A stretch of DNA of 57,448 nt from a virus: the IMG/VR virus record IMGVR_UViG_3300045440_000056, positions 1 to 57,448 of that record; one strand, written 5' to 3'. A program made the position numbers and the translations under genes. The notes beneath the pieces are model-generated. The model ran no database searches, was not told the DNA's origin, and was given only the letters and a program-made list of their open reading frames with translations. The number at the start of each line of letters is the position of its first letter. Within the stretch, counting starts at the first letter, position 1. Positions 1-57,448 of the stretch are shown here, piece after piece.

Positions 1-489
1 ACTTTTGTATATGCTGGTCCAGCTACCACTGCTGACTTTATTGTTGCAGATTCTTGTAACATTGTTGCTGATGCTGTTATTACTCAACGTTCTTCTTATG
101 CTTCAGGACAAGCTGCAGAATTTATCCAATTGGAGAAAAACTTCTATAGCTACCAAGCTGGTTACTTGAAACACCTTTACAGAATGAACGGTTACAATGA
201 GAACTTTGAGTCTTATGTTTCTGCTGGTAAAACTTACAATAGCTACTATATCAAATTCAATGAATATGATAAGTCTGCTTACCAATGGGGTGATTATATC
301 ATGGAAGATTCTACAGTAATCATTGCTATCCCTCAAGGTGGTTCTGATCTTACTCAAGACTTTGAGGATATTTTAGTGGCTGCTTTAGGAGATGTTACAG
401 ATAATGATCCTAATTGTGTAATCACAACTACTACTACATCAACTGCTGCTCCTAGTACAACAACAACATCTTCTACTAACATTCCTTAA
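1..489 (+). CDS. Structural protein C-terminus (5' truncated), probably major capsid protein, with Thr-rich tail
   Basis: The reading frame is open from base 1, so the gene begins upstream of the window; the first ATG inside (130) is not a true start. The 162 visible residues form a soluble alpha/beta segment (YLKHLYRMNGYNENFESYVS, then DYIMEDSTVIIAIPQGG) ending in a tail of roughly 20 residues that is nearly all Thr/Ser (TTTTTSTAAPSTTTTSS). I infer the major capsid protein from three things: the position just upstream of neck/tail genes, the immediately following strong terminator (typical after the most abundant virion protein), and general resemblance to crAss-like capsid C-termini. The visible part contains no diagnostic motif, so another head protein is possible. 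The Thr-rich tail matches linkers in the downstream fibre genes, including the string TTTTTSTAAP found at 2695-3693. Confidence 0.6.
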   Translation, partial: TFVYAGPATTADFIVADSCNIVADAVITQRSSYASGQAAEFIQLEKNFYSYQAGYLKHLYRMNGYNENFESYVSAGKTYNSYYIKFNEYDKSAYQWGDYIMEDSTVIIAIPQGGSDLTQDFEDILVAALGDVTDNDPNCVITTTTTSTAAPSTTTTSSTNIP

Positions 490-521
490 GGATAAGTAGA
501 GAATAATAAATTCCTAGTATC

Positions 522-558
522 AAGGGGAGATGAGTTAAAAACGCTCTCTCCCCTTTTT
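522..558 (+). terminator. Rho-independent terminator after the probable capsid gene
   Basis: A 9-bp perfect stem (AAGGGGAGA at 522-530 with TCTCCCCTT at 547-555) can be extended by GAG/CTC across one bulged base and runs into five T residues (554-558). It lies 33 bases after the stop codon and insulates the presumed capsid gene from the fibre island. Confidence 0.85.
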
Positions 559-580
559 ATTAACATTCAAAAACAAACTC

Positions 581-1147
581 ATGGCAGATTTAAAATTAGA
601 TATAATTGTAGTACCTACATATAGTACATTAACACTTGGAGTGATGGATGGATCGGTCTATCCAACAAATCCACCAAATGTTAGTAGTGCCAGTATGAGA
701 ATAACTATTCCTGGATTTGGGGACGCTCCACTATTACCATTTGATGTAGGTTCATTTAATATATATAATTCGGGTAATCTAGGTATTACAGATCCATGCA
801 TTGATCAACCTCTACCTGATGGAATATATAGATTACGTTATTCTTTAGCACCTGCATATTTGAACTTTGTAGAAAGAACAATAATGCGTACAGAGAAAAT
901 ACAAGAGAAGTTTGACAGAGCTTTTCTTCAATTAGATTTAATGGAATGTGATAGAGCAATTAAAACACAATCTACTGTTACATTAAACACAATTAATTTC
1001 TTCATACAAGGAGCAATTGCTGCAGGTAATAACTGTGCAGAGTATGAAGCAAATAGATTATATGCTCAAGCAGACAATATGTTAAATAGTTTTTTAAAAT
1101 CAAACTGTGGTTGTTCAGGTAACAACTACCAAATTAATTTCAATTAA
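581..1147 (+). CDS. Probable head-associated virion protein, 188 aa
   Basis: The N-terminal half (residues 1-95) looks like a beta domain (DLKLDIIVVPTYSTLTLGVMDG, later PDGIYRLRYSLAP). The C-terminal half is mostly helical (residues 96-175) and ends in a Cys pair within SNCGCSGNN. I believe proteins of this shape occur next to the capsid gene in crAss-like phages, but I cannot name the orthologue. The start follows the terminator by 22 bases with an A-rich leader and no Shine-Dalgarno site. It is followed after 2 bases by the Cys-rich mini-gene and then by a Cys-containing adhesin, and these three probably form one unit. It could be a head-fibre base or an auxiliary capsid protein. Function is not proven by any catalytic motif. 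Confidence 0.6.
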   Translation: MADLKLDIIVVPTYSTLTLGVMDGSVYPTNPPNVSSASMRITIPGFGDAPLLPFDVGSFNIYNSGNLGITDPCIDQPLPDGIYRLRYSLAPAYLNFVERTIMRTEKIQEKFDRAFLQLDLMECDRAIKTQSTVTLNTINFFIQGAIAAGNNCAEYEANRLYAQADNMLNSFLKSNCGCSGNNYQINFN

Positions 1148-1149
1148 TT

Positions 1150-1239
1150 ATGGCACAATGTAATTCATGTGGAGCAAAGGTAGGATGTGGATGTCAATTA
1201 ACAAATGGACAATGTGCTACATGCGCAGCTAAAAAATAA
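1150..1239 (+). CDS. 29-residue cysteine-rich mini-protein
   Basis: This tiny ORF encodes MAQCNSCGAKVGCGCQLTNG followed by QCATCAAKK. Six Cys in 29 residues are arranged as CxxC, CxC and CxxC, a pattern compatible with one small zinc site or a disulfide knot. It starts 2 bases after the preceding stop and ends 5 bases before the next ATG, so it fits the operon exactly, and its reading frame has no gap. Both flanking proteins also carry Cys pairs (SNCGC before, NCPEC after), which suggests a structural role in the same particle. It resembles no family I can name. The alternative is a chance ORF, but spacing and composition argue against that. Confidence 0.6.
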   Translation: MAQCNSCGAKVGCGCQLTNGQCATCAAKK

Positions 1240-1244
1240 TAAAT

Positions 1245-2366
1245 ATGTTAACACCTAGATTAACTAATTGTCCTGAATGTGCAAACATTCCTGATTTATT
1301 AAAAAAGATAGATTGTAAGTTAGCAGAATATGCTAATGGTCTATACAACAATGTTGTATTTATGTTGAATCAAGTTGTTCCTGCTGGAGCAATGATTCAA
1401 CTTTTGGCATATAAAAGAATCCTTACATACAAACAATGTAATCCTGATTACTTAGCTGATTTCTGTATGGATAAGATTGTAAGTAAGGTGATACGATTAA
1501 CATTAGGTTGTTATATTAAACCTACAGTTACAGAAACACTTATTCCAACAACAACCTCTACAACATCAACATCTACTACTTGTCCACCATTAATTTGTTC
1601 ATTTGATGGAACTGGTGTGTCAAGTTGTTCATTCACTGGAACTGTTCATAAAGTAACTATACCTCCAACAACAACATCTACAACATCAGCTACACCTACT
1701 ACATCAACAACAAGTTCTACTAGTACATCAACTAGTACTACATCAACTAGTTCAACAACAACATCAAGTAGTACAACAACTAGTACAACAACTATGTCAC
1801 CTACAATTACCATATGTAATCAAACTTGGACCACTAAAAATCTCGATGTATCTACTTACAGAAATGGAGTAGCTATACCTCAAATAACAGACCCAACACT
1901 TTGGGCAAATGCTACAAGTGGAGCTTGGTGTTATTTTGACAATGATCCCGCAAATAATGCAACTTATGGAAAACTTTATAATTGGTTTGCGGCACATGAT
2001 ACTGTTAATGGAGGAATTGCACCTGTAGGTTATCATGTCCCTTCTGATGCTGAATGGACAATATTAACTGATTGTTTATTAGGAGAACCAGTAGCAGGGA
2101 CAAAAATGAAATCAGCAACTGGTTGGACTAGTGGTAATGGCAATAACTCCAGTGGATTTACAGGTCTTCCTGCAGGACATCGTCAAGGAAGTGGTCAATT
2201 TCCAACTACCACTCTTGGCACCACAGGATTCTTTTGGAGCACTACAGAAGCAGCAGCCAATACTACAGCTGGTTGGGGTCGCGAGTTAAGTTACCAAAAC
2301 AATTATTGTTGGAGAAGTTATGATGACAAGAATTTTGGTTTTTCAATAAGATTAATAAAAGATTAA
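1245..2366 (+). CDS. Virion adhesin with Thr/Ser linkers and C-terminal FISUMP domain, 373 aa
   Basis: Residues 1-100 form a Cys-containing helical N-terminus (TNCPECANIPDLLKKIDCKL and following), probably the part that attaches to the particle. Two Thr/Ser-rich linkers follow (about residues 100-115 and 139-185) around a short CSFDGTGVSSCSF insert. Residues 186-373 are a FISUMP domain (Fibrobacter succinogenes major paralogous domain). It shows the usual order of motifs: QTWTTKNLDV, GAWCYFDND, YGKLYNWFA, GYHVPSDAEWTILTD, GFTGLPAGHR, GFFWSTTE and a terminal GFSIRLIKD. FISUMP domains are common on surface proteins of Bacteroidota and Fibrobacter and have a lectin-like look, so binding to a host glycan or surface protein is likely. 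A second FISUMP adhesin lies at 2695-3693. Confidence 0.8.
   Translation: MLTPRLTNCPECANIPDLLKKIDCKLAEYANGLYNNVVFMLNQVVPAGAMIQLLAYKRILTYKQCNPDYLADFCMDKIVSKVIRLTLGCYIKPTVTETLIPTTTSTTSTSTTCPPLICSFDGTGVSSCSFTGTVHKVTIPPTTTSTTSATPTTSTTSSTSTSTSTTSTSSTTTSSSTTTSTTTMSPTITICNQTWTTKNLDVSTYRNGVAIPQITDPTLWANATSGAWCYFDNDPANNATYGKLYNWFAAHDTVNGGIAPVGYHVPSDAEWTILTDCLLGEPVAGTKMKSATGWTSGNGNNSSGFTGLPAGHRQGSGQFPTTTLGTTGFFWSTTEAAANTTAGWGRELSYQNNYCWRSYDDKNFGFSIRLIKD
1660..1800 (+). repeat. Thr/Ser codon repeat encoding a mucin-like linker
   Basis: Low-complexity run of ACA/ACT/TCA/AGT codons with repeated ACTAGTAC and TCAACTAGT words, encoding almost only Thr and Ser. Similar tracts lie at about 421-480, 1542-1590, 2642-2678, 2917-3090, 3946-4091, 4677-4812, 21499-21638 and 21967-21996. 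They are protein-coding linkers, not a CRISPR array: units are irregular and there are no spacers. Confidence 0.85.
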
Positions 2367-2387
2367 TAAAATAAAAAATATATAATA

Positions 2388-2681
2388 ATGACAACATTAA
2401 TAACATTAACAAATGTAGGAAGTGACGCAGGTCCTTTTAATCTTTATTCAAATGCAGATGGATATGATCAACCATTTGATACAGACATAAGTGCTGATGA
2501 GCTAATAGCTGGATATACAACACCATTTGTTCCTAATGATGCAACTATAATAAGAGTGGTATCTATGGGAGTATGTGCTAATCGTATTGATATAGTAATT
2601 AATGATGATCCTTGTTTAATAGTAGGTACAGCTGCATTTGCTATTCCACCTACTACCACCACTACCACTACAACATTATAA
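2388..2681 (+). CDS. Stub protein: docking beta domain A plus poly-Thr tail, 97 aa
   Basis: Residues 1-85 are the first of four tandem copies of a small beta domain. Its hallmarks are an N-terminal strand TLITLTNVGS, then FNLYSN, a GYTTPFVPNDAT turn and an RVVSMGVC strand. It then ends in IPPTTTTTTTTL with no adhesive head. The sister genes at 2695, 3726 and 4458 have the same N-terminus followed by linkers and different C-terminal domains, so this is either a head-less decoration protein or a remnant that lost its head. It overlaps no neighbour and has the same A-rich leader as the others. Particle attachment is inferred from the shared domain, which also begins the tail gene at 22202. Confidence 0.7.
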   Translation: MTTLITLTNVGSDAGPFNLYSNADGYDQPFDTDISADELIAGYTTPFVPNDATIIRVVSMGVCANRIDIVINDDPCLIVGTAAFAIPPTTTTTTTTL

Positions 2682-2694
2682 AATAAAAATAATT

Positions 2695-3693
2695 ATGACA
2701 GTACTAGTCCAACTATCAGTAGCAGGTACAAATACTACACTTTTTAACATCTATTCTAATTTTGATAATGTTACCCCTATTGCAACAGGAGTAACAAAAT
2801 TAGAATTGTTAGAAGGATATTATGTATCCCCTGTTCCAAATGGTGCAACTACATTAAGAGTGATGGCTACAGGAACTTGTACCAGTTATACAGATATGCC
2901 TATAAGTGGTTTAATTACAACTACAACAACTAGTACTGCTGCTCCAGTTTCTACTACTAGTACTACATCTAGTACATCTACTAGCACTAGTACATCAACT
3001 AGTTCAACATCTAGTTCAACATCTAGTTCAACATCTACATCAACAAGTAGCACATCAACTAGTTCAACAACCACTACTACCACTACTAATCCTTGTCCTA
3101 ATTGTATTTCAGGAACAGAAATCCCAATAGGAACTCAAACATGGACTAAATGTAATTTAGATGTAACCACTTATAGAGATTTAACACCAATTCCACAAGC
3201 AACTAGTGATGCAGATTGGGCAAACAAAGGATCAAGTGGAATAGGAGCTTGGTGTTATTATGGAGAGAACACTGCAAATGGTCCTATTTATGGCAAGTTA
3301 TACAATTGGTATGCAGTTAATAATACTGTTAATGGAGGTTTAGCTCCTTTGGGTTATCGCATACCCACAGACTCCGAATGGACTGTTCTGACAGACTATT
3401 TAGGCGGAGAAAGTTTAGCTGGAGGAAAAATGAAAGAAGCAGGTTTTTGTCATTGGTTGAGCCCTAATACAGGTGCTACTAACTTAAGTGGCTTTACAGG
3501 TCTTCCTGGAGGAGATCGTGATACTGGTGGTACATTCTTTGGCATTGGATGCCATGGTTTCTGGTGGAGTAGGTCAGAGGATGAGGAAACAGGAGAAGTT
3601 TGGTATCGTTATCTAAGATGTGATCAGAGCATTGCTATCAGAGCTGCCCAAAATAAGGCAGTAGGTTACTCAGTTAGACTAATAAAAGATTAA
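2695..3693 (+). CDS. Virion adhesin: docking domain A, Ser/Thr linker, FISUMP domain, 332 aa
   Basis: I place the start at 2695 (MTVLVQLSVAG), not at the earlier in-frame ATG at 2638. That one lies inside the upstream gene, and the 2695 start aligns with sister genes and has the usual A/T-rich leader 13 bases after the preceding stop. Residues 1-74 are docking domain A. Residues 74-133 are an almost pure Ser/Thr linker. Residues 133-332 are a FISUMP domain with QTWTKCNLDV, GAWCYYGEN, YGKLYNWYA, GYRIPTDSEWTVLTD, GFTGLPGGDR, GFWWSRSED and GYSVRLIKD. It is therefore a paralogue of the head of the 1245-2366 protein set on a different base. It probably recognises a host surface component. Confidence 0.8.
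   Translation: MTVLVQLSVAGTNTTLFNIYSNFDNVTPIATGVTKLELLEGYYVSPVPNGATTLRVMATGTCTSYTDMPISGLITTTTTSTAAPVSTTSTTSSTSTSTSTSTSSTSSSTSSSTSTSTSSTSTSSTTTTTTTNPCPNCISGTEIPIGTQTWTKCNLDVTTYRDLTPIPQATSDADWANKGSSGIGAWCYYGENTANGPIYGKLYNWYAVNNTVNGGLAPLGYRIPTDSEWTVLTDYLGGESLAGGKMKEAGFCHWLSPNTGATNLSGFTGLPGGDRDTGGTFFGIGCHGFWWSRSEDEETGEVWYRYLRCDQSIAIRAAQNKAVGYSVRLIKD
3001..3036 (+). repeat. Three exact 12-bp tandem repeats in a linker
   Basis: AGTTCAACATCT occurs three times without interruption at 3001-3012, 3013-3024 and 3025-3036, encoding Ser-Ser-Thr-Ser units. Perfect nucleotide repeats inside the linker could change length by slippage in whole codons. Confidence 0.9.
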
Positions 3694-3722
3694 TAAAATA
3701 AAATAAAATAAAATAAAATAAA
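3694..3722 (+). repeat. TAAAA pentamer tandem repeat in a translation leader
   Basis: Five complete TAAAA units plus TAAA fill almost the whole 32-base gap between the stop at 3693 and the ATG at 3726. It is an extreme form of the A/T-rich, Shine-Dalgarno-less leaders seen before most genes here, which fits translation initiation in Bacteroidota. The repeat could change in length and tune expression of the downstream adhesin. Confidence 0.85.
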
Positions 3723-3725
3723 CTA

Positions 3726-4433
3726 ATGACAGTACTAATCCAATTATCAGCAGTAGGAATAAACATAACACTTTTTGATATATATTCTAATATAGATTAT
3801 GGTACTCCTATTGTAACAGGGATATCAAAAATGCAATTATTAGAAGGATATTCTTTATTGAATGTTCCAGATAATGCAACTACAATAAGATTATCATCTA
3901 CAGGAACTTGTAGTAATTATACAGATATAGCTATAGGTGGTTTAATTACAACTACTACTACTACTAGTACTACATTGAATTGTTCATTTATTGTAAATGC
4001 TCAAGAAATAACTACAACAAGTACATCTACTAGTTCAACAAGTACATCTACTAGTTCAACAAGTACAACAACTACTACCACTACATCAGCACCACTTCCT
4101 GAAGGAACTATTGTTCTAAGAAATGATATTAATATAGGATCTGGACAAACATTAAATTCTTTGTCTAATTTTTCTTGGACAACTCTTGCACCATCTGCTT
4201 TCCCTATACCACAAAATACTAATAGATTTGGAGGTCATTTTGGGTATTCAGGTAATCTTACTATAAATGCAACAGTAAATTCAAGTTGTCGTGTTGAAAT
4301 TACTGTAGGTGGTAATACTTTTTGTCAAGGGGTGCAAGGAACAGGATCGATAAATTATGTATTTACTGGAATTACAATCTTACCAACAGATGATGTTACT
4401 ATTGAATTAACTACAGGTGATGTTTGTCCATAA
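3726..4433 (+). CDS. Virion adhesin: docking domain A, Ser/Thr linkers, novel beta head, 235 aa
   Basis: Residues 1-73 are docking domain A (MTVLIQLSAVG, FDIYSN, LLEGYSLLNVPDNATTIRLS), closest to the gene at 2695. Residues 74-121 alternate Thr/Ser tracts with a short NCSFIVNAQE insert. Residues 122-235 are a different head. It appears all-beta, begins GTIVLRNDINIGSGQTLNSL, has two Cys in SCRVEITVGGNTFC and ends LTTGDVCP. I do not recognise this head; it looks like a small beta-sandwich of the receptor-binding type. The arrangement makes it a cassette-swapped sister of its neighbours: same base, other head. Confidence 0.7.
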   Translation: MTVLIQLSAVGINITLFDIYSNIDYGTPIVTGISKMQLLEGYSLLNVPDNATTIRLSSTGTCSNYTDIAIGGLITTTTTTSTTLNCSFIVNAQEITTTSTSTSSTSTSTSSTSTTTTTTTSAPLPEGTIVLRNDINIGSGQTLNSLSNFSWTTLAPSAFPIPQNTNRFGGHFGYSGNLTINATVNSSCRVEITVGGNTFCQGVQGTGSINYVFTGITILPTDDVTIELTTGDVCP

Positions 4434-4457
4434 ATAATAAACTAAAAATAAATAATA

Positions 4458-5063
4458 ATGACAGTATTAATAACATTATCAGGAGTAGGCAGTAGCGCAG
4501 GACCAACATTTAATTTATATGCAAGTCCTGATGGAATAACTTTTACAACAATTGTATTAGGTGTAAATAAAACTGCACTAGAAGCAGGATATACAGCAAC
4601 TGTTCCAAATGGTACAACAGATATTAAAGTAACTTCTGTAGGTGCATGTACTAACTCCTATATTGCAACAATTGGTGTAATACCAACTACCACTACTACT
4701 ACCACAATTGGTGTAATACCAACTACCACTACTACTACCACAATTGGTGTAATACCAACTACCACTACTACTACCACAGCAACACCAACTACTACCAGCA
4801 CAACTACTTTACAAGTATTTACTCAGGGATTAGATCAAAGTAGTGCATATTGTGTTGGTGGTTTTTGCGAACTTGATGGAACTATAACTGGCATCACTGT
4901 CTATAGTCTAGATGAGACATTAGTTACAGGAAGTTTTATATATACAGATCCAGCATTAACTATTCCATATACAACAACCCTTGTAAGTGATGGTCAATAT
5001 ATATTTAATGTTAGTGGTTTTGGTGAATTAACTATAACTTGTACTGTAGGTATTGAATGTTAA
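4458..5063 (+). CDS. Virion adhesin: docking domain A, repeated IGVIP-Thr linker, small beta head, 201 aa
   Basis: Residues 1-72 are docking domain A (MTVLITLSGVGSSAG, FNLYASPDG, TATVPNGTTDIKVTS). The linker (about 73-118) is built from three identical 12-residue units IGVIPTTTTTTT and one further Thr-rich stretch. The C-terminal head (119-201) is about 80 residues, predicted beta, with Cys in AYCVGGFCELDG and near the C-terminus (ITCTVGIEC), so disulfides are possible. It is the fourth tandem member of the domain-A family and carries a head unrelated to the FISUMP type. Function as a surface-binding decoration is inferred from architecture. Confidence 0.7.
   Translation: MTVLITLSGVGSSAGPTFNLYASPDGITFTTIVLGVNKTALEAGYTATVPNGTTDIKVTSVGACTNSYIATIGVIPTTTTTTTIGVIPTTTTTTTIGVIPTTTTTTTATPTTTSTTTLQVFTQGLDQSSAYCVGGFCELDGTITGITVYSLDETLVTGSFIYTDPALTIPYTTTLVSDGQYIFNVSGFGELTITCTVGIEC
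4668..4775 (+). repeat. Three exact 36-bp tandem repeats encoding IGVIPTTTTTTT
   Basis: Units at 4668-4703, 4704-4739 and 4740-4775 are identical at nucleotide level, which shows a recent in-frame expansion of the linker. Confidence 0.9.
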
Positions 5064-5108
5064 CATTAAAAAATAAAATAAATATAAAATTAATAAAATA
5101 AATATAAT

Positions 5109-5852
5109 ATGTCTAATTGTAATAATTGTTTTAACGGATGCACAGAAACTATTTCAGATCAGTGTATCAGGTATACAGGAATAGATGTTCCTACATTAGG
5201 TATTCACACAGGTGACCCTTTATCAGTAATTGAGCAATCTCTAATTACATTTCTTCTTTCTGCATTAGATGGATCTGGAATAGAAATAGATCTTAATGGT
5301 ATAGATGTATCTGCAGTGGTACAAAAGTATCTTCCTACGTGTGGAGAAATATCAATGGAAGATATATCAATAGCTCTTATAGAATCTATGGGTGATGTAC
5401 AAGATCAAGTGAATTCTATTTTTGGTACACTCGCTGTATTAAATTCTGATTATGTTATTGGATGTTTAACAGGAGTTACAGTGTCCTCTGATACACATGC
5501 TATTGTACAGGCTACAATAACAAAACTTTGTAGTGTTAGTGCTAGTGTAACATCAATACTTGCCCAATTACCATTGTTTGCAAAAAAATCAGAAATATGT
5601 TCATTAATGACACAATGTACAATTAGTGGGGGTGGATCAACATTATTAGCTAGTTATAGAATGGTTCCTTTTACTGCAATTCCTTATTATGGTTCTATTT
5701 CTAATTACCCAACTCCATCAGATGGATTTAGTGGTGCAGGTGTAGGAAGTGGATATTGGATTGATGTATATATATGCAATGGAGATAATGGCACACCAGA
5801 TTTAACAGGAGAACCTGGAGTTAATTATATAATGTATATTCCAGCCTACTAA
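5109..5852 (+). CDS. Fibre protein with docking motif B, 247 aa
   Basis: The N-terminus is Cys-rich (MSNCNNCFNGCTETISDQC). It is followed by docking motif B, YTGIDVPTLGIHTGDPLSVI, also present in the 5858 and 51728 genes. Residues 45-165 are largely helical (LITFLLSALDGSG, VVQKYLPTC, MEDISIALIESMGDV), suggesting a trimeric helical stalk or hub. Residues 175-247 are a beta segment with aromatic residues (GYWIDVYICNGDNG) ending in YIMYIPAY. It lies 5 bases before the 927-aa fibre and is probably co-translated with it, so it may form the base or chaperone for that fibre. I do not recognise a named family. Confidence 0.65.
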   Translation: MSNCNNCFNGCTETISDQCIRYTGIDVPTLGIHTGDPLSVIEQSLITFLLSALDGSGIEIDLNGIDVSAVVQKYLPTCGEISMEDISIALIESMGDVQDQVNSIFGTLAVLNSDYVIGCLTGVTVSSDTHAIVQATITKLCSVSASVTSILAQLPLFAKKSEICSLMTQCTISGGGSTLLASYRMVPFTAIPYYGSISNYPTPSDGFSGAGVGSGYWIDVYICNGDNGTPDLTGEPGVNYIMYIPAY

Positions 5853-5857
5853 CCAAT

Positions 5858-8641
5858 ATGAACTACCCACCTACTCCACAAAGAAAAACTTGCGACTGTA
5901 GTGATCCTTGTATCTCTACAGATGATGTTTACTATGCTGGTCCCAATCTTCCAAACTCAGGAATCAATACTTATAATGTATTAACATCAGTTATAGAAAA
6001 GCTAGATGCTATCTATGCTGTTCCTACGTTACAGAGAGTAACGGAAATGGGTAATTACACCACTCTACCAATAATTGCAGATTCATTTGTAAAAATTGGT
6101 GGTACTTCATCTGAAATATTAGCAGCTAATGGTGATTTAATAACTGCTGGAACAAACATAACAATATCAGGAGGAATAATATCTTCAACAGGTGGAGGTG
6201 GAGATTCACCTATAACTATTGTAAATACTAACAGTCTTTTTTCAACAGGATTAACTGGTACTGGAACTGGAGCAACAGGCGCTTACGATTCTATTTTCTT
6301 TGGTACGGACGCTGGTGAAAATGCAACAGAAGCTTTTGAATCAAATTTCTTAGGTCCATTTGCTGGTAGTTTAGCAACAAATGCTTATAATTCAAATTTC
6401 TTTGGTTATTCTGCTGGCGAAGGCGCAGCAAACGCTTATCGTTCAAACTTCTTTGGTAGTGGCGCTGGTTTACTTGCAGTCAATGCTAGTTATTCAAATT
6501 TCTTTGGTACTAATGCTGGTTATCAAGTAACAGGAACAGAGGGCGAAGAATTTAGGTCAAATTTCTTTGGTTTTGATGCTGGTAATGGCGCAACCAATGC
6601 TAATGATTCAAACTTCTTTGGTAATAGTGCTGGTTATCTAGCAACTTATGCAAATACTTCAAACTTTTTTGGTAATCAAGCTGGTAGAGAAGCAACTAAT
6701 GCTGAAAACTCTAATTTTTTCGGGTATAAAACTGGCTCTTCTTTTACTGATAATAATATAGGTTCAAATAATATTATTATAGGTACAAATATTTCATTAC
6801 CAGATGCAACAGCAAATGCTATTAATTTAGGTGGTGTATTATTTAGCACAGGCACTCATTCAGATACAACAGGAGACCCATCAATTACCCCTATATCAGG
6901 AGGTAAAATAGGTATAGGAATAGTAAATCCAACAAATACATTACACATATATTCTGAAGCAGCGAATACTTCAGGTTTAAGACTTGAAAGGTTAACAAGT
7001 ACATCACCTACAAGTACTGGACAAGCGATTGGCGTTGATGCAAGTGGTAATGTTGTTACAGTTACTGGCAGTGGTGGTACACAAACATTAGCAGAAACTC
7101 TTGTATTAGGTAATAATACAGGAGGTACAGATATATTATTAAATAATGAAGACAGACTACTATTAGAAAATAATTCTTATTTAACAAAGGGGACTTATGA
7201 TTTTGGAGCTAATGGTGGTATTTCAAAAGTGTGTGGAGCGGGTTATGAAGATATGTGGCAAGCTGGTTTTAGACACGTTTTCGATGCTAACGGATTTATA
7301 AGAAATTCAACTAATTGTTTTAATCTTGTACCTGATATTGGTGCTGATGTTACACGAAGATATAAGATAGGTAGTATTTGGACTTTAGATGATTTAACTA
7401 ATTATATTTGCACAGATGCGACAGAGGGTGCTGCTGTATGGGAATTATACAAAGAGATACCTACAATACAACCTGTATCTGCAACAGAAACTGGTGTAGT
7501 AAATAATACTTCCTTACAAGAACTTGGAGGAGTTGATAAAACAATTAATGGTGTAAGAGTTGGTAGAGGGAATATTTCTGACCCTGCTTCTGAAAATACC
7601 GCAGTAGGTTATCAGGCTTTACAATCAGTTATTCATACTACAGGAGATGAAGGATATTATAACACTGCATTTGGTGATGAAGCATTAAAATCATTAACTA
7701 CTGGTAATTCAAGTAGTGCATTTGGAGATTGGGCATTAAGACTTTGTACAACAGGAACTTATAACTCAGCAATTGGAGGTGGAACATTAATGAATCTAAC
7801 TACTGGCTCATACAATCTAGCAGTAGGTGAGAATAGCCTTCTTTCTAATGTATCTGGACAAAGGAATACTGCAGTGGGTTCTTTTGCATTAAATTTAAAT
7901 ACAGGTTCTTATAATACTGCAATTGGTATGTTAGCAGGAGGATTATCAACTTCTTCAGGTAATTGGAATATACTTGTAGGAATGCAAGCTGGTAGAGATA
8001 TAAGCACAGGGAGCAACAATTTATTAATTGAAAACATAACTAATGCATCTATAACTTCAGGTAGTTTTAATATTGTATTAAATCCTAAACAAAAATCTGG
8101 TGTAACTACAGGATCTTTTAATACTATTATAGGATGCTGGGATGGGGCATTTCCAAATGCAATGGTAAATAATGTTATAATAGGAGATGGCCAAGGTAAC
8201 ATTAGATTTCGAACAACAGAGACAGGACTTACAACAGTTCCTGGTCAAACAAATGCATTGATTGAAGCAGACACCACTGGTAAGGCTGTAGTCACTAAGG
8301 AATATATTTCAGGAGTTGTAAAACCATACAAAGTGTATACAGCTTTATTAACAAGATCTGGAGCTACCGCACCAAGTCCAACTGTTTTAGAAAATACAAT
8401 AGGTACAATTACTTGTAGTTATGATCAGCTTGGTATATATCATATAAACTCATCAGGGTTATTTACCTTAAATAAGACAATGGTTTTTGTTGGAAACAAT
8501 TCTTTTGGACTTTTTGGTAATACTTTAGGTGCATCAAGAATGGATAATAATAGAGTAGTTATTGTTCAAACTACAACTTCAGGTACAAATGACGAAGATT
8601 GGATCGAACCAGTTTCTATAGAAATAAGAGTATATAATTAA
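5858..8641 (+). CDS. Long trimeric-type fibre with two beta-repeat heads, 927 aa
   Basis: Residues 1-60 hold a Cys cluster (CDCSDPC) and docking motif B (YYAGPNLPNSGINTYNVLTS). About residues 141-295 are nine imperfect units of about 17 residues, each centred on SNFFG followed by AG and an AxNA turn. About residues 581-745 are a second, different repeat array of TAVGYQAL / NTAIGMLAGG type. That array resembles the beta-roll repeats of YadA-like trimeric adhesin heads and phage fibres. Residues about 805-927 form a C-terminal beta knob. The architecture (dock, shaft of repeats, knob) is that of a tail or head fibre. The segments between the arrays contain further beta fibre modules (LRLERLTSTSPTSTGQAIGV). 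It is followed by a gap containing a promoter-like element. Confidence 0.8.
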   Translation: MNYPPTPQRKTCDCSDPCISTDDVYYAGPNLPNSGINTYNVLTSVIEKLDAIYAVPTLQRVTEMGNYTTLPIIADSFVKIGGTSSEILAANGDLITAGTNITISGGIISSTGGGGDSPITIVNTNSLFSTGLTGTGTGATGAYDSIFFGTDAGENATEAFESNFLGPFAGSLATNAYNSNFFGYSAGEGAANAYRSNFFGSGAGLLAVNASYSNFFGTNAGYQVTGTEGEEFRSNFFGFDAGNGATNANDSNFFGNSAGYLATYANTSNFFGNQAGREATNAENSNFFGYKTGSSFTDNNIGSNNIIIGTNISLPDATANAINLGGVLFSTGTHSDTTGDPSITPISGGKIGIGIVNPTNTLHIYSEAANTSGLRLERLTSTSPTSTGQAIGVDASGNVVTVTGSGGTQTLAETLVLGNNTGGTDILLNNEDRLLLENNSYLTKGTYDFGANGGISKVCGAGYEDMWQAGFRHVFDANGFIRNSTNCFNLVPDIGADVTRRYKIGSIWTLDDLTNYICTDATEGAAVWELYKEIPTIQPVSATETGVVNNTSLQELGGVDKTINGVRVGRGNISDPASENTAVGYQALQSVIHTTGDEGYYNTAFGDEALKSLTTGNSSSAFGDWALRLCTTGTYNSAIGGGTLMNLTTGSYNLAVGENSLLSNVSGQRNTAVGSFALNLNTGSYNTAIGMLAGGLSTSSGNWNILVGMQAGRDISTGSNNLLIENITNASITSGSFNIVLNPKQKSGVTTGSFNTIIGCWDGAFPNAMVNNVIIGDGQGNIRFRTTETGLTTVPGQTNALIEADTTGKAVVTKEYISGVVKPYKVYTALLTRSGATAPSPTVLENTIGTITCSYDQLGIYHINSSGLFTLNKTMVFVGNNSFGLFGNTLGASRMDNNRVVIVQTTTSGTNDEDWIEPVSIEIRVYN
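6280..6740 (+). repeat. SNFFG-type tandem beta repeats within the 927-aa fibre
   Basis: Nine coding units of about 51 bp encode (S/N)xFFG...AG...A.NA. The nucleotide sequence TCAAATTTCTTTGG or close variants recurs in most units. Confidence 0.85.
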
Positions 8642-8699
8642 ATAGCTATATTATAAACTTTAATTAATTGCAACACACTGTAAACTAATTTATAATAGT

Positions 8700-8707
8700 T
8701 AACTTTG
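8700..8707 (+). promoter_or_regulatory. Bacteroidota-type -7 promoter element TAACTTTG
   Basis: TAACTTTG matches the TAnnTTTG -7 element of Bacteroidota housekeeping promoters and lies 43 bases before the ATG at 8750 in the only sizeable gap of the island. The -33 position (8677-8680, ACTG) matches TTTG only in its last two bases, so the promoter is moderately supported. It would serve the mini-gene, the collagen-like fibre and the BspA-type adhesin. Confidence 0.5.
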
Positions 8708-8749
8708 TATACAATAAGAATATATATTTTATTACTTAAAATTTAAAAA

Positions 8750-8887
8750 ATGAGAGCAAATTCACAACAGATAGGTCAAAGTCAGAAAGTTAAATTGCTT
8801 TCTACTATTTCTAAACAAATAGAACAATTGACAAAAGTCATAGGTAGGAATACTATTACAACAACCACTACAACCACTGTAGTTTAA
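8750..8887 (+). CDS. 45-residue mini-protein: docking motif C plus poly-Thr tail
   Basis: It begins MRANSQQIGQSQKVKLLSTI, continues SKQIEQLTKVIG and ends NTITTTTTTTVV. The first 30 residues align with the start of the next gene (8907): QIG, a six-residue spacer, LLS, one residue, ISKQ, then LT.V. It is thus the bare N-terminal module of a fibre with a Thr stub and no shaft or head. It follows a promoter-like element and ends 19 bases before the collagen-like fibre, so both are probably co-expressed. It may occupy the same docking sites as the full fibre or be a relic. The pattern of base plus poly-Thr stub recurs at 2388-2681. Confidence 0.65.
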   Translation: MRANSQQIGQSQKVKLLSTISKQIEQLTKVIGRNTITTTTTTTVV

Positions 8888-8906
8888 TTATATAAAATAT
8901 AAAAAA

Positions 8907-9866
8907 ATGGCAACACCAAGTAAACAAATAGGATGGGGAACAGAAGAAAATCTTCTATCATTTATTTCTAAACAATTAGGACATTTAACTAATGTAGCAT
9001 ATAACTCAGGTGGAGGTGGTGGAGGTGTAGGACCTGCTGGACCTCAAGGAGTACAAGGGCCTGCAGGACCATTAGGACCTGTTGGACCTGCTGGATTAGA
9101 ATGGCAAGGAGCTTGGGTTTCTGGAACATCTTATATTGCAGATGATGCTGTTGGATATAATGGAGCTTCTTGGTTCTGTATACTAGCTACATCAGGAACT
9201 ACACCTCCAAACTTAGCTACAACAAATTGGGCATTATTGGCTTCTCAAGGAGCACAAGGACCCACTGGAGCACAAGGACCCACTGGAGCACAAGGACCTG
9301 CAGGTAGTCTTGTACCTATAGTTGCAAGTGCTCCACTTACGGGTGGAACTATAACAACAAGTGGAACAATAGGTATATCTCAAGCTACAGCAAGTGTTGA
9401 TGGATATTTATCTTCAGGAGACTTTAATACATTTAGTGGTAAAGCAAATGTAGACTCACAGGTATTCACAGGAACACCATCACTTCCTATTGGAACTATA
9501 GGGGTAACACAAGCTGTAGGAACAAACAATACAACACTTGCTACAACAGAATTTGTTGTAGCAGCAGCAAACAACAGACTTGTAGTTGAAACAGCATTAC
9601 CATACTCAATAACAAATGTAAATAGTGGAGGTATAATTATATTCACAGCATCTGCTTCATTAGAAATTCCATTATTACTTGCTAATGGATTTGAATGTAC
9701 ATTTGTAACACTTGATGGTGTGACATTAACAGTACCTGCAGTGGCAGGAATTACATTAAACAATGCAACAAATCCTACTGGAAGCAATGTATTAGCACCG
9801 AAATCAAGTTTTACATTAAAGAGAATGATAGCAACAAACACATTCATAGCAACAGGAAACCTATAA
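8907..9866 (+). CDS. Collagen-like tail fibre with carbohydrate-binding-like module, 319 aa
   Basis: Residues 1-34 are docking motif C (KQIGWGTEENLLSFISKQLG). A Gly run follows, then collagen-like G-P-x/G-x-Q triplets (about 42-62). Residues 64-112 (WQGAWVSGTSYIADDAVGYN, then SWFCILATS and TNWALLASQ) resemble the CBM5/12-like aromatic modules common in phage fibres and chitinases. A second collagen run (about 113-131) precedes a beta region. That region includes the frequent tail-fibre motif ending GTNNTTLATTEFV (about 200-215) and a C-terminal beta domain ending IATGNL. The likely role is a trimeric fibre binding a host polysaccharide. It ends 2 bases before the BspA-type gene. Confidence 0.8.
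   Translation: MATPSKQIGWGTEENLLSFISKQLGHLTNVAYNSGGGGGGVGPAGPQGVQGPAGPLGPVGPAGLEWQGAWVSGTSYIADDAVGYNGASWFCILATSGTTPPNLATTNWALLASQGAQGPTGAQGPTGAQGPAGSLVPIVASAPLTGGTITTSGTIGISQATASVDGYLSSGDFNTFSGKANVDSQVFTGTPSLPIGTIGVTQAVGTNNTTLATTEFVVAAANNRLVVETALPYSITNVNSGGIIIFTASASLEIPLLLANGFECTFVTLDGVTLTVPAVAGITLNNATNPTGSNVLAPKSSFTLKRMIATNTFIATGNL
9249..9299 (+). repeat. 18-bp tandem repeat in the collagen-like segment
   Basis: GGAGCACAAGGACCCACT is present at 9249-9266 and 9267-9284, with a partial third copy to 9299, encoding Gly-Ala-Gln-Gly-Pro-Thr triplets. Confidence 0.85.
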
Positions 9867-9868
9867 TT

Positions 9869-12800
9869 ATGAATAACTTAGCATTCCAAATATACGGAAC
9901 AAAAAAAGCAACTCCCTTTCAATCTGTTTGGAAGACAGATAATATTGCTTTAGGAGCTGACACAGCTAATAAAACAGCATCAACGTTACCTTCTGATTGG
10001 GCACTTGCACCTGGTGGAACAAATCTATTAACAGGGGGATATACTCATAATGGTTCAGGTTCAAGTGTATTACTATTTCCAATTAGTAGTGCTGCATTTC
10101 AGAATTATCAAATAATATGTACGCTTTCAGCAGGTTCAACAGGTTCAGTTGTAATTAGCTTGGGAAATGTGTCTAGTGCTTCGTTATCTGATTCTAGTAC
10201 TACAATAATCCTAACTCCAACAGCTGGTTCAGGTACACTATCAATTACACCAGTAAATTTTGTTGGAACTGTATCGCTAAGTGTAAAAGCAAGTTCCTCA
10301 GCAGCTAATCAAATACAACTACCAATAACTAGTATTCCTGTTGGAAAATCAATATGGATAGACTGGGGTGATAATAGTTACACTAATGCAAATAATTCTA
10401 ACTACACTGCAAATATAATACACACATACGCAATACCAGGACAATATACAGTAAGAATATTAGGAGATAATTTTAGTTTTGGATTTGGGAGTACTAATAG
10501 TGTCAATGATAGATTAAAAATAAAGTCTATATCTAGTTGGGGTAAATTAAAAATGGGGTCATCTTCTTTTAATGGATGTTCTAATGTAACTATGTCTGGA
10601 ATAACTGATGTTCCTGATTTAATTGGAGTAACTAACTTATCAAATGCATTTAATACTTGTTCTAACTTAACTACTGTTGGTAGAATGAATGAATGGAATA
10701 TGAGTAGTGTTACTAACCTACTTGGAATGTTTAGCAATTCAGGTAATTTTAATCAATGTATAGGTGGTTGGAATGTATCTAATGTTACTACTTTTGAAGG
10801 AATGTTTTATAATTGTTTGGAATTTAACAATGGAGATAACAGTACTCCAATAAATAATTGGATATTAAATACAACATCATCAGTGTCATTAAACTATCCA
10901 TTTATTAATTGTAGAAAATTCAATAGATACATAGGTGATTGGAATACATCTAAAGTGAATATGATGGCAGACATGTTTCAAGGAGCTACAGTATTCAATA
11001 ATGGATTTGCTGCTGGTGTTGGAACAGGAAACCAATTAAATTGGGATACATCTTCTTGTACTAATATGAGTAGAATGTTTGTTGGTGCACCTGCATTCAA
11101 CTCTAACGTATCATCATTTAATGTATCTAAAGTTACAACATTTAATCAAATGTTTACTTATTGTAATGCATTTAATAATGGATTTGCATCTGGAGTAGCT
11201 AATCAATTACCTTGGAATATTTCTTCTGCTACTAACATGACTAGTATGTTCCAAAACTGTACAGCATTCAACTCAAACTTAGGAACAGGAACAACACAAT
11301 GGGACGTTAGTAAGGTAACCACGTTTGCAAGCATGTTCAGTGGAGCTACAGCATTTAATAATGGAAGTGATACAGCTCCTATTAATAATTGGGCTATAGG
11401 TGGTAATATAACAGGAACAATTAGTATGTCTGGTATGTTTGTTAATGCATCTAATTTCAATATGCCTATTAGCAACTGGAATATGACTAAGGTAACTAAT
11501 ACAAGTTCTATGTTTGCTAACACCAATGTATTCAACCAATCATTATTTAATTGGGAAAGAGCAGGATCTACAATGGGTAATGTTACAGATATGAGCAGTA
11601 TGTTTACTAGCGCTTCTGTATTCAATCAAAATATAGGAGCATGGAATGTAAGTAATGTGACAACATTTGCAAGTATGTTTAATGGAGCTACCGCCTTTAA
11701 CAATAACGGAAGTTCTGATATAAATAATTGGGCTATAAACACTGTGTCTAATGTTACCATGGGTAATATGTTTGTTAATGCATCTAATTTCAATATGCCT
11801 ATTAGCAACTGGAATATGACTAAAGTAAACAATACAGCAGGTATGTTTAATGGAACAACACTGTTTAATCAACCTTTAGCTAACTGGGAAAGAGCTGGGT
11901 CTACAACAGGCAATATTACCGCCATGCAATCTATGTTCCAAGGTGCTTCTGCATTCAATCAGGATATTAGTTCTTGGAATGTAAATAAAGTGACTAATTT
12001 TGGATATATGTTTAGGTCAGCATTAGCATTTACTAACGGAGACAACAATCAAGAGAATCCAATAACTTTTAGGGTAGGTATAAATGGTTGGAATATAAAT
12101 ACTACTGCTACATCAGTTAATATGGCTGGTATGTTTTTTGGAACAAGAGATTTTAATAGAAATATTAATAGTTGGAATGTTAGTAAAGTAACTAGTATGA
12201 GTGAAATGTTCAATTCAACAACAACATTTAATCAATCTCTTAACTCTTGGAATACAGTTAGTGTAGTTGAAATGGTAGGAATGTTTGAATTAGCTACTGC
12301 TTTTAATGAACCTATTGATAATTGGAACATGAGTAATGTAACTGCAACACGATATATGTTTAATGGAGCTACCATTTTTAATCAGCCCTTATCAAATTGG
12401 GAAAGAAACACTGTAGGAAATGTATCTACAATGGCTAAGGTTACTAGTATGAATAATATGTTTAGTAATGCTATTGCATTTAATAAAAATATAGGTAACT
12501 GGAATGTAAGTAATGTTGCTAACTTTAGTAGTTTTATGATAGGAAAAACATCTGCTAATTTCTTATCAACTAACCTAGATGCGATATATAACGGATGGAT
12601 AGTAAATGGTGTTAAACCAAACATATCAATAAGTTTTGGAACAGCTAAGTATTCACAAGCTGGTAAAACTGGGAAAGATGCATTATTAGCAAGTCCAAAT
12701 AACTGGACAATAACAGATGGAGGAAATGAAAATGTATTAGTTCTAGATGCAGGAAATCCATTATCATATCCAGGAACAGGAACAACATGGACAGATTTAA

Positions 12801-13381
12801 GTGGTAATAACAATAATGGAACCCTTATAAATGGACCAACTTTTGATTCTGCAAATGGAGGAAGTATTGTATTTAATGGAGTGAGTCAATATGTAAATTG
12901 TGGTAATGCTTCTAATTTAAAATTTACAAATAACTTCACAATTAATGTATGGGTAAAATTTAATTCATTATTGGGTCCTCAAGCAATAATTTCCAATAAT
13001 GAAAATGGAGGTTATGGAATACTTGCTAATTCGGCTAGTAGTAGATTAGAAACTTTCTACTGGATAAACGGAAGTTATAGAAAGGCTGGAGAGGATATGG
13101 TAAATTACAATACATCTTCATGGTTTAATATATCGGTAACTTTTAATGGAAGTAATGTTTTATTTTACAGAAATGGAAATTTAATACAAAGTGTTTCTGC
13201 AATAGGAACTGTTTCTACAAATAATCTACCGTTACTAATAGGGGCAAACCCAAACATATCTGGAAATTATGAGGATTTTTTTAATGGTAAAATTTCTCAA
13301 GTACAAACATATAATAAAGTGTTAACACCAACAGAATTGCTAGCAAACTTTAACGCAACAAAAGGAAGATATGGATTATAA
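9869..13381 (+). CDS. Giant BspA/DUF285-repeat adhesin with PKD-like and LamG-like domains, 1170 aa
   Basis: Residues 1-155 are a beta N-terminus with no docking motif of families A-C. Residues 159-197 contain IDWGDNSYTN and HTYAIPGQYTVRI, a PKD-like signature. Residues about 225-910 hold more than 20 repeats of the DUF285/BspA-like type (FNQ, then W(N/D), then VT, then a short gap and MF, every 25-40 residues). These repeats occur in Bacteroidota, Treponema and mycoplasma surface proteins. Residues about 956-1170 look like a concanavalin-A/LamG fold: TWTDLSGNNNNGTLINGP, GGSIVFNG, FTINVWVKF, VLFYRNG and IGANPNISG. It is the last gene before a strong terminator. The likely role is a host-surface-binding decoration. 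No transmembrane segment or signal peptide is visible, in keeping with a virion protein made in the cytoplasm. Confidence 0.8.
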   Translation: MNNLAFQIYGTKKATPFQSVWKTDNIALGADTANKTASTLPSDWALAPGGTNLLTGGYTHNGSGSSVLLFPISSAAFQNYQIICTLSAGSTGSVVISLGNVSSASLSDSSTTIILTPTAGSGTLSITPVNFVGTVSLSVKASSSAANQIQLPITSIPVGKSIWIDWGDNSYTNANNSNYTANIIHTYAIPGQYTVRILGDNFSFGFGSTNSVNDRLKIKSISSWGKLKMGSSSFNGCSNVTMSGITDVPDLIGVTNLSNAFNTCSNLTTVGRMNEWNMSSVTNLLGMFSNSGNFNQCIGGWNVSNVTTFEGMFYNCLEFNNGDNSTPINNWILNTTSSVSLNYPFINCRKFNRYIGDWNTSKVNMMADMFQGATVFNNGFAAGVGTGNQLNWDTSSCTNMSRMFVGAPAFNSNVSSFNVSKVTTFNQMFTYCNAFNNGFASGVANQLPWNISSATNMTSMFQNCTAFNSNLGTGTTQWDVSKVTTFASMFSGATAFNNGSDTAPINNWAIGGNITGTISMSGMFVNASNFNMPISNWNMTKVTNTSSMFANTNVFNQSLFNWERAGSTMGNVTDMSSMFTSASVFNQNIGAWNVSNVTTFASMFNGATAFNNNGSSDINNWAINTVSNVTMGNMFVNASNFNMPISNWNMTKVNNTAGMFNGTTLFNQPLANWERAGSTTGNITAMQSMFQGASAFNQDISSWNVNKVTNFGYMFRSALAFTNGDNNQENPITFRVGINGWNINTTATSVNMAGMFFGTRDFNRNINSWNVSKVTSMSEMFNSTTTFNQSLNSWNTVSVVEMVGMFELATAFNEPIDNWNMSNVTATRYMFNGATIFNQPLSNWERNTVGNVSTMAKVTSMNNMFSNAIAFNKNIGNWNVSNVANFSSFMIGKTSANFLSTNLDAIYNGWIVNGVKPNISISFGTAKYSQAGKTGKDALLASPNNWTITDGGNENVLVLDAGNPLSYPGTGTTWTDLSGNNNNGTLINGPTFDSANGGSIVFNGVSQYVNCGNASNLKFTNNFTINVWVKFNSLLGPQAIISNNENGGYGILANSASSRLETFYWINGSYRKAGEDMVNYNTSSWFNISVTFNGSNVLFYRNGNLIQSVSAIGTVSTNNLPLLIGANPNISGNYEDFFNGKISQVQTYNKVLTPTELLANFNATKGRYGL
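11434..11490 (+). repeat. 57-bp exact direct repeat, copy 1
   Basis: Bases 11434-11490 are identical to 11767-11823, 333 bp downstream. The duplicated unit of about 111 residues spans several DUF285 repeats and continues with weaker similarity into a WERAGST segment. Confidence 0.85.
11767..11823 (+). repeat. 57-bp exact direct repeat, copy 2
   Basis: Identical to 11434-11490; marks a segmental in-frame duplication inside the BspA-like repeat region. Confidence 0.85.
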
Positions 13382-13391
13382 TAATATAAAA

Positions 13392-13450
13392 AAATCTGAG
13401 TTTGTTGGTTTTCTTAGATTTTCTCCTCAAGATATTCTTGGGGAGTTTTT
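13392..13450 (+). terminator. Double hairpin terminator closing the adhesin island
   Basis: A first hairpin pairs AAATCTGAG (13392-13400) with CTTAGATTT (13413-13421). The second is the canonical terminator: CTCCTCAAGA (13423-13432), loop TAT, TCTTGGGGAG (13436-13445), then TTTTT (13446-13450). It separates the adhesin genes from the tail operon that begins at 13560. Confidence 0.85.
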
Positions 13451-13499
13451 GTTTTATAACTATTTTGATTATAAAGAATAACCTATTTAGTTAAATTTA

Positions 13500-13531
13500 T
13501 TTGGATAGTAAGAAAACTATTTTTATCTTTA
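13500..13531 (+). promoter_or_regulatory. Probable Bacteroidota-type promoter of the tail operon
   Basis: TTTG at 13500-13503 is followed after 20 bases by TATCTTTA at 13524-13531. This matches the TTTG-N19-21-TAnnTTTG consensus except for the last base. The expected transcription start is about 20 bases before the ATG at 13560, and a terminator lies directly upstream. Confidence 0.6.
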
Positions 13532-13559
13532 CCCTAATTTTAAGTAAACTAAACTAAAT

Positions 13560-14783
13560 ATGACTGAGAATCAAGATTTATTATTCAAGTTAGAAGAGTT
13601 GTTGAAGCAAAAGAAAAGTAAAAAGTTCTATGCAGAAAGATTAGGAATAAGTGAAAATGAAGTGAATGAACTTCTTAAAGAACTTAGAGAGAAAGATGAT
13701 TTACCAATTGAACTATCTCCTAGTTATAAAGAAGAATTACGTAAGGTAAATGTTGAGAAGGGTACAATAGAAAGTACTATCACTAGTGACTTTGATCCAA
13801 AAGATGATATTGAACTAGCAGCATTGCACAAAATAAATTTAGATAAATACATCATTACCAACTACTGGTCTAAGATGTTACCAAGTGGGAAGTTTACTTC
13901 TTCTGTCTTTAGTAAAAAGAAACAACCACAAGATTACTCCCCTGAAGACTTTGCTAAGTTTTTAGAAAACTACAAACCAAACAATATAGATGTTGTTAAA
14001 CCAGAAAATCATCTCACTAAAGAACATGTAGATGTAGAGATATCTATTTCTGATTTCCATTTAGCTAAGAAACATGTAGATGGAGATAATGATCCTGCAA
14101 GTAGAGCATTGAGATATTTTAATGTAGCACAATCTTTGATAATAAAGGTGAGAGCTAATTACAATATAGACACTGTTATCCTTCCTATATCGAATGATTT
14201 CTTCCATACTGATAACTACCAACATCAAACTACAAATGGTACCCCACAGGACACTATAATAGATTATGCAGATGAATATGAATTAGGCTTTGCAGTTCTT
14301 GTAGATACAATCAATATGTTGAGACAGAATGCAAATGATGTAAAGGTGATACTTGTACAGGGTAATCATGACAGAACTAAATCATTCTACCTAGCACATG
14401 CACTAGATGTGTATTTCAAAGACTACTTTGATGTAGAGTTTGATAGATCACACAGTACAATAAAAGGACTTACAGTTGGTAATACATTCATAGGATGGCA
14501 CCATGGTAATTGTAAACTAGATGATCTTCCTTTATTGTTTGCAACACATACTAAATTTAGTCATCAGTTTGGAGATGCTAATTACAGAGAGATACATACA
14601 GGTGATAAACATCACTACATGGCAAAAGAGATTAAAGGAGTGAGAATACAACAAATGCCTAGCTTATCTGGTACAGATAGATGGCACCTAGATAATAACT
14701 TCGTACACTCAGTACGAGCAGCTCTTGCTCTAGTTTATGATAGAAAGCTAGGAAAGATAGCAGAGTTTGAAACACGAATATAA
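13560..14783 (+). CDS. Calcineurin-like metallophosphoesterase with N-terminal helix-turn-helix, 407 aa
   Basis: Residues 1-50 look like a small HTH (KKFYAERLGISENEVNELLK). From about residue 160 there is a metallophosphoesterase core. Its motifs are DFHLAKKH (Asp165, His167), SNDFFHTDN, GNHD at 268-271 in LVQGNHDRTKS, GWHHGN and HTGDKHH near 348. These match the two-metal ligands of the family, with GDxxD altered to NDFFHTD and the final GHxH altered to GDKHH. It could cleave DNA ends or a phosphoester, and the N-terminal HTH hints at nucleic acid. It opens the tail operon, 2 bases before the next gene, so it may act in DNA packaging or ejection instead of replication. The exact substrate cannot be read from sequence. 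Confidence 0.8.
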   Translation: MTENQDLLFKLEELLKQKKSKKFYAERLGISENEVNELLKELREKDDLPIELSPSYKEELRKVNVEKGTIESTITSDFDPKDDIELAALHKINLDKYIITNYWSKMLPSGKFTSSVFSKKKQPQDYSPEDFAKFLENYKPNNIDVVKPENHLTKEHVDVEISISDFHLAKKHVDGDNDPASRALRYFNVAQSLIIKVRANYNIDTVILPISNDFFHTDNYQHQTTNGTPQDTIIDYADEYELGFAVLVDTINMLRQNANDVKVILVQGNHDRTKSFYLAHALDVYFKDYFDVEFDRSHSTIKGLTVGNTFIGWHHGNCKLDDLPLLFATHTKFSHQFGDANYREIHTGDKHHYMAKEIKGVRIQQMPSLSGTDRWHLDNNFVHSVRAALALVYDRKLGKIAEFETRI

Positions 14784-14785
14784 CT

Positions 14786-15514
14786 ATGTCAACATTACGG
14801 AAATTAGTATCAGATGTTAGAAGTGTCCACAAGATACTTTCTACAGATAGTCTTATCACAGATAGAGCAATTGCATCTGAGATAAGAAACAATGCTTTAT
14901 TGCTTATTAAGCGTGAGACAAATCTTAGAAAGCTCTGGGCTACAGATACATTGTTTACAACAATTCCTTGTTTGGAAATGTGTGAGGTTTCTATATCTGA
15001 ATGTTGTGACTATGTGGATCCTTGTTCTGTTGCAAGAACTACATTTAAACTCCCACGCATATCTGAAGGAAACTATCAGTATGTAATACAGGGAGTTTAT
15101 TCTATTAATGCAATGAGTGGAAGAGGAAGAAAACTAAAAGAAATAACTGTCAACAGATATATAAACTTACTTAAACTTCCTGTAATTAAGAATGAAGAAT
15201 ACTTCTGGATATCTAATGGATATTTATATGTAAGTAATCCACTTCTTAAAGCAATTAGATTTGTAGCTTTATTTGAAGAAGATGTAACTAACGAAATTAT
15301 GTATCCAGAATGTGGATGTGGAACTCCTCAGTATACAGTGGAACAATTATGTCAAAATCCTTTAGACAAAGAGTTTGCTCTTCCTGGATACTTAGAACAA
15401 CAAGTCTTAGAATTAACATCTAAAAAACTACTATCTACTTATTTCCAAATTAAGACAGACATAAGTCAAGAAGGAATAGATGGACAAGCTCCTAATTCAA
15501 AATCAACTAATTAA
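14786..15514 (+). CDS. Probable neck/ring (head-tail connector) protein, 242 aa
   Basis: The N-terminus is helical (VRSVHKILSTDSLITDRAIA). It is followed by a Cys-containing beta region (CLEMCEVSISECCDYVDPCS), the phrase YQYVIQGVYSINAMSGRGRK, and a C-terminal helix (LEQQVLELTSKKLLSTYFQI). This alpha-beta-alpha layout with IKTDISQEGIDGQAPNSK at the end is, to my recollection, that of a conserved crAss-like neck protein stacked between portal and muzzle. I cannot assign which ring. It overlaps the next ATG by one base (TAATG), indicating coupled translation. No enzymatic motif is present. Confidence 0.65.
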   Translation: MSTLRKLVSDVRSVHKILSTDSLITDRAIASEIRNNALLLIKRETNLRKLWATDTLFTTIPCLEMCEVSISECCDYVDPCSVARTTFKLPRISEGNYQYVIQGVYSINAMSGRGRKLKEITVNRYINLLKLPVIKNEEYFWISNGYLYVSNPLLKAIRFVALFEEDVTNEIMYPECGCGTPQYTVEQLCQNPLDKEFALPGYLEQQVLELTSKKLLSTYFQIKTDISQEGIDGQAPNSKSTN

Positions 15515-15993
15515 TGAGTAGAGTTAAAGTGGACTGGAGATCTTCTAGTAAAGACAATTACAATTTATTTTGTAAGAATCATCCATCTATTAAACTTACA
15601 TACGATGAATGGAGAAACATTATATATACATATAATGAATTCTTCAAAGAATACATATTAGAGACTGGTGAAAAAGCAAGACTACCTTATGGTTTTGGAG
15701 AGTTCTCTATCAATAAGAAGAAAAGAAGAAAGATGAAAGGCATAGATGGGAAAGAGTTTATTAACTTACCTATCGACTGGCAAAAGACTAAAGAGAAAGG
15801 AAAGGTTATATATAATTTCAACTACCACACAGAAGGATATTTCTTTGGATGGATGTGGTTTAAACAAGCAGCACGCTTTAAGAATTCTGACCTTTGGTAT
15901 TTCAAACCTTCAAGACTCACATCAAGACTATTATCACATTACTTAAAGACCAACGATAAGTACCAACATTTATATCACGAGTGGAAAAAATAA
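15514..15993 (+). CDS. Small basic conserved neck/tail protein, 159 aa
   Basis: It is Lys/Arg/aromatic rich: KKKRRKMKGIDGKEFINLPI, FFGWMWFKQAAR, and a C-terminal SRLTSRLLSHYLKTNDKYQH. The motif RLPYGFGEFSINKKK is memorable, and I associate it with a conserved protein located among crAss-like tail genes, but I do not know its experimentally proven function. Its basic charge and position between two connector-like genes suggest a DNA-contacting or ring-filling virion protein. It begins with the A of the preceding stop (TAATG overlap) and lies 6 bases before the next gene. Confidence 0.6.
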   Translation: MSRVKVDWRSSSKDNYNLFCKNHPSIKLTYDEWRNIIYTYNEFFKEYILETGEKARLPYGFGEFSINKKKRRKMKGIDGKEFINLPIDWQKTKEKGKVIYNFNYHTEGYFFGWMWFKQAARFKNSDLWYFKPSRLTSRLLSHYLKTNDKYQHLYHEWKK

Positions 15994-15999
15994 TAAATT

Positions 16000-16959
16000 A
16001 TGAGCTACTACTATAAATATGCTTTCGTAAGTCCAGAACCTGTTTACTCAACTGTTAAAGAAGAGCTGAAAAGCTATTTTGATACAGGTGCTGTGGATGA
16101 TCTTTTATTTCCTACCTATTTAGATAAAGCTCTAAAGAAGTTAGGAAGAACAACTTATGTAATCACTGATGAGATTCTTTTTGTAGAAGACTTTCAAGCT
16201 AGACTTCCTGATAACTTTTATGCTGTTAGAGAAGCATGGATGACTACAGAAGTGGCTAACTATCCATACCAATCAGCTAACTCATTCTATTCACAAGCAG
16301 CTTCTGAAACAACAATACAAGTAAGTCCTGTGACTTCTGGTGGTGCTGCTTGTACAAACCTTGAATGCACAACAGGATGTCCTGCGTGTATGCCTGTATT
16401 AATACAAGCTGTATATAAGACAAATAATAGTGTAGCTAGAGGATTTACTCACAACTACTTACTTAAGCCTGGAAACATATCTGCAAGAAAGAACTGTGGT
16501 GTTGATTATACAAACAACTGGGACTTCCAAGCACAACCTATTCCTGTAAACAATTTCACTCCTGGTTCTGCTAGTATTGATAGCTTTGACATTAGAGACA
16601 ATAAGTTTGTAACTAATTTTAGAAATGGTGTTGTACATTTAATATTCTATGCTACAGAGTATGATGAAATAGGGAACCAATTGATTCCTGACAACTATCG
16701 TATTAGAGAGTATGTAGAAGCATTTCTTAAGTTTAAAGTGTTTGAAACTCTTACAAACCAAACTGTTGATGAAACATTTAATCAGTTACAACAAAAGTTG
16801 CTTTATCACAAACAAGCTTATGAAGAAGCTTTCATTATGGCAATGATAGAAGTTAAGAAACAAACAGGTTGGGAGAAACAACGAAGAATCAAAAATGACT
16901 TAAATAGATTTAATATGTACGAACTTCCTACTAGTAGATATGGTAGAAGACGTAACTAA
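16000..16959 (+). CDS. Probable tail-tube/ring protein next to the muzzle, 319 aa
   Basis: The N-terminus (FDTGAVDDLLFPTYLDKALKKL) is a helical start like those of head-tail adaptor (P22 gp4-like) proteins of podoviruses. It is followed by VITDEILFVEDFQARLPDNF and a long Cys-bearing beta insertion containing LECTTGCPACMPVL. The C-terminal helices (FLKFKVFETLTNQTVDETFN and onward) end with a basic ELPTSRYGRRRN. In crAss-like phages a ring protein directly precedes the muzzle gene. The gene order and the adaptor-like ends support that role here, although I cannot confirm it by alignment. It is spaced 13 bases from the muzzle gene. Confidence 0.65.
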   Translation: MSYYYKYAFVSPEPVYSTVKEELKSYFDTGAVDDLLFPTYLDKALKKLGRTTYVITDEILFVEDFQARLPDNFYAVREAWMTTEVANYPYQSANSFYSQAASETTIQVSPVTSGGAACTNLECTTGCPACMPVLIQAVYKTNNSVARGFTHNYLLKPGNISARKNCGVDYTNNWDFQAQPIPVNNFTPGSASIDSFDIRDNKFVTNFRNGVVHLIFYATEYDEIGNQLIPDNYRIREYVEAFLKFKVFETLTNQTVDETFNQLQQKLLYHKQAYEEAFIMAMIEVKKQTGWEKQRRIKNDLNRFNMYELPTSRYGRRRN

Positions 16960-16972
16960 TTAAAATATCATT

Positions 16973-19900
16973 ATGGCTGAAGAACAATCACAAGGAAATA
17001 TAAAACAAGAACTTAACAGTGCTAACATAGGGTTAAACCTAGATAACACAGTAAATCAAATTAAACAGGGCACGCTCACGTATGCCCTGAATGCTGCTTT
17101 AGAAAACTTTGACTCTTCTTCTGTTAACTATCAGAATGAACAAGGTAATGAACTGTGTGTACAATTCCCTCAAGAATATGTATTAATAGGAACACACTTC
17201 ATTAATGAACAAAGTAAACATATATTCTTCATCACCAATCCTAATACAGGAGATAGTGAAATAGGATATATGGATAACAATGATTGTATCTATCACACAC
17301 TAGTTAATGCATTATGTCTTAACTTCAATACAGATAATCCTATTCATAAAACTGTACATAAGATTACTAATTGTACAACAGAAATATATTGGACAGATGG
17401 ATTCAATCCTAGAAGATATTTAGACATTAATAATATTCCTTATTTACTAGCTCCTAATTCAGATCTTTGTGATCCTGTATATACAGATCAATTAGATTGT
17501 AATCAATTAAAGCTACAACCTAATTTTAATATTCCAAATCTTTCTATTGCAGATGTTACCACAGGAGGTTCTCTTCTTGCTGGTACATATCAATTTGCAG
17601 TGCAGTATTCTGATGCTGTAGGTAATCCTTTTACTTCTTATTATTCTATTACTAATCCCACACCAATTGCTGATCCACAGATTGCAACAGTTAATTTTAA
17701 CTATGTTGTAGGAAAGTCTATTGTTGTTGATGTAAGTAACTTAGATGCTACAGGACAGTTTCAATATTTTAATCTAGCTGTTATTAAAACAGTTAATGCA
17801 ATTACATCTGTAGAATTAATTGGAACATATTTTATAGATAATACATCTTTAAATATAACTTACACAGGACAGATAGTTGATAACATTCGTTTATCAATGA
17901 ATGATATATTTGAGAAGTTTCCATATTATGATGTAGCAGAAGATTTAACAGCTGTACAGGATGTTCTTGTATGGGATGGACTTGGATCTATAGATAGAAT
18001 TAATTATCAATCTATAGCTACACAAATAGATCTGCTATGGGAAACATATCAGATTCCTCCAAATGAAAATTATGCAGATGAATTAAATGCTACAAATCTT
18101 AGAGGATATCTTAGAGATGAAGTGTATGCATTTGAAATTGTATTCTTATTAAAGAATGGAAAACAAACAGATGGATTTCATATTCCAGGAAGAACATCTG
18201 TTCCTAATGATTTAGTAGTAATAAACAAAGTTGATAATGATGATTATATTGGAACAGGAACTTCTGCTCCGTATTGGAAGATATATAATACAGCTTCTGT
18301 AATTGGAACTTCTCCACAATGTTCAACTTGTAATATTGGAACTTCCACTCCATATCAATATGGAAACTTCGCTTATTGGGAATCAACAGAAGAATATCCA
18401 TGTAACATAGATCTTTGGGGAGATTTAGCTGGTCAAAAAATTAGACATCATAAGTTTCCAGATGTATTAGTATCTCCTATTACAAAACCAGTTATAGATT
18501 ATAATCCTTCAAAAATTCTAGCTGTACAAAATAATTATGTATATCCAATAGGAGTTAAAATAGATACAGCACAAGTTCAATCTTTAATACAATCATCAAC
18601 ATTAACAACAAATCAAAAAGCTGATATAGTAGGATATAAAATAGTAAGAGGAGATAGAGGAACAAACAAATCTATTGTAGCAAAAGGTATTCTTCGTAAC
18701 GTAGGAGAATACACAAGAGAAGAACAATCTTTTTATTTTCCTAACTATCCATATAATGATCTTGCTGCAGATCCATTTTTAAATGCAACAAATAACGCTT
18801 GGACTGATGAATGTAAAACTTATCAAATTAACATACTTAAATTTAATGAATTTCCTGTTGGAGAAGCTCCATATACAGCTATACAATATACAAGTTGTAA
18901 TAGCAATAAAGTAACTACTAAGAAATTTGAAACATTAGGGATACATCAACAGTGTTCTATTGGTATTCCTACTTTTTTAGGAAATGGCCCTTTTAATGTA
19001 ATGAATGAATCTGATACTGGACCAACTCCTAGTTCAACTAATGTAGCAGTTGCCACATACATGACTTATTCAATATGGACCCTGGAATCAGAATGTGATG
19101 GAGCTTTTGAAGCATGTAGAGGATGGAGAGCACAATTTACAGATTGGACAGGAAATACACAGGCAAGCGTATGGATACAAGGAAGTGGAGATTGGAATCC
19201 TGGTTATAGAAAATATACTGTTTATAGTATAGGGGGAGAACCTTATAAGACTGATGGACGAGGAGAAACAAAAATAAGATATGTAAGTTCGGTATCATTT
19301 AATAACTGTGATGTATCAATTCCACAACCACCGTTAAAAGAAAGTAATACTTATAGACAAATATTTAATTCACCAGAAACATCTTTTGGACAACCATTCT
19401 TAGGAGACATTCTTAAATTAGAGAATGTGATGTATGGTAAAGGATATGCACATTTTGTACCAGTTAATAGTAATGCTAAATATAGACTTCTTTCTAAAGA
19501 AGCACAAAAAGATGCATTAGACGCCTCTAGTGCTTTAGGTAATAGAACTGATCCGTTCAATGCTACTTCTATGTTTACAGCATATCAGGCATATCTACAA
19601 ATATATATAAATGGTATAACTAGAAGAAACTATGCATATTCATTTAACTCAACTGCTAGTTATGATTATAATGAAAAAATTACTAACAGTGGATATAAGC
19701 AAAGAACGTTAGACATTAAAAGATATTTAATTCCAGGAGTACAGAATGTTGGAGATAATTATAATATAAATAATTTTCAAAGAGAATCTTCTGTTTATTT
19801 AAAAACAGATGAGTATAGAGAAGATGGCACCACTCCAGTTGCATCATTACCATTTCCTAGTAATAGTACAGAAATGACTACTAATATAGGGATAGTAGAG

Positions 19901-22192
19901 AAATCTAGATTAACAATAGGAGGTAGTGGTGCTTGTGCTAGTCCTGCAGGAGAACAAGATATAAAAGTTGTTTCTTACTACGCATCATTAAAAAATACAT
20001 TTGTAAATCAATGGGGACAAATGTATTCTTATGATACAATTGATACAGGGTTCCAAAAAAACGTAACAGCTAATACTACTGCTACAATATTTGGAGGAGA
20101 TACATTTATATCTAGGTTTGCATTTAAAACAAAACTTCCATATTTTATAGATAATAGAGTTAATGCTCCTGATGATAGTGATGTATTTTATGATGAGATT
20201 GGTAATATAGCCTATCCAAAATATTGGCACTCAGCTAGATCTATATTATCTGATTATAGTGCAAATAATTCAGGACTGTTATCTAATATAGTTTCATATA
20301 AAGCTCATTCATTTGACTGTCCAAGTTTTCCAGAAAACTATCCTCCACCAAATGCTGGATCACAAAGAACATTCTATGATGGATATTTCTATTTGTTTGC
20401 ATATGGTATTCCTAATTTCTATTGTGAGAGTTCATATAATACAGATTTAAGACAAGCATTCAATAATAAAGAAGGAGACTTCTGGCCACACGTATCAACA
20501 GGTATTCCTGATGATTGGGTACAAGAGAATTTTGTATCGATAGCAAATGATAATACATATACATATAATGTAACATTCTCTAAACAGAATAAAGAGAATA
20601 CATTTACGCATTTACCAGCAGATTATAATGGGAACCCATGTTATACATACTATCCATTTAGAGCTGTATACTCAGATGCACAGAACATTGATGCTGATAA
20701 TAGAGTAAATAGCTGGTTAACATATAGAGCTATTTCTTATTATGACTTTCCTCAGAACTATGGTAAACTTATATCATTAGATGGTATTCAAAACAAAGCT
20801 GTATTAGCTAGGTTTGAGAATAAGACATTAATGTATAACAATCTCCTTACAATTGATACAAGTAATCCACAAGCTGCATATGTAGGTAATCCTAATATGT
20901 TCAAAGGAGCACCTCCTATTGACTTTGCAGAAACAGATCTTGGATACGTAGGTAGTCAAAACAAAATGTTATTGAAGATTCCTCAAGGACAAATAACAGT
21001 TGATGCTAAGAGAGGACAAGTGTTTCTTATACAAGGAACACAAGTAGAAGATCTATCTGCATTTGGTTCTGGAATGAATAGATTCTTTACAGACCATTTA
21101 GCTTTTGAAATCTTAAGATACTTTCCAAAGGTAGATACAGATAACAATTTTAATGGTATAGGATTACATGGTGTATATGATAGTAAGTTTGATAGAGTGA
21201 TACTTACTAAAATAGATTATATTCCATTAAGCAAAGATATCAAATATGATCCTGTAACAAAAGATTTCTATATAGAAGAATTAATAGGTACTAATATCTA
21301 CGATAGAACAGTTGTTAGTTTAAAAGATTCAGAATATTTTTGTAATAAGTCTTGGACTCTTTCATTTAATGTAAATACTAAAAGCTGGGTATCCTTTCAT
21401 AGTTATATTCCTAATTGGTATATAGCAGAAAACAATTTCTTCTATTCTGGTATAAATGGATGTTGTGATGAGTTTGATTTTATTGCAGGATCTATTGTTC
21501 CTACACCAAGCACAACAACAACAACTACTATGTTTGTACCAACTACTACAACAACAAGTAGTTCTACATCAACTAGTACATCTACTACATCAACATCAAC
21601 AACAGCTGCTCCAACGACTACAACTACAACAAGTTATGTATGTCAAAGACCTATAAATATGCAAACACTTGGCCTTATAACAGGATATAATATAGTTAGT
21701 CCTCCTTCAACAGTTGTATCTACAGGAAGTCAAGTAAATGCATGTACTGCAATGGATTATATTTATGATGCACCTGCAGGCACAATAGTTCCTACTAGTA
21801 TTATAGCACAGGCTGATAGTATTGTAGTTGATCAAACTGTTTATAGTGGTACAGGTACAGATTGTACAGTGGTACCTAATGGCTGGTATTTTACAGATGA
21901 GACAGCTGGTATGGATATTGTATTTAATATAGATAATGGTATAGTAAGTCAATTAGTTAATTGTAATCCTACTACCAGCACAACAACTACAATATCAACT
22001 TGTTACTCATTTACTGCAACTAAAACATCAGTTGGTGTTGTAACAGTAACTTTCATTGATTGTTCAGGAAATCCAGGAAGTAGAACTGTTGGACTTGCAG
22101 GAGGAGGATTCTCAACACAAACATTCTGTGCACTTGCTGGTACTGTAACTACACCTGCTGGAGTAACATTAACTAATAATGGAAACTGTTAA
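16973..22192 (+). CDS. Tail muzzle/stabilisation-type protein with C-terminal mucin-like adhesin extension, 1739 aa
   Basis: The N-terminus (LNLDNTVNQIKQGTLTYALN, residues about 21-40) is characteristic, as I recall, of the large crAss-like tail-tip 'muzzle' proteins. The body runs to about residue 1505 and is a long mixed beta protein. Recognisable late segments are SWTLSFNVNTKSWVSFHSYI and PNWYIAENNFFYSGINGCC. Then comes an abrupt Thr/Ser linker (about 1508-1555) and a Cys-containing beta domain (about 1558-1660, CQRPINMQTLGLITG). A short second linker (TTSTTTTIST) and a last 60-residue beta module (CYSFTATKTSVGVVTVTF) end the protein. The adhesin-like extension resembles heads of the fibre island. 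The muzzle's expected continuation appears in the next gene. Probable role: distal tail barrel that opens on ejection, here also bearing a receptor-binding tip. Confidence 0.75.
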   Translation: MAEEQSQGNIKQELNSANIGLNLDNTVNQIKQGTLTYALNAALENFDSSSVNYQNEQGNELCVQFPQEYVLIGTHFINEQSKHIFFITNPNTGDSEIGYMDNNDCIYHTLVNALCLNFNTDNPIHKTVHKITNCTTEIYWTDGFNPRRYLDINNIPYLLAPNSDLCDPVYTDQLDCNQLKLQPNFNIPNLSIADVTTGGSLLAGTYQFAVQYSDAVGNPFTSYYSITNPTPIADPQIATVNFNYVVGKSIVVDVSNLDATGQFQYFNLAVIKTVNAITSVELIGTYFIDNTSLNITYTGQIVDNIRLSMNDIFEKFPYYDVAEDLTAVQDVLVWDGLGSIDRINYQSIATQIDLLWETYQIPPNENYADELNATNLRGYLRDEVYAFEIVFLLKNGKQTDGFHIPGRTSVPNDLVVINKVDNDDYIGTGTSAPYWKIYNTASVIGTSPQCSTCNIGTSTPYQYGNFAYWESTEEYPCNIDLWGDLAGQKIRHHKFPDVLVSPITKPVIDYNPSKILAVQNNYVYPIGVKIDTAQVQSLIQSSTLTTNQKADIVGYKIVRGDRGTNKSIVAKGILRNVGEYTREEQSFYFPNYPYNDLAADPFLNATNNAWTDECKTYQINILKFNEFPVGEAPYTAIQYTSCNSNKVTTKKFETLGIHQQCSIGIPTFLGNGPFNVMNESDTGPTPSSTNVAVATYMTYSIWTLESECDGAFEACRGWRAQFTDWTGNTQASVWIQGSGDWNPGYRKYTVYSIGGEPYKTDGRGETKIRYVSSVSFNNCDVSIPQPPLKESNTYRQIFNSPETSFGQPFLGDILKLENVMYGKGYAHFVPVNSNAKYRLLSKEAQKDALDASSALGNRTDPFNATSMFTAYQAYLQIYINGITRRNYAYSFNSTASYDYNEKITNSGYKQRTLDIKRYLIPGVQNVGDNYNINNFQRESSVYLKTDEYREDGTTPVASLPFPSNSTEMTTNIGIVEKSRLTIGGSGACASPAGEQDIKVVSYYASLKNTFVNQWGQMYSYDTIDTGFQKNVTANTTATIFGGDTFISRFAFKTKLPYFIDNRVNAPDDSDVFYDEIGNIAYPKYWHSARSILSDYSANNSGLLSNIVSYKAHSFDCPSFPENYPPPNAGSQRTFYDGYFYLFAYGIPNFYCESSYNTDLRQAFNNKEGDFWPHVSTGIPDDWVQENFVSIANDNTYTYNVTFSKQNKENTFTHLPADYNGNPCYTYYPFRAVYSDAQNIDADNRVNSWLTYRAISYYDFPQNYGKLISLDGIQNKAVLARFENKTLMYNNLLTIDTSNPQAAYVGNPNMFKGAPPIDFAETDLGYVGSQNKMLLKIPQGQITVDAKRGQVFLIQGTQVEDLSAFGSGMNRFFTDHLAFEILRYFPKVDTDNNFNGIGLHGVYDSKFDRVILTKIDYIPLSKDIKYDPVTKDFYIEELIGTNIYDRTVVSLKDSEYFCNKSWTLSFNVNTKSWVSFHSYIPNWYIAENNFFYSGINGCCDEFDFIAGSIVPTPSTTTTTTMFVPTTTTTSSSTSTSTSTTSTSTTAAPTTTTTTSYVCQRPINMQTLGLITGYNIVSPPSTVVSTGSQVNACTAMDYIYDAPAGTIVPTSIIAQADSIVVDQTVYSGTGTDCTVVPNGWYFTDETAGMDIVFNIDNGIVSQLVNCNPTTSTTTTISTCYSFTATKTSVGVVTVTFIDCSGNPGSRTVGLAGGGFSTQTFCALAGTVTTPAGVTLTNNGNC

Positions 22193-22201
22193 TAAATTAA
22201 T

Positions 22202-23068
22202 ATGTCAAAAATAATAACAATAAGGTTAACTCAAGTGTCACCATCTTCTGGACCATTCACAATCTTAGATCAGTTCGAGAATGTGATAGCAGAAGATGTG
22301 CCTAAAAAGATTCTTGTTAGTGGAGTGAACTATACTGTGAATGATGATGTAATATTAGTTACACTAAGATCTACTGGTAAATGTAATATAGAAAAGACAT
22401 TATATCTAAGTGATATTACAGAAGAGGACTATGTTAATATTAAACTAACACAAATTATTACAGGATGTACATGGAGACACTTAACTAATATACAATTATA
22501 CAATTCTTATTATGGTGTTACAGAACCATACATAATTGAATATCCATTTGCTTATAAGTTTCAAGATGAAATCTTACAGAATGTAAAAGACTATACAAAA
22601 GCATATGAATATGTGTCTATACCAGATGGTGTATTTAATGATAACACAAGAATAGAAACAAACAACAAGTGGTTTAACAAAGCTATTTTATATAATGGAC
22701 AACAAAGTTCAGGAGTGTTAACTCTCGTTGCTAAACCTCTTAATGATATGCGTGCATACATGCAGTATCCAATATTCAATACAGATAGTAAAACAATCAC
22801 GTACACTAAGAGTGATAACTTCTATCAATACAATACATTCTGGGCTCTTCAAAAAAGTTCTCAAGTTCCATTGTTTAATACAGGATGTGAAAGCTTATCT
22901 ATTGATAAGGTGATTAACCAAAGCAATATGGATTATGGATCAAGAAGTTTCAAGAAAGCTACACTAAGAGCTAAGGAGCTTAAGATACGTCATATATTAG
23001 ATGACAATTGTACAACGCATTTAGTGAGTCAATTCTTAATTGCTCCTGCACAAATCTCTTATAAGTAA
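22202..23068 (+). CDS. Domain-A protein carrying a muzzle C-terminus-like region, 288 aa
   Basis: Residues 1-80 repeat docking domain A of the fibre island: IITIRLTQVSPSSGPFTILD, then NYTVNDDVILVTLRSTGKC. Residues 85-288 start with GCTWRHLTNIQLYNSYYGV and contain IIEYPFAYKFQDEIL, WFNKAILYNGQQSSGVLTLV, FYQYNTFWALQK, and a C-terminal RAKELKIRHILDDN ... LVSQFLIAPAQISYK. To my recollection this second part corresponds to the C-terminal portion of muzzle proteins in other crAss-like phages, here separated from the 1739-aa gene by 9 bases and given its own N-terminal domain. It probably completes the tail tip and offers an attachment site for adhesins. The stop overlaps the next start (TAATG). Confidence 0.65.
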   Translation: MSKIITIRLTQVSPSSGPFTILDQFENVIAEDVPKKILVSGVNYTVNDDVILVTLRSTGKCNIEKTLYLSDITEEDYVNIKLTQIITGCTWRHLTNIQLYNSYYGVTEPYIIEYPFAYKFQDEILQNVKDYTKAYEYVSIPDGVFNDNTRIETNNKWFNKAILYNGQQSSGVLTLVAKPLNDMRAYMQYPIFNTDSKTITYTKSDNFYQYNTFWALQKSSQVPLFNTGCESLSIDKVINQSNMDYGSRSFKKATLRAKELKIRHILDDNCTTHLVSQFLIAPAQISYK

Positions 23069-25062
23069 TGGCTAAAGGTTGGTTAGATAATTATAATGAT
23101 TCAAAAGTAAACTTACCAGAAGGATATGTAGGAGAAGGAATATTCAATGGTCCTATATTTGAAAACCCTGCTATTAAAGGACAGTTTCAAACTGGAGGTA
23201 AACTAAAATTTTTACAACCTACTAGTGATAAGTTACCAGAAGGATATGTTATTCCTTATGACACTCCTAGTTCTGAAAGAGCTATGTCTATAGGTGGAGA
23301 AGATGGAGAACCAGCTTATTTAATTCCTTCTTTTAAATATGGACGTTCTTTAGATGATCCAATGGGAGAGTTTAGAAAAACTGGAGAACATCTTGGTGGT
23401 CCATTTAAAACATGGCAAGAAGCTGATGAGTGGGAAAACGAAACTAGACATCCAGCAGTTGAAAGAAAAGAAACTATAATGTTCCCTCAAGAGAAATTTC
23501 AAGTGGGAGGAGTAATGCCAGGAGCTGTAGGACATATGTATGCTAGAACAGGATCTCCTAGTAAAGGACCACGTAGAAACCAAACTGATGTAACAGATGC
23601 TTCTGCACAGAATGGCAAAGAGATGCAATACTACCAACAAGGATTAGATTGGAAACCTAAGACTATTAGTAAGAATGGTGCATGGTTGGATAACTATGAA
23701 GAAGCTCAAACAGGTAAGAGTGTTAAGTTTGATCCAAAGAAATTTGCAGAAGATAAGAAACGTAATACTCCTTTACAAAAAAGTATAGACAAAGAATCAA
23801 TTTCTGAAGATAAAAGAAGATGGTTTGATACTAAAGAATATAAAGATCAAGTTAAAGCAAATAAGGCAGCAGAAGATAAAGCTATTCTTCAAGATAGAAA
23901 AGACAGAACAAATAAAAGTGTTGCTGCACAAAAGAAATCTTTTACAAAAGATAATTGGAGACAACAACTAGCAGATGAAACACAAGCTACAGGAGATAAG
24001 TTTAGAATATTTCCTGAAGATCCAGATAGCTTTATTGATGAATGGATGAACCCAGGAGTGATGATTGGAAACATGGCTTCTGATTTAGGCTCTGCTCCAT
24101 TAAGAGCGCAGCAAGAAGATTCATATATGCCATATGTTACAAGTATAGGTGTTCCATTATTAACAGGAGGTCTTGAAGGCATAGGAGCAAAAACAACTGG
24201 ACAATTTGTTAGCAATCTTGTAAATCCTCTTAACATAGTTCCTGGATATAACTCTGCTAAAAAGGCTGTAGGAAAAGCATTAGGAACAGAAGAAGGTTTA
24301 TTGTCTAATGTATATAAATTAAATCCTTATGCAGAAAGATTAAATGATGCAAACAAATCATATAGAGTTGCAGGATTAGATGCACTTGAAGATTTTCAAA
24401 ATACAGGAATATTAAGAAGTGTGCAACAAGGTGTACCTGAAGGAGCGTCTTTAACTGAACGTGCAATGTCAAGACCTACAGGATTTCCTTCTTTTCAAAA
24501 AGGTTATGCTGACATGAGATATGCCCCAGAAGAAGGTGCTGTTGTTTTTGAAACAGGATTGCCTACATTCAAACGAGGAGAAATAAATCCTGTAACAGGT
24601 TTTCCTATTAAAGGAAGACATTATGCACATAGAGTTATTAATCCAGAAACAGGTGCAACTATGGGTCAAATACCTGCATCTGACATAAGAGCATTTGGAG
24701 ATAAACCACATTGGCTACAAGGATATAAAGAAATTCCTAAACAAGAAGATGGAGGGATCATTAAAGATGATAGAGGACAATGGGATCATCCAGGAGAGAT
24801 AACAGAAATCAATTCTAATGATATAACAATGGAAGGAGTTCCTTATGATGTTCTTGGTATATCAGATACAGGAGATACTAAACTAATGAAGCCAGGAAAG
24901 AATTATAAGTTCAAAGGTAAGAAGGTAACAGAATATCCTATGGCTAAGAATGGTGTAAACCAACAAGACCAAAAAACTTTGCAACAATTAGATCAATTGA
25001 CTAACTTTACAAATTATAATAAACCACAACCAGGAGGCTGGCTAAACAAATATAAATCATGA
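23068..25062 (+). CDS. Cargo/ejection-type protein with GWLDNY and QxGG motifs, 664 aa
   Basis: The sequence is Gly/Lys/Glu rich with no long hydrophobic core, consistent with an unfolded or ejected virion protein. It contains a repeated motif: KGWLDNYND at residue 3, NGAWLDNYEEAQTG at about 202 and GGWLNKYKS at the C-terminus. It also has short G-motifs (FQTGG about 40, FQVGG about 144, QEDGG about 559, MAKNG about 625). Residues 220-310 are highly charged and likely coiled coil (KKFAEDKKRN, ANKAAEDKAILQDRKD). A central less charged region (about 330-400) includes GLEGIGAKTTGQFVSNLVNP. In crAss-like phages such genes follow the muzzle and encode capsid cargo. It overlaps the next ATG by 4 bases (ATGA). 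Confidence 0.65.
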   Translation: MAKGWLDNYNDSKVNLPEGYVGEGIFNGPIFENPAIKGQFQTGGKLKFLQPTSDKLPEGYVIPYDTPSSERAMSIGGEDGEPAYLIPSFKYGRSLDDPMGEFRKTGEHLGGPFKTWQEADEWENETRHPAVERKETIMFPQEKFQVGGVMPGAVGHMYARTGSPSKGPRRNQTDVTDASAQNGKEMQYYQQGLDWKPKTISKNGAWLDNYEEAQTGKSVKFDPKKFAEDKKRNTPLQKSIDKESISEDKRRWFDTKEYKDQVKANKAAEDKAILQDRKDRTNKSVAAQKKSFTKDNWRQQLADETQATGDKFRIFPEDPDSFIDEWMNPGVMIGNMASDLGSAPLRAQQEDSYMPYVTSIGVPLLTGGLEGIGAKTTGQFVSNLVNPLNIVPGYNSAKKAVGKALGTEEGLLSNVYKLNPYAERLNDANKSYRVAGLDALEDFQNTGILRSVQQGVPEGASLTERAMSRPTGFPSFQKGYADMRYAPEEGAVVFETGLPTFKRGEINPVTGFPIKGRHYAHRVINPETGATMGQIPASDIRAFGDKPHWLQGYKEIPKQEDGGIIKDDRGQWDHPGEITEINSNDITMEGVPYDVLGISDTGDTKLMKPGKNYKFKGKKVTEYPMAKNGVNQQDQKTLQQLDQLTNFTNYNKPQPGGWLNKYKS

Positions 25063-28000
25063 AAGCACAAATTTTAAAAATTGCAGGAGTTAAATCTGAA
25101 AAGGAGTTCTATAAAAAGTTTCCTTCAGAAGAAGCCTTTATGAAGAAACATGGTAAAGAGTTTAAGAAAGCTCAAACTGGTGCTGCAATCAATGCATCAC
25201 AATTACATCAACCAGCTTTCAAACCTTTAAGTTATCAAACTCAATTTGATGATGTTGATAAAATGATGACAGGTTCTACAGAAGCTGAGAGACAAGCTGC
25301 ATTAGCTAAACAACAAGCTGCTGCTTCACAAGGTGGTGGTGGAGGTGGATTTGATATTGCTGGTCTTATGAAGTTAGCTGGTGGTGCTATGCAAGGAGGA
25401 GAAGGCATGGGTGATATGGGTGGAGCTGCAGCAGGTGCAAGTTCAGTGGCAGCAGCAGCAAGATATGGAATAGATATTCGTAAAGCACAAAATGGAACAG
25501 CTGCTTGGTATTCACAAAATCCTCCAGGAGGAGCAACTAATTATGGACAAGTACAACCTGCAAATCAATTAAAATCTATAGGTTCTACAAATCCTTTAGC
25601 TACTGGTGGTATAGGAGGATTCGATGTTTCTAAATTAGGTCCTCAAGGAGTTCAAGAAGAAAATACATGGTCTAAAGTGGGAGGAGCATTAGGTAAATAT
25701 GCAGGACCTGTTGGAGATGTTATTAGTGGTATTGGAGAATTGAAAAAAGAAAAAGAAGCAAGAAAAGCTGCTGAACAAGCAAGAGATGTAAGTAAGATAT
25801 CTCTTAAGGCAGCAGAGAGTGTTGATGTAGATGCAAGAAGACAACAATCTGAAAACATAGCTAAGCAAAGAGAAGCACAGATGCCAGTTAATACAGGAGA
25901 AGAATTCTTCCCTATATATGGTGTAGGTACAAATGTTCTTGCTAGAAACGGTATGATGTTACAAGATGGTGACAATGTTAAAGGAGATCTTCCATTAAAC
26001 ATGGCACTAAAAAATCCACAGTTTGCTGAACAACTGCGTGGACAAAGAAATAAAATTACTGAGGAAGAAGAAGTAGTCGAACCTGTAATGGAAGTAGGTC
26101 CAATATTTGGACCACAGAATGAGGAATATGATGACTTAGAACAAATAACTGATTACAGTGATCCAAATGAAATGACAGATGCACAGTCTGCTGCGTTCAT
26201 GGAAACATATAATAGAGATCAAGGTAAATCAACTGAAACATTTGATTCAAGTTCTGCTAGAGATACATGGGTTCATAAAACAGGACTACCATGGAGTGAA
26301 GCTAAGCGACTTGGTTACACTGGAGGTTCTGCCAAAGATAATACAAAACTATTAGCAGAGTTAAATGATCCTAGATTTAGAAAAGAAAATCTAAGAGATT
26401 CTGCGCCTAAACAAAGTACACAAACTAGAACACCTATTCAACATAGAGAAACTCCTACAGGAAAACTTACTCCTATTAAGAAACCTATACAATCATATGC
26501 AGAAGCAATGAAAGGTAAACCTAAATATGGAGGAGCTCAAGGAGATATCCATGTTCCTGATGAAGGAAACATGTTAACTAGAATAGGAGAGCGTGTAGCT
26601 AACCCAATGCAAACATTTGGACATTATGCTCAATATGGAGAGTTACCAGCAGAAGGTTTTTCTAAACATAGTAAAAATGCTTTTGATCAAGTGTTAGGAC
26701 TTAGAAATCCTGCATACTGGGCAAATGCTATAGGCAATGCTTCAGACTATGCAAGTGAAGGAGAATATAAAAAAGCAGCATGGGAAGCTTTGGATGCAGC
26801 ACCTGCTTTAGGTAAAATTAAATATGTTAAAAATATACCATTTAATAAAGGACTTCCTCCTGCTAGTGTGCGTAGAGCAGGTTATTTAGGAGAAGGGGCA
26901 AAGAGACTTGGAGCTGCTCCTGCAAGACAATTAACTGGAAAAGCTGCTAAACAAATTGCACCAACTAATGTTCCTAACTTTGTTATGCGTAAAGATGGTG
27001 GACCAGTAGGTGGAAATCCTGGAGAGATACAAAATACATTTGCTCCAAATGATATATACATGGATAGTGGATATGAACCATTAAATGATACTAATATAAA
27101 ACAATACTATCAAGGTGGAAGATTATATCAAATGCAAGATGGTGGAGCTGCTGCTGGTGGAGGAACTCCATGGGGAGCAATATCACAAAAAGCTACAGGT
27201 ATAGGACAATCACTAATGGGTGGTCAAAATGCTGGTGGTAAAATTGGTAGTACTGTTGGTTCAACTCTTGGTATGATAGGAGGTCCTATTGGTTCTGCAA
27301 TAGGTGGATTTGTTGGAGGTATAGCTGGTAATGCTTTAGATACTAATGCTAAGAGAATGAAGAAAGCACAAGATGCTACACAAAGAAACATGCAAGGAAT
27401 GGCTAATGCTAATATGGCTAAAGGTATTCAAGCACAGAACCAATCTTATATGGAAGATGGTGGATGGGTATCTAATGATTGGACTCCACAAGTTATAGCT
27501 TCATTCGGTGGTCTTAATGAACAAGAAGTTTATGACTATGCACATGAAGGAATGGATACACTAAGAGCTGGTGGACATCTAAGAGATTATACACCTCCTA
27601 GTGATAGAGCTATGGAAATATATGAAGATGGTGGTAAGATTCAATCTTATGGATTAGGTGGAGAGTTACAAACACATTGGGGTGGAGGAGCTGAAACTAT
27701 TTCACGTAATCCTTACTTACCTGGTACAGGAGAAACAGTAATGTTCAGAGGAAAGAGTCATGAAGAATATTCTCCTAATGGAGAAACAGGAATTGGTGTA
27801 ACTTACGGTGGTAACCCAGTAGAAGTAGAAAGAGGAGAACCTATGGTAGAATTAGAAGAGGGTGGAACAATAGATCCTGAAACAGGAGAAGTACAAAAAT
27901 CAGGAGTGGTGTTTGGTAACTTACAAATACCTAATCAATATATAGATATGCTAGGAGATAAAAATGCTAAAGGTAAAAAGTTTAAAAACTATGTAGCTGA

Positions 28001-29498
28001 TCTATCTAAGATAGAAGAGAAACAAAACAGTATTATAGATAAATCATCTAAGCAACTTAATGCTCTTGATCCTATAAACTCTTTTGATAAGTTAACACTT
28101 ACAGCATTGCAAGCTAACATACAAGGAGCTAATATGAAACTTAAAGAAATAGCTGATAGAAAAATAAATGCAGCATCTCTTCAGAATGCTATCAATGATA
28201 CAGCAGAAGAACGTGGATTAGTTGCTGATGATCTTGCTAGAGGTAAGGTAAAGATAGATAAAGAAGCTCAAAAACAATCTGCTAAGTTTGGTGGCAAGTT
28301 TACACAAGCACAAGATGGTGTATATAAAATAAAAGGTAACTTACCTGGTTCTATAGATTATAATCCTCTTGGGCAAACTCCTAGAGAAGATCTATGGAAA
28401 GATGAGAGTACATATGAAAATGTATGGAAACCGAAAGTGTACTCTGCATTTAGTGATCCTAGACGTGCTGAAGAATTAGTTAAAAATTTAGAATCATATA
28501 AAGGACAAGATTTTGAAGATGTACAAGCTGCTATTAAAAAAGGAAAAACACCTGAAGAAAAGAAAGCTATTGCAATTAAATTAGCAACAGATAAGAAAGT
28601 TGGACCTTTCCATTCAATTATGGATACTGTAATAAATCAAACATTACCTGATGTTACAGAAGCAAAAACTACACCAACAGTTACTACACCAGCTGCAACT
28701 AAAGAAGAGGTAGCAGTAGAAGAAACACCTGAGAAAACAAATTGGTGGGATACAGCAACAACTGCATTTAATGCAATACTTCCTAGTATTAGACCTAGTG
28801 ATGCAGAAGGATTGGATACAGCTCAGTTATATCCAGAGATGTTTGCTATGGCCACAAACCAAGTAGCTCCTGTACAAGCACAGACATTCCAACCTGATTT
28901 AGGAATTCCTTATGATATATCATATCAAGATCAATTGAATGCTAACCAAGCAGACTATAGAGCAGCACAAAGAATGATGGGTTACAATCCAGCAGCTCAA
29001 GCTAATCTAAATGCAGAAAAATATCAAGCTAATCAATCTGTACTAGCTAATCAATTCAGAGCTAATCAAGAAATGAAAGACAAAGTGTATAGTGAGAATA
29101 GAAACATGCTTAATCAAGCTAAGCTTACTAACCTAGGTATATTTGATAAGCAATACGAAAGACAGACAGAAGCATTAGCTAATACAAAAGCTACAACACA
29201 AGCTGCTTTGAATTCTATATCTGACAAGTATGCTAAGAATAAATTAGAGAACAGAGAGTTGAAAACATATGAGAATATGTACAACTATAGATTTGGTCCT
29301 AACTTCAGAGCACAGAATATGAATCCTTTAGCACAGTGGGATACAGATTATAAAGGAGCTTCATCAGAAGAACTTGAAGCTATGTCAGCTTATAAAAAAG
29401 CAAAAGAAAAACGAGAAGCTGCTGCTGCTAAGAAAGATGCTAAAGAAACTGATAAGAAAAGAAACGGTTCTATCGTAAAATCTTACAAGAATATATAA
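25059..29498 (+). CDS. Large cargo/ejection-type protein with repeated DGG motifs, 1479 aa
   Basis: The N-terminus is a basic helical segment (EFYKKFPSEEAFMKKHGKEF). Many short motifs of the form (A/M/E)(Q/E)(D/N/T)G(G) are scattered through it: KKAQTG about 37, RKAQNG about 143, RKDGGPVGG about 642, YQMQDGGAAAGGG about 688, YMEDGG about 797, YEDGG about 854, ELEEGG about 930 and TQAQDG about 1081. A glycine-rich hydrophobic patch at about 730-760 (GSTVGSTLGMIGGPIGSAIG) resembles membrane-active or glycine-zipper segments. The C-terminal 400 residues are coiled coil and Ala/Gln rich. It has the hallmarks of capsid cargo ejected into the host. The gene ends its transcription unit before a promoter-bearing gap. 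Confidence 0.65.
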   Translation: MKAQILKIAGVKSEKEFYKKFPSEEAFMKKHGKEFKKAQTGAAINASQLHQPAFKPLSYQTQFDDVDKMMTGSTEAERQAALAKQQAAASQGGGGGGFDIAGLMKLAGGAMQGGEGMGDMGGAAAGASSVAAAARYGIDIRKAQNGTAAWYSQNPPGGATNYGQVQPANQLKSIGSTNPLATGGIGGFDVSKLGPQGVQEENTWSKVGGALGKYAGPVGDVISGIGELKKEKEARKAAEQARDVSKISLKAAESVDVDARRQQSENIAKQREAQMPVNTGEEFFPIYGVGTNVLARNGMMLQDGDNVKGDLPLNMALKNPQFAEQLRGQRNKITEEEEVVEPVMEVGPIFGPQNEEYDDLEQITDYSDPNEMTDAQSAAFMETYNRDQGKSTETFDSSSARDTWVHKTGLPWSEAKRLGYTGGSAKDNTKLLAELNDPRFRKENLRDSAPKQSTQTRTPIQHRETPTGKLTPIKKPIQSYAEAMKGKPKYGGAQGDIHVPDEGNMLTRIGERVANPMQTFGHYAQYGELPAEGFSKHSKNAFDQVLGLRNPAYWANAIGNASDYASEGEYKKAAWEALDAAPALGKIKYVKNIPFNKGLPPASVRRAGYLGEGAKRLGAAPARQLTGKAAKQIAPTNVPNFVMRKDGGPVGGNPGEIQNTFAPNDIYMDSGYEPLNDTNIKQYYQGGRLYQMQDGGAAAGGGTPWGAISQKATGIGQSLMGGQNAGGKIGSTVGSTLGMIGGPIGSAIGGFVGGIAGNALDTNAKRMKKAQDATQRNMQGMANANMAKGIQAQNQSYMEDGGWVSNDWTPQVIASFGGLNEQEVYDYAHEGMDTLRAGGHLRDYTPPSDRAMEIYEDGGKIQSYGLGGELQTHWGGGAETISRNPYLPGTGETVMFRGKSHEEYSPNGETGIGVTYGGNPVEVERGEPMVELEEGGTIDPETGEVQKSGVVFGNLQIPNQYIDMLGDKNAKGKKFKNYVADLSKIEEKQNSIIDKSSKQLNALDPINSFDKLTLTALQANIQGANMKLKEIADRKINAASLQNAINDTAEERGLVADDLARGKVKIDKEAQKQSAKFGGKFTQAQDGVYKIKGNLPGSIDYNPLGQTPREDLWKDESTYENVWKPKVYSAFSDPRRAEELVKNLESYKGQDFEDVQAAIKKGKTPEEKKAIAIKLATDKKVGPFHSIMDTVINQTLPDVTEAKTTPTVTTPAATKEEVAVEETPEKTNWWDTATTAFNAILPSIRPSDAEGLDTAQLYPEMFAMATNQVAPVQAQTFQPDLGIPYDISYQDQLNANQADYRAAQRMMGYNPAAQANLNAEKYQANQSVLANQFRANQEMKDKVYSENRNMLNQAKLTNLGIFDKQYERQTEALANTKATTQAALNSISDKYAKNKLENRELKTYENMYNYRFGPNFRAQNMNPLAQWDTDYKGASSEELEAMSAYKKAKEKREAAAAKKDAKETDKKRNGSIVKSYKNI

Positions 29499-29539
29499 CT
29501 AAACTCATTATAAAAAATTACTACAAAATGTTATTAAAT

Positions 29540-29570
29540 TTTGATAGTATAATAATTTAAATTAAATTTG
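29540..29570 (+). promoter_or_regulatory. Bacteroidota-type promoter of the cargo/polymerase operon
   Basis: TTTG at 29540-29543 and TAAATTTG at 29563-29570 are separated by exactly 19 bases, a full match to the Bacteroidota consensus TTTG-N19-21-TAnnTTTG. The ATG of the 940-aa gene is 37 bases further on, leaving a short A/T-rich leader. It lies in one of the few gaps within the structural genes. Confidence 0.75.
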
Positions 29571-29607
29571 CTAATCTACATATTTATATGTATTAAAATA
29601 ACAGACT

Positions 29608-32430
29608 ATGGCTTCATGGGCAGATAAAATCCCTACTTTCAATCCTTATGTGCAACAACTTCCTGTAGATGCTATGGTGAAGGTTGGTATGGCTAAACAA
29701 GCTCAATATGAGGAAGGGGTACAAAAAATACAAACAAGCATTGACAATGTTGCAGGACTAGATGTTGCCAATGAAGTAGATAAAAAATACTTACAATCTA
29801 AACTTAACTCATTAGGTAATAACTTAAAACTGGTGGCTGCTGGAGATTTTTCTAATTTCCAGTTAGTCAACTCTGTTTCTGGTATGGCTAAACAAATTAC
29901 CAAAGATCAGAATGTTATTAATGCTGTAGGTTCAACTGCTTGGTTGAGAAAACAACAAGGGATAATAGAGAAAGATACAACTGATGGTAAGTCTAATCCT
30001 GCTAATGTTGAACATTTTAACAAGCGTGCACAAGCTTATTTAAACTCTACTAAGCCAGGACAAAAGTTTAACGATAGTTATATAAATTATTTTGATGTAG
30101 ATAAGTTTACAAAAGAAACATTTGATGCAATTAAGCCTGATGGATTTTCTTATGATATGATATATCAATTAGATAAGAATGGTAAACCTATGGCAGATGC
30201 TAAAGGGAATCTTATCTATTCTCCTACAATGACTAGGATGGATAAAGAAGGAATTTTTCCACCAAAAGTTAAAGCAACCTTAGAGCAAATCTTTTCAGAT
30301 CCAAGAGTCAATCAACAATTAGATATTACAGGTCAATATAATTATAGAGGTTTAAATTCTGAACAACTCTCACAAAAAATTATAAAACAGAAACAGGTTA
30401 TAATGGGTGACTATGAAAATCAAATGAATGATCTCACTCTTCAGAAAAGTATGGGGAAAGATGTTCAAAAAGATATTGATAGCTTAACAACTAAAATGAC
30501 AAATGCTGCAGCTTCATATGATGAATATGCTGGTTTAGCTAATACAAATCCAGATGGTGTAAGAGGAGCTTTATATAAAGATGATGTCACTGCTAGGTAT
30601 ACAACCATGTATGGACAAATCAAAGATAAGTCACAAGTGATGGAAAATCCAGGATGGAATCAAAACTGGAAAATGCAAGTTGAAGCTAATGCACAATCTA
30701 GATTTGCACAAACATTGAATCAACAAAAGATTGCTCATGCTGATACAATGGCATTAGGTTGGGCTAATAATGCTCAAAGAGAAAGATTAGCCACTTTAGC
30801 AGCAAAAGGTAAGAAACAAACTTTAGGTGGAGCTGATAAAGGACTTGGTACAGGTCCTGGAGGAACACCAAGTGAACAAGCAGCTCAATCTGCTGCAATT
30901 GAAACAATGCGAGTACAAGCTACTGATTTTGAAAATGCAGCTAATGATTATTCTAATGCTTCAAATTCATTTATATGGGAAACTGTGTTTTCAAAAATTC
31001 CTAGTAATGGCACTAAGCTTAAAGGATTGATGGATAAAGGAATGAAACGTGATGCAGCTATTAATTTAATGATAAGCAATGGTGCTAAACAATCTGGTCA
31101 AACTTCAGAAGAATATAAATCGTATTGGTCAGATAGAGCATCTGTAGAATATAAAAAATTAACACCAGAGCAACAAAGTGCACGTCCAGTGATTGCAGAT
31201 ACATACCATGCATTTAGAAACTCTAAACGTATATTTGATAGTCAATTGGCAGCTAATGAAAAGATTCAAAAACAAACAAAAGCTGAACTTGGAGAAGTAG
31301 GTAAGAAACTTGCAATGACAAATGTTCAACCACAAACTATTACATATAAAGATAAAACCTATAAGTTAGATAAACAAGATATGCTTGATCTTGCTATCTA
31401 TAAAAAAGGTAATTTAGGATTTATGCAATCTATATTTGGTGGAGATGATGCTAGACTTCTTGAACAAGAATCAAAATTTGCTCTTGCTAGATTAGCTAAG
31501 AGAGGAAAAGCAGCTGTGGCAGAAGCTTATATTAAAGATAATGAAAATGTTAATGTAGATAAAAATGGTAAAGCAACTCGTATGACAGATACTGGAGTTT
31601 GGGGAGCTATAAAAGGACTTACAGATATTCCAACAAGACTTATGTATCAATCTGAAGGATGGGGAGGAACTACTAGAAATTGGAACCAAACTCATTCTGT
31701 AGAAGGTTTATTAAACAATGAAGTTTATTCAAAAGGTCTTCAAAGAAAAGCTGAAATTATACAACAGCATTATAATATTCATCCAAATAGAAACATTAAT
31801 ATAGTAACAGGAGATACTGAAACTGATAAAGGTACAATTGCACAACTTAAACGTTGGGCTGGTGAAGCTGTAACAGGAGCAGGAAACTTATCTCCAGGTT
31901 ATAAAGAATTTGGAAAAGATATTTCAGGAAAAATAGATGATCTCCATATAGGTGGCAGAACTATTTTTGATGAAGATAATAACCCTATGGTTGAAGTGGT
32001 AGTATATGATAAAGATAATAGTACAAGAAAATCAGGTCTTACGTTAACACCTGATCAAGCTGCTAATATTGGAATTGATCTTGGTACATTATATGAAAGT
32101 AAAGAAGCTTCTGCACTTAGAAATAAATTAAACTTTAACAACTATCAAACTTCTATATTAGATCCTTCACAAGTATCTACATATATTAAAGAAGATTCAT
32201 ACTATGATAGAACTGATTTCCCAGGAATGAAAGGTAATAAAACATTTGATGTCCAATCGCACATTGTATACAATAATGGAAAATACTATCCTTTTGTATA
32301 TGTATCAGATGGTAGTAGAAAAACTGTAAAACAATTAAATGGTGATGAAAATTTAGAAAACTTATTAACAAGTCTTAAAACTGTAGTTACACCAAATTTT
32401 GTACAAGGTTTAATAACAACACCAAACTAA
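29608..32430 (+). CDS. Conserved crAss-like cargo/internal virion protein, 940 aa
   Basis: The N-terminus (FNPYVQQLPVDAMVKVGMAK, then QAQYEEGVQKIQTSIDNVAG, LQSKLNSLGNNLKL, FSNFQLVNSVSGMAKQI) is a helical block I recognise as conserved among crAss-like virion proteins upstream of the RNA polymerase genes. The rest is mixed helix and coil: a long helical region at 240-300, a charged region at 340-400, then a beta-rich C-terminus (DLHIGGRTIFDEDNNPMVEV, KYYPFVYVSDGSRK). No catalytic motif is evident. Its own promoter lies immediately upstream, and it is followed after 19 bases by the giant polymerase gene. It is probably packaged and ejected with the polymerase. Confidence 0.7.
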   Translation: MASWADKIPTFNPYVQQLPVDAMVKVGMAKQAQYEEGVQKIQTSIDNVAGLDVANEVDKKYLQSKLNSLGNNLKLVAAGDFSNFQLVNSVSGMAKQITKDQNVINAVGSTAWLRKQQGIIEKDTTDGKSNPANVEHFNKRAQAYLNSTKPGQKFNDSYINYFDVDKFTKETFDAIKPDGFSYDMIYQLDKNGKPMADAKGNLIYSPTMTRMDKEGIFPPKVKATLEQIFSDPRVNQQLDITGQYNYRGLNSEQLSQKIIKQKQVIMGDYENQMNDLTLQKSMGKDVQKDIDSLTTKMTNAAASYDEYAGLANTNPDGVRGALYKDDVTARYTTMYGQIKDKSQVMENPGWNQNWKMQVEANAQSRFAQTLNQQKIAHADTMALGWANNAQRERLATLAAKGKKQTLGGADKGLGTGPGGTPSEQAAQSAAIETMRVQATDFENAANDYSNASNSFIWETVFSKIPSNGTKLKGLMDKGMKRDAAINLMISNGAKQSGQTSEEYKSYWSDRASVEYKKLTPEQQSARPVIADTYHAFRNSKRIFDSQLAANEKIQKQTKAELGEVGKKLAMTNVQPQTITYKDKTYKLDKQDMLDLAIYKKGNLGFMQSIFGGDDARLLEQESKFALARLAKRGKAAVAEAYIKDNENVNVDKNGKATRMTDTGVWGAIKGLTDIPTRLMYQSEGWGGTTRNWNQTHSVEGLLNNEVYSKGLQRKAEIIQQHYNIHPNRNINIVTGDTETDKGTIAQLKRWAGEAVTGAGNLSPGYKEFGKDISGKIDDLHIGGRTIFDEDNNPMVEVVVYDKDNSTRKSGLTLTPDQAANIGIDLGTLYESKEASALRNKLNFNNYQTSILDPSQVSTYIKEDSYYDRTDFPGMKGNKTFDVQSHIVYNNGKYYPFVYVSDGSRKTVKQLNGDENLENLLTSLKTVVTPNFVQGLITTPN

Positions 32431-32449
32431 CAATACCAAATTAATAATT

Positions 32450-35400
32450 ATGCTTCAACCAGATAAAGAAAATTATATAAATAGAAAAGCTGTTTCTGTA
32501 GGTCTTCCTTCTACGCCAATTGTTCCTAATGTTGGATTTAGTAAAGGTGGTAGAAATAATAGTGAACCAGGTCAAAACATATCTGCTCTTGATATGTGGG
32601 ATCAAGCATTAGCTGCACCTAAAAAGTTAGGTGTAGCAGATATTCCTGTTTCATCTTTTTATACAGGTACTAGATACAAAGCAACTTTACCTGGAACAGA
32701 CTATGAAGAGATGGCTGCTAATGGTCAAACTCGTGCTGATAGATGGGCTAATGGTTCATTGAAAATGTTAGGTACTGCAGCTACATCTTTTATTTCTGGT
32801 ACTGTAGGACTTGTAGCTGGCATAGGTTCTGCAGTTAGAGATCAAAGACTTGCTTCTTTAATTGATAATCCTGTTACAAGAGAGATGGATAATGTAATGA
32901 AGTATATGGAAGACTATGCTCCTAACTATTATTCACGTCAAGAAAGAGATGCTAAGTGGTGGTCTCCAGATAATATTCTTACAGCAAACTTTTGGTCTGA
33001 CAAGGTATTAAAAAATCTCGGTTATTCTGTTGGAGCTATAGGGGGTGGAGTTGCTTGGGGAACTTTATTCAAATCAATTGGACTTACCAATAAATTAGTT
33101 CAAGCTGGTAGAGGAATGGAAGCTGCTACAGCTATTGAAGAATCAATGTCTGCTGTACCAAACATGCAAAAACTTAATGCATTTGAGAATGCTCTAAGTT
33201 CTCTTTCACAAAAATATATTAAATCTCCAGTATCATCTGTATTAAAAGATTCTGATAGAATTCTTACTTCTACTATGGGTACATTTGGTGAAGCTTCTAT
33301 GGAAGGTCTTCAAGGAATGAATAAGTATAGACAAGATGCAATAGATGAATATAGAAGTATACATGGTGTAGATCCTACAGGGGATATACTAGATAAAATT
33401 AACAAATCTGCAGATCAAGTTGGTATGTATATCTGGGGAGCTAATAGTCTTTTACTAACAGGTACAAACTATATTCAGTTACCAAAGATATTAGGAAGCT
33501 CTAGAAAAGTTGACAAAGCTTTAATTAATACTATTGAGAGAGATGTTGAGACTGGTTTGTTTAAACAAGCAGTTCCAGCTACTAGATTTGGAAGACTTGC
33601 TCAAAAAGTAAAAGGGGTGGGTCAAGTGTTGTTTGCTCCTTCAGAAGCTTTTGAAGAGGGTATGCAATCATCTATTCAAACAGGTGTAAATAATTATTTT
33701 CAACGTGCACGTCAGAGTAAACAAGATACTAGTGAGTTCCTAGGTACATTACATGGAGCTATGAGTAATATTTTTGGTGAAGGTATTCATGATACACTAA
33801 CTACTAAAGAAGGAATAGAAAGTATTCTTATTGGTGGTATATCAGGAGGAATTCAACAAGGTGGTATCATTGGTACATATAAAAACAAAGAAGGTCAAAC
33901 AAGAGTTGGTATTGGTAAGTCAGGAGTGATAGCTGAACAAGGATTATTTGGTGGTGGTGGAGAGAGACAAGCTAACACTGATATTGCTGTAGCTGCTCTT
34001 AATAAATCAAATATACAGAAACAACTTAAAGATGGAATTAAGTATTTAGGAATAGGAATAGGTTCTCAGAAACTGAGACAAGATGCTATTGCTAACAATG
34101 ATGTTCTTTCTGAAAAAGATTATGAAGCTGATTTTACACTTTCTTATTTAATGCCTAGAATTAAATATGGTAAAATTGATTCTGTAAAAGAAGAACTTGA
34201 TTTATATAAAAGTCAAGCAATGGATCCAAATGGATTTAGAGAATTAGTAAGAGGAGGAATTGCTAATGAAAATGAAACTAGTGAACAATTTATAACTAGA
34301 ATAACTAATCTACAGAACTTATCAAATGATGTAGAAACATTATATGGTAAAATAAATGATAAGTATGAGAATGAAGTGAATGATAAAGGGCAAATCAAAT
34401 ACACAGATGATGTAATTGATAAGCTTGTATATTCTGCAGCTAAGATTAAAGATTATGATGCACGTATCCCAGGAGTAAGTAATGCTCTTGCAGGAACAGG
34501 TATTGACACACAATCATTTTTAGATGCTTTATTTCAAAAAGAAGGATCTTCCACTGAGAACATCACTGCTGCATTAGCAACTATTGATGCTTTAGATATT
34601 ACTAATGATGAAAAGGAAGATCTTAGAAAGAGTTTATATGATCTTGCAGAACTTTCTTTGAGAAGAAAGGAAATGATTGATCAGTATAATGATATACTAG
34701 ATAAGCCAAGTAACTTTAAAGAACCTGAAGAACCTGACACTGTAAAAGAAGAAGAGGGTGTAGTTTCTGCAGAAACAATGGAAGAAGAAATCCTTGGGCA
34801 AGAAATTGTTGCAGAAGGTGTACCATTTGTTAAAGTGAAAACTAAAGATGGTCAAAGGAACTTAGAGATTGGTACTGAATATTTTGTTGGTAAGGGTGTA
34901 GATTATGAAAAAGAAGGACTTAACTCTCCTGTTCCTATTTCTAAACTTACTATTATAGGAGAGAATCCTGATGGAACAATTAAAATAAAAGCAGACAATG
35001 GTGACATCAGAGATATATCTAAGAGTATACTTGAGAATTATAAACTTGGAAAGGTATCATCTCTTAAAGCTAACAAGACAGCTAACTTCTTTTATAATCA
35101 TAGGAATGATCTTTATCAATATAACTTTGGTAAAAACTTTGGTGGAGTAAAACAAGGTAGACTTGAGTTACAAGATGGTAAATTATACTTTGTATATTTA
35201 AACCAAGATGGTAAGGTGGATAAGAAACAATTATTCAACTCACACTTTATTGCACAGGAAGGTTATGATACAGCTAGAATTACTAAAGTTGGTAATGTTA
35301 AATCAGAAACTGCAGAACAAAAAGTTTCTAGAGAAGAATTTACATCTCCAGAAGAAATAGAAAAACAAAAACAAACACTTGCTAAGAATAGAGAAGCAAG

Positions 35401-38400
35401 ATTAGAAATACTTTCTCAACTTGATAAAGAAACAACAGATCGATTAGAAGAAGTTAATAAAAAACTTTTATCTAAAGTTGATGAGTTAACAAAGATACAA
35501 GAAGACCTTGATGCTATCGCTAAGCTTAAAGAAGAAGGTGTTAAAGGACAAAAAATAAAAGGTAATTTTTCAAAGGTGCTATCTACTAGTGTGAGAACAT
35601 TAAATAGATACACTGCTATGAAAAACAATGTTGATCAAGAGATCAATAAACTTAAAGGTGAGAAAGAAGAACTTGAAATGAATATTTCATACTTCCAAGA
35701 TTTTGCTAATAACTTAGATGATCTTCCTGAAAATACAGGAGAATTTCTTAAAGAGTTAAGAGATCAAATTACTTGGTTAACTGATCTTGGAAAACAAACT
35801 GGGGAAACTCTTTCATCTTTAGAAAAATTAAGTAAACAAATTTCTGATGCAATTAAAGATGTAGCACGTCTTCTAAAGGACAGTTTAACTAAATTTGATA
35901 ATGTATACTCTGACTATATAATAGAGGCATTAGACAATCTTATTTCAACTGAAAATCCTTTATCCATATTACCTACACTTAAAGAAAATCTTGCAGACTA
36001 TGCTTTATCAAATGATCTAGCAAAAGATATTTCTATAAATGGTGATAAGCTAGAAGAAGTTACTAATCAAATAAAGGAAACAAAATTAAAACTTGATGAG
36101 CTTCGTAATGAATACAAAGCTAAAAAGATTATAGTTAATAGATTTCAAAAAATATTTGATGAATATAAAAAACAGAAAGCTGAAGAAGATAAGTTATTCA
36201 CTAGTGAGGCAGTAGTTAATAAAGCATTGTCTACAGAAGATAAAGGTATACAAGCTCGTGAGTTTAATACAGCGTACGAAGCAAATGCTAAAAAATCTAA
36301 TGAGATTCTTCCTAGAGCTACAGTTCCTGTAGAAGAAAATAAAGCTCATCAAATTAGAGCTAATAAGTTTGGTACAAAGCTAAACTCATTCCCTAATAGA
36401 AATGATATTCGTGGTGTATATATTACATCTAAGAATCAAAATCAATTGCTTCCAGGTGTAATAGAACGCATGTTAGATAATGATCCTACTCTTGTAACAA
36501 AATATAAGGACAGTGCTATTGTTATGGTGATGGTTAATTCTAAAGGACAGTTAGTTGGTGTAGATGGACAACCTATTGCAAAAGGAACTGAACTATTAGA
36601 CTCTGCTATATATCAAATATTTCCTGAGAATAAAATGAAAGATGGTTCTATGTTTAGAGAGAACACTTCTCAAAACATTAAAGATGCTATCATTTCTCAG
36701 TATGATGCTTGGAGAAAAAGTGTACTAGCTGAAACAAAGGTTGGTAAGAAACATGAGATAGAATCTTCTTTTGGTATTATAGATAATGTAAAAGATGCTG
36801 ATGGCAACACTGTATATAGTACAAGAACATCTGTTATACAATCAGGACTTGTTACTCCTGCTGAAATAGAACGTTCTCAATTAATATTCATTCCTACAAC
36901 AAATAATATTATATCTAAAGGAACTGTATCATATGATAGTCCATTAGGTATGGTGTTTCTTGAAACTCCTAATGGATATACAAAACTTCAAAATAGACAA
37001 CATACACAAGCTGATGCAAGTGCTATATTTGATTCTATGTTGCAGTTTGCTAAGAACATGGTTAATCCTGAAGAAGGAACAGATAGTGATAATTCAAAAC
37101 GTATATTAAGATTCTTACAAGGAGTTTCTTATTGGGGAGTTCCTAGAGATCAACAAGGTAACAGAAAAGAAAAAGATGGATATAGTAGTATATTCTTTGA
37201 GAAGAATGTTGATACAGGAAGACTAACTCTTATGATTGGTGGTAGAAATACAGAAATTCTATTCACACCATCTGCATTGAGATTAAATAAAGAAACTATT
37301 GTTTCTCAAATAGAAAAAATATACACTAATACAAACTCTGCTCTTGCTAAAGATTTGAATGAGAAGTTTGAACAAATCATTTCTATTTCTCCTGAAGGAG
37401 AGATTACATCTGAGGTGTGGGATAACTATCAATCATATTTATTATCAGATACTAAACCTAATGGTTCAAAAAGAAATGAATATGAAATTCCATTATCTAC
37501 AACAGCAAGACCTTTAATAAATGCTGATGATGTAAATAAGAAAGCAATCTATTTCTTCACTACAGATACAGCAGATAGTTTTGCTATCCCAGTTCCTCAA
37601 AAGGTTGCACCTAAAGTGTTAACACCTGCAGGAGCACCTAAAGCTGCTACACCAGCTGCTACATTTGAAGATGAAATGGAATTCACCTTTGGTGAAGAAG
37701 CTCCTATTTATAAATTAGATGGAACTACAAAAGATACATACACATCTCCTCAAGGTAAAAAGATATTCTTTACAGCTCCTGCTACAACAACAATTGATAA
37801 CTATGCTACATCTATAACAGTTCTTCAAGGTGGAGACCTTGCAGAAATAGTTAAAACTATTACGGATGCTGGCAAAGATTATAAAGATGTTATCAAGAAA
37901 ACAATATATAATGCAATTGCTCAAGACTTAACTAAACTAGCTGCTACTCAAGAAGAAGAATTTGAATTTACAATGCCTGAAGAGGTTATTGAAGAAGCTA
38001 CAAAAGAAGTTGGTAAGTCATTAGATCAAGATGTAATGGATGCTATCAATTCAGATATGAATGATGATGATGAAGCACTTCGTGTAAACATTGAATCAGA
38101 AATTGATAGATTTCAACCTGAGAACTGGAATGATGTAGAAAAATGGTTAAAAGCTAACTTCCCAAATCTTCCTGTATATAGAGTGAAGAATATCATTCAA
38201 GCTACTAATGGTAGACAAGCTTGGGGCATGTTAAAGAATGGTTCTATATACTTATATCAAAATGCTGAGGTGGGTACTGTATATCACGAAGTATTTGAAG
38301 CTGTATGGAAAATGTTTACTGATGTTGCTGAACAAGAATCTGTTCGTAAAGAATTCAACTCTCGTAAAGGAACATTCGTAGATAGACCTACAGGTAAAAC

Positions 38401-41400
38401 TATAAAATATTCTGAGGCTACACCTGAACAAGCTAAAGAACAATTAGCTGAAGAGTTCAGAGACTATATAATGACTGGTAAGATTCCTGCCAAACCTACT
38501 GATGGAAGACCTTTCATTGTTAAATTGTTTGCTGATCTTGCAACATTCATTAAAGAATTCTTCACTGGTAAGAATGCTGTTAGTAATACAGAAGAGTTAT
38601 TCAAGAAAATAGGCAATGGGTATTATAAAAATAATATGCCACATGCTAGACAATTATCTATGGCTAAATCAGGAATCATTGATGTAGAAGATGCATTTGC
38701 TGATTCTGAATCAGAGTTCAGGCTTACTAAGATTACAGATAAAGAAGGTTCTGATATTATTCAAAACATGACATATCTAACGCTTACTAATTTAACTAGT
38801 ACAGATAAAAGTCTTTTCACTCGTGATGCTATTTCTTCATCAGAGTTATATAATAATTTAAAGAAACAAACTTTACAAACTATAAATAAAAAGAATATTT
38901 CTGCTAACAAACTTTTAAAAGATGAAGATTATTTAAAAGATAATAAAGAAGAGAAAACAAAAATTCTTAATAGTGTAATTGCTAAGAATATTGAATTCAT
39001 GCAGAATGTTTCTGATGAATGGCCAGCTATTGTTGAAAGACATAAAGAATATCTTAAAGGATATCAAATAGAATTTGATGAGAATGATAATGTTGCAGTG
39101 AATGATGTTGAAAAAAGTAAAGATGAAGGATTTGGTAATGCTACTACAATAGATAGTTTCAAGAAAGCTAATCCAGCAATCAAACTTTTGCTATCAACTA
39201 TACCTGTAGTTAATCCTCGTGACAGTACTAAATTAAAACTATCTTCTATTGGAGGAGCTATATTAATTCCTACAAGCCAAACTTACATTAGTTTAATGAG
39301 TAATCTACACAAGTCTTCAAGTATTGAAGATATGTTAGAGAACTTGCGTGTAATGGCTGAGAATGATCCTAACTATAGAACATTATACAAACGTATAACT
39401 AAACGATCATATGATGAAGAAGGAGTTGAGCTAAGTAAAATTGAAACAACTCATGGACTTCAATTAATAAGTGCATTGTGGAAAACATTCAAGAAACAAA
39501 ATCCTGACGTTAAGAATGTATTCATTCTTGAGAATGGAGATGTTGTAGTTGGAGATGCTAGTTTATCTAATGCTGCTAATCAATTAAGAAATGAGTATAT
39601 AAATACAATTGTTACTTATGCTAAAGCTAATAAAGGATTCTTTACATATGTTGAAAAGAGAAAAGTCTTTATAGGTAATGAATCAAAAATTAGAGGAATT
39701 GTACTTGATAGTGTTACAGCACAATCTAATTTTCTTAAAGAACTAGGTATTCCATTTAGTACATCAGAAATACTAAAACTTAAAGGAGAACAATTAAAAA
39801 CATTCAATGAGGCTGTATCTGGTATTAGAAAAAGTATATCAGAAACTAAAGAGATTGCTACGTTCTCTGGTAAAGTGTTAAACATAAGTAATCGTCTATT
39901 AGAACTTGGACTTGTAAAAGCTACAATATCTAATCCTGAATTCAATAGTACATATTTTAATGTATCTGGTGAGCGCACACAATCATTTATTGGAACAAAT
40001 GCTGCATCTGATCTTTATAACTTTTTATCTACATTAGAAAAGAAATCAGATATAGCTGGTACAAAATATAGCTACTTACTAACTGATTCATTTGCTCAAG
40101 GATCTAATCTTATGGAAAGAATGTTTGGTTCAGATGGTGTTCGTAAACAAAAGACAGATGAATTATTTAAAATAGGATATGTTAGTGGTACAATCAATGA
40201 ATCAAATGGTAAACAAAAACCATCATCAAAACTTACATTCCCAGAACGTTTGACTCAAGAGTTAAACTTAAACTTATCAGGTTGGTATTTGAACTTAATT
40301 CCTGGTGATGCTTCTATTGAGTGGATGATTAATATGGGTAATCCTATTTCTACTACTTCTATATCTAGAGGTATGACTGATGTTAATAATGTATTCAAAG
40401 GATATTTCAAATCTGAATTAGCTCTATCTAGAGAAAAAAATCGTCCAGTAGCTGCTAATAGAAATGCAAAAGAGTTACGTTTCTTCAAATCTATTCTTGG
40501 TGAGGAGTTACATAATGAAATAATTGCTTCAAAAGAAGATGTTGATGCTGTGTATACATTGTTTGAAAACAAAATCAATGCAGCGTTATTACAATATATT
40601 AATAGTGAGGCTTCTAAATATCAAGCATATTTAAAAAGATTTGGTATTCTACAAGAAGGATTAATGGGAACATCATTGAAAAATGTTAACCTACCTAAGA
40701 ATATGTCTAAGCCTGAATTAACTAGACAACTTTATACTCTTACTGTTAATTTTATGATTAACAATATTGAGATGCATAAATTATTATATGCAGATCCTTA
40801 TCAATATGATGATGAATTGAAACGTATTAAAAGTTTCAACTCTCCACGTCAATCTATTATTAGTGATTCACCTAAAATGAATACTGCATTCAGTAATGTT
40901 TGGAACAAAGGATTCAAAAAAGGAGATATTGGATATACAACATTCACACAAGATTATTTCAAAACAGCTACACATGAAGATATTACAGGGATCATTGATC
41001 TTCCTGGATATGAAGACTATAAAGAAACTGATGGATCTGGTATAATTGGAATGAAATCATATCGTCAGTTTAGAATTAGAGCTGGTGAGTGGAATGAGAA
41101 TGAAGAGAAACAATTTAGATATGATGTAGCTTGGGAGAAAAGAGACAAGAGTCTTAAACTATCACCAGAAGAAGAAGCTTTGCTTGCACAAGTTAATCCT
41201 CAAGTGAAGAGTGCTTACACTCCTTTGAAACCAATTGTATCTGGTTCTAAATTAGATGCAAAGGGTCAACCAAAAAACATCAATGACATTGTATTAGATA
41301 AGTATGCACTATATCCATTATCATATCGTGTAATGAAAGAAATTAATGCAGAGTCTAATGCTGTTAAGTTGTATGATAAAATGCAGAATGAGAAAATAGA

Positions 41401-44400
41401 TTACATTGTATTTAAGTCTGCTAGAAAGGTAGGGGCTGAAGCACAACATTCTACATATGATAAACAAACAGGAGAGTTTAATAATTCTCCATACAAAGGA
41501 ATAATCAATGTACCATTCTCTATTATGAGTGTACAATCAGAGGTTCCTTCAAAAGATACTGCTATTGTAACTAGAGGATCTCAGGTAACTAAGTTACTTA
41601 CATTAGATTACTTAGCTGCTGGTGTTCCTATTGACTTCTTCCCTGGAGAAGATTTTGATAAAAGATATAAAGCTTGGAACAATCCTAAGTTTACAGACGA
41701 ACAAAAATTTGAAAAATCTCCAATCTTTAAAGAGGTTAAGAATAACCAAACACTTCTTAATAAAATAATGGAAGAAGGATTCAACAATCTTATCGATACA
41801 TTAGGTATTAAACTTGTGAATGGTGAATTTAAAATAGACTCATTAGATAAGGCTGTTAAAACTTTACGTGATGAGGTGTTGAAGAGAGAAGTTAACGATA
41901 ACATTAGTGATGCACTAACTGGGTTCTTGAATGGTAAATCAGTTCTTGAAGCTACACCTGCTGGTCAACAAATAAAAAACATTCTATATTCTATTGCAGA
42001 TAAAGAAGTTATTAGTCCTAAGATTTCTGGTGGTATGAAGGTACAGATTCCTTCTTCATTATTAGAGAGTGTAAGAGCAAAAGAAGAAGAAATAAATGGT
42101 AAGACAGGATTTACTTCTACTGTTCTTGATTTCTATAAGAATGAAGATGGTAAACGTGTATGTGAAATCATGGTGGGTAGATGGTTCAAATCAGATATGT
42201 CTGATGCAGATCTTCTTAAATACTTAAACACTACAGACGAAGGACAAAGTATATTATCTGGATTAGCATTCCGTATTCCTACACAGAAACAAAACTCTAT
42301 TGATAGTTTTGTTATTAAACAATTCTTACCAAAAGAATTCGGAGACTCAGTTGTTGTACCTGCTGCATTAGTTGCTAAGGTGGGATCGGATTTTGATATT
42401 GATAAATTATCAATCTATTTTAAAAATACATATCAAGATAAAGTTGGAAATACTAAACTTGTTCCTTTCTTAGGATATGGTAAAGAAGCTAAGGATAAAT
42501 TCTCACAACTATTTGATAAAGGAGAGTTCATTACTAAAGAACAATTAGCTGAGATTGAAAAGTTCATGTCTAAAGATGAAAGCTCTTTGACTAGAGAGCT
42601 AACTGATAAATTGATGTTTAGCATCTTTGGTGATCAATATGATGCTGAGAAATCTGCATTAGAAGATCAAAAAGATTTAACAGCAGAACGTCAGCAGTTC
42701 TTAGAAGACTATTTACGTGACACTACTATGGATAAGTTTAAATCTAAATTTATCAATAAGTTGTATAAACAATCTCTTGAGAATGCATATATACAATCTT
42801 CACAAAACTTAGTTTCTCATCCTGCTAACTTTGATAAACTTATAGCACCTAACTCTGCAGACCAATTAAAAAAACTTGGTAACTTTATTGCAGAGAAAAC
42901 AGTTGGTAAATCATTTGATTACAAAGATGTAGGAAACATGCTTGATAGAAGATTCATGACTAGACTTAGACATGCATTTGTTACAGGTAAATATGCTATT
43001 GGTATTGCTGCTGTAAATCAAACTAACCATTCTCTTAACCAAAGACAAGCTACTTATGTAGATGATACAAAACTTAAAATGTTAAGTAAAGAAGATAAGT
43101 TCTGGATAGGAGATGCTAAAATCAAATTCAATTCTAAATCATTTAATCAAATGACTATAGAAGGTAAAGGACTTGTTCCTTCACTATCTATGATTAAGAA
43201 TGCAGAAGGTCAGGATATATCAGATATACTTGGACAGTTCATTGATGGGTATGTGGATATATCTGCAGGTCCATGGATCATGGAGCTTGGTGCTACACCT
43301 AATGTAGCTTCTACATTCATGTTCTTGGTTAAGATAGGTGTACCTATTGACACAGTATCATATTTCATGAACCAACCTATCATATATGATTACTTAAACA
43401 ATATTGAGAATGCTGGTTATAGCTGGTTATTCATTGATGATTTTGTAGAAAATATTAAAGATAGTGACAAGTATAAGTTAACTGATGCTGATGATAAAGT
43501 GGGTAATATAGATGAAATTCCATCTAAAGCTATACTAAAAGAAAATGTAGGTAAGCAAACATTCAATGCAGCAGAAAAAGCTGATCAACATTTTATGCTT
43601 GATGAGTTCTTGAAATATGCTAAGATGGCTGAGCAAATGTTCTTAGTAACACAAGGAAGTAACTATGATACTGCTACACTTAATCATCCATTATTGATAT
43701 GGAAGAAAGATCAACAATTAGCTAAAGCACAGAACACTATTATTTCTTCTGTAGATGAATTACTATCTAACTCTCACATTGGAAGTATTAGAACTAAAGC
43801 TGGTGAGATTAGAAAAGTTCTATCACAATTTCTTCCAAGTGATCAATCTAAAGTGGCTAGTGTAATACAAAAAGTTTTAACTCCTTATATTAATATGGGT
43901 GATAGAGACTTTGTTAAGACAGCACAAAAAGTACAGAATGATCTTTTTGACTGGGCTATACAAACTAACGGACAGTTCAATAAAGACCTTAGAGCTGCAC
44001 TGATTGATGATGGTGGATATGCTAAAGATATTCTAGACTTTGTAAACAGTGTTAAAGAAGATATTAAGCATCCATTATATGATAATCACGTAATCAATAT
44101 TATTGAGAGTGATCCATCTAAGAAAGCAAGTGAGAATACACCTAATAATATCAAGGTGAAAGGTATTGATAATAAAGTGTATGATCAGAATAATATCATA
44201 TACGCATTTAGAGAAATAAGAGAATATCTAAACTCTCAGAATGAACTAACTGGTGAGAATAATCAATTGTACAATAATCTTGTAACACTTGCTGTATTAC
44301 AATCAGGACTTTCTAATTCACCTATATCATTTACATCTGTTCTTCCTTATGAAGACTTTGAAAAAATATATAACAAAACATTGTCCAAGTTAGAAACTAT

Positions 44401-45205
44401 TAGTAACTTAGACGACTTTAGTAAACTAGGTGTATTCCAAAGAAATAACTGGAGTAACGATGATGTAGTTCCTAATAAAAGAGCAAACTGGATTCAATCT
44501 AAAAAGTCAGGAGACTGGTTTTATAATCCATCCATGGCATTCTTAAGTGCTCCTGTAAAAGAAGCAGTTGCTAATGATACAATTCCACCAGTGATGACAC
44601 AATCTATAGGTAGTAGAGAAGGAAGTTCTGATTTTGTTGTTTATACATGGGAGAAAAGAGAAGACTTATTGACTGAGCAAGAGATGCAAGATTATAAAGA
44701 TGAAGTTGCTAGAGCTGGATATGAAGGAAAAATTGCTCCAAGATTGTCAGATGTAATCAATGCTAAGAAAACAGAGATGCGTAAAGCAGGAGATTACTCT
44801 TTTATTAACAAAGGATTGTTTCAAAAGGTGTATGATGATTATGGAACACCATTAATTATACCACAACAGAGCGGTGATTATTATATATACAAAGCTATAA
44901 ATGCATGGGGTGATTCATTCAGAGCTAATGAGTTCTATGAAACAGATCACAATTCTGTATTTGATAATGGATTCATGCAAGTGAAAGATGTAGACAACAA
45001 TGTAATCATCAATAAGTTCTTAGAGAAAGCAGTTAAGAAGACTGCTCCAAAAGAAGGACTTGTTAAACCTGCACAAGTTGAAAGTATTTACACTATAAGA
45101 TTAAAAAGTGGTGTATATAATAAATCTGATGTCAATTCAGAAATGCTAGAAAAAATGGGATACAGTCCAGAAGCAATAGGTAAAATTTTAAAATCAACAT
45201 GTTAA
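32450..45205 (+). CDS. Giant virion RNA polymerase fusion protein (crAss-like), 4251 aa
   Basis: This is the largest gene in the window. Near the C-terminal third, residues about 3275-3325 contain GLAFRIPTQKQNSIDSFVIK, FLPKEFGD and then GSDFDIDKLSIYF. Asp3314, Asp3316 and Asp3318 form the DxDxD metal-binding loop of double-psi beta-barrel RNA polymerases, in the DFDID form known from the crAss-like phage phi14:2 virion polymerase. That enzyme is about half this length, so the first 2000 residues are an added cargo part. They contain two hydrophobic Gly/Ala stretches (about 108-126 and 182-202) that could insert into a membrane, long coiled coils (about 950-1290), and a zincin-like segment near 1930-2010 with HEVFE at about 1946. 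It is presumably ejected with the DNA to transcribe early genes. Confidence 0.85.
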   Translation: MLQPDKENYINRKAVSVGLPSTPIVPNVGFSKGGRNNSEPGQNISALDMWDQALAAPKKLGVADIPVSSFYTGTRYKATLPGTDYEEMAANGQTRADRWANGSLKMLGTAATSFISGTVGLVAGIGSAVRDQRLASLIDNPVTREMDNVMKYMEDYAPNYYSRQERDAKWWSPDNILTANFWSDKVLKNLGYSVGAIGGGVAWGTLFKSIGLTNKLVQAGRGMEAATAIEESMSAVPNMQKLNAFENALSSLSQKYIKSPVSSVLKDSDRILTSTMGTFGEASMEGLQGMNKYRQDAIDEYRSIHGVDPTGDILDKINKSADQVGMYIWGANSLLLTGTNYIQLPKILGSSRKVDKALINTIERDVETGLFKQAVPATRFGRLAQKVKGVGQVLFAPSEAFEEGMQSSIQTGVNNYFQRARQSKQDTSEFLGTLHGAMSNIFGEGIHDTLTTKEGIESILIGGISGGIQQGGIIGTYKNKEGQTRVGIGKSGVIAEQGLFGGGGERQANTDIAVAALNKSNIQKQLKDGIKYLGIGIGSQKLRQDAIANNDVLSEKDYEADFTLSYLMPRIKYGKIDSVKEELDLYKSQAMDPNGFRELVRGGIANENETSEQFITRITNLQNLSNDVETLYGKINDKYENEVNDKGQIKYTDDVIDKLVYSAAKIKDYDARIPGVSNALAGTGIDTQSFLDALFQKEGSSTENITAALATIDALDITNDEKEDLRKSLYDLAELSLRRKEMIDQYNDILDKPSNFKEPEEPDTVKEEEGVVSAETMEEEILGQEIVAEGVPFVKVKTKDGQRNLEIGTEYFVGKGVDYEKEGLNSPVPISKLTIIGENPDGTIKIKADNGDIRDISKSILENYKLGKVSSLKANKTANFFYNHRNDLYQYNFGKNFGGVKQGRLELQDGKLYFVYLNQDGKVDKKQLFNSHFIAQEGYDTARITKVGNVKSETAEQKVSREEFTSPEEIEKQKQTLAKNREARLEILSQLDKETTDRLEEVNKKLLSKVDELTKIQEDLDAIAKLKEEGVKGQKIKGNFSKVLSTSVRTLNRYTAMKNNVDQEINKLKGEKEELEMNISYFQDFANNLDDLPENTGEFLKELRDQITWLTDLGKQTGETLSSLEKLSKQISDAIKDVARLLKDSLTKFDNVYSDYIIEALDNLISTENPLSILPTLKENLADYALSNDLAKDISINGDKLEEVTNQIKETKLKLDELRNEYKAKKIIVNRFQKIFDEYKKQKAEEDKLFTSEAVVNKALSTEDKGIQAREFNTAYEANAKKSNEILPRATVPVEENKAHQIRANKFGTKLNSFPNRNDIRGVYITSKNQNQLLPGVIERMLDNDPTLVTKYKDSAIVMVMVNSKGQLVGVDGQPIAKGTELLDSAIYQIFPENKMKDGSMFRENTSQNIKDAIISQYDAWRKSVLAETKVGKKHEIESSFGIIDNVKDADGNTVYSTRTSVIQSGLVTPAEIERSQLIFIPTTNNIISKGTVSYDSPLGMVFLETPNGYTKLQNRQHTQADASAIFDSMLQFAKNMVNPEEGTDSDNSKRILRFLQGVSYWGVPRDQQGNRKEKDGYSSIFFEKNVDTGRLTLMIGGRNTEILFTPSALRLNKETIVSQIEKIYTNTNSALAKDLNEKFEQIISISPEGEITSEVWDNYQSYLLSDTKPNGSKRNEYEIPLSTTARPLINADDVNKKAIYFFTTDTADSFAIPVPQKVAPKVLTPAGAPKAATPAATFEDEMEFTFGEEAPIYKLDGTTKDTYTSPQGKKIFFTAPATTTIDNYATSITVLQGGDLAEIVKTITDAGKDYKDVIKKTIYNAIAQDLTKLAATQEEEFEFTMPEEVIEEATKEVGKSLDQDVMDAINSDMNDDDEALRVNIESEIDRFQPENWNDVEKWLKANFPNLPVYRVKNIIQATNGRQAWGMLKNGSIYLYQNAEVGTVYHEVFEAVWKMFTDVAEQESVRKEFNSRKGTFVDRPTGKTIKYSEATPEQAKEQLAEEFRDYIMTGKIPAKPTDGRPFIVKLFADLATFIKEFFTGKNAVSNTEELFKKIGNGYYKNNMPHARQLSMAKSGIIDVEDAFADSESEFRLTKITDKEGSDIIQNMTYLTLTNLTSTDKSLFTRDAISSSELYNNLKKQTLQTINKKNISANKLLKDEDYLKDNKEEKTKILNSVIAKNIEFMQNVSDEWPAIVERHKEYLKGYQIEFDENDNVAVNDVEKSKDEGFGNATTIDSFKKANPAIKLLLSTIPVVNPRDSTKLKLSSIGGAILIPTSQTYISLMSNLHKSSSIEDMLENLRVMAENDPNYRTLYKRITKRSYDEEGVELSKIETTHGLQLISALWKTFKKQNPDVKNVFILENGDVVVGDASLSNAANQLRNEYINTIVTYAKANKGFFTYVEKRKVFIGNESKIRGIVLDSVTAQSNFLKELGIPFSTSEILKLKGEQLKTFNEAVSGIRKSISETKEIATFSGKVLNISNRLLELGLVKATISNPEFNSTYFNVSGERTQSFIGTNAASDLYNFLSTLEKKSDIAGTKYSYLLTDSFAQGSNLMERMFGSDGVRKQKTDELFKIGYVSGTINESNGKQKPSSKLTFPERLTQELNLNLSGWYLNLIPGDASIEWMINMGNPISTTSISRGMTDVNNVFKGYFKSELALSREKNRPVAANRNAKELRFFKSILGEELHNEIIASKEDVDAVYTLFENKINAALLQYINSEASKYQAYLKRFGILQEGLMGTSLKNVNLPKNMSKPELTRQLYTLTVNFMINNIEMHKLLYADPYQYDDELKRIKSFNSPRQSIISDSPKMNTAFSNVWNKGFKKGDIGYTTFTQDYFKTATHEDITGIIDLPGYEDYKETDGSGIIGMKSYRQFRIRAGEWNENEEKQFRYDVAWEKRDKSLKLSPEEEALLAQVNPQVKSAYTPLKPIVSGSKLDAKGQPKNINDIVLDKYALYPLSYRVMKEINAESNAVKLYDKMQNEKIDYIVFKSARKVGAEAQHSTYDKQTGEFNNSPYKGIINVPFSIMSVQSEVPSKDTAIVTRGSQVTKLLTLDYLAAGVPIDFFPGEDFDKRYKAWNNPKFTDEQKFEKSPIFKEVKNNQTLLNKIMEEGFNNLIDTLGIKLVNGEFKIDSLDKAVKTLRDEVLKREVNDNISDALTGFLNGKSVLEATPAGQQIKNILYSIADKEVISPKISGGMKVQIPSSLLESVRAKEEEINGKTGFTSTVLDFYKNEDGKRVCEIMVGRWFKSDMSDADLLKYLNTTDEGQSILSGLAFRIPTQKQNSIDSFVIKQFLPKEFGDSVVVPAALVAKVGSDFDIDKLSIYFKNTYQDKVGNTKLVPFLGYGKEAKDKFSQLFDKGEFITKEQLAEIEKFMSKDESSLTRELTDKLMFSIFGDQYDAEKSALEDQKDLTAERQQFLEDYLRDTTMDKFKSKFINKLYKQSLENAYIQSSQNLVSHPANFDKLIAPNSADQLKKLGNFIAEKTVGKSFDYKDVGNMLDRRFMTRLRHAFVTGKYAIGIAAVNQTNHSLNQRQATYVDDTKLKMLSKEDKFWIGDAKIKFNSKSFNQMTIEGKGLVPSLSMIKNAEGQDISDILGQFIDGYVDISAGPWIMELGATPNVASTFMFLVKIGVPIDTVSYFMNQPIIYDYLNNIENAGYSWLFIDDFVENIKDSDKYKLTDADDKVGNIDEIPSKAILKENVGKQTFNAAEKADQHFMLDEFLKYAKMAEQMFLVTQGSNYDTATLNHPLLIWKKDQQLAKAQNTIISSVDELLSNSHIGSIRTKAGEIRKVLSQFLPSDQSKVASVIQKVLTPYINMGDRDFVKTAQKVQNDLFDWAIQTNGQFNKDLRAALIDDGGYAKDILDFVNSVKEDIKHPLYDNHVINIIESDPSKKASENTPNNIKVKGIDNKVYDQNNIIYAFREIREYLNSQNELTGENNQLYNNLVTLAVLQSGLSNSPISFTSVLPYEDFEKIYNKTLSKLETISNLDDFSKLGVFQRNNWSNDDVVPNKRANWIQSKKSGDWFYNPSMAFLSAPVKEAVANDTIPPVMTQSIGSREGSSDFVVYTWEKREDLLTEQEMQDYKDEVARAGYEGKIAPRLSDVINAKKTEMRKAGDYSFINKGLFQKVYDDYGTPLIIPQQSGDYYIYKAINAWGDSFRANEFYETDHNSVFDNGFMQVKDVDNNVIINKFLEKAVKKTAPKEGLVKPAQVESIYTIRLKSGVYNKSDVNSEMLEKMGYSPEAIGKILKSTC

Positions 45206-45208
45206 GTT

Positions 45209-48200
45209 ATGGCAAATTGTCCAAATAAGAATTTAGAAGAATGGAAATTATTAGTAGCATCTAGAGGAGAAGATGTTGCATATTACCTATGGGATAAATA
45301 TAGTGGTCGTGTTCCTGAATCAGAAAGTAAATTAGAGATTGTAAAGAGTGGATTAAAAGCTACAAACATTTTACAAACTCCTAAAGCTGATCAGTTCTTT
45401 GGTGCTGTAGCTAAAAACAAAATCACTGGTGACTTCTTCTGGAAGAAAATGCAAGCTGATCTTGGTATTCCTAAAGATCAATTAGAAATTCTTAAGTCAT
45501 TCAATACACAAGATAGAGGAGAACTTATTTCTTCTCTTCTTGCTAATTATAGTTTTGCTATTGAGATTAACACTTCTAAATTAGATGCTCCACGATTTGC
45601 ACAAATGGATGATGATGGTTATTATACAGATGGAGATTTTGTAGAAGGTAAAGAAGGGGAAAATACAAAATATTACTCTAACCTAACAGTTCCAGGAGGA
45701 ACTAACTATACAGAGAATGAAATAGCTACACCAGCTATTACACCAAGTATAAAAGGACATGCTCAGTTTGCTACAGATCAAGGTATAGGTTGGTTTAGAA
45801 GTGATGACGCACAAACTAAAGATTCTTTTGGAGAAATTATGGAAGGTAACTTTGTTGAATATGGAGAAATACCTGGAGAAACTTTACCTATTCCAAAAAC
45901 AGCTATCTTAAAACCAGCTATTAAAACTCGTAGAATACTAGAAGTACAATCTGATTTATTTCAGAAGGGTAGGGATAAAGAAGATTTAGTAAACGTAGAT
46001 TTACATAATGCTCTTATATATAAAGCACAAGGAGGATTTGAAGCAGGGCAAAAATTTAAAGTTAAAGACTCTTGGTTTCAAGTAATAGAAAAAAAAGAAA
46101 CAAATGTTAAATATAAATATAAATATTTAATCAAAAATCTTAATAATGATAAAGAGGCTATAGTATCATATGATACTATATATAATAATATTAAGAATTT
46201 TTATTCTAATGCTAAAACTAAAAATGATTTTCTTCAACTATTAAACCAAGGATCTAACTGGGTAACATTCTTTGTTAAATCTATTATACAAGATAGTTCT
46301 AAAAAAGGATATGAGAAAGTGTTATTCCCTTCTGGTAATACAGCTAGTAAAGTAGAAGGACATACAACATTAGAAGAGTTTAAGAAAGAAAAAGAAGATA
46401 GACTTCAAAAAATAAATAATGATTTAGATTTATTAACTAATGAATACGGTTTACCAGAAGGACAGAAATATTTTTATTCAGATGCAGAATATATTGTTTT
46501 TAAAGAAGGTAAGTTAGTTGAGCATAAATTTAATCCTTCTAATTATCAATATATTGATGTTGAAATAAATAAAGATAGACTTGAAGCTATTAAAAACTTT
46601 GGTGGAAATAAAAGTTTAGATAGAAATGCTATAAATAAATTAACTATACCAGGAGCATTAAAAGCTGAAAAGAAACAATTAGAACAAGAAATTGAAAGAG
46701 TTGAGACTGAAGGATTTGGAGCTCTTAAACCTATATATAACTTCTATGAGAACACTGTAAAGAATGTTCTTAACAAACAATATGGTAAAGAGAATGTAAA
46801 ACAAGTTACTGATGAGTATGGTAATACATGGAATGAAGTAGAGATTGTTCCTGAGAGAGAGCAACAACCTATATTCTTACAAAAGAAAGGTGCTCTTGAG
46901 TCATCTAAATCTTCTCCTGAAACAATAGCAAAGGTAAAAGAACTTGCTAAAGCTATGGGAATAGAGATACAAGATCTTGTTACATACATGAAGCAAACAG
47001 GAATAGATAATCCTAATGTAAATGGTGCAGCAGATCTTATAAGAGGAATTATTGCTATTGCTGAAGGTAAAGAAGATGTTGCTCTTACAGAAGAGATGGT
47101 GCACATTGCTACAGCTCTTATAAATCTAAAGAATCCACAGATGATCACAGAGATGATCTCTAAGATAGATAGATTTGAAATATACAAAAGAACACTTAAC
47201 GATTATAAAAATGATCCTGCTTACCAACTTCCTAATGGTAAACCAGACATCAGAAAGATCAAAAAGGAAGCTGTAGATAAACTTATAGCTGAATTGATTA
47301 TCAATGAATCTGAGGGCTCTACAGAGTTCCCTGAGTTGATGAATGAAACCAATAGATCTATTATCAGAAGATTTTGGGAATCTATTCTTGATTTCTTTAG
47401 AGGGCAATATGGTAAATCTAATATTAAACTATTTGGAGAAACTGCTAGGCTTATATTAAATAATGGTGTAGAAGGTAATGTACTTGATTTAGATTCAAAA
47501 GAAATCTATTATCAACTTACAGATGCTCAAAAGAATGTTCAACAAAAGATTCAAGAGACTAAAGACAATCTTAAGAAAGTTGAATCTGATGACATGGTGG
47601 TTGATCCATTATTACTTGATGAGGAAACAGCAAACAACTGGTATGAAGTATTACAACCTGATGGTACTTGGAAGAAGGTTACTAAAAGGGTTACTGATAG
47701 AGTGAAGGCTTGGTACAAACAAAGATTTGGAAACAAAACTTTTACACCAGAAGAAATAAAATTCAATGAACTAAAAAGAGATCTTGGTATAAAAGGTCAT
47801 GGATATTTTGAAGAAGTACATGGTAGATATTTTAATTCTGATGGTACAAGAAAAGAAGTGATTGATCCTCGTCCTGCAATATATAATCCATCTGATAAAG
47901 ATGTATATATGAAGATAGAGAAGTATTACACAGATCTTGTAGCTAGTTTCTCTAAAGAAGGAAAAAATCCATTAGTGTTCTCTGAGGTGATGTTATATGA
48001 TCCTAAAGAGAAAGAAGCTGGAACCATTGACCTTTTAATTATAGAAGAAGATGGTAAGGCTAACATCTTTGACTGGAAATTCATGAGTGTAGCTGCTGGT
48101 GCAAAAGATGTTGCTTGGTACAAACAAGGAGCATACAATGTACAACTTGGTAGATATAAAGAAATGTTACGTAGTGCATATGGTGTAAAAGAAATAGGAA

Positions 48201-51200
48201 TGAATAGAGCTATTCCAATCATCATGGATCTTAAACAAGAGAATCCTAAGATTGAGAACTCTCCTATGGTCCTTAAAGGTATTGCTATTGGTTCTGTAAA
48301 CACTGCAGATATTGAGGATGTAAGACTTATCCCTGTATCAGAAGAAGCTGAATCTACTGGATTTGAATCACTTGACACATTGCTTAAGAAACTTAATGCT
48401 GTTTACAAACAAATCAGTAAATCAAATGTTACTAATGAGGAAGAACGTGAGTTTAAAAGAGAACGTATGAACATTCTTAAAACAGCTATACGTACAGCAC
48501 AAGGTTCATTAAACATTGCTCCTCTTGTAGATGTAATTAAAATCATGAGAAAGGAAGGTCAACAGATTCTTGATGATTATAAAACTATATATGAAGGAAG
48601 ACCTGCTACATCACAAGATTTTGATAATAGTCAGTTATCAGACTTTGCTGAAGATATGAGAGAGTACATAGCTACATCTGATGTATTTGGTAGAATAGAT
48701 GATCTTATTGGAGATCTTATCTACACTGCTGACATGGAAAAGAATGCTACCACAGAAGAAGAGAAAGCAGAAGTGGCTATGAGAAAAGATCTTCTTTTCA
48801 ATATTACACAAGAAGCTAAATTAATTAGAGCTTCTGAAAAAGATATAGTGAAAGCTTCTGAAGCATTTGCTGATAAGTTTATTGGACAAAGAAACTTAGT
48901 TGTAGGACTTACAAAAGCTGAGGCTGTAGTTAAAGGATTATCTTCTACATTCAGAGGTATATCAGATTTACCAACTGCATCATTACAAATCTTATATAAA
49001 CTTGTAACTAATGCAAAAGGACTAGCATCACAAAAAGCTCTTGGAGAAGTGAATGAGCTTATGGCAATAAGAAAAAAACTTGCTGATAGAGGTGGTGATC
49101 TTAGAAAACTTGTACAAGAGATATATCAAAAAGATGATAAGGGTAAGATAGCTAATAAACTAATTTACAAGTTTGATAGAAAGTTCTATGATCAAGTAGA
49201 TAAAAATTCTATTGAAGGAGATAAACAATTCATATTAGATAACATTGATGTTGATGCATATAAAGCAGAAGCTTTAAAAATCATGAACGAAAGAATATCT
49301 AAGATTAAAAGAATGTATGATGAAGATGAAGATCTTAGAGAAAAACTTATTTATGAAGAACAAAGAAAGTGGGACATAGATAGAGAAGACTTTAATGGGT
49401 TTGATAACTATGTTATAAAAAGACATCCTCTTGAAAAATGGCAATCTGAAGAATACAAAAAATTAAAAAAGGATCCTGAGTTATTAAGTCTTTATGAATT
49501 TATTACAAAAATGAATTCTAAAGCAAAAGATGCAGGGTATATAAGTAATAAAGTGTCTTCTACATTCTTACCATTTGTAAGAAAAGGTATGGCAGAAAGT
49601 TTTGCTTGGGACTTTAGTCTCTCTGCTGTTAAAAACTTTGGAACTAATCTATCTATTAATGCTGATGATGTTGGATATGGATCTGTGAATGAACTTACAG
49701 GAGAACTAGAGAATAGTATTCCTAAATATTATACATATGATTTTACAAGAGGAGAAGATGGGGTGAATGATTACAGTGATGTTAGTGAAGACATATTCAA
49801 AAATATGATCTTATATATTAATCATGTAGAGAAGTATACATATTTAACAGATGTAGAAGGACAACTTCAATTAGTTAAAACAATTGAGACATTCAAAGAT
49901 CATTTGAACACTAGTAGAACAGGTGATGTTATAATTAAAGATGGTAGCCCTGAAGAACTTAAAGGTAATGATGAAAACACTAAGATATTTAATGACTTCT
50001 TACGTGCTCTTCTTTATGAACAAAAGTATCCTCTATCTGATTCTGACATTCCATTAGGCATTGGTAAAGTGACAAACTTTATGAAGGGAGCAATTAATAA
50101 AGTGGCTGGAAGAGAAGTGTTCACTATAGATGATGATCCTAGTCCTACATCATTAGTAAAGACTATTGATGCTGCTAATAGAGCATTCCAATTAAAAACT
50201 CTTGGATTTGAATTCATATCAGGAGCTGTCAATTTATTTGGTGCTAACATACAGATAGCAACACAGGCTGGTAATTATTTTAAAGCTAGAGAATTTGCTG
50301 CTAATGAAGGAAAACTTATAGGGAATAAATTTAAAAATGATGATGAAAGAAAAATGTTCATCCAATTGATTGATAAATTTATGCCACTTAAAGATGATCC
50401 TACATATGATAAGTTAAGAGAGTCAGGGATGAGTGTTTTGACAAGACAGAACTTCTCTGATATGCTTATGGTATTTATGAGACAACCTGAGCAACATGTA
50501 GAGAAATCTATATTCTTAACTCTTCTTCAAAACATGATGGTAGAAGATGGTAAAATAGTTAGCATTAGAGAGTTTGTAAAAAATAAATATAAAGGTAGAT
50601 TTGATAATGCAGCTGTGTATGCAGAAACTAAAACACAAATCGATGCTGAAATAGAAGAACTTAAAAAGACAAGATCTATAGATGCTATTAAAGAACTTAA
50701 AGATGGTGAACTTGTTATTCCTGGTCTTGATCTTAATAACACTGTAGAGCTACAACGTCTTACAAACTTAACTAGACGTATATCTAGAAATGCTACAGGT
50801 GGTCTTTCTGATTCTGATATGAATAGAATGGGAATGAATATCTGGACTAAGAGCATGATGGTGTTTAAGAACTGGATTCCTAAACTTGTTGATACACGTT
50901 TCTCTGAATTAAGAAGAGTGTCTGATGACTTCTCTGTAACAATTGATGAAGATGGTATATCTGAAGGAGATAAATATGATATTGGTAGAGTTAGACTTTG
51001 GACTTATGTAATGGGAACTTCTATTAGAGATAAAAGTTCTAATATCTACAACATCTTATCTATGAATGATAAAGGTATTGTTGCATTAGATAAAATGTAT
51101 GAAGATTTTGCAGAGAAGTATGAAAAAAGAACAGGTAAAACTTTTAACATGACTAAAGAAGACTTCATTGATATGATTAAAAATAATCTACGTAATGAAG

Positions 51201-51640
51201 CAAAAGAACTTGCTATACTATTATCATTATTTGGAATGATGTTCTCTTTAGGATTTATAGCACCAGATGATGATGATGATAAAGCTACTAAAAATCTTCA
51301 TAGATATACACAAAGAGTTATTGATAAATTTATAGGTGAGCTTTCATTCTTCTACAATCCTGTAGAGTTTCAAAGAATATTAAGTGGTGGAATGTTTCCT
51401 GCTATTGGAATCTTCTCAGATATTGAAAGATTTACAAGTCATACAGTAATGGAATTTACTGGATACGATATATCAAATCCAGATCTTACTACTGAACAGG
51501 TTAGAAAAAAAGCTCAACCAATTAAAAATCTTGCTAAAATGTTTCCTTTTACAAAATCATTAATGACCTACGGAGCAATATTTGATGCTGATTTTGCTAA
51601 AGAATTTGATATAACAATTCAAAAAGAAACTAGAAGATAA
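45209..51640 (+). CDS. Giant polyvalent cargo protein with PD-(D/E)XK nuclease-like domain, 2143 aa
   Basis: Residues about 185-400 contain GHAQFATDQGIGWFRSDD, RRILEVQSDLFQKGRDK and KGYEKVLFPSGNTASK. This recalls the E(I/V)QSD domain seen in large phage and plasmid 'polyvalent' proteins. Around 628-640, LTEEMVHIATALI resembles a degenerate zincin-like helix. Residues about 925-1010 look like a PD-(D/E)XK nuclease: GTIDLLIIEEDGKANIFDWK supplies the Asp and the DxK, followed by a helix with YKQGAYNVQLGRYKEML. The remainder is long helical regions and a partly hydrophobic C-terminus (AILLSLFGMMFSLGFIAP followed by five Asp). It is the last gene of the cargo operon, 3 bases after the polymerase stop. 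It is likely ejected and may act on host or phage DNA early in infection. Confidence 0.7.
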   Translation: MANCPNKNLEEWKLLVASRGEDVAYYLWDKYSGRVPESESKLEIVKSGLKATNILQTPKADQFFGAVAKNKITGDFFWKKMQADLGIPKDQLEILKSFNTQDRGELISSLLANYSFAIEINTSKLDAPRFAQMDDDGYYTDGDFVEGKEGENTKYYSNLTVPGGTNYTENEIATPAITPSIKGHAQFATDQGIGWFRSDDAQTKDSFGEIMEGNFVEYGEIPGETLPIPKTAILKPAIKTRRILEVQSDLFQKGRDKEDLVNVDLHNALIYKAQGGFEAGQKFKVKDSWFQVIEKKETNVKYKYKYLIKNLNNDKEAIVSYDTIYNNIKNFYSNAKTKNDFLQLLNQGSNWVTFFVKSIIQDSSKKGYEKVLFPSGNTASKVEGHTTLEEFKKEKEDRLQKINNDLDLLTNEYGLPEGQKYFYSDAEYIVFKEGKLVEHKFNPSNYQYIDVEINKDRLEAIKNFGGNKSLDRNAINKLTIPGALKAEKKQLEQEIERVETEGFGALKPIYNFYENTVKNVLNKQYGKENVKQVTDEYGNTWNEVEIVPEREQQPIFLQKKGALESSKSSPETIAKVKELAKAMGIEIQDLVTYMKQTGIDNPNVNGAADLIRGIIAIAEGKEDVALTEEMVHIATALINLKNPQMITEMISKIDRFEIYKRTLNDYKNDPAYQLPNGKPDIRKIKKEAVDKLIAELIINESEGSTEFPELMNETNRSIIRRFWESILDFFRGQYGKSNIKLFGETARLILNNGVEGNVLDLDSKEIYYQLTDAQKNVQQKIQETKDNLKKVESDDMVVDPLLLDEETANNWYEVLQPDGTWKKVTKRVTDRVKAWYKQRFGNKTFTPEEIKFNELKRDLGIKGHGYFEEVHGRYFNSDGTRKEVIDPRPAIYNPSDKDVYMKIEKYYTDLVASFSKEGKNPLVFSEVMLYDPKEKEAGTIDLLIIEEDGKANIFDWKFMSVAAGAKDVAWYKQGAYNVQLGRYKEMLRSAYGVKEIGMNRAIPIIMDLKQENPKIENSPMVLKGIAIGSVNTADIEDVRLIPVSEEAESTGFESLDTLLKKLNAVYKQISKSNVTNEEEREFKRERMNILKTAIRTAQGSLNIAPLVDVIKIMRKEGQQILDDYKTIYEGRPATSQDFDNSQLSDFAEDMREYIATSDVFGRIDDLIGDLIYTADMEKNATTEEEKAEVAMRKDLLFNITQEAKLIRASEKDIVKASEAFADKFIGQRNLVVGLTKAEAVVKGLSSTFRGISDLPTASLQILYKLVTNAKGLASQKALGEVNELMAIRKKLADRGGDLRKLVQEIYQKDDKGKIANKLIYKFDRKFYDQVDKNSIEGDKQFILDNIDVDAYKAEALKIMNERISKIKRMYDEDEDLREKLIYEEQRKWDIDREDFNGFDNYVIKRHPLEKWQSEEYKKLKKDPELLSLYEFITKMNSKAKDAGYISNKVSSTFLPFVRKGMAESFAWDFSLSAVKNFGTNLSINADDVGYGSVNELTGELENSIPKYYTYDFTRGEDGVNDYSDVSEDIFKNMILYINHVEKYTYLTDVEGQLQLVKTIETFKDHLNTSRTGDVIIKDGSPEELKGNDENTKIFNDFLRALLYEQKYPLSDSDIPLGIGKVTNFMKGAINKVAGREVFTIDDDPSPTSLVKTIDAANRAFQLKTLGFEFISGAVNLFGANIQIATQAGNYFKAREFAANEGKLIGNKFKNDDERKMFIQLIDKFMPLKDDPTYDKLRESGMSVLTRQNFSDMLMVFMRQPEQHVEKSIFLTLLQNMMVEDGKIVSIREFVKNKYKGRFDNAAVYAETKTQIDAEIEELKKTRSIDAIKELKDGELVIPGLDLNNTVELQRLTNLTRRISRNATGGLSDSDMNRMGMNIWTKSMMVFKNWIPKLVDTRFSELRRVSDDFSVTIDEDGISEGDKYDIGRVRLWTYVMGTSIRDKSSNIYNILSMNDKGIVALDKMYEDFAEKYEKRTGKTFNMTKEDFIDMIKNNLRNEAKELAILLSLFGMMFSLGFIAPDDDDDKATKNLHRYTQRVIDKFIGELSFFYNPVEFQRILSGGMFPAIGIFSDIERFTSHTVMEFTGYDISNPDLTTEQVRKKAQPIKNLAKMFPFTKSLMTYGAIFDADFAKEFDITIQKETRR

Positions 51641-51727
51641 TCGAACGCTATATTATACCATCTATTTTCTATAACACTTTGACGCTAAGTTTATAAACAT
51701 TATTTTTACACATTATACAACATACCC
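51641..51727 (+). promoter_or_regulatory. Intergenic spacer before the GTSG fibre; promoter not clear
   Basis: This A/T-rich gap contains GCTATATTAT (51647-51656), shared with two other gaps, and TAAGTTTA (51686-51693), one base from TAnnTTTG but without a well-placed TTTG upstream. I see no terminator hairpin here, so read-through from the cargo operon is possible. Confidence 0.35.
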
Positions 51728-54055
51728 ATGAATCAATTTTGTGAAGCTATTCCATGTCCTGTTATACTAAATGCTACCTGTGTATTCTACGAAGGAGCTA
51801 GTTTAGTATGTTCAGGAATCAATACTAATGATACCCTTGAGACTGTCATAGTTAAGTTAAATCAAAAACTATGTAATGTTAGTGGTACATCTGGTACAAG
51901 CGGTACTAGTGGGACCAGTGGTACAACTGGTACCTCAGGATCTAGTGGATCTTCAAGCACTAGTGGTTCAAGTGGAACATCTGCAACTAGTGGTACCACA
52001 GGTACTAGCGGTACATCAGGTACAAGTGGATCAAATGGTGATAGATATAAAACATCTTCTACAACAGATTTCACATTAGGATATGCAGGAACGCTCACTG
52101 TTGGTACTGGATTAGCATATACAACAGGACAATCTATTATAATAGTTCATGATATTAATAACTATCAAGAATGTGTTACTATTTCTTATAATACACTCAC
52201 TGGTATATTAGTATTTGGTACACCAAATTTAACTGTAGGTGGAGGAGCATTCACATCATGGATTGTAAATCTTGATGGTGCTACAGGTGGTGATGGTTCT
52301 TCAGGAACATCAGGAAGTAGTGGAACAGCTGGTACATCTGGAACCACAGGTACAAATGGTACAAGTGGAACTACAGGAACATCAGGTAGTACAGGTTCTA
52401 ATGGTACATCTGGAACAAGAGGCTCAAACGGAACAAGTGGCACAACAGGTACTTCTGGTTCTTCTGGTACTACTGGCACTAGTGGAAGTAACGGAAGTAA
52501 TGGTACATCAGGTACCACAGGAACAAGTGGTTCTAATGGATCTAATGGTACGTCAGGAATAAATGGTGTGAGTGGTACATCTGGATCTAATGGAAGCAGT
52601 GGAACATCAGGATATGATGGAATAAATGGAACTAGTGGCACAACAGGTACGAGTGGAACAAGCGGAACAAGTGGAGATACTGGTAGTAGTGGAACCTCTG
52701 GTACTACAGGTACTTCTGGTACAACAGGTTCAAATGGAACTTCTGGTACATCAGGGACTACAGGAACTAGTGGTACTAATGGTACAAGTGGTATTGCATC
52801 AGGACAAATATATTATTTTAATGAATCTGTAACACAGACACCATTAACATATAAACAGATTGCCCCATTACCAACTGCAGCTTTAACACAAACAGTAACA
52901 AGAACAACAACAGGATTAACACCTGTATTAGTAGATACATTTATTACAGATGCAAGTGGATTGGGCGTGAATGTTATTCCTCCTGGAACACAAAGATTTC
53001 ATTTACATTTCTTAAAAGGAGCTTCTGGATTTAATACAGATACATTCTGTACAATAGAATTAGCTGATAGTGCAGGAACAAGTTATGGTACAGTGATACC
53101 AACTAATCAAGTGTTAATTCCTTGGATTAGTTCTATTCTTCCTGTTGAGGTATATGTAGATTTAGTAATACCAACATCATTTTTTATTCTTCCTACAGAT
53201 AGAATGATTGTTAAAATATATGTTGTAGATCAATCATCAGGTAATCATCCTGTAACTTGGTATACAGAAGGAGAACAATATTATTCTTATGTTATAACAT
53301 CTCTTGGTGCTACATATGGTACATCAGGTACTTCTGGTACTAGTGGATCTTCAGGTACAACTGGTGCAACTGGAAGCTCTGGAACAAGTGGAAGTAATGG
53401 ATCTTCAGGTACTAGTGGTAATACAGGATTACCTGGAACAAATGGAACTAGTGGAACCAGTGCAACAGCAACAGTTCCCAATCTTCAACAAGTTACTAAT
53501 GTTGGTTCAAGTACTACAAGTGGTATAACTGCTGCATCATTTATTAAATCAGGAGCTACATCATCTCAATTCCTATTAGGAAATGGCACAGTTAATACAC
53601 AGATAAATTTAAGTGGTATTAATTTAGGAAGAGTAACTGGTACAACAGCAAATACAATAGCTGCATCTTATTTATGGCCTACTGACATAATATCTGCAGC
53701 TAAAACTTTTACTATTAATTTAGGTGTGTTTAAAGTAAATTTAACTGGTACTTGTCAAGTTAGGGTGTATGCTAATTCATCTGTTAGTCTTACTGGAGCA
53801 ACTTTACTTTCAACAACATCAATGACAATTGCACAATCAAATGCTAACATCATAAGAAATATTGTGAATTATGATGGATCTGGATTTTATATATTTTATT
53901 TACCTACAACATCAGCTTTCCATGATTATTTAGCATTTACTGTCAGTACACAGGTGTATGATCTTTCATCTAATATATATATTATTGTTGCATTTCAAAA
54001 TAGTACAACTACAGAAGATGCATTTTTAAAGTATATTAAAATATCAGCTATATAA
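51728..54055 (+). CDS. Gly-Thr-Ser collagen-like fibre with docking motif B, 775 aa
   Basis: Residues 1-50 are Cys-containing with docking motif B (FYEGASLVCSGINTNDTLET, then VIVKLNQKLC), as in the genes at 5109 and 5858. Three blocks of Gly-X-Y triplets follow, in which X and Y are nearly always Thr, Ser or Asn (about 52-100, 187-355, 531-578). These would form a collagen-like triple-helical shaft with extreme Ser/Thr density. Between blocks 1 and 2 is a beta module (RYKTSSTTDFTLGYAGTLTV to WIVNLDG) common next to such shafts in phage fibres. Residues 356-530 and 580-775 are beta domains, the last probably the tip. It overlaps the next start by one base. It is an obvious candidate substrate for O-glycosylation. 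Confidence 0.8.
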   Translation: MNQFCEAIPCPVILNATCVFYEGASLVCSGINTNDTLETVIVKLNQKLCNVSGTSGTSGTSGTSGTTGTSGSSGSSSTSGSSGTSATSGTTGTSGTSGTSGSNGDRYKTSSTTDFTLGYAGTLTVGTGLAYTTGQSIIIVHDINNYQECVTISYNTLTGILVFGTPNLTVGGGAFTSWIVNLDGATGGDGSSGTSGSSGTAGTSGTTGTNGTSGTTGTSGSTGSNGTSGTRGSNGTSGTTGTSGSSGTTGTSGSNGSNGTSGTTGTSGSNGSNGTSGINGVSGTSGSNGSSGTSGYDGINGTSGTTGTSGTSGTSGDTGSSGTSGTTGTSGTTGSNGTSGTSGTTGTSGTNGTSGIASGQIYYFNESVTQTPLTYKQIAPLPTAALTQTVTRTTTGLTPVLVDTFITDASGLGVNVIPPGTQRFHLHFLKGASGFNTDTFCTIELADSAGTSYGTVIPTNQVLIPWISSILPVEVYVDLVIPTSFFILPTDRMIVKIYVVDQSSGNHPVTWYTEGEQYYSYVITSLGATYGTSGTSGTSGSSGTTGATGSSGTSGSNGSSGTSGNTGLPGTNGTSGTSATATVPNLQQVTNVGSSTTSGITAASFIKSGATSSQFLLGNGTVNTQINLSGINLGRVTGTTANTIAASYLWPTDIISAAKTFTINLGVFKVNLTGTCQVRVYANSSVSLTGATLLSTTSMTIAQSNANIIRNIVNYDGSGFYIFYLPTTSAFHDYLAFTVSTQVYDLSSNIYIIVAFQNSTTTEDAFLKYIKISAI
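52287..52790 (+). repeat. Longest Gly-Thr/Ser-Thr/Ser triplet repeat tract
   Basis: Degenerate 9-bp units (GGT/GGA + ACx/AGT/TCx + TCx/AGT/AAT) encode over 50 G-X-Y triplets. Codon choice is varied, so the tract is held by selection on the protein and is not a recent DNA expansion. Confidence 0.85.
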
Positions 54056-54216
54056 TGAAAACAGTAATAAACAATACCACAGGACAACTATTATATTGTA
54101 CAACAATAGAAGTTGTATTAAAAGAAAATGAAATACTAATTGATGAATTGCTAACAGAGGCTTTTGATAATCCGTATTTTGATTTTGAGAGTAGAACTTT
54201 TTATGATAAAATATGA
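54055..54216 (+). CDS. Small acidic protein of unknown function, 53 aa
   Basis: It starts with the A of the preceding TAA (TAATG) and overlaps the following gene by 4 bases (ATGA), so it is embedded in a coupled chain. The protein is MKTVINNTTGQLLYCTTIEV, then VLKENEILIDELLTEAFDNP and YFDFESRTFYDKI. The first 20 residues look like two beta strands and the rest a helix, with net negative charge. I do not recognise the family. Its place between the last fibre and a membrane protein suggests a fibre-assembly or lysis-associated accessory role, but this is context only. Confidence 0.6.
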   Translation: MKTVINNTTGQLLYCTTIEVVLKENEILIDELLTEAFDNPYFDFESRTFYDKI

Positions 54217-54476
54217 ATAAATTTATAGAAGAAAGATGGTATATGCACTTAGTAGGTGGAGCCATCACAGTAACACCAATAATATGGTTGTTGATTAAAT
54301 TTGACCCCTCCTTTGACATAGGTAAGATAGCTCAGGTGTTTATAGCTGGCTTCTTTGCTTATTGTATTGGATTCATGTGGGAATATTACTTTGCTAGATT
54401 TCATGAGGCTCCATTTAGCTACAATGATATTTGGTTCACAGTGTTAGGTGCATTAATCGGAACATCATTATTATGA
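54213..54476 (+). CDS. Small membrane protein, possible holin, 87 aa
   Basis: Two to three hydrophobic segments are visible: MHLVGGAITVTPIIWLLIKF (residues about 11-30), IAQVFIAGFFAYCIGFMWEY (about 39-58) and IWFTVLGALIGTSLL (73-87). The order is short charged N-terminus, membrane segments, aromatic loop. Size and topology suit a phage holin, and the position after the structural genes fits, but no holin family motif is recognised. It overlaps both neighbours by 4 bases (ATGA), indicating coupled translation. Confidence 0.55.
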   Translation: MNKFIEERWYMHLVGGAITVTPIIWLLIKFDPSFDIGKIAQVFIAGFFAYCIGFMWEYYFARFHEAPFSYNDIWFTVLGALIGTSLL

Positions 54477-54562
54477 CAAAGCAAGACAAAAATTGGATCT
54501 TATTCTGGGTAGTTGTATTTGTAGCATCTGCTATAGTGCTATACTTAACCAATCAAATATAA
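54473..54562 (+). CDS. 29-residue single-span membrane peptide
   Basis: MTKQDKNWILFWVVVFVASA then IVLYLTNQI: a charged N-terminus followed by one transmembrane helix. It overlaps the preceding gene by 4 bases and ends inside the terminator hairpin. Tiny single-span proteins next to a holin-like gene may be antiholins or holin partners; this is inference from context. Confidence 0.5.
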   Translation: MTKQDKNWILFWVVVFVASAIVLYLTNQI

Positions 54563-54585
54563 ACCCTCTATGTGAGGGTTTTTAT
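54561..54585 (+). terminator. Hairpin terminator between convergent genes
   Basis: AAACCCTC (54561-54568) pairs with GAGGGTTT (54574-54581) around the loop TATGT, followed by T-rich sequence. On the opposite strand the same hairpin is followed by T-rich sequence as well, so it can end both the plus-strand late operon and the minus-strand glycosyltransferase gene, whose TAG stop (54568-54570) lies inside it. Confidence 0.8.
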
Positions 54586-56655
54586 TATTTCTATTATCAT
54601 ATTTGATGTCACACTCTTCTGACATTCGAACTGTCTCTCTGTGCCTTCGTGTAATGGACACCAATTATAATTTCCTTTATCAAACTTATATTCTGGTTTA
54701 TTCCAACATCCATGACATACATTTGTGTTAACTGGTCTATGGCATGAGAACTCATGATCTTTATCAGTGAAGTTAGAGATCATAATCACTGGTACATCTA
54801 ACCCCCAAGCTAACCAACTTAATCCACTAGAGAGTCCTATAAAGAATTCACTTTGTGCTATCCATTCTATTGTACTACCCATTGATTTATCAATTAATCG
54901 ATCACAATTATCAAATGGATTATTCTCTAGTGATACATTCTTCACTCTATATCCTTGATCATGTAGATAGTTAATCACCTCTTGCCAAGCTTCTCTGGTC
55001 CAAAACTTACATCCAGATGTACTATTTGTAGCTATTGTAACTAGTTTATAATTTGCTTTAAGTCCTGAGTGATGTATTATAGGTTTAATTTCTACATAAG
55101 GAAGACCTAAAATGTTTGTAGCTGTTTGTTGAAGAGGAATTGTATTAGGAAGAACAGGTTCTTTATTATCATTATAGAACCAACCTAACTTATACATTGC
55201 ATATAGATTATTAACTACAGTTCCTGGTTCTACAAACTCTAGCTCTGTATAAACGTCAAGTATTTTGTTCCAAAAACTTGACACAATCACATGACATTTG
55301 TGTTTCTTCTTGAACTCAAGAGCATATGGTATCCAAGCTAATGTATCTCCTAATGAAGAACTATCAAAAGCAATGTACACTCTCTTGTCTGTCAAATCTA
55401 TTATCTTATTGTACACTTCTACACCATCCTTGTAAACAATAGTTTGCCATGTAGTGAAGTATTCTCTGTTAAGTTTTATCCAATGGTTGCACTTTATTGT
55501 ATCATAATGAACTAATAATTGTGTTTCTACATCATAAAACTCTACATCAAATGTACTATCACTAGTTCCTGTTATTTCAAGAAATGGTTGTCCAACAAAA
55601 TTTTGTATGATATTATAATCATTTACAGGCTTTTTGTTCGGAATAACGGACATTGCTTTCTCATATAATGATATGTGATGTTTAGCAAAATCATCAGTTG
55701 TATTATTTATTGGTACATCATATTGCTTACCATAGTTTAATAACATCTCTAATTGAGTCTTTGGTTCTTTAATATCTACTATATACTCAGTGAACATATT
55801 CTTATACTGAGGAAGATTTCTAGCAAGAATAGGTAACCCATATCCAATAGCTTCTCTAAGTACAAGAGGATTACATTCCCATGTGCTGTTAAACATAAAT
55901 GCATCTGCAGCTTTCATAAATCTATCTATGTCATCTCTTTCTCCCCATACAGTAACATTATCAGGTAGATCTTTCATTAAGGGTTTCCAATAGTCTTCAA
56001 AGTTACCAGCTTGATTACCTACAAAGTGAAACTCTATATATGGTAGAGATCTAGCTATCTCTATTCCTTCTCCTTGATTCTTTTCTTTGGTCCATAGTCC
56101 TACATTAACTACATGCTTTCTTCTACTATCCATTCCTAGATATGCTTTACTAAACAGTTTGTCTTTTGGAGAAACAATCTGTCTATCTATAGGGAACTCA
56201 ATCACTTCTCTATAGCCATCTAGGTTAAAAAATGTATCTAAGTGATAGGGAGTACAGAAAGCATATGCATCTGGTGTAAATATCTTATTGGCAGGATTAA
56301 AAGAAACATCATGACAAGTCTCAACTATCCTATATTTCCTATCAGGAGAGTAAAGTCTTCTTACCATTTTAGCATCTAGTCTTTCAGACATCTCATCTAT
56401 ATGTATAATGTCTGGTTTAAACTCTTCTACAGCCTTAAAGATTCTCATCTTATCTTCATTCAGTGTATATAAGCCTGTAAGCTTTATAATTTCATCTCTC
56501 TGTACAACATAATCTTTGCTGTAACATTGATATTCTACCACTTGAATTGATACATTTGGCAGAGTTTGCAACGCTTGTATTCTCTTAAGAAGGAATGCTG
56601 GCATACCACCTGTAGATAGGTGAGGAGCAAGGAATAGAATTTTTAGTTTAGACAT
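54568..56655 (-). CDS. Double-domain glycosyltransferase: GT4-like + TibC/BAHT-like O-heptosyltransferase-like, 695 aa
   Basis: This is the only substantial minus-strand gene. Residues 1-310 look like a GT-B, GT4-type transferase: ILFLAPHLSTGGMPAFLLKR at the start, VVNVGLWTKEKNQGEGIEIA, and the acceptor/donor-site pattern ECNPLVLREAIGYGLPILAR with its paired Glu residues. From about residue 425 a second domain begins, YIAFDSSSLGDTLAWIPYAL. It continues with FIGLSSGLSWLAWGLDVPVI and ends with a four-Cys cluster, Cys647 and Cys650 (VCHGC), Cys666 (NWCP) and Cys678 (FEC). This matches my memory of the bacterial autotransporter O-heptosyltransferases (TibC/Aah type), which bind iron through such a cluster and glycosylate Ser on surface adhesins. 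A likely target is the phage's own Thr/Ser-rich fibres. Alternatives are modification of a host surface glycan or exclusion of other phages. Confidence 0.8.
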   Translation of the reverse strand: MSKLKILFLAPHLSTGGMPAFLLKRIQALQTLPNVSIQVVEYQCYSKDYVVQRDEIIKLTGLYTLNEDKMRIFKAVEEFKPDIIHIDEMSERLDAKMVRRLYSPDRKYRIVETCHDVSFNPANKIFTPDAYAFCTPYHLDTFFNLDGYREVIEFPIDRQIVSPKDKLFSKAYLGMDSRRKHVVNVGLWTKEKNQGEGIEIARSLPYIEFHFVGNQAGNFEDYWKPLMKDLPDNVTVWGERDDIDRFMKAADAFMFNSTWECNPLVLREAIGYGLPILARNLPQYKNMFTEYIVDIKEPKTQLEMLLNYGKQYDVPINNTTDDFAKHHISLYEKAMSVIPNKKPVNDYNIIQNFVGQPFLEITGTSDSTFDVEFYDVETQLLVHYDTIKCNHWIKLNREYFTTWQTIVYKDGVEVYNKIIDLTDKRVYIAFDSSSLGDTLAWIPYALEFKKKHKCHVIVSSFWNKILDVYTELEFVEPGTVVNNLYAMYKLGWFYNDNKEPVLPNTIPLQQTATNILGLPYVEIKPIIHHSGLKANYKLVTIATNSTSGCKFWTREAWQEVINYLHDQGYRVKNVSLENNPFDNCDRLIDKSMGSTIEWIAQSEFFIGLSSGLSWLAWGLDVPVIMISNFTDKDHEFSCHRPVNTNVCHGCWNKPEYKFDKGNYNWCPLHEGTERQFECQKSVTSNMIIEIIKTLT

Positions 56656-56678
56656 TGTTTAGACATTAGTTTAGACAT
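56643..56678 (-). promoter_or_regulatory. Decoy upstream ORF overlapping the glycosyltransferase start
   Basis: Minus-strand ATGs lie at 56678-56676 and 56666-56664, in frame with each other, and read MSKLMSKQCLN before stopping at TAA 56645-56643. They start in sequence nearly identical to the true start at 56655-56653, which is in another frame. They could lower or couple translation of the glycosyltransferase, or simply be by-products of repeat expansion. Confidence 0.45.
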
Positions 56679-56679
56679 T
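56647..56679. repeat. Triplicated start-site repeat TTTAGACATT
   Basis: Exact copies at 56647-56656, 56658-56667 and 56670-56679 have spacers of 1 and 2 bases. On the minus strand each reads AATGTCTAAA and so contains an ATG; the last one read is the glycosyltransferase start (MSK). Confidence 0.9.
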
Positions 56680-56692
56680 CGACTTTTAAAAA

Positions 56693-56700
56693 CAAAGATA
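56693..56700 (-). promoter_or_regulatory. Minus-strand -7 element TATCTTTG for the glycosyltransferase
   Basis: On the minus strand this reads TATCTTTG, an exact TAnnTTTG, 37 bases upstream of the start codon at 56655. No TTTG is found at the -33 distance, so the evidence is the -7 element and its position only. Confidence 0.5.
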
Positions 56701-56752
56701 TAAAAATATATTTAGCTTATGCTATATTATGAAGGAAATCTCCTCAGACCAT

Positions 56753-56783
56753 TTTATTATATGGAATATATGATTTACATTTG
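56753..56783 (+). promoter_or_regulatory. Probable plus-strand promoter (TTTA-N19-TACATTTG)
   Basis: TACATTTG at 56776-56783 matches TAnnTTTG exactly, and TTTA at 56753-56756 lies at the correct distance as a near-consensus -33 element. It would drive the membrane-protein genes from 56866 and forms a divergent promoter pair with the glycosyltransferase. Confidence 0.55.
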
Positions 56784-56813
56784 TTATAAAATTTTATAAT
56801 TATTTCTTCCTTG

Positions 56814-56832
56814 CAATTACGTTCTGTAATTG
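56814..56832 (+). other. Small leader hairpin upstream of the coiled-coil membrane gene
   Basis: CAATTAC (56814-56820) and GTAATTG (56826-56832) form a perfect 7-bp stem with loop GTTCT. No T tract follows, so it is not a terminator. It lies in the predicted 5' leader 34 bases before the ATG and might affect mRNA stability or initiation. Confidence 0.4.
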
Positions 56833-56865
56833 TCTATTATTATAATAATACTACCATCTGCACTT

Positions 56866-57189
56866 ATGGAAAACAATTTTGAAAAACACGTAGAACAAGA
56901 ATTAAAAAGCATGGACCAACGCCTATATGATCTAGAGGAGAAGATGACTTCAATAGATACCAAACTAACACAAGTTGTGGACGCTATATTAGGAAACGCA
57001 TTAACCAAAGCAGGAGGTTTTGTTGCTGAGTTGAATGAATTGAAGGGTAAGATAAAAACCCTAGAGGATAAACTTAGTAAACAGGAAAACTTCAAGAATA
57101 GAGTGATGTGGACTATTGGTATAGTAGTGGCTATTGGTGTTATACTACAATATCTAGCAAGTATCTATTATAATATAAAACGAGCATGA
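56866..57189 (+). CDS. Coiled-coil protein with C-terminal membrane anchor, 107 aa
   Basis: I choose the ATG at 56866 (MENNFEKHVEQELKSMDQRL); the longer frame from TTG 56830 would add a low-complexity Ile run lying in the leader hairpin. Residues 5-35 and 50-75 show heptad patterns (YDLEEKMTSIDTKLTQVVDA; LNELKGKIKTLEDKLSKQEN), and residues about 80-100 are a transmembrane helix (WTIGIVVAIGVILQYLASIY). This N-coiled-coil, C-anchor layout occurs in phage holin-like or inhibitor proteins and in tail-anchored phage membrane proteins. It overlaps the next start (ATGA). A lysis role is plausible but unproven. Confidence 0.6.
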   Translation: MENNFEKHVEQELKSMDQRLYDLEEKMTSIDTKLTQVVDAILGNALTKAGGFVAELNELKGKIKTLEDKLSKQENFKNRVMWTIGIVVAIGVILQYLASIYYNIKRA

Positions 57190-57448
57190 TGTTTATAAAA
57201 AAGAATTACTTATACTTAATCATAGGTGTCCTACTTCTTGTAATACTATTACAGAGATGTACATCTGGTGAACCTATTAAGCCTGTACCACCAACTGTAA
57301 AGATAGACACTGTGTGGATTAAACGTGATAGTATTATATATTCTAAGCCTAAGATAGTAACAGTTATCAAAGGAATCCCTGAGTTACAATATGTACCAGA
57401 TACATCTTATGCAAAGCTTGTTGTACAATACAAAAGTTTAGTTGATCT
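57186..57448 (+). CDS. N-terminally anchored or lipoprotein-like envelope protein, partial at window end; spanin candidate
   Basis: The reading frame starts at ATG 57186, overlapping the preceding stop by 4 bases, and is still open at base 57448. The first residues are MMFIKKNYLYLIIGVLLLVI then LLQRCTSGEPIKPVPPT: a basic start, one hydrophobic helix, then Cys25 followed by a Pro-rich stretch. The Cys could be a lipidation site, but LQRC is a poor lipobox, so a simple N-terminal membrane anchor is equally possible. The rest (KIDTVWIKRDSIIYSKPKIV) is charged and presumably periplasmic. Its pairing with an anchored coiled-coil gene is reminiscent of spanin or lysis modules. I do not recognise the family. 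Confidence 0.55.
   Translation, partial: MMFIKKNYLYLIIGVLLLVILLQRCTSGEPIKPVPPTVKIDTVWIKRDSIIYSKPKIVTVIKGIPELQYVPDTSYAKLVVQYKSLVD

Follow-up and report, generated by a model that had tools for sequence, protein, structure and literature searches.

A shared N-terminal domain with exchangeable heads in crAss-like phages also begins one piece of a divided muzzle

Modular phage receptor-binding proteins have a conserved N-terminal anchor and exchanged C-terminal parts. For crAss-like phages the choice and change of host are still largely open. The phage crAss001 has two types of fibre with N-terminal capsid anchors, and the Ig domains of its muzzle have been likened to a synaptotagmin domain (PMC10172136). 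In zeta crAss-like phages C-type-lectin heads are diversified by a diversity-generating retroelement (PMC12386605). Here we analyse a 57,448-base stretch of viral DNA (33% GC, referred to as the window) in which a fixed socket, a Thr/Ser linker and an exchangeable head would provide a concrete rule for such changes.

Gene order and gene families identify the window as a fragment of the virion module of a crAss-like phage. The order runs from an exonuclease through two ring-type genes flanking an IHF-like gene to the muzzle and then to very large cargo-type proteins; the muzzle, the ordered ring and IHF-like genes and the giant cargo proteins together place it in a Crassvirales-type virion module. 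The muzzle matches Pfam family PF25731 (crAss_MUZ) with 120 bits against a cut-off of 27, and the ring and IHF-like genes match crAss001 gp40, gp42 and gp43 and their Fpv3 equivalents. Named phages with a related muzzle are Leptolyngbya phage Lbo-JY46, Cellulophaga phi17:2 and the Flavobacterium Fpv phages. Going by the Flavobacterium and Cellulophaga phages among these, the hosts of the present group are probably Bacteroidota. At the DNA level no matching phage record was found for the first 12 kb of the window. The incomplete gene at its start (1-489) was considered as the C-terminus of the major capsid protein, which was ruled out: it matches Fpv3 gp17 and not gp13, crAss001 gp32 or crAss001 gp36. 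At its C-terminus this protein has a Thr/Ser tail like those of the proteins described below, and no head is seen on it among the clustered loci. Table 1 lists the features under study.

Table 1. Positions of socket, linker, head and muzzle features in the window.
Feature	Position	Strand	Basis
C-terminus of a virion-module protein of ~390 aa (Fpv3 gp17-like), headless Thr/Ser tail	1..489	+	hhalign to Fpv3 gp17, probability 96
Second socket type (about 99 aa), linkers, FISUMP head	1245..2366	+	PF09603, E 2e-35
Headless A gene, 97 aa: A and 11-residue Thr/Ser tail	2388..2681	+	Orthologues L003_1809, L001_6639
A, 61-residue Thr/Ser linker, FISUMP head; 332 aa	2695..3693	+	PF09603, E 1.7e-34
A, linker, predicted beta-sandwich head with CBM-like fold matches; 235 aa	3726..4433	+	AlphaFold2 model, fold matches
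A, tripled IPTTTTTTT linker, small beta head; 201 aa	4458..5063	+	Sequence segments
Muzzle N-terminal piece, residues 1-1499, ends at the cut loop FFYSGINGCCDEF	16973..21469	+	PF25731, 120 bits; BLASTP to Fpv3 12-1767
Display tail of the muzzle N-piece: Thr/Ser linkers, two small heads (clusters 2 and 5)	21470..22192	+	Cluster 5 also on A, B and 1245-type sockets
Muzzle C-terminal piece: A (residues 1 to about 75), muzzle part from residue 91	22202..23068	+	BLASTP; phrog_15100 C-terminus
B-type socket: short N-terminal motif, SGTSGT linkers, several beta domains	51728..54055	+	Cluster 3 socket

An earlier note on this DNA had described four tandem adhesin genes, starting at 2388, 2695, 3726 and 4458, that share one N-terminal domain and differ in their heads. 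All four open reading frames are present, and an alignment of their N-termini bears out the common domain (here called A): it spans ~74 residues with 17 invariant columns, and pairwise scores lie 11 to 26 SD above those of shuffled sequence. The heads that follow this common socket also differ as described, being absent in 2388, FISUMP in 2695, CBM-like beta in 3726 and small beta in 4458. Of the range given for the group (2388-4750) the starts are correct but the end is not, as 4750 falls inside the fourth gene, 313 bases before its end at 5063.

The product of 2388 ends in PPTTTTTTTTL, and 13 bases separate it from the next gene; of its two close orthologues L003_1809 is headless and L001_6639 carries a head. 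Both FISUMP heads (1245 and 2695) give full-length matches to the PF09603 profile, with 120 and 123 bits against a cut-off of 33.9. The head of 3726 is modelled as a moderately confident beta domain whose best fold matches are of the CBM36/CBM6/CBM35 type (Z about 5), and it has no relative among the fetched locus segments. For the 4458 head only weak relatives were seen among the clustered segments, and a search of viral contigs confirmed none. The closest pair is formed by 2695 and 3726: their sockets are 78% identical in DNA against about 50% for the heads (shuffled heads give about 43%), and because of this difference the two are probably tandem copies, the heads of which have since diverged or been replaced. 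A similar natural series occurs in a related locus, L196, where three A genes stand in tandem (6001, 6260 and 6516), two of them headless.

Domain A is widespread. A profile built from the four copies detects 495 IMG/VR stretches that encode A. Within the window it recovers one further copy, more distant than the other four, at 22202 (E 2.6e-15 after iteration). From the 80 best loci and the window 123 copies were read. A Phe, a Leu, a Gly and a lone Cys are invariant across the related loci; the Cys is kept in 68 of the 69 copies listed, and the exception probably has a mis-called start. The domain nearly always stands at the start of the protein and is mostly followed by a Thr/Ser-rich linker and a head; some proteins stop after the linker, and among the 91 distinct A proteins read from the loci 18 have no head. 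Matches to Pfam are lacking for all 25 members searched at E 0.01. Likewise, a sequence search of solved structures (PDB), a tblastn search of cultured phages and a search of bacterial genomes with one query yielded no relative of A. AlphaFold2 predicts a single beta-sandwich for the A domain of 3726 (pLDDT 91-97 over residues 1-70) and the same beta-sandwich for that of the 22202 protein (pLDDT 77-92). Fold matches are generic and many are tied (Z 6.0 for the C-terminal domain of RemZ from type 9 secretion, 5.5 and lower for FnIII domains), and another fold comparison gave a C2 domain as the best match with Z 7.3. The models suggest a compact beta-sandwich, possibly Ig/FnIII-like, with generic matches at a best Z of 6-7. 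The possibility that A is an internal Ig domain of the muzzle was rejected, as hhalign shows no relation to the crAss001, Fpv3 or window-type muzzles. In the BFVD three proteins of Virus NIOZ-UU157 carry A (A0A7S9SU37, A0A7S9XFL2 and A0A7S9XH99), all listed as uncharacterized: the set comprises an orthologue of 22202 (59% identity), a stand-alone A-like domain of 77 aa (TM 0.81) and a larger A-like protein. No description of the domain was found.

A is not the only socket. Counted as unique proteins, A is found in 91, the muzzle N-piece in 77, the B-type in 65, the Fpv3-gp17-like protein in 52 (linker tail only), the 1245-type in 29, the second muzzle piece in 23 and the 5109-type in 10. In many relatives the 1245-type is headless, with a length of 89-108 aa. 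The B-type carries an N-terminal motif around YxGxxLxCxxI..DxLxxVLxKL and has its own range of heads; it is also seen at L004:4786 and L004:6343. The window products of 5109 and 5858 start with a motif similar to that of the B-type, and the 5858 protein contains repeated NSNFFGxxAG-like units (6240-6780). Near the virion module an open reading frame on the minus strand (54568-56655) resembles, judged by eye from its sequence, a two-part glycosyltransferase; sugar-coating of the Thr/Ser linkers is an idea that this raises.

All linker-bearing proteins of the loci were cut at their linkers and the pieces clustered by blastp. This yielded 137 clusters of heads, of which 80 have a single member. 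The heads include FISUMP, DUF285 (L188), BspA-type leucine-rich repeats (L001) and CBM-like sandwiches. The DUF285 head sits on an A socket (L188:1978-3531), and eight DUF285 stretches together with a Laminin_G_3 domain are also present in the window protein at 9869-13381. Head families recur on at least five socket types. FISUMP heads, for example, occur nine times on muzzle N-pieces, seven times on the 1245-type, twice on the B-type and once on A; cluster 5 heads are found on the muzzle (23), on B (11) and on A (8).

The earlier note had further claimed that the tips are interchangeable. Comparing the head repertoires of relatives agrees with this, and contradicts a one-to-one orthology of heads without swapping. 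L001 and L003, the closest relatives of the window, have orthologous sockets with different heads, and a clade of four proteins (2695 and 3726 of the window, L001_7546 and L003_2140) bears four different heads. When pairs of A sockets with an identity of 95% or more are compared, the head is shared in 15 pairs, different in 6 and partly the same in 1; one member is headless in 4 pairs and both members are in 2. Two loci (L044 and L070) have identical sockets of 72 residues and different heads. For another pair, L054 and L059, DNA identity is 98-100% over the socket, drops to 37-47% over the head and returns to 100% just past the stop codon; this profile places the ends of the exchange in the linker and near the stop. 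In a tree of 99 sockets, which is based on few columns and leaves many forks unresolved, counting starred branches only, the headless state must have changed at least 6 times, head 14 at least 5 times and head 5 at least 3 times. It might be argued that the repeats in the linkers cause chimeric assemblies of metagenome contigs; several heads nonetheless recur in independent contigs. Overall, the comparisons support separate histories of sockets and heads, that is, one socket with interchangeable tips. The heads presumably bind host surface molecules or receptors.

The fifth copy of A, which the earlier note had missed, belongs to gene 22202, where A is fused to the C-terminal part of the muzzle. 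By BLASTP residues 91-288 of its product match the very end of single-chain muzzles (1769-1961 in Fpv3, 1464-1654 in Lbo-JY46). Residue 1499 of the upstream protein and residue 91 of the downstream protein have neighbouring equivalents in these muzzles (1767 and 1769 in Fpv3, 1455 and 1464 in Lbo-JY46), and therefore the muzzle chain is cut at one loop, near residue 1238 of the crAss001 muzzle in the alignment. In four reference phages the muzzle is one chain; in the window homology runs across both pieces and a single polypeptide of about 1400-2300 aa is not found. The downstream piece starts with A in all 80 loci fetched with the 22202 protein, and the upstream piece bears a linker and a head at the cut in 75 of 76 readable loci. 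Between the two genes there are mostly 0-17 bases, and sometimes they overlap. In 27 loci the chain is cut a second time, near residue 1437, with a linker there in 26 and a head in 15 (FISUMP-like in L142 and L146). The muzzle is thus encoded in two genes and in some phages in three. Long insertions are present at the same loop in the muzzles of Fpv3 and phi17:2, which shows that it tolerates additions; L028 and L064 have an in-frame Thr/Ser insert alone at that loop, possibly an intermediate.

The ends at the cut carry characteristic cysteines. The motif FYSGxNGCC closes the muzzle part of all 80 real upstream pieces (four apparent exceptions to the CC motif proved to be unrelated minus-strand frames), and [AGS]C[LIVT]WRHL is present on all matched downstream pieces. 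Neither motif has its cysteines in the aligned region of the four single-chain muzzles. A natural reading of these motifs is that a cysteine staple would span the cut. The muzzle part of the 22202 protein is not modelled confidently by AlphaFold2 when taken alone, which fits a broken-off piece that would need its partner; searching solved structures by sequence with the muzzle-C alignment gave no match. Among 25 large records the fusion of A to the muzzle C-part is found in 24, each with one to five further A genes. This co-occurrence is not solely a selection effect of searching with A, because 14 of the 25 records (G010-G023) were fetched via the muzzle gene and not via an adhesin.

Given these results, we estimate at roughly 60% the probability that A is the fixed virion end of exchangeable adhesins and docks at the muzzle, the tail tip working as a multi-head sensor of glycans or receptors. 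The flexible Thr/Ser linker would keep the head away from the particle. Recombination with ends in the repeats that encode the linker and near the stop codon would exchange the head and leave the socket in place. The muzzle chain is cut at loops; the upstream piece bears its own linker and heads and the downstream piece starts with A. It is because A begins the downstream piece, and the upstream piece bears heads at the cut, that the A proteins would dock there. Sequence comparison establishes that the domain is shared, that heads are swapped and reused over sockets, that the muzzle is cut with A downstream, and that the cut bears cysteines; docking of A on the virion, docking at the muzzle and exposure of the loops are what we infer. 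Against the muzzle as the dock, A has no sequence relation to the rest of the muzzle. Moreover, a distance of about 10 kb or more separates the A genes from the muzzle C-gene in the window and in most relatives, and their neighbours are other genes of the fibre-like kind, so that other docks are conceivable as well. A more elaborate version is tentative and in our view somewhat doubtful. Here a multi-gene, self-assembling muzzle, shared by a widespread group of crAss-like phages, would be opened at one or two surface loops, with exchangeable heads at each open end and newly gained cysteine pairs joining the pieces, and A would be a shared plug for further A-linker-head proteins. If true, this would be a virus tail whose gating machine itself mounts a changeable set of sensors.

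The position of the A genes, between the Fpv3-gp17-like gene and the exonuclease and ring-protein genes and beside fibre-like genes, might also indicate that A docks elsewhere: on the capsid, like a head fibre in a hexon pocket (compare crAss001 gp21 and gp29, the capsid-anchored fibre types mentioned above), or on the hub of a tail fibre; the muzzle C-part would then have reused a handy folded cap independently. We regard this as unlikely, though it is the alternative to be taken most seriously. A has no sequence relation to gp21 or gp29, the fusion to the muzzle is universal in the sampled group (80 of 80), and in four loci (L028, L064, L066 and L155) A genes stand between the two muzzle genes.

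Carbohydrate binding is often ascribed to the Ig-like domains of phages. A itself could then do the binding, as an Ig-like decoration domain with affinity for glycans, and the linkers and heads would be accessories; this would account for the headless copies (the 18 of 91). However, A is conserved and the heads vary, the opposite of what is expected for a module that determines specificity; moreover, A is always N-terminal and ahead of the linker, and it is also fused to a structural protein. This makes the explanation quite improbable. Less probable still is a role of A as a folding or assembly cap during synthesis without lasting docking, for instance in maintaining the solubility of the muzzle C-piece before its assembly with the N-piece. 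That the C-piece is predicted to be unfolded alone whereas A folds, and that A starts every such gene, would fit; dozens of adhesins whose heads are self-contained nevertheless retain A, and almost all copies keep the lone Cys. Diversification of FISUMP (C-type-lectin-like) heads by a retroelement, as described for the zeta crAss-like phages, can practically be dismissed, since the heads belong to unrelated families and are not point variants, and no reverse transcriptase (RVT_1) was found in 21 records with a search whose control was positive (a result that is weaker for the window's own record, which is a fragment).

If A is indeed a fixed socket, it can serve as a marker domain: being present in hundreds of contigs, it would make likely host-recognition parts readable from metagenomes. 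The scope is also wider than in the earlier note, as the same heads occur on 1245-type and B-type sockets and on muzzle pieces, and the same socket caps the C-part of the muzzle. With a muzzle in pieces that displays heads where it is cut and has A opening the piece that follows, a physical link between surface sensing and the tail gate becomes testable.

In comparison with the crAss001 virion (PMC10172136; PDB 7QOK, 7QOL, 8CKB), the window shares the muzzle family (PF25731; gp44 in crAss001) and the order of ring and IHF-like genes. The fibres of crAss001 also combine a short N-terminal anchor with a separate binding domain, and its tail is disulfide-stabilised. Its gp44 muzzle, however, is one chain without A, linkers or heads, and A has neither a significant profile match to crAss001 open reading frames nor an hhalign relation to the head-fibre anchors gp21 and gp29. 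The heads of 1245 and 2695 match the full profile of FISUMP (Fib_succ_major, PF09603), but here FISUMP belongs to a large set of exchangeable heads carried by phage sockets, among them a muzzle piece, and no diversity-generating retroelement was found. The retroelement-diversified tail fibres of zeta crAss-like phages and the tentaclins (PMC12386605, PMC10743442) resemble the present proteins in having C-type-lectin and Ig-like surface domains and a variable specificity end; they differ in that here whole unrelated heads are exchanged on one socket, without a reverse transcriptase in the records searched. Modular receptor-binding proteins have in common with the A proteins a fixed anchor and an exchangeable tip, whereas here the anchor is an undescribed one, the linkers are flexible and rich in Thr/Ser, heads are distributed over at least five anchors, and the anchor is also part of a tail-tip protein made in pieces. 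Modularity on a fixed anchor is thus known in general; the surprising part is the muzzle in pieces.
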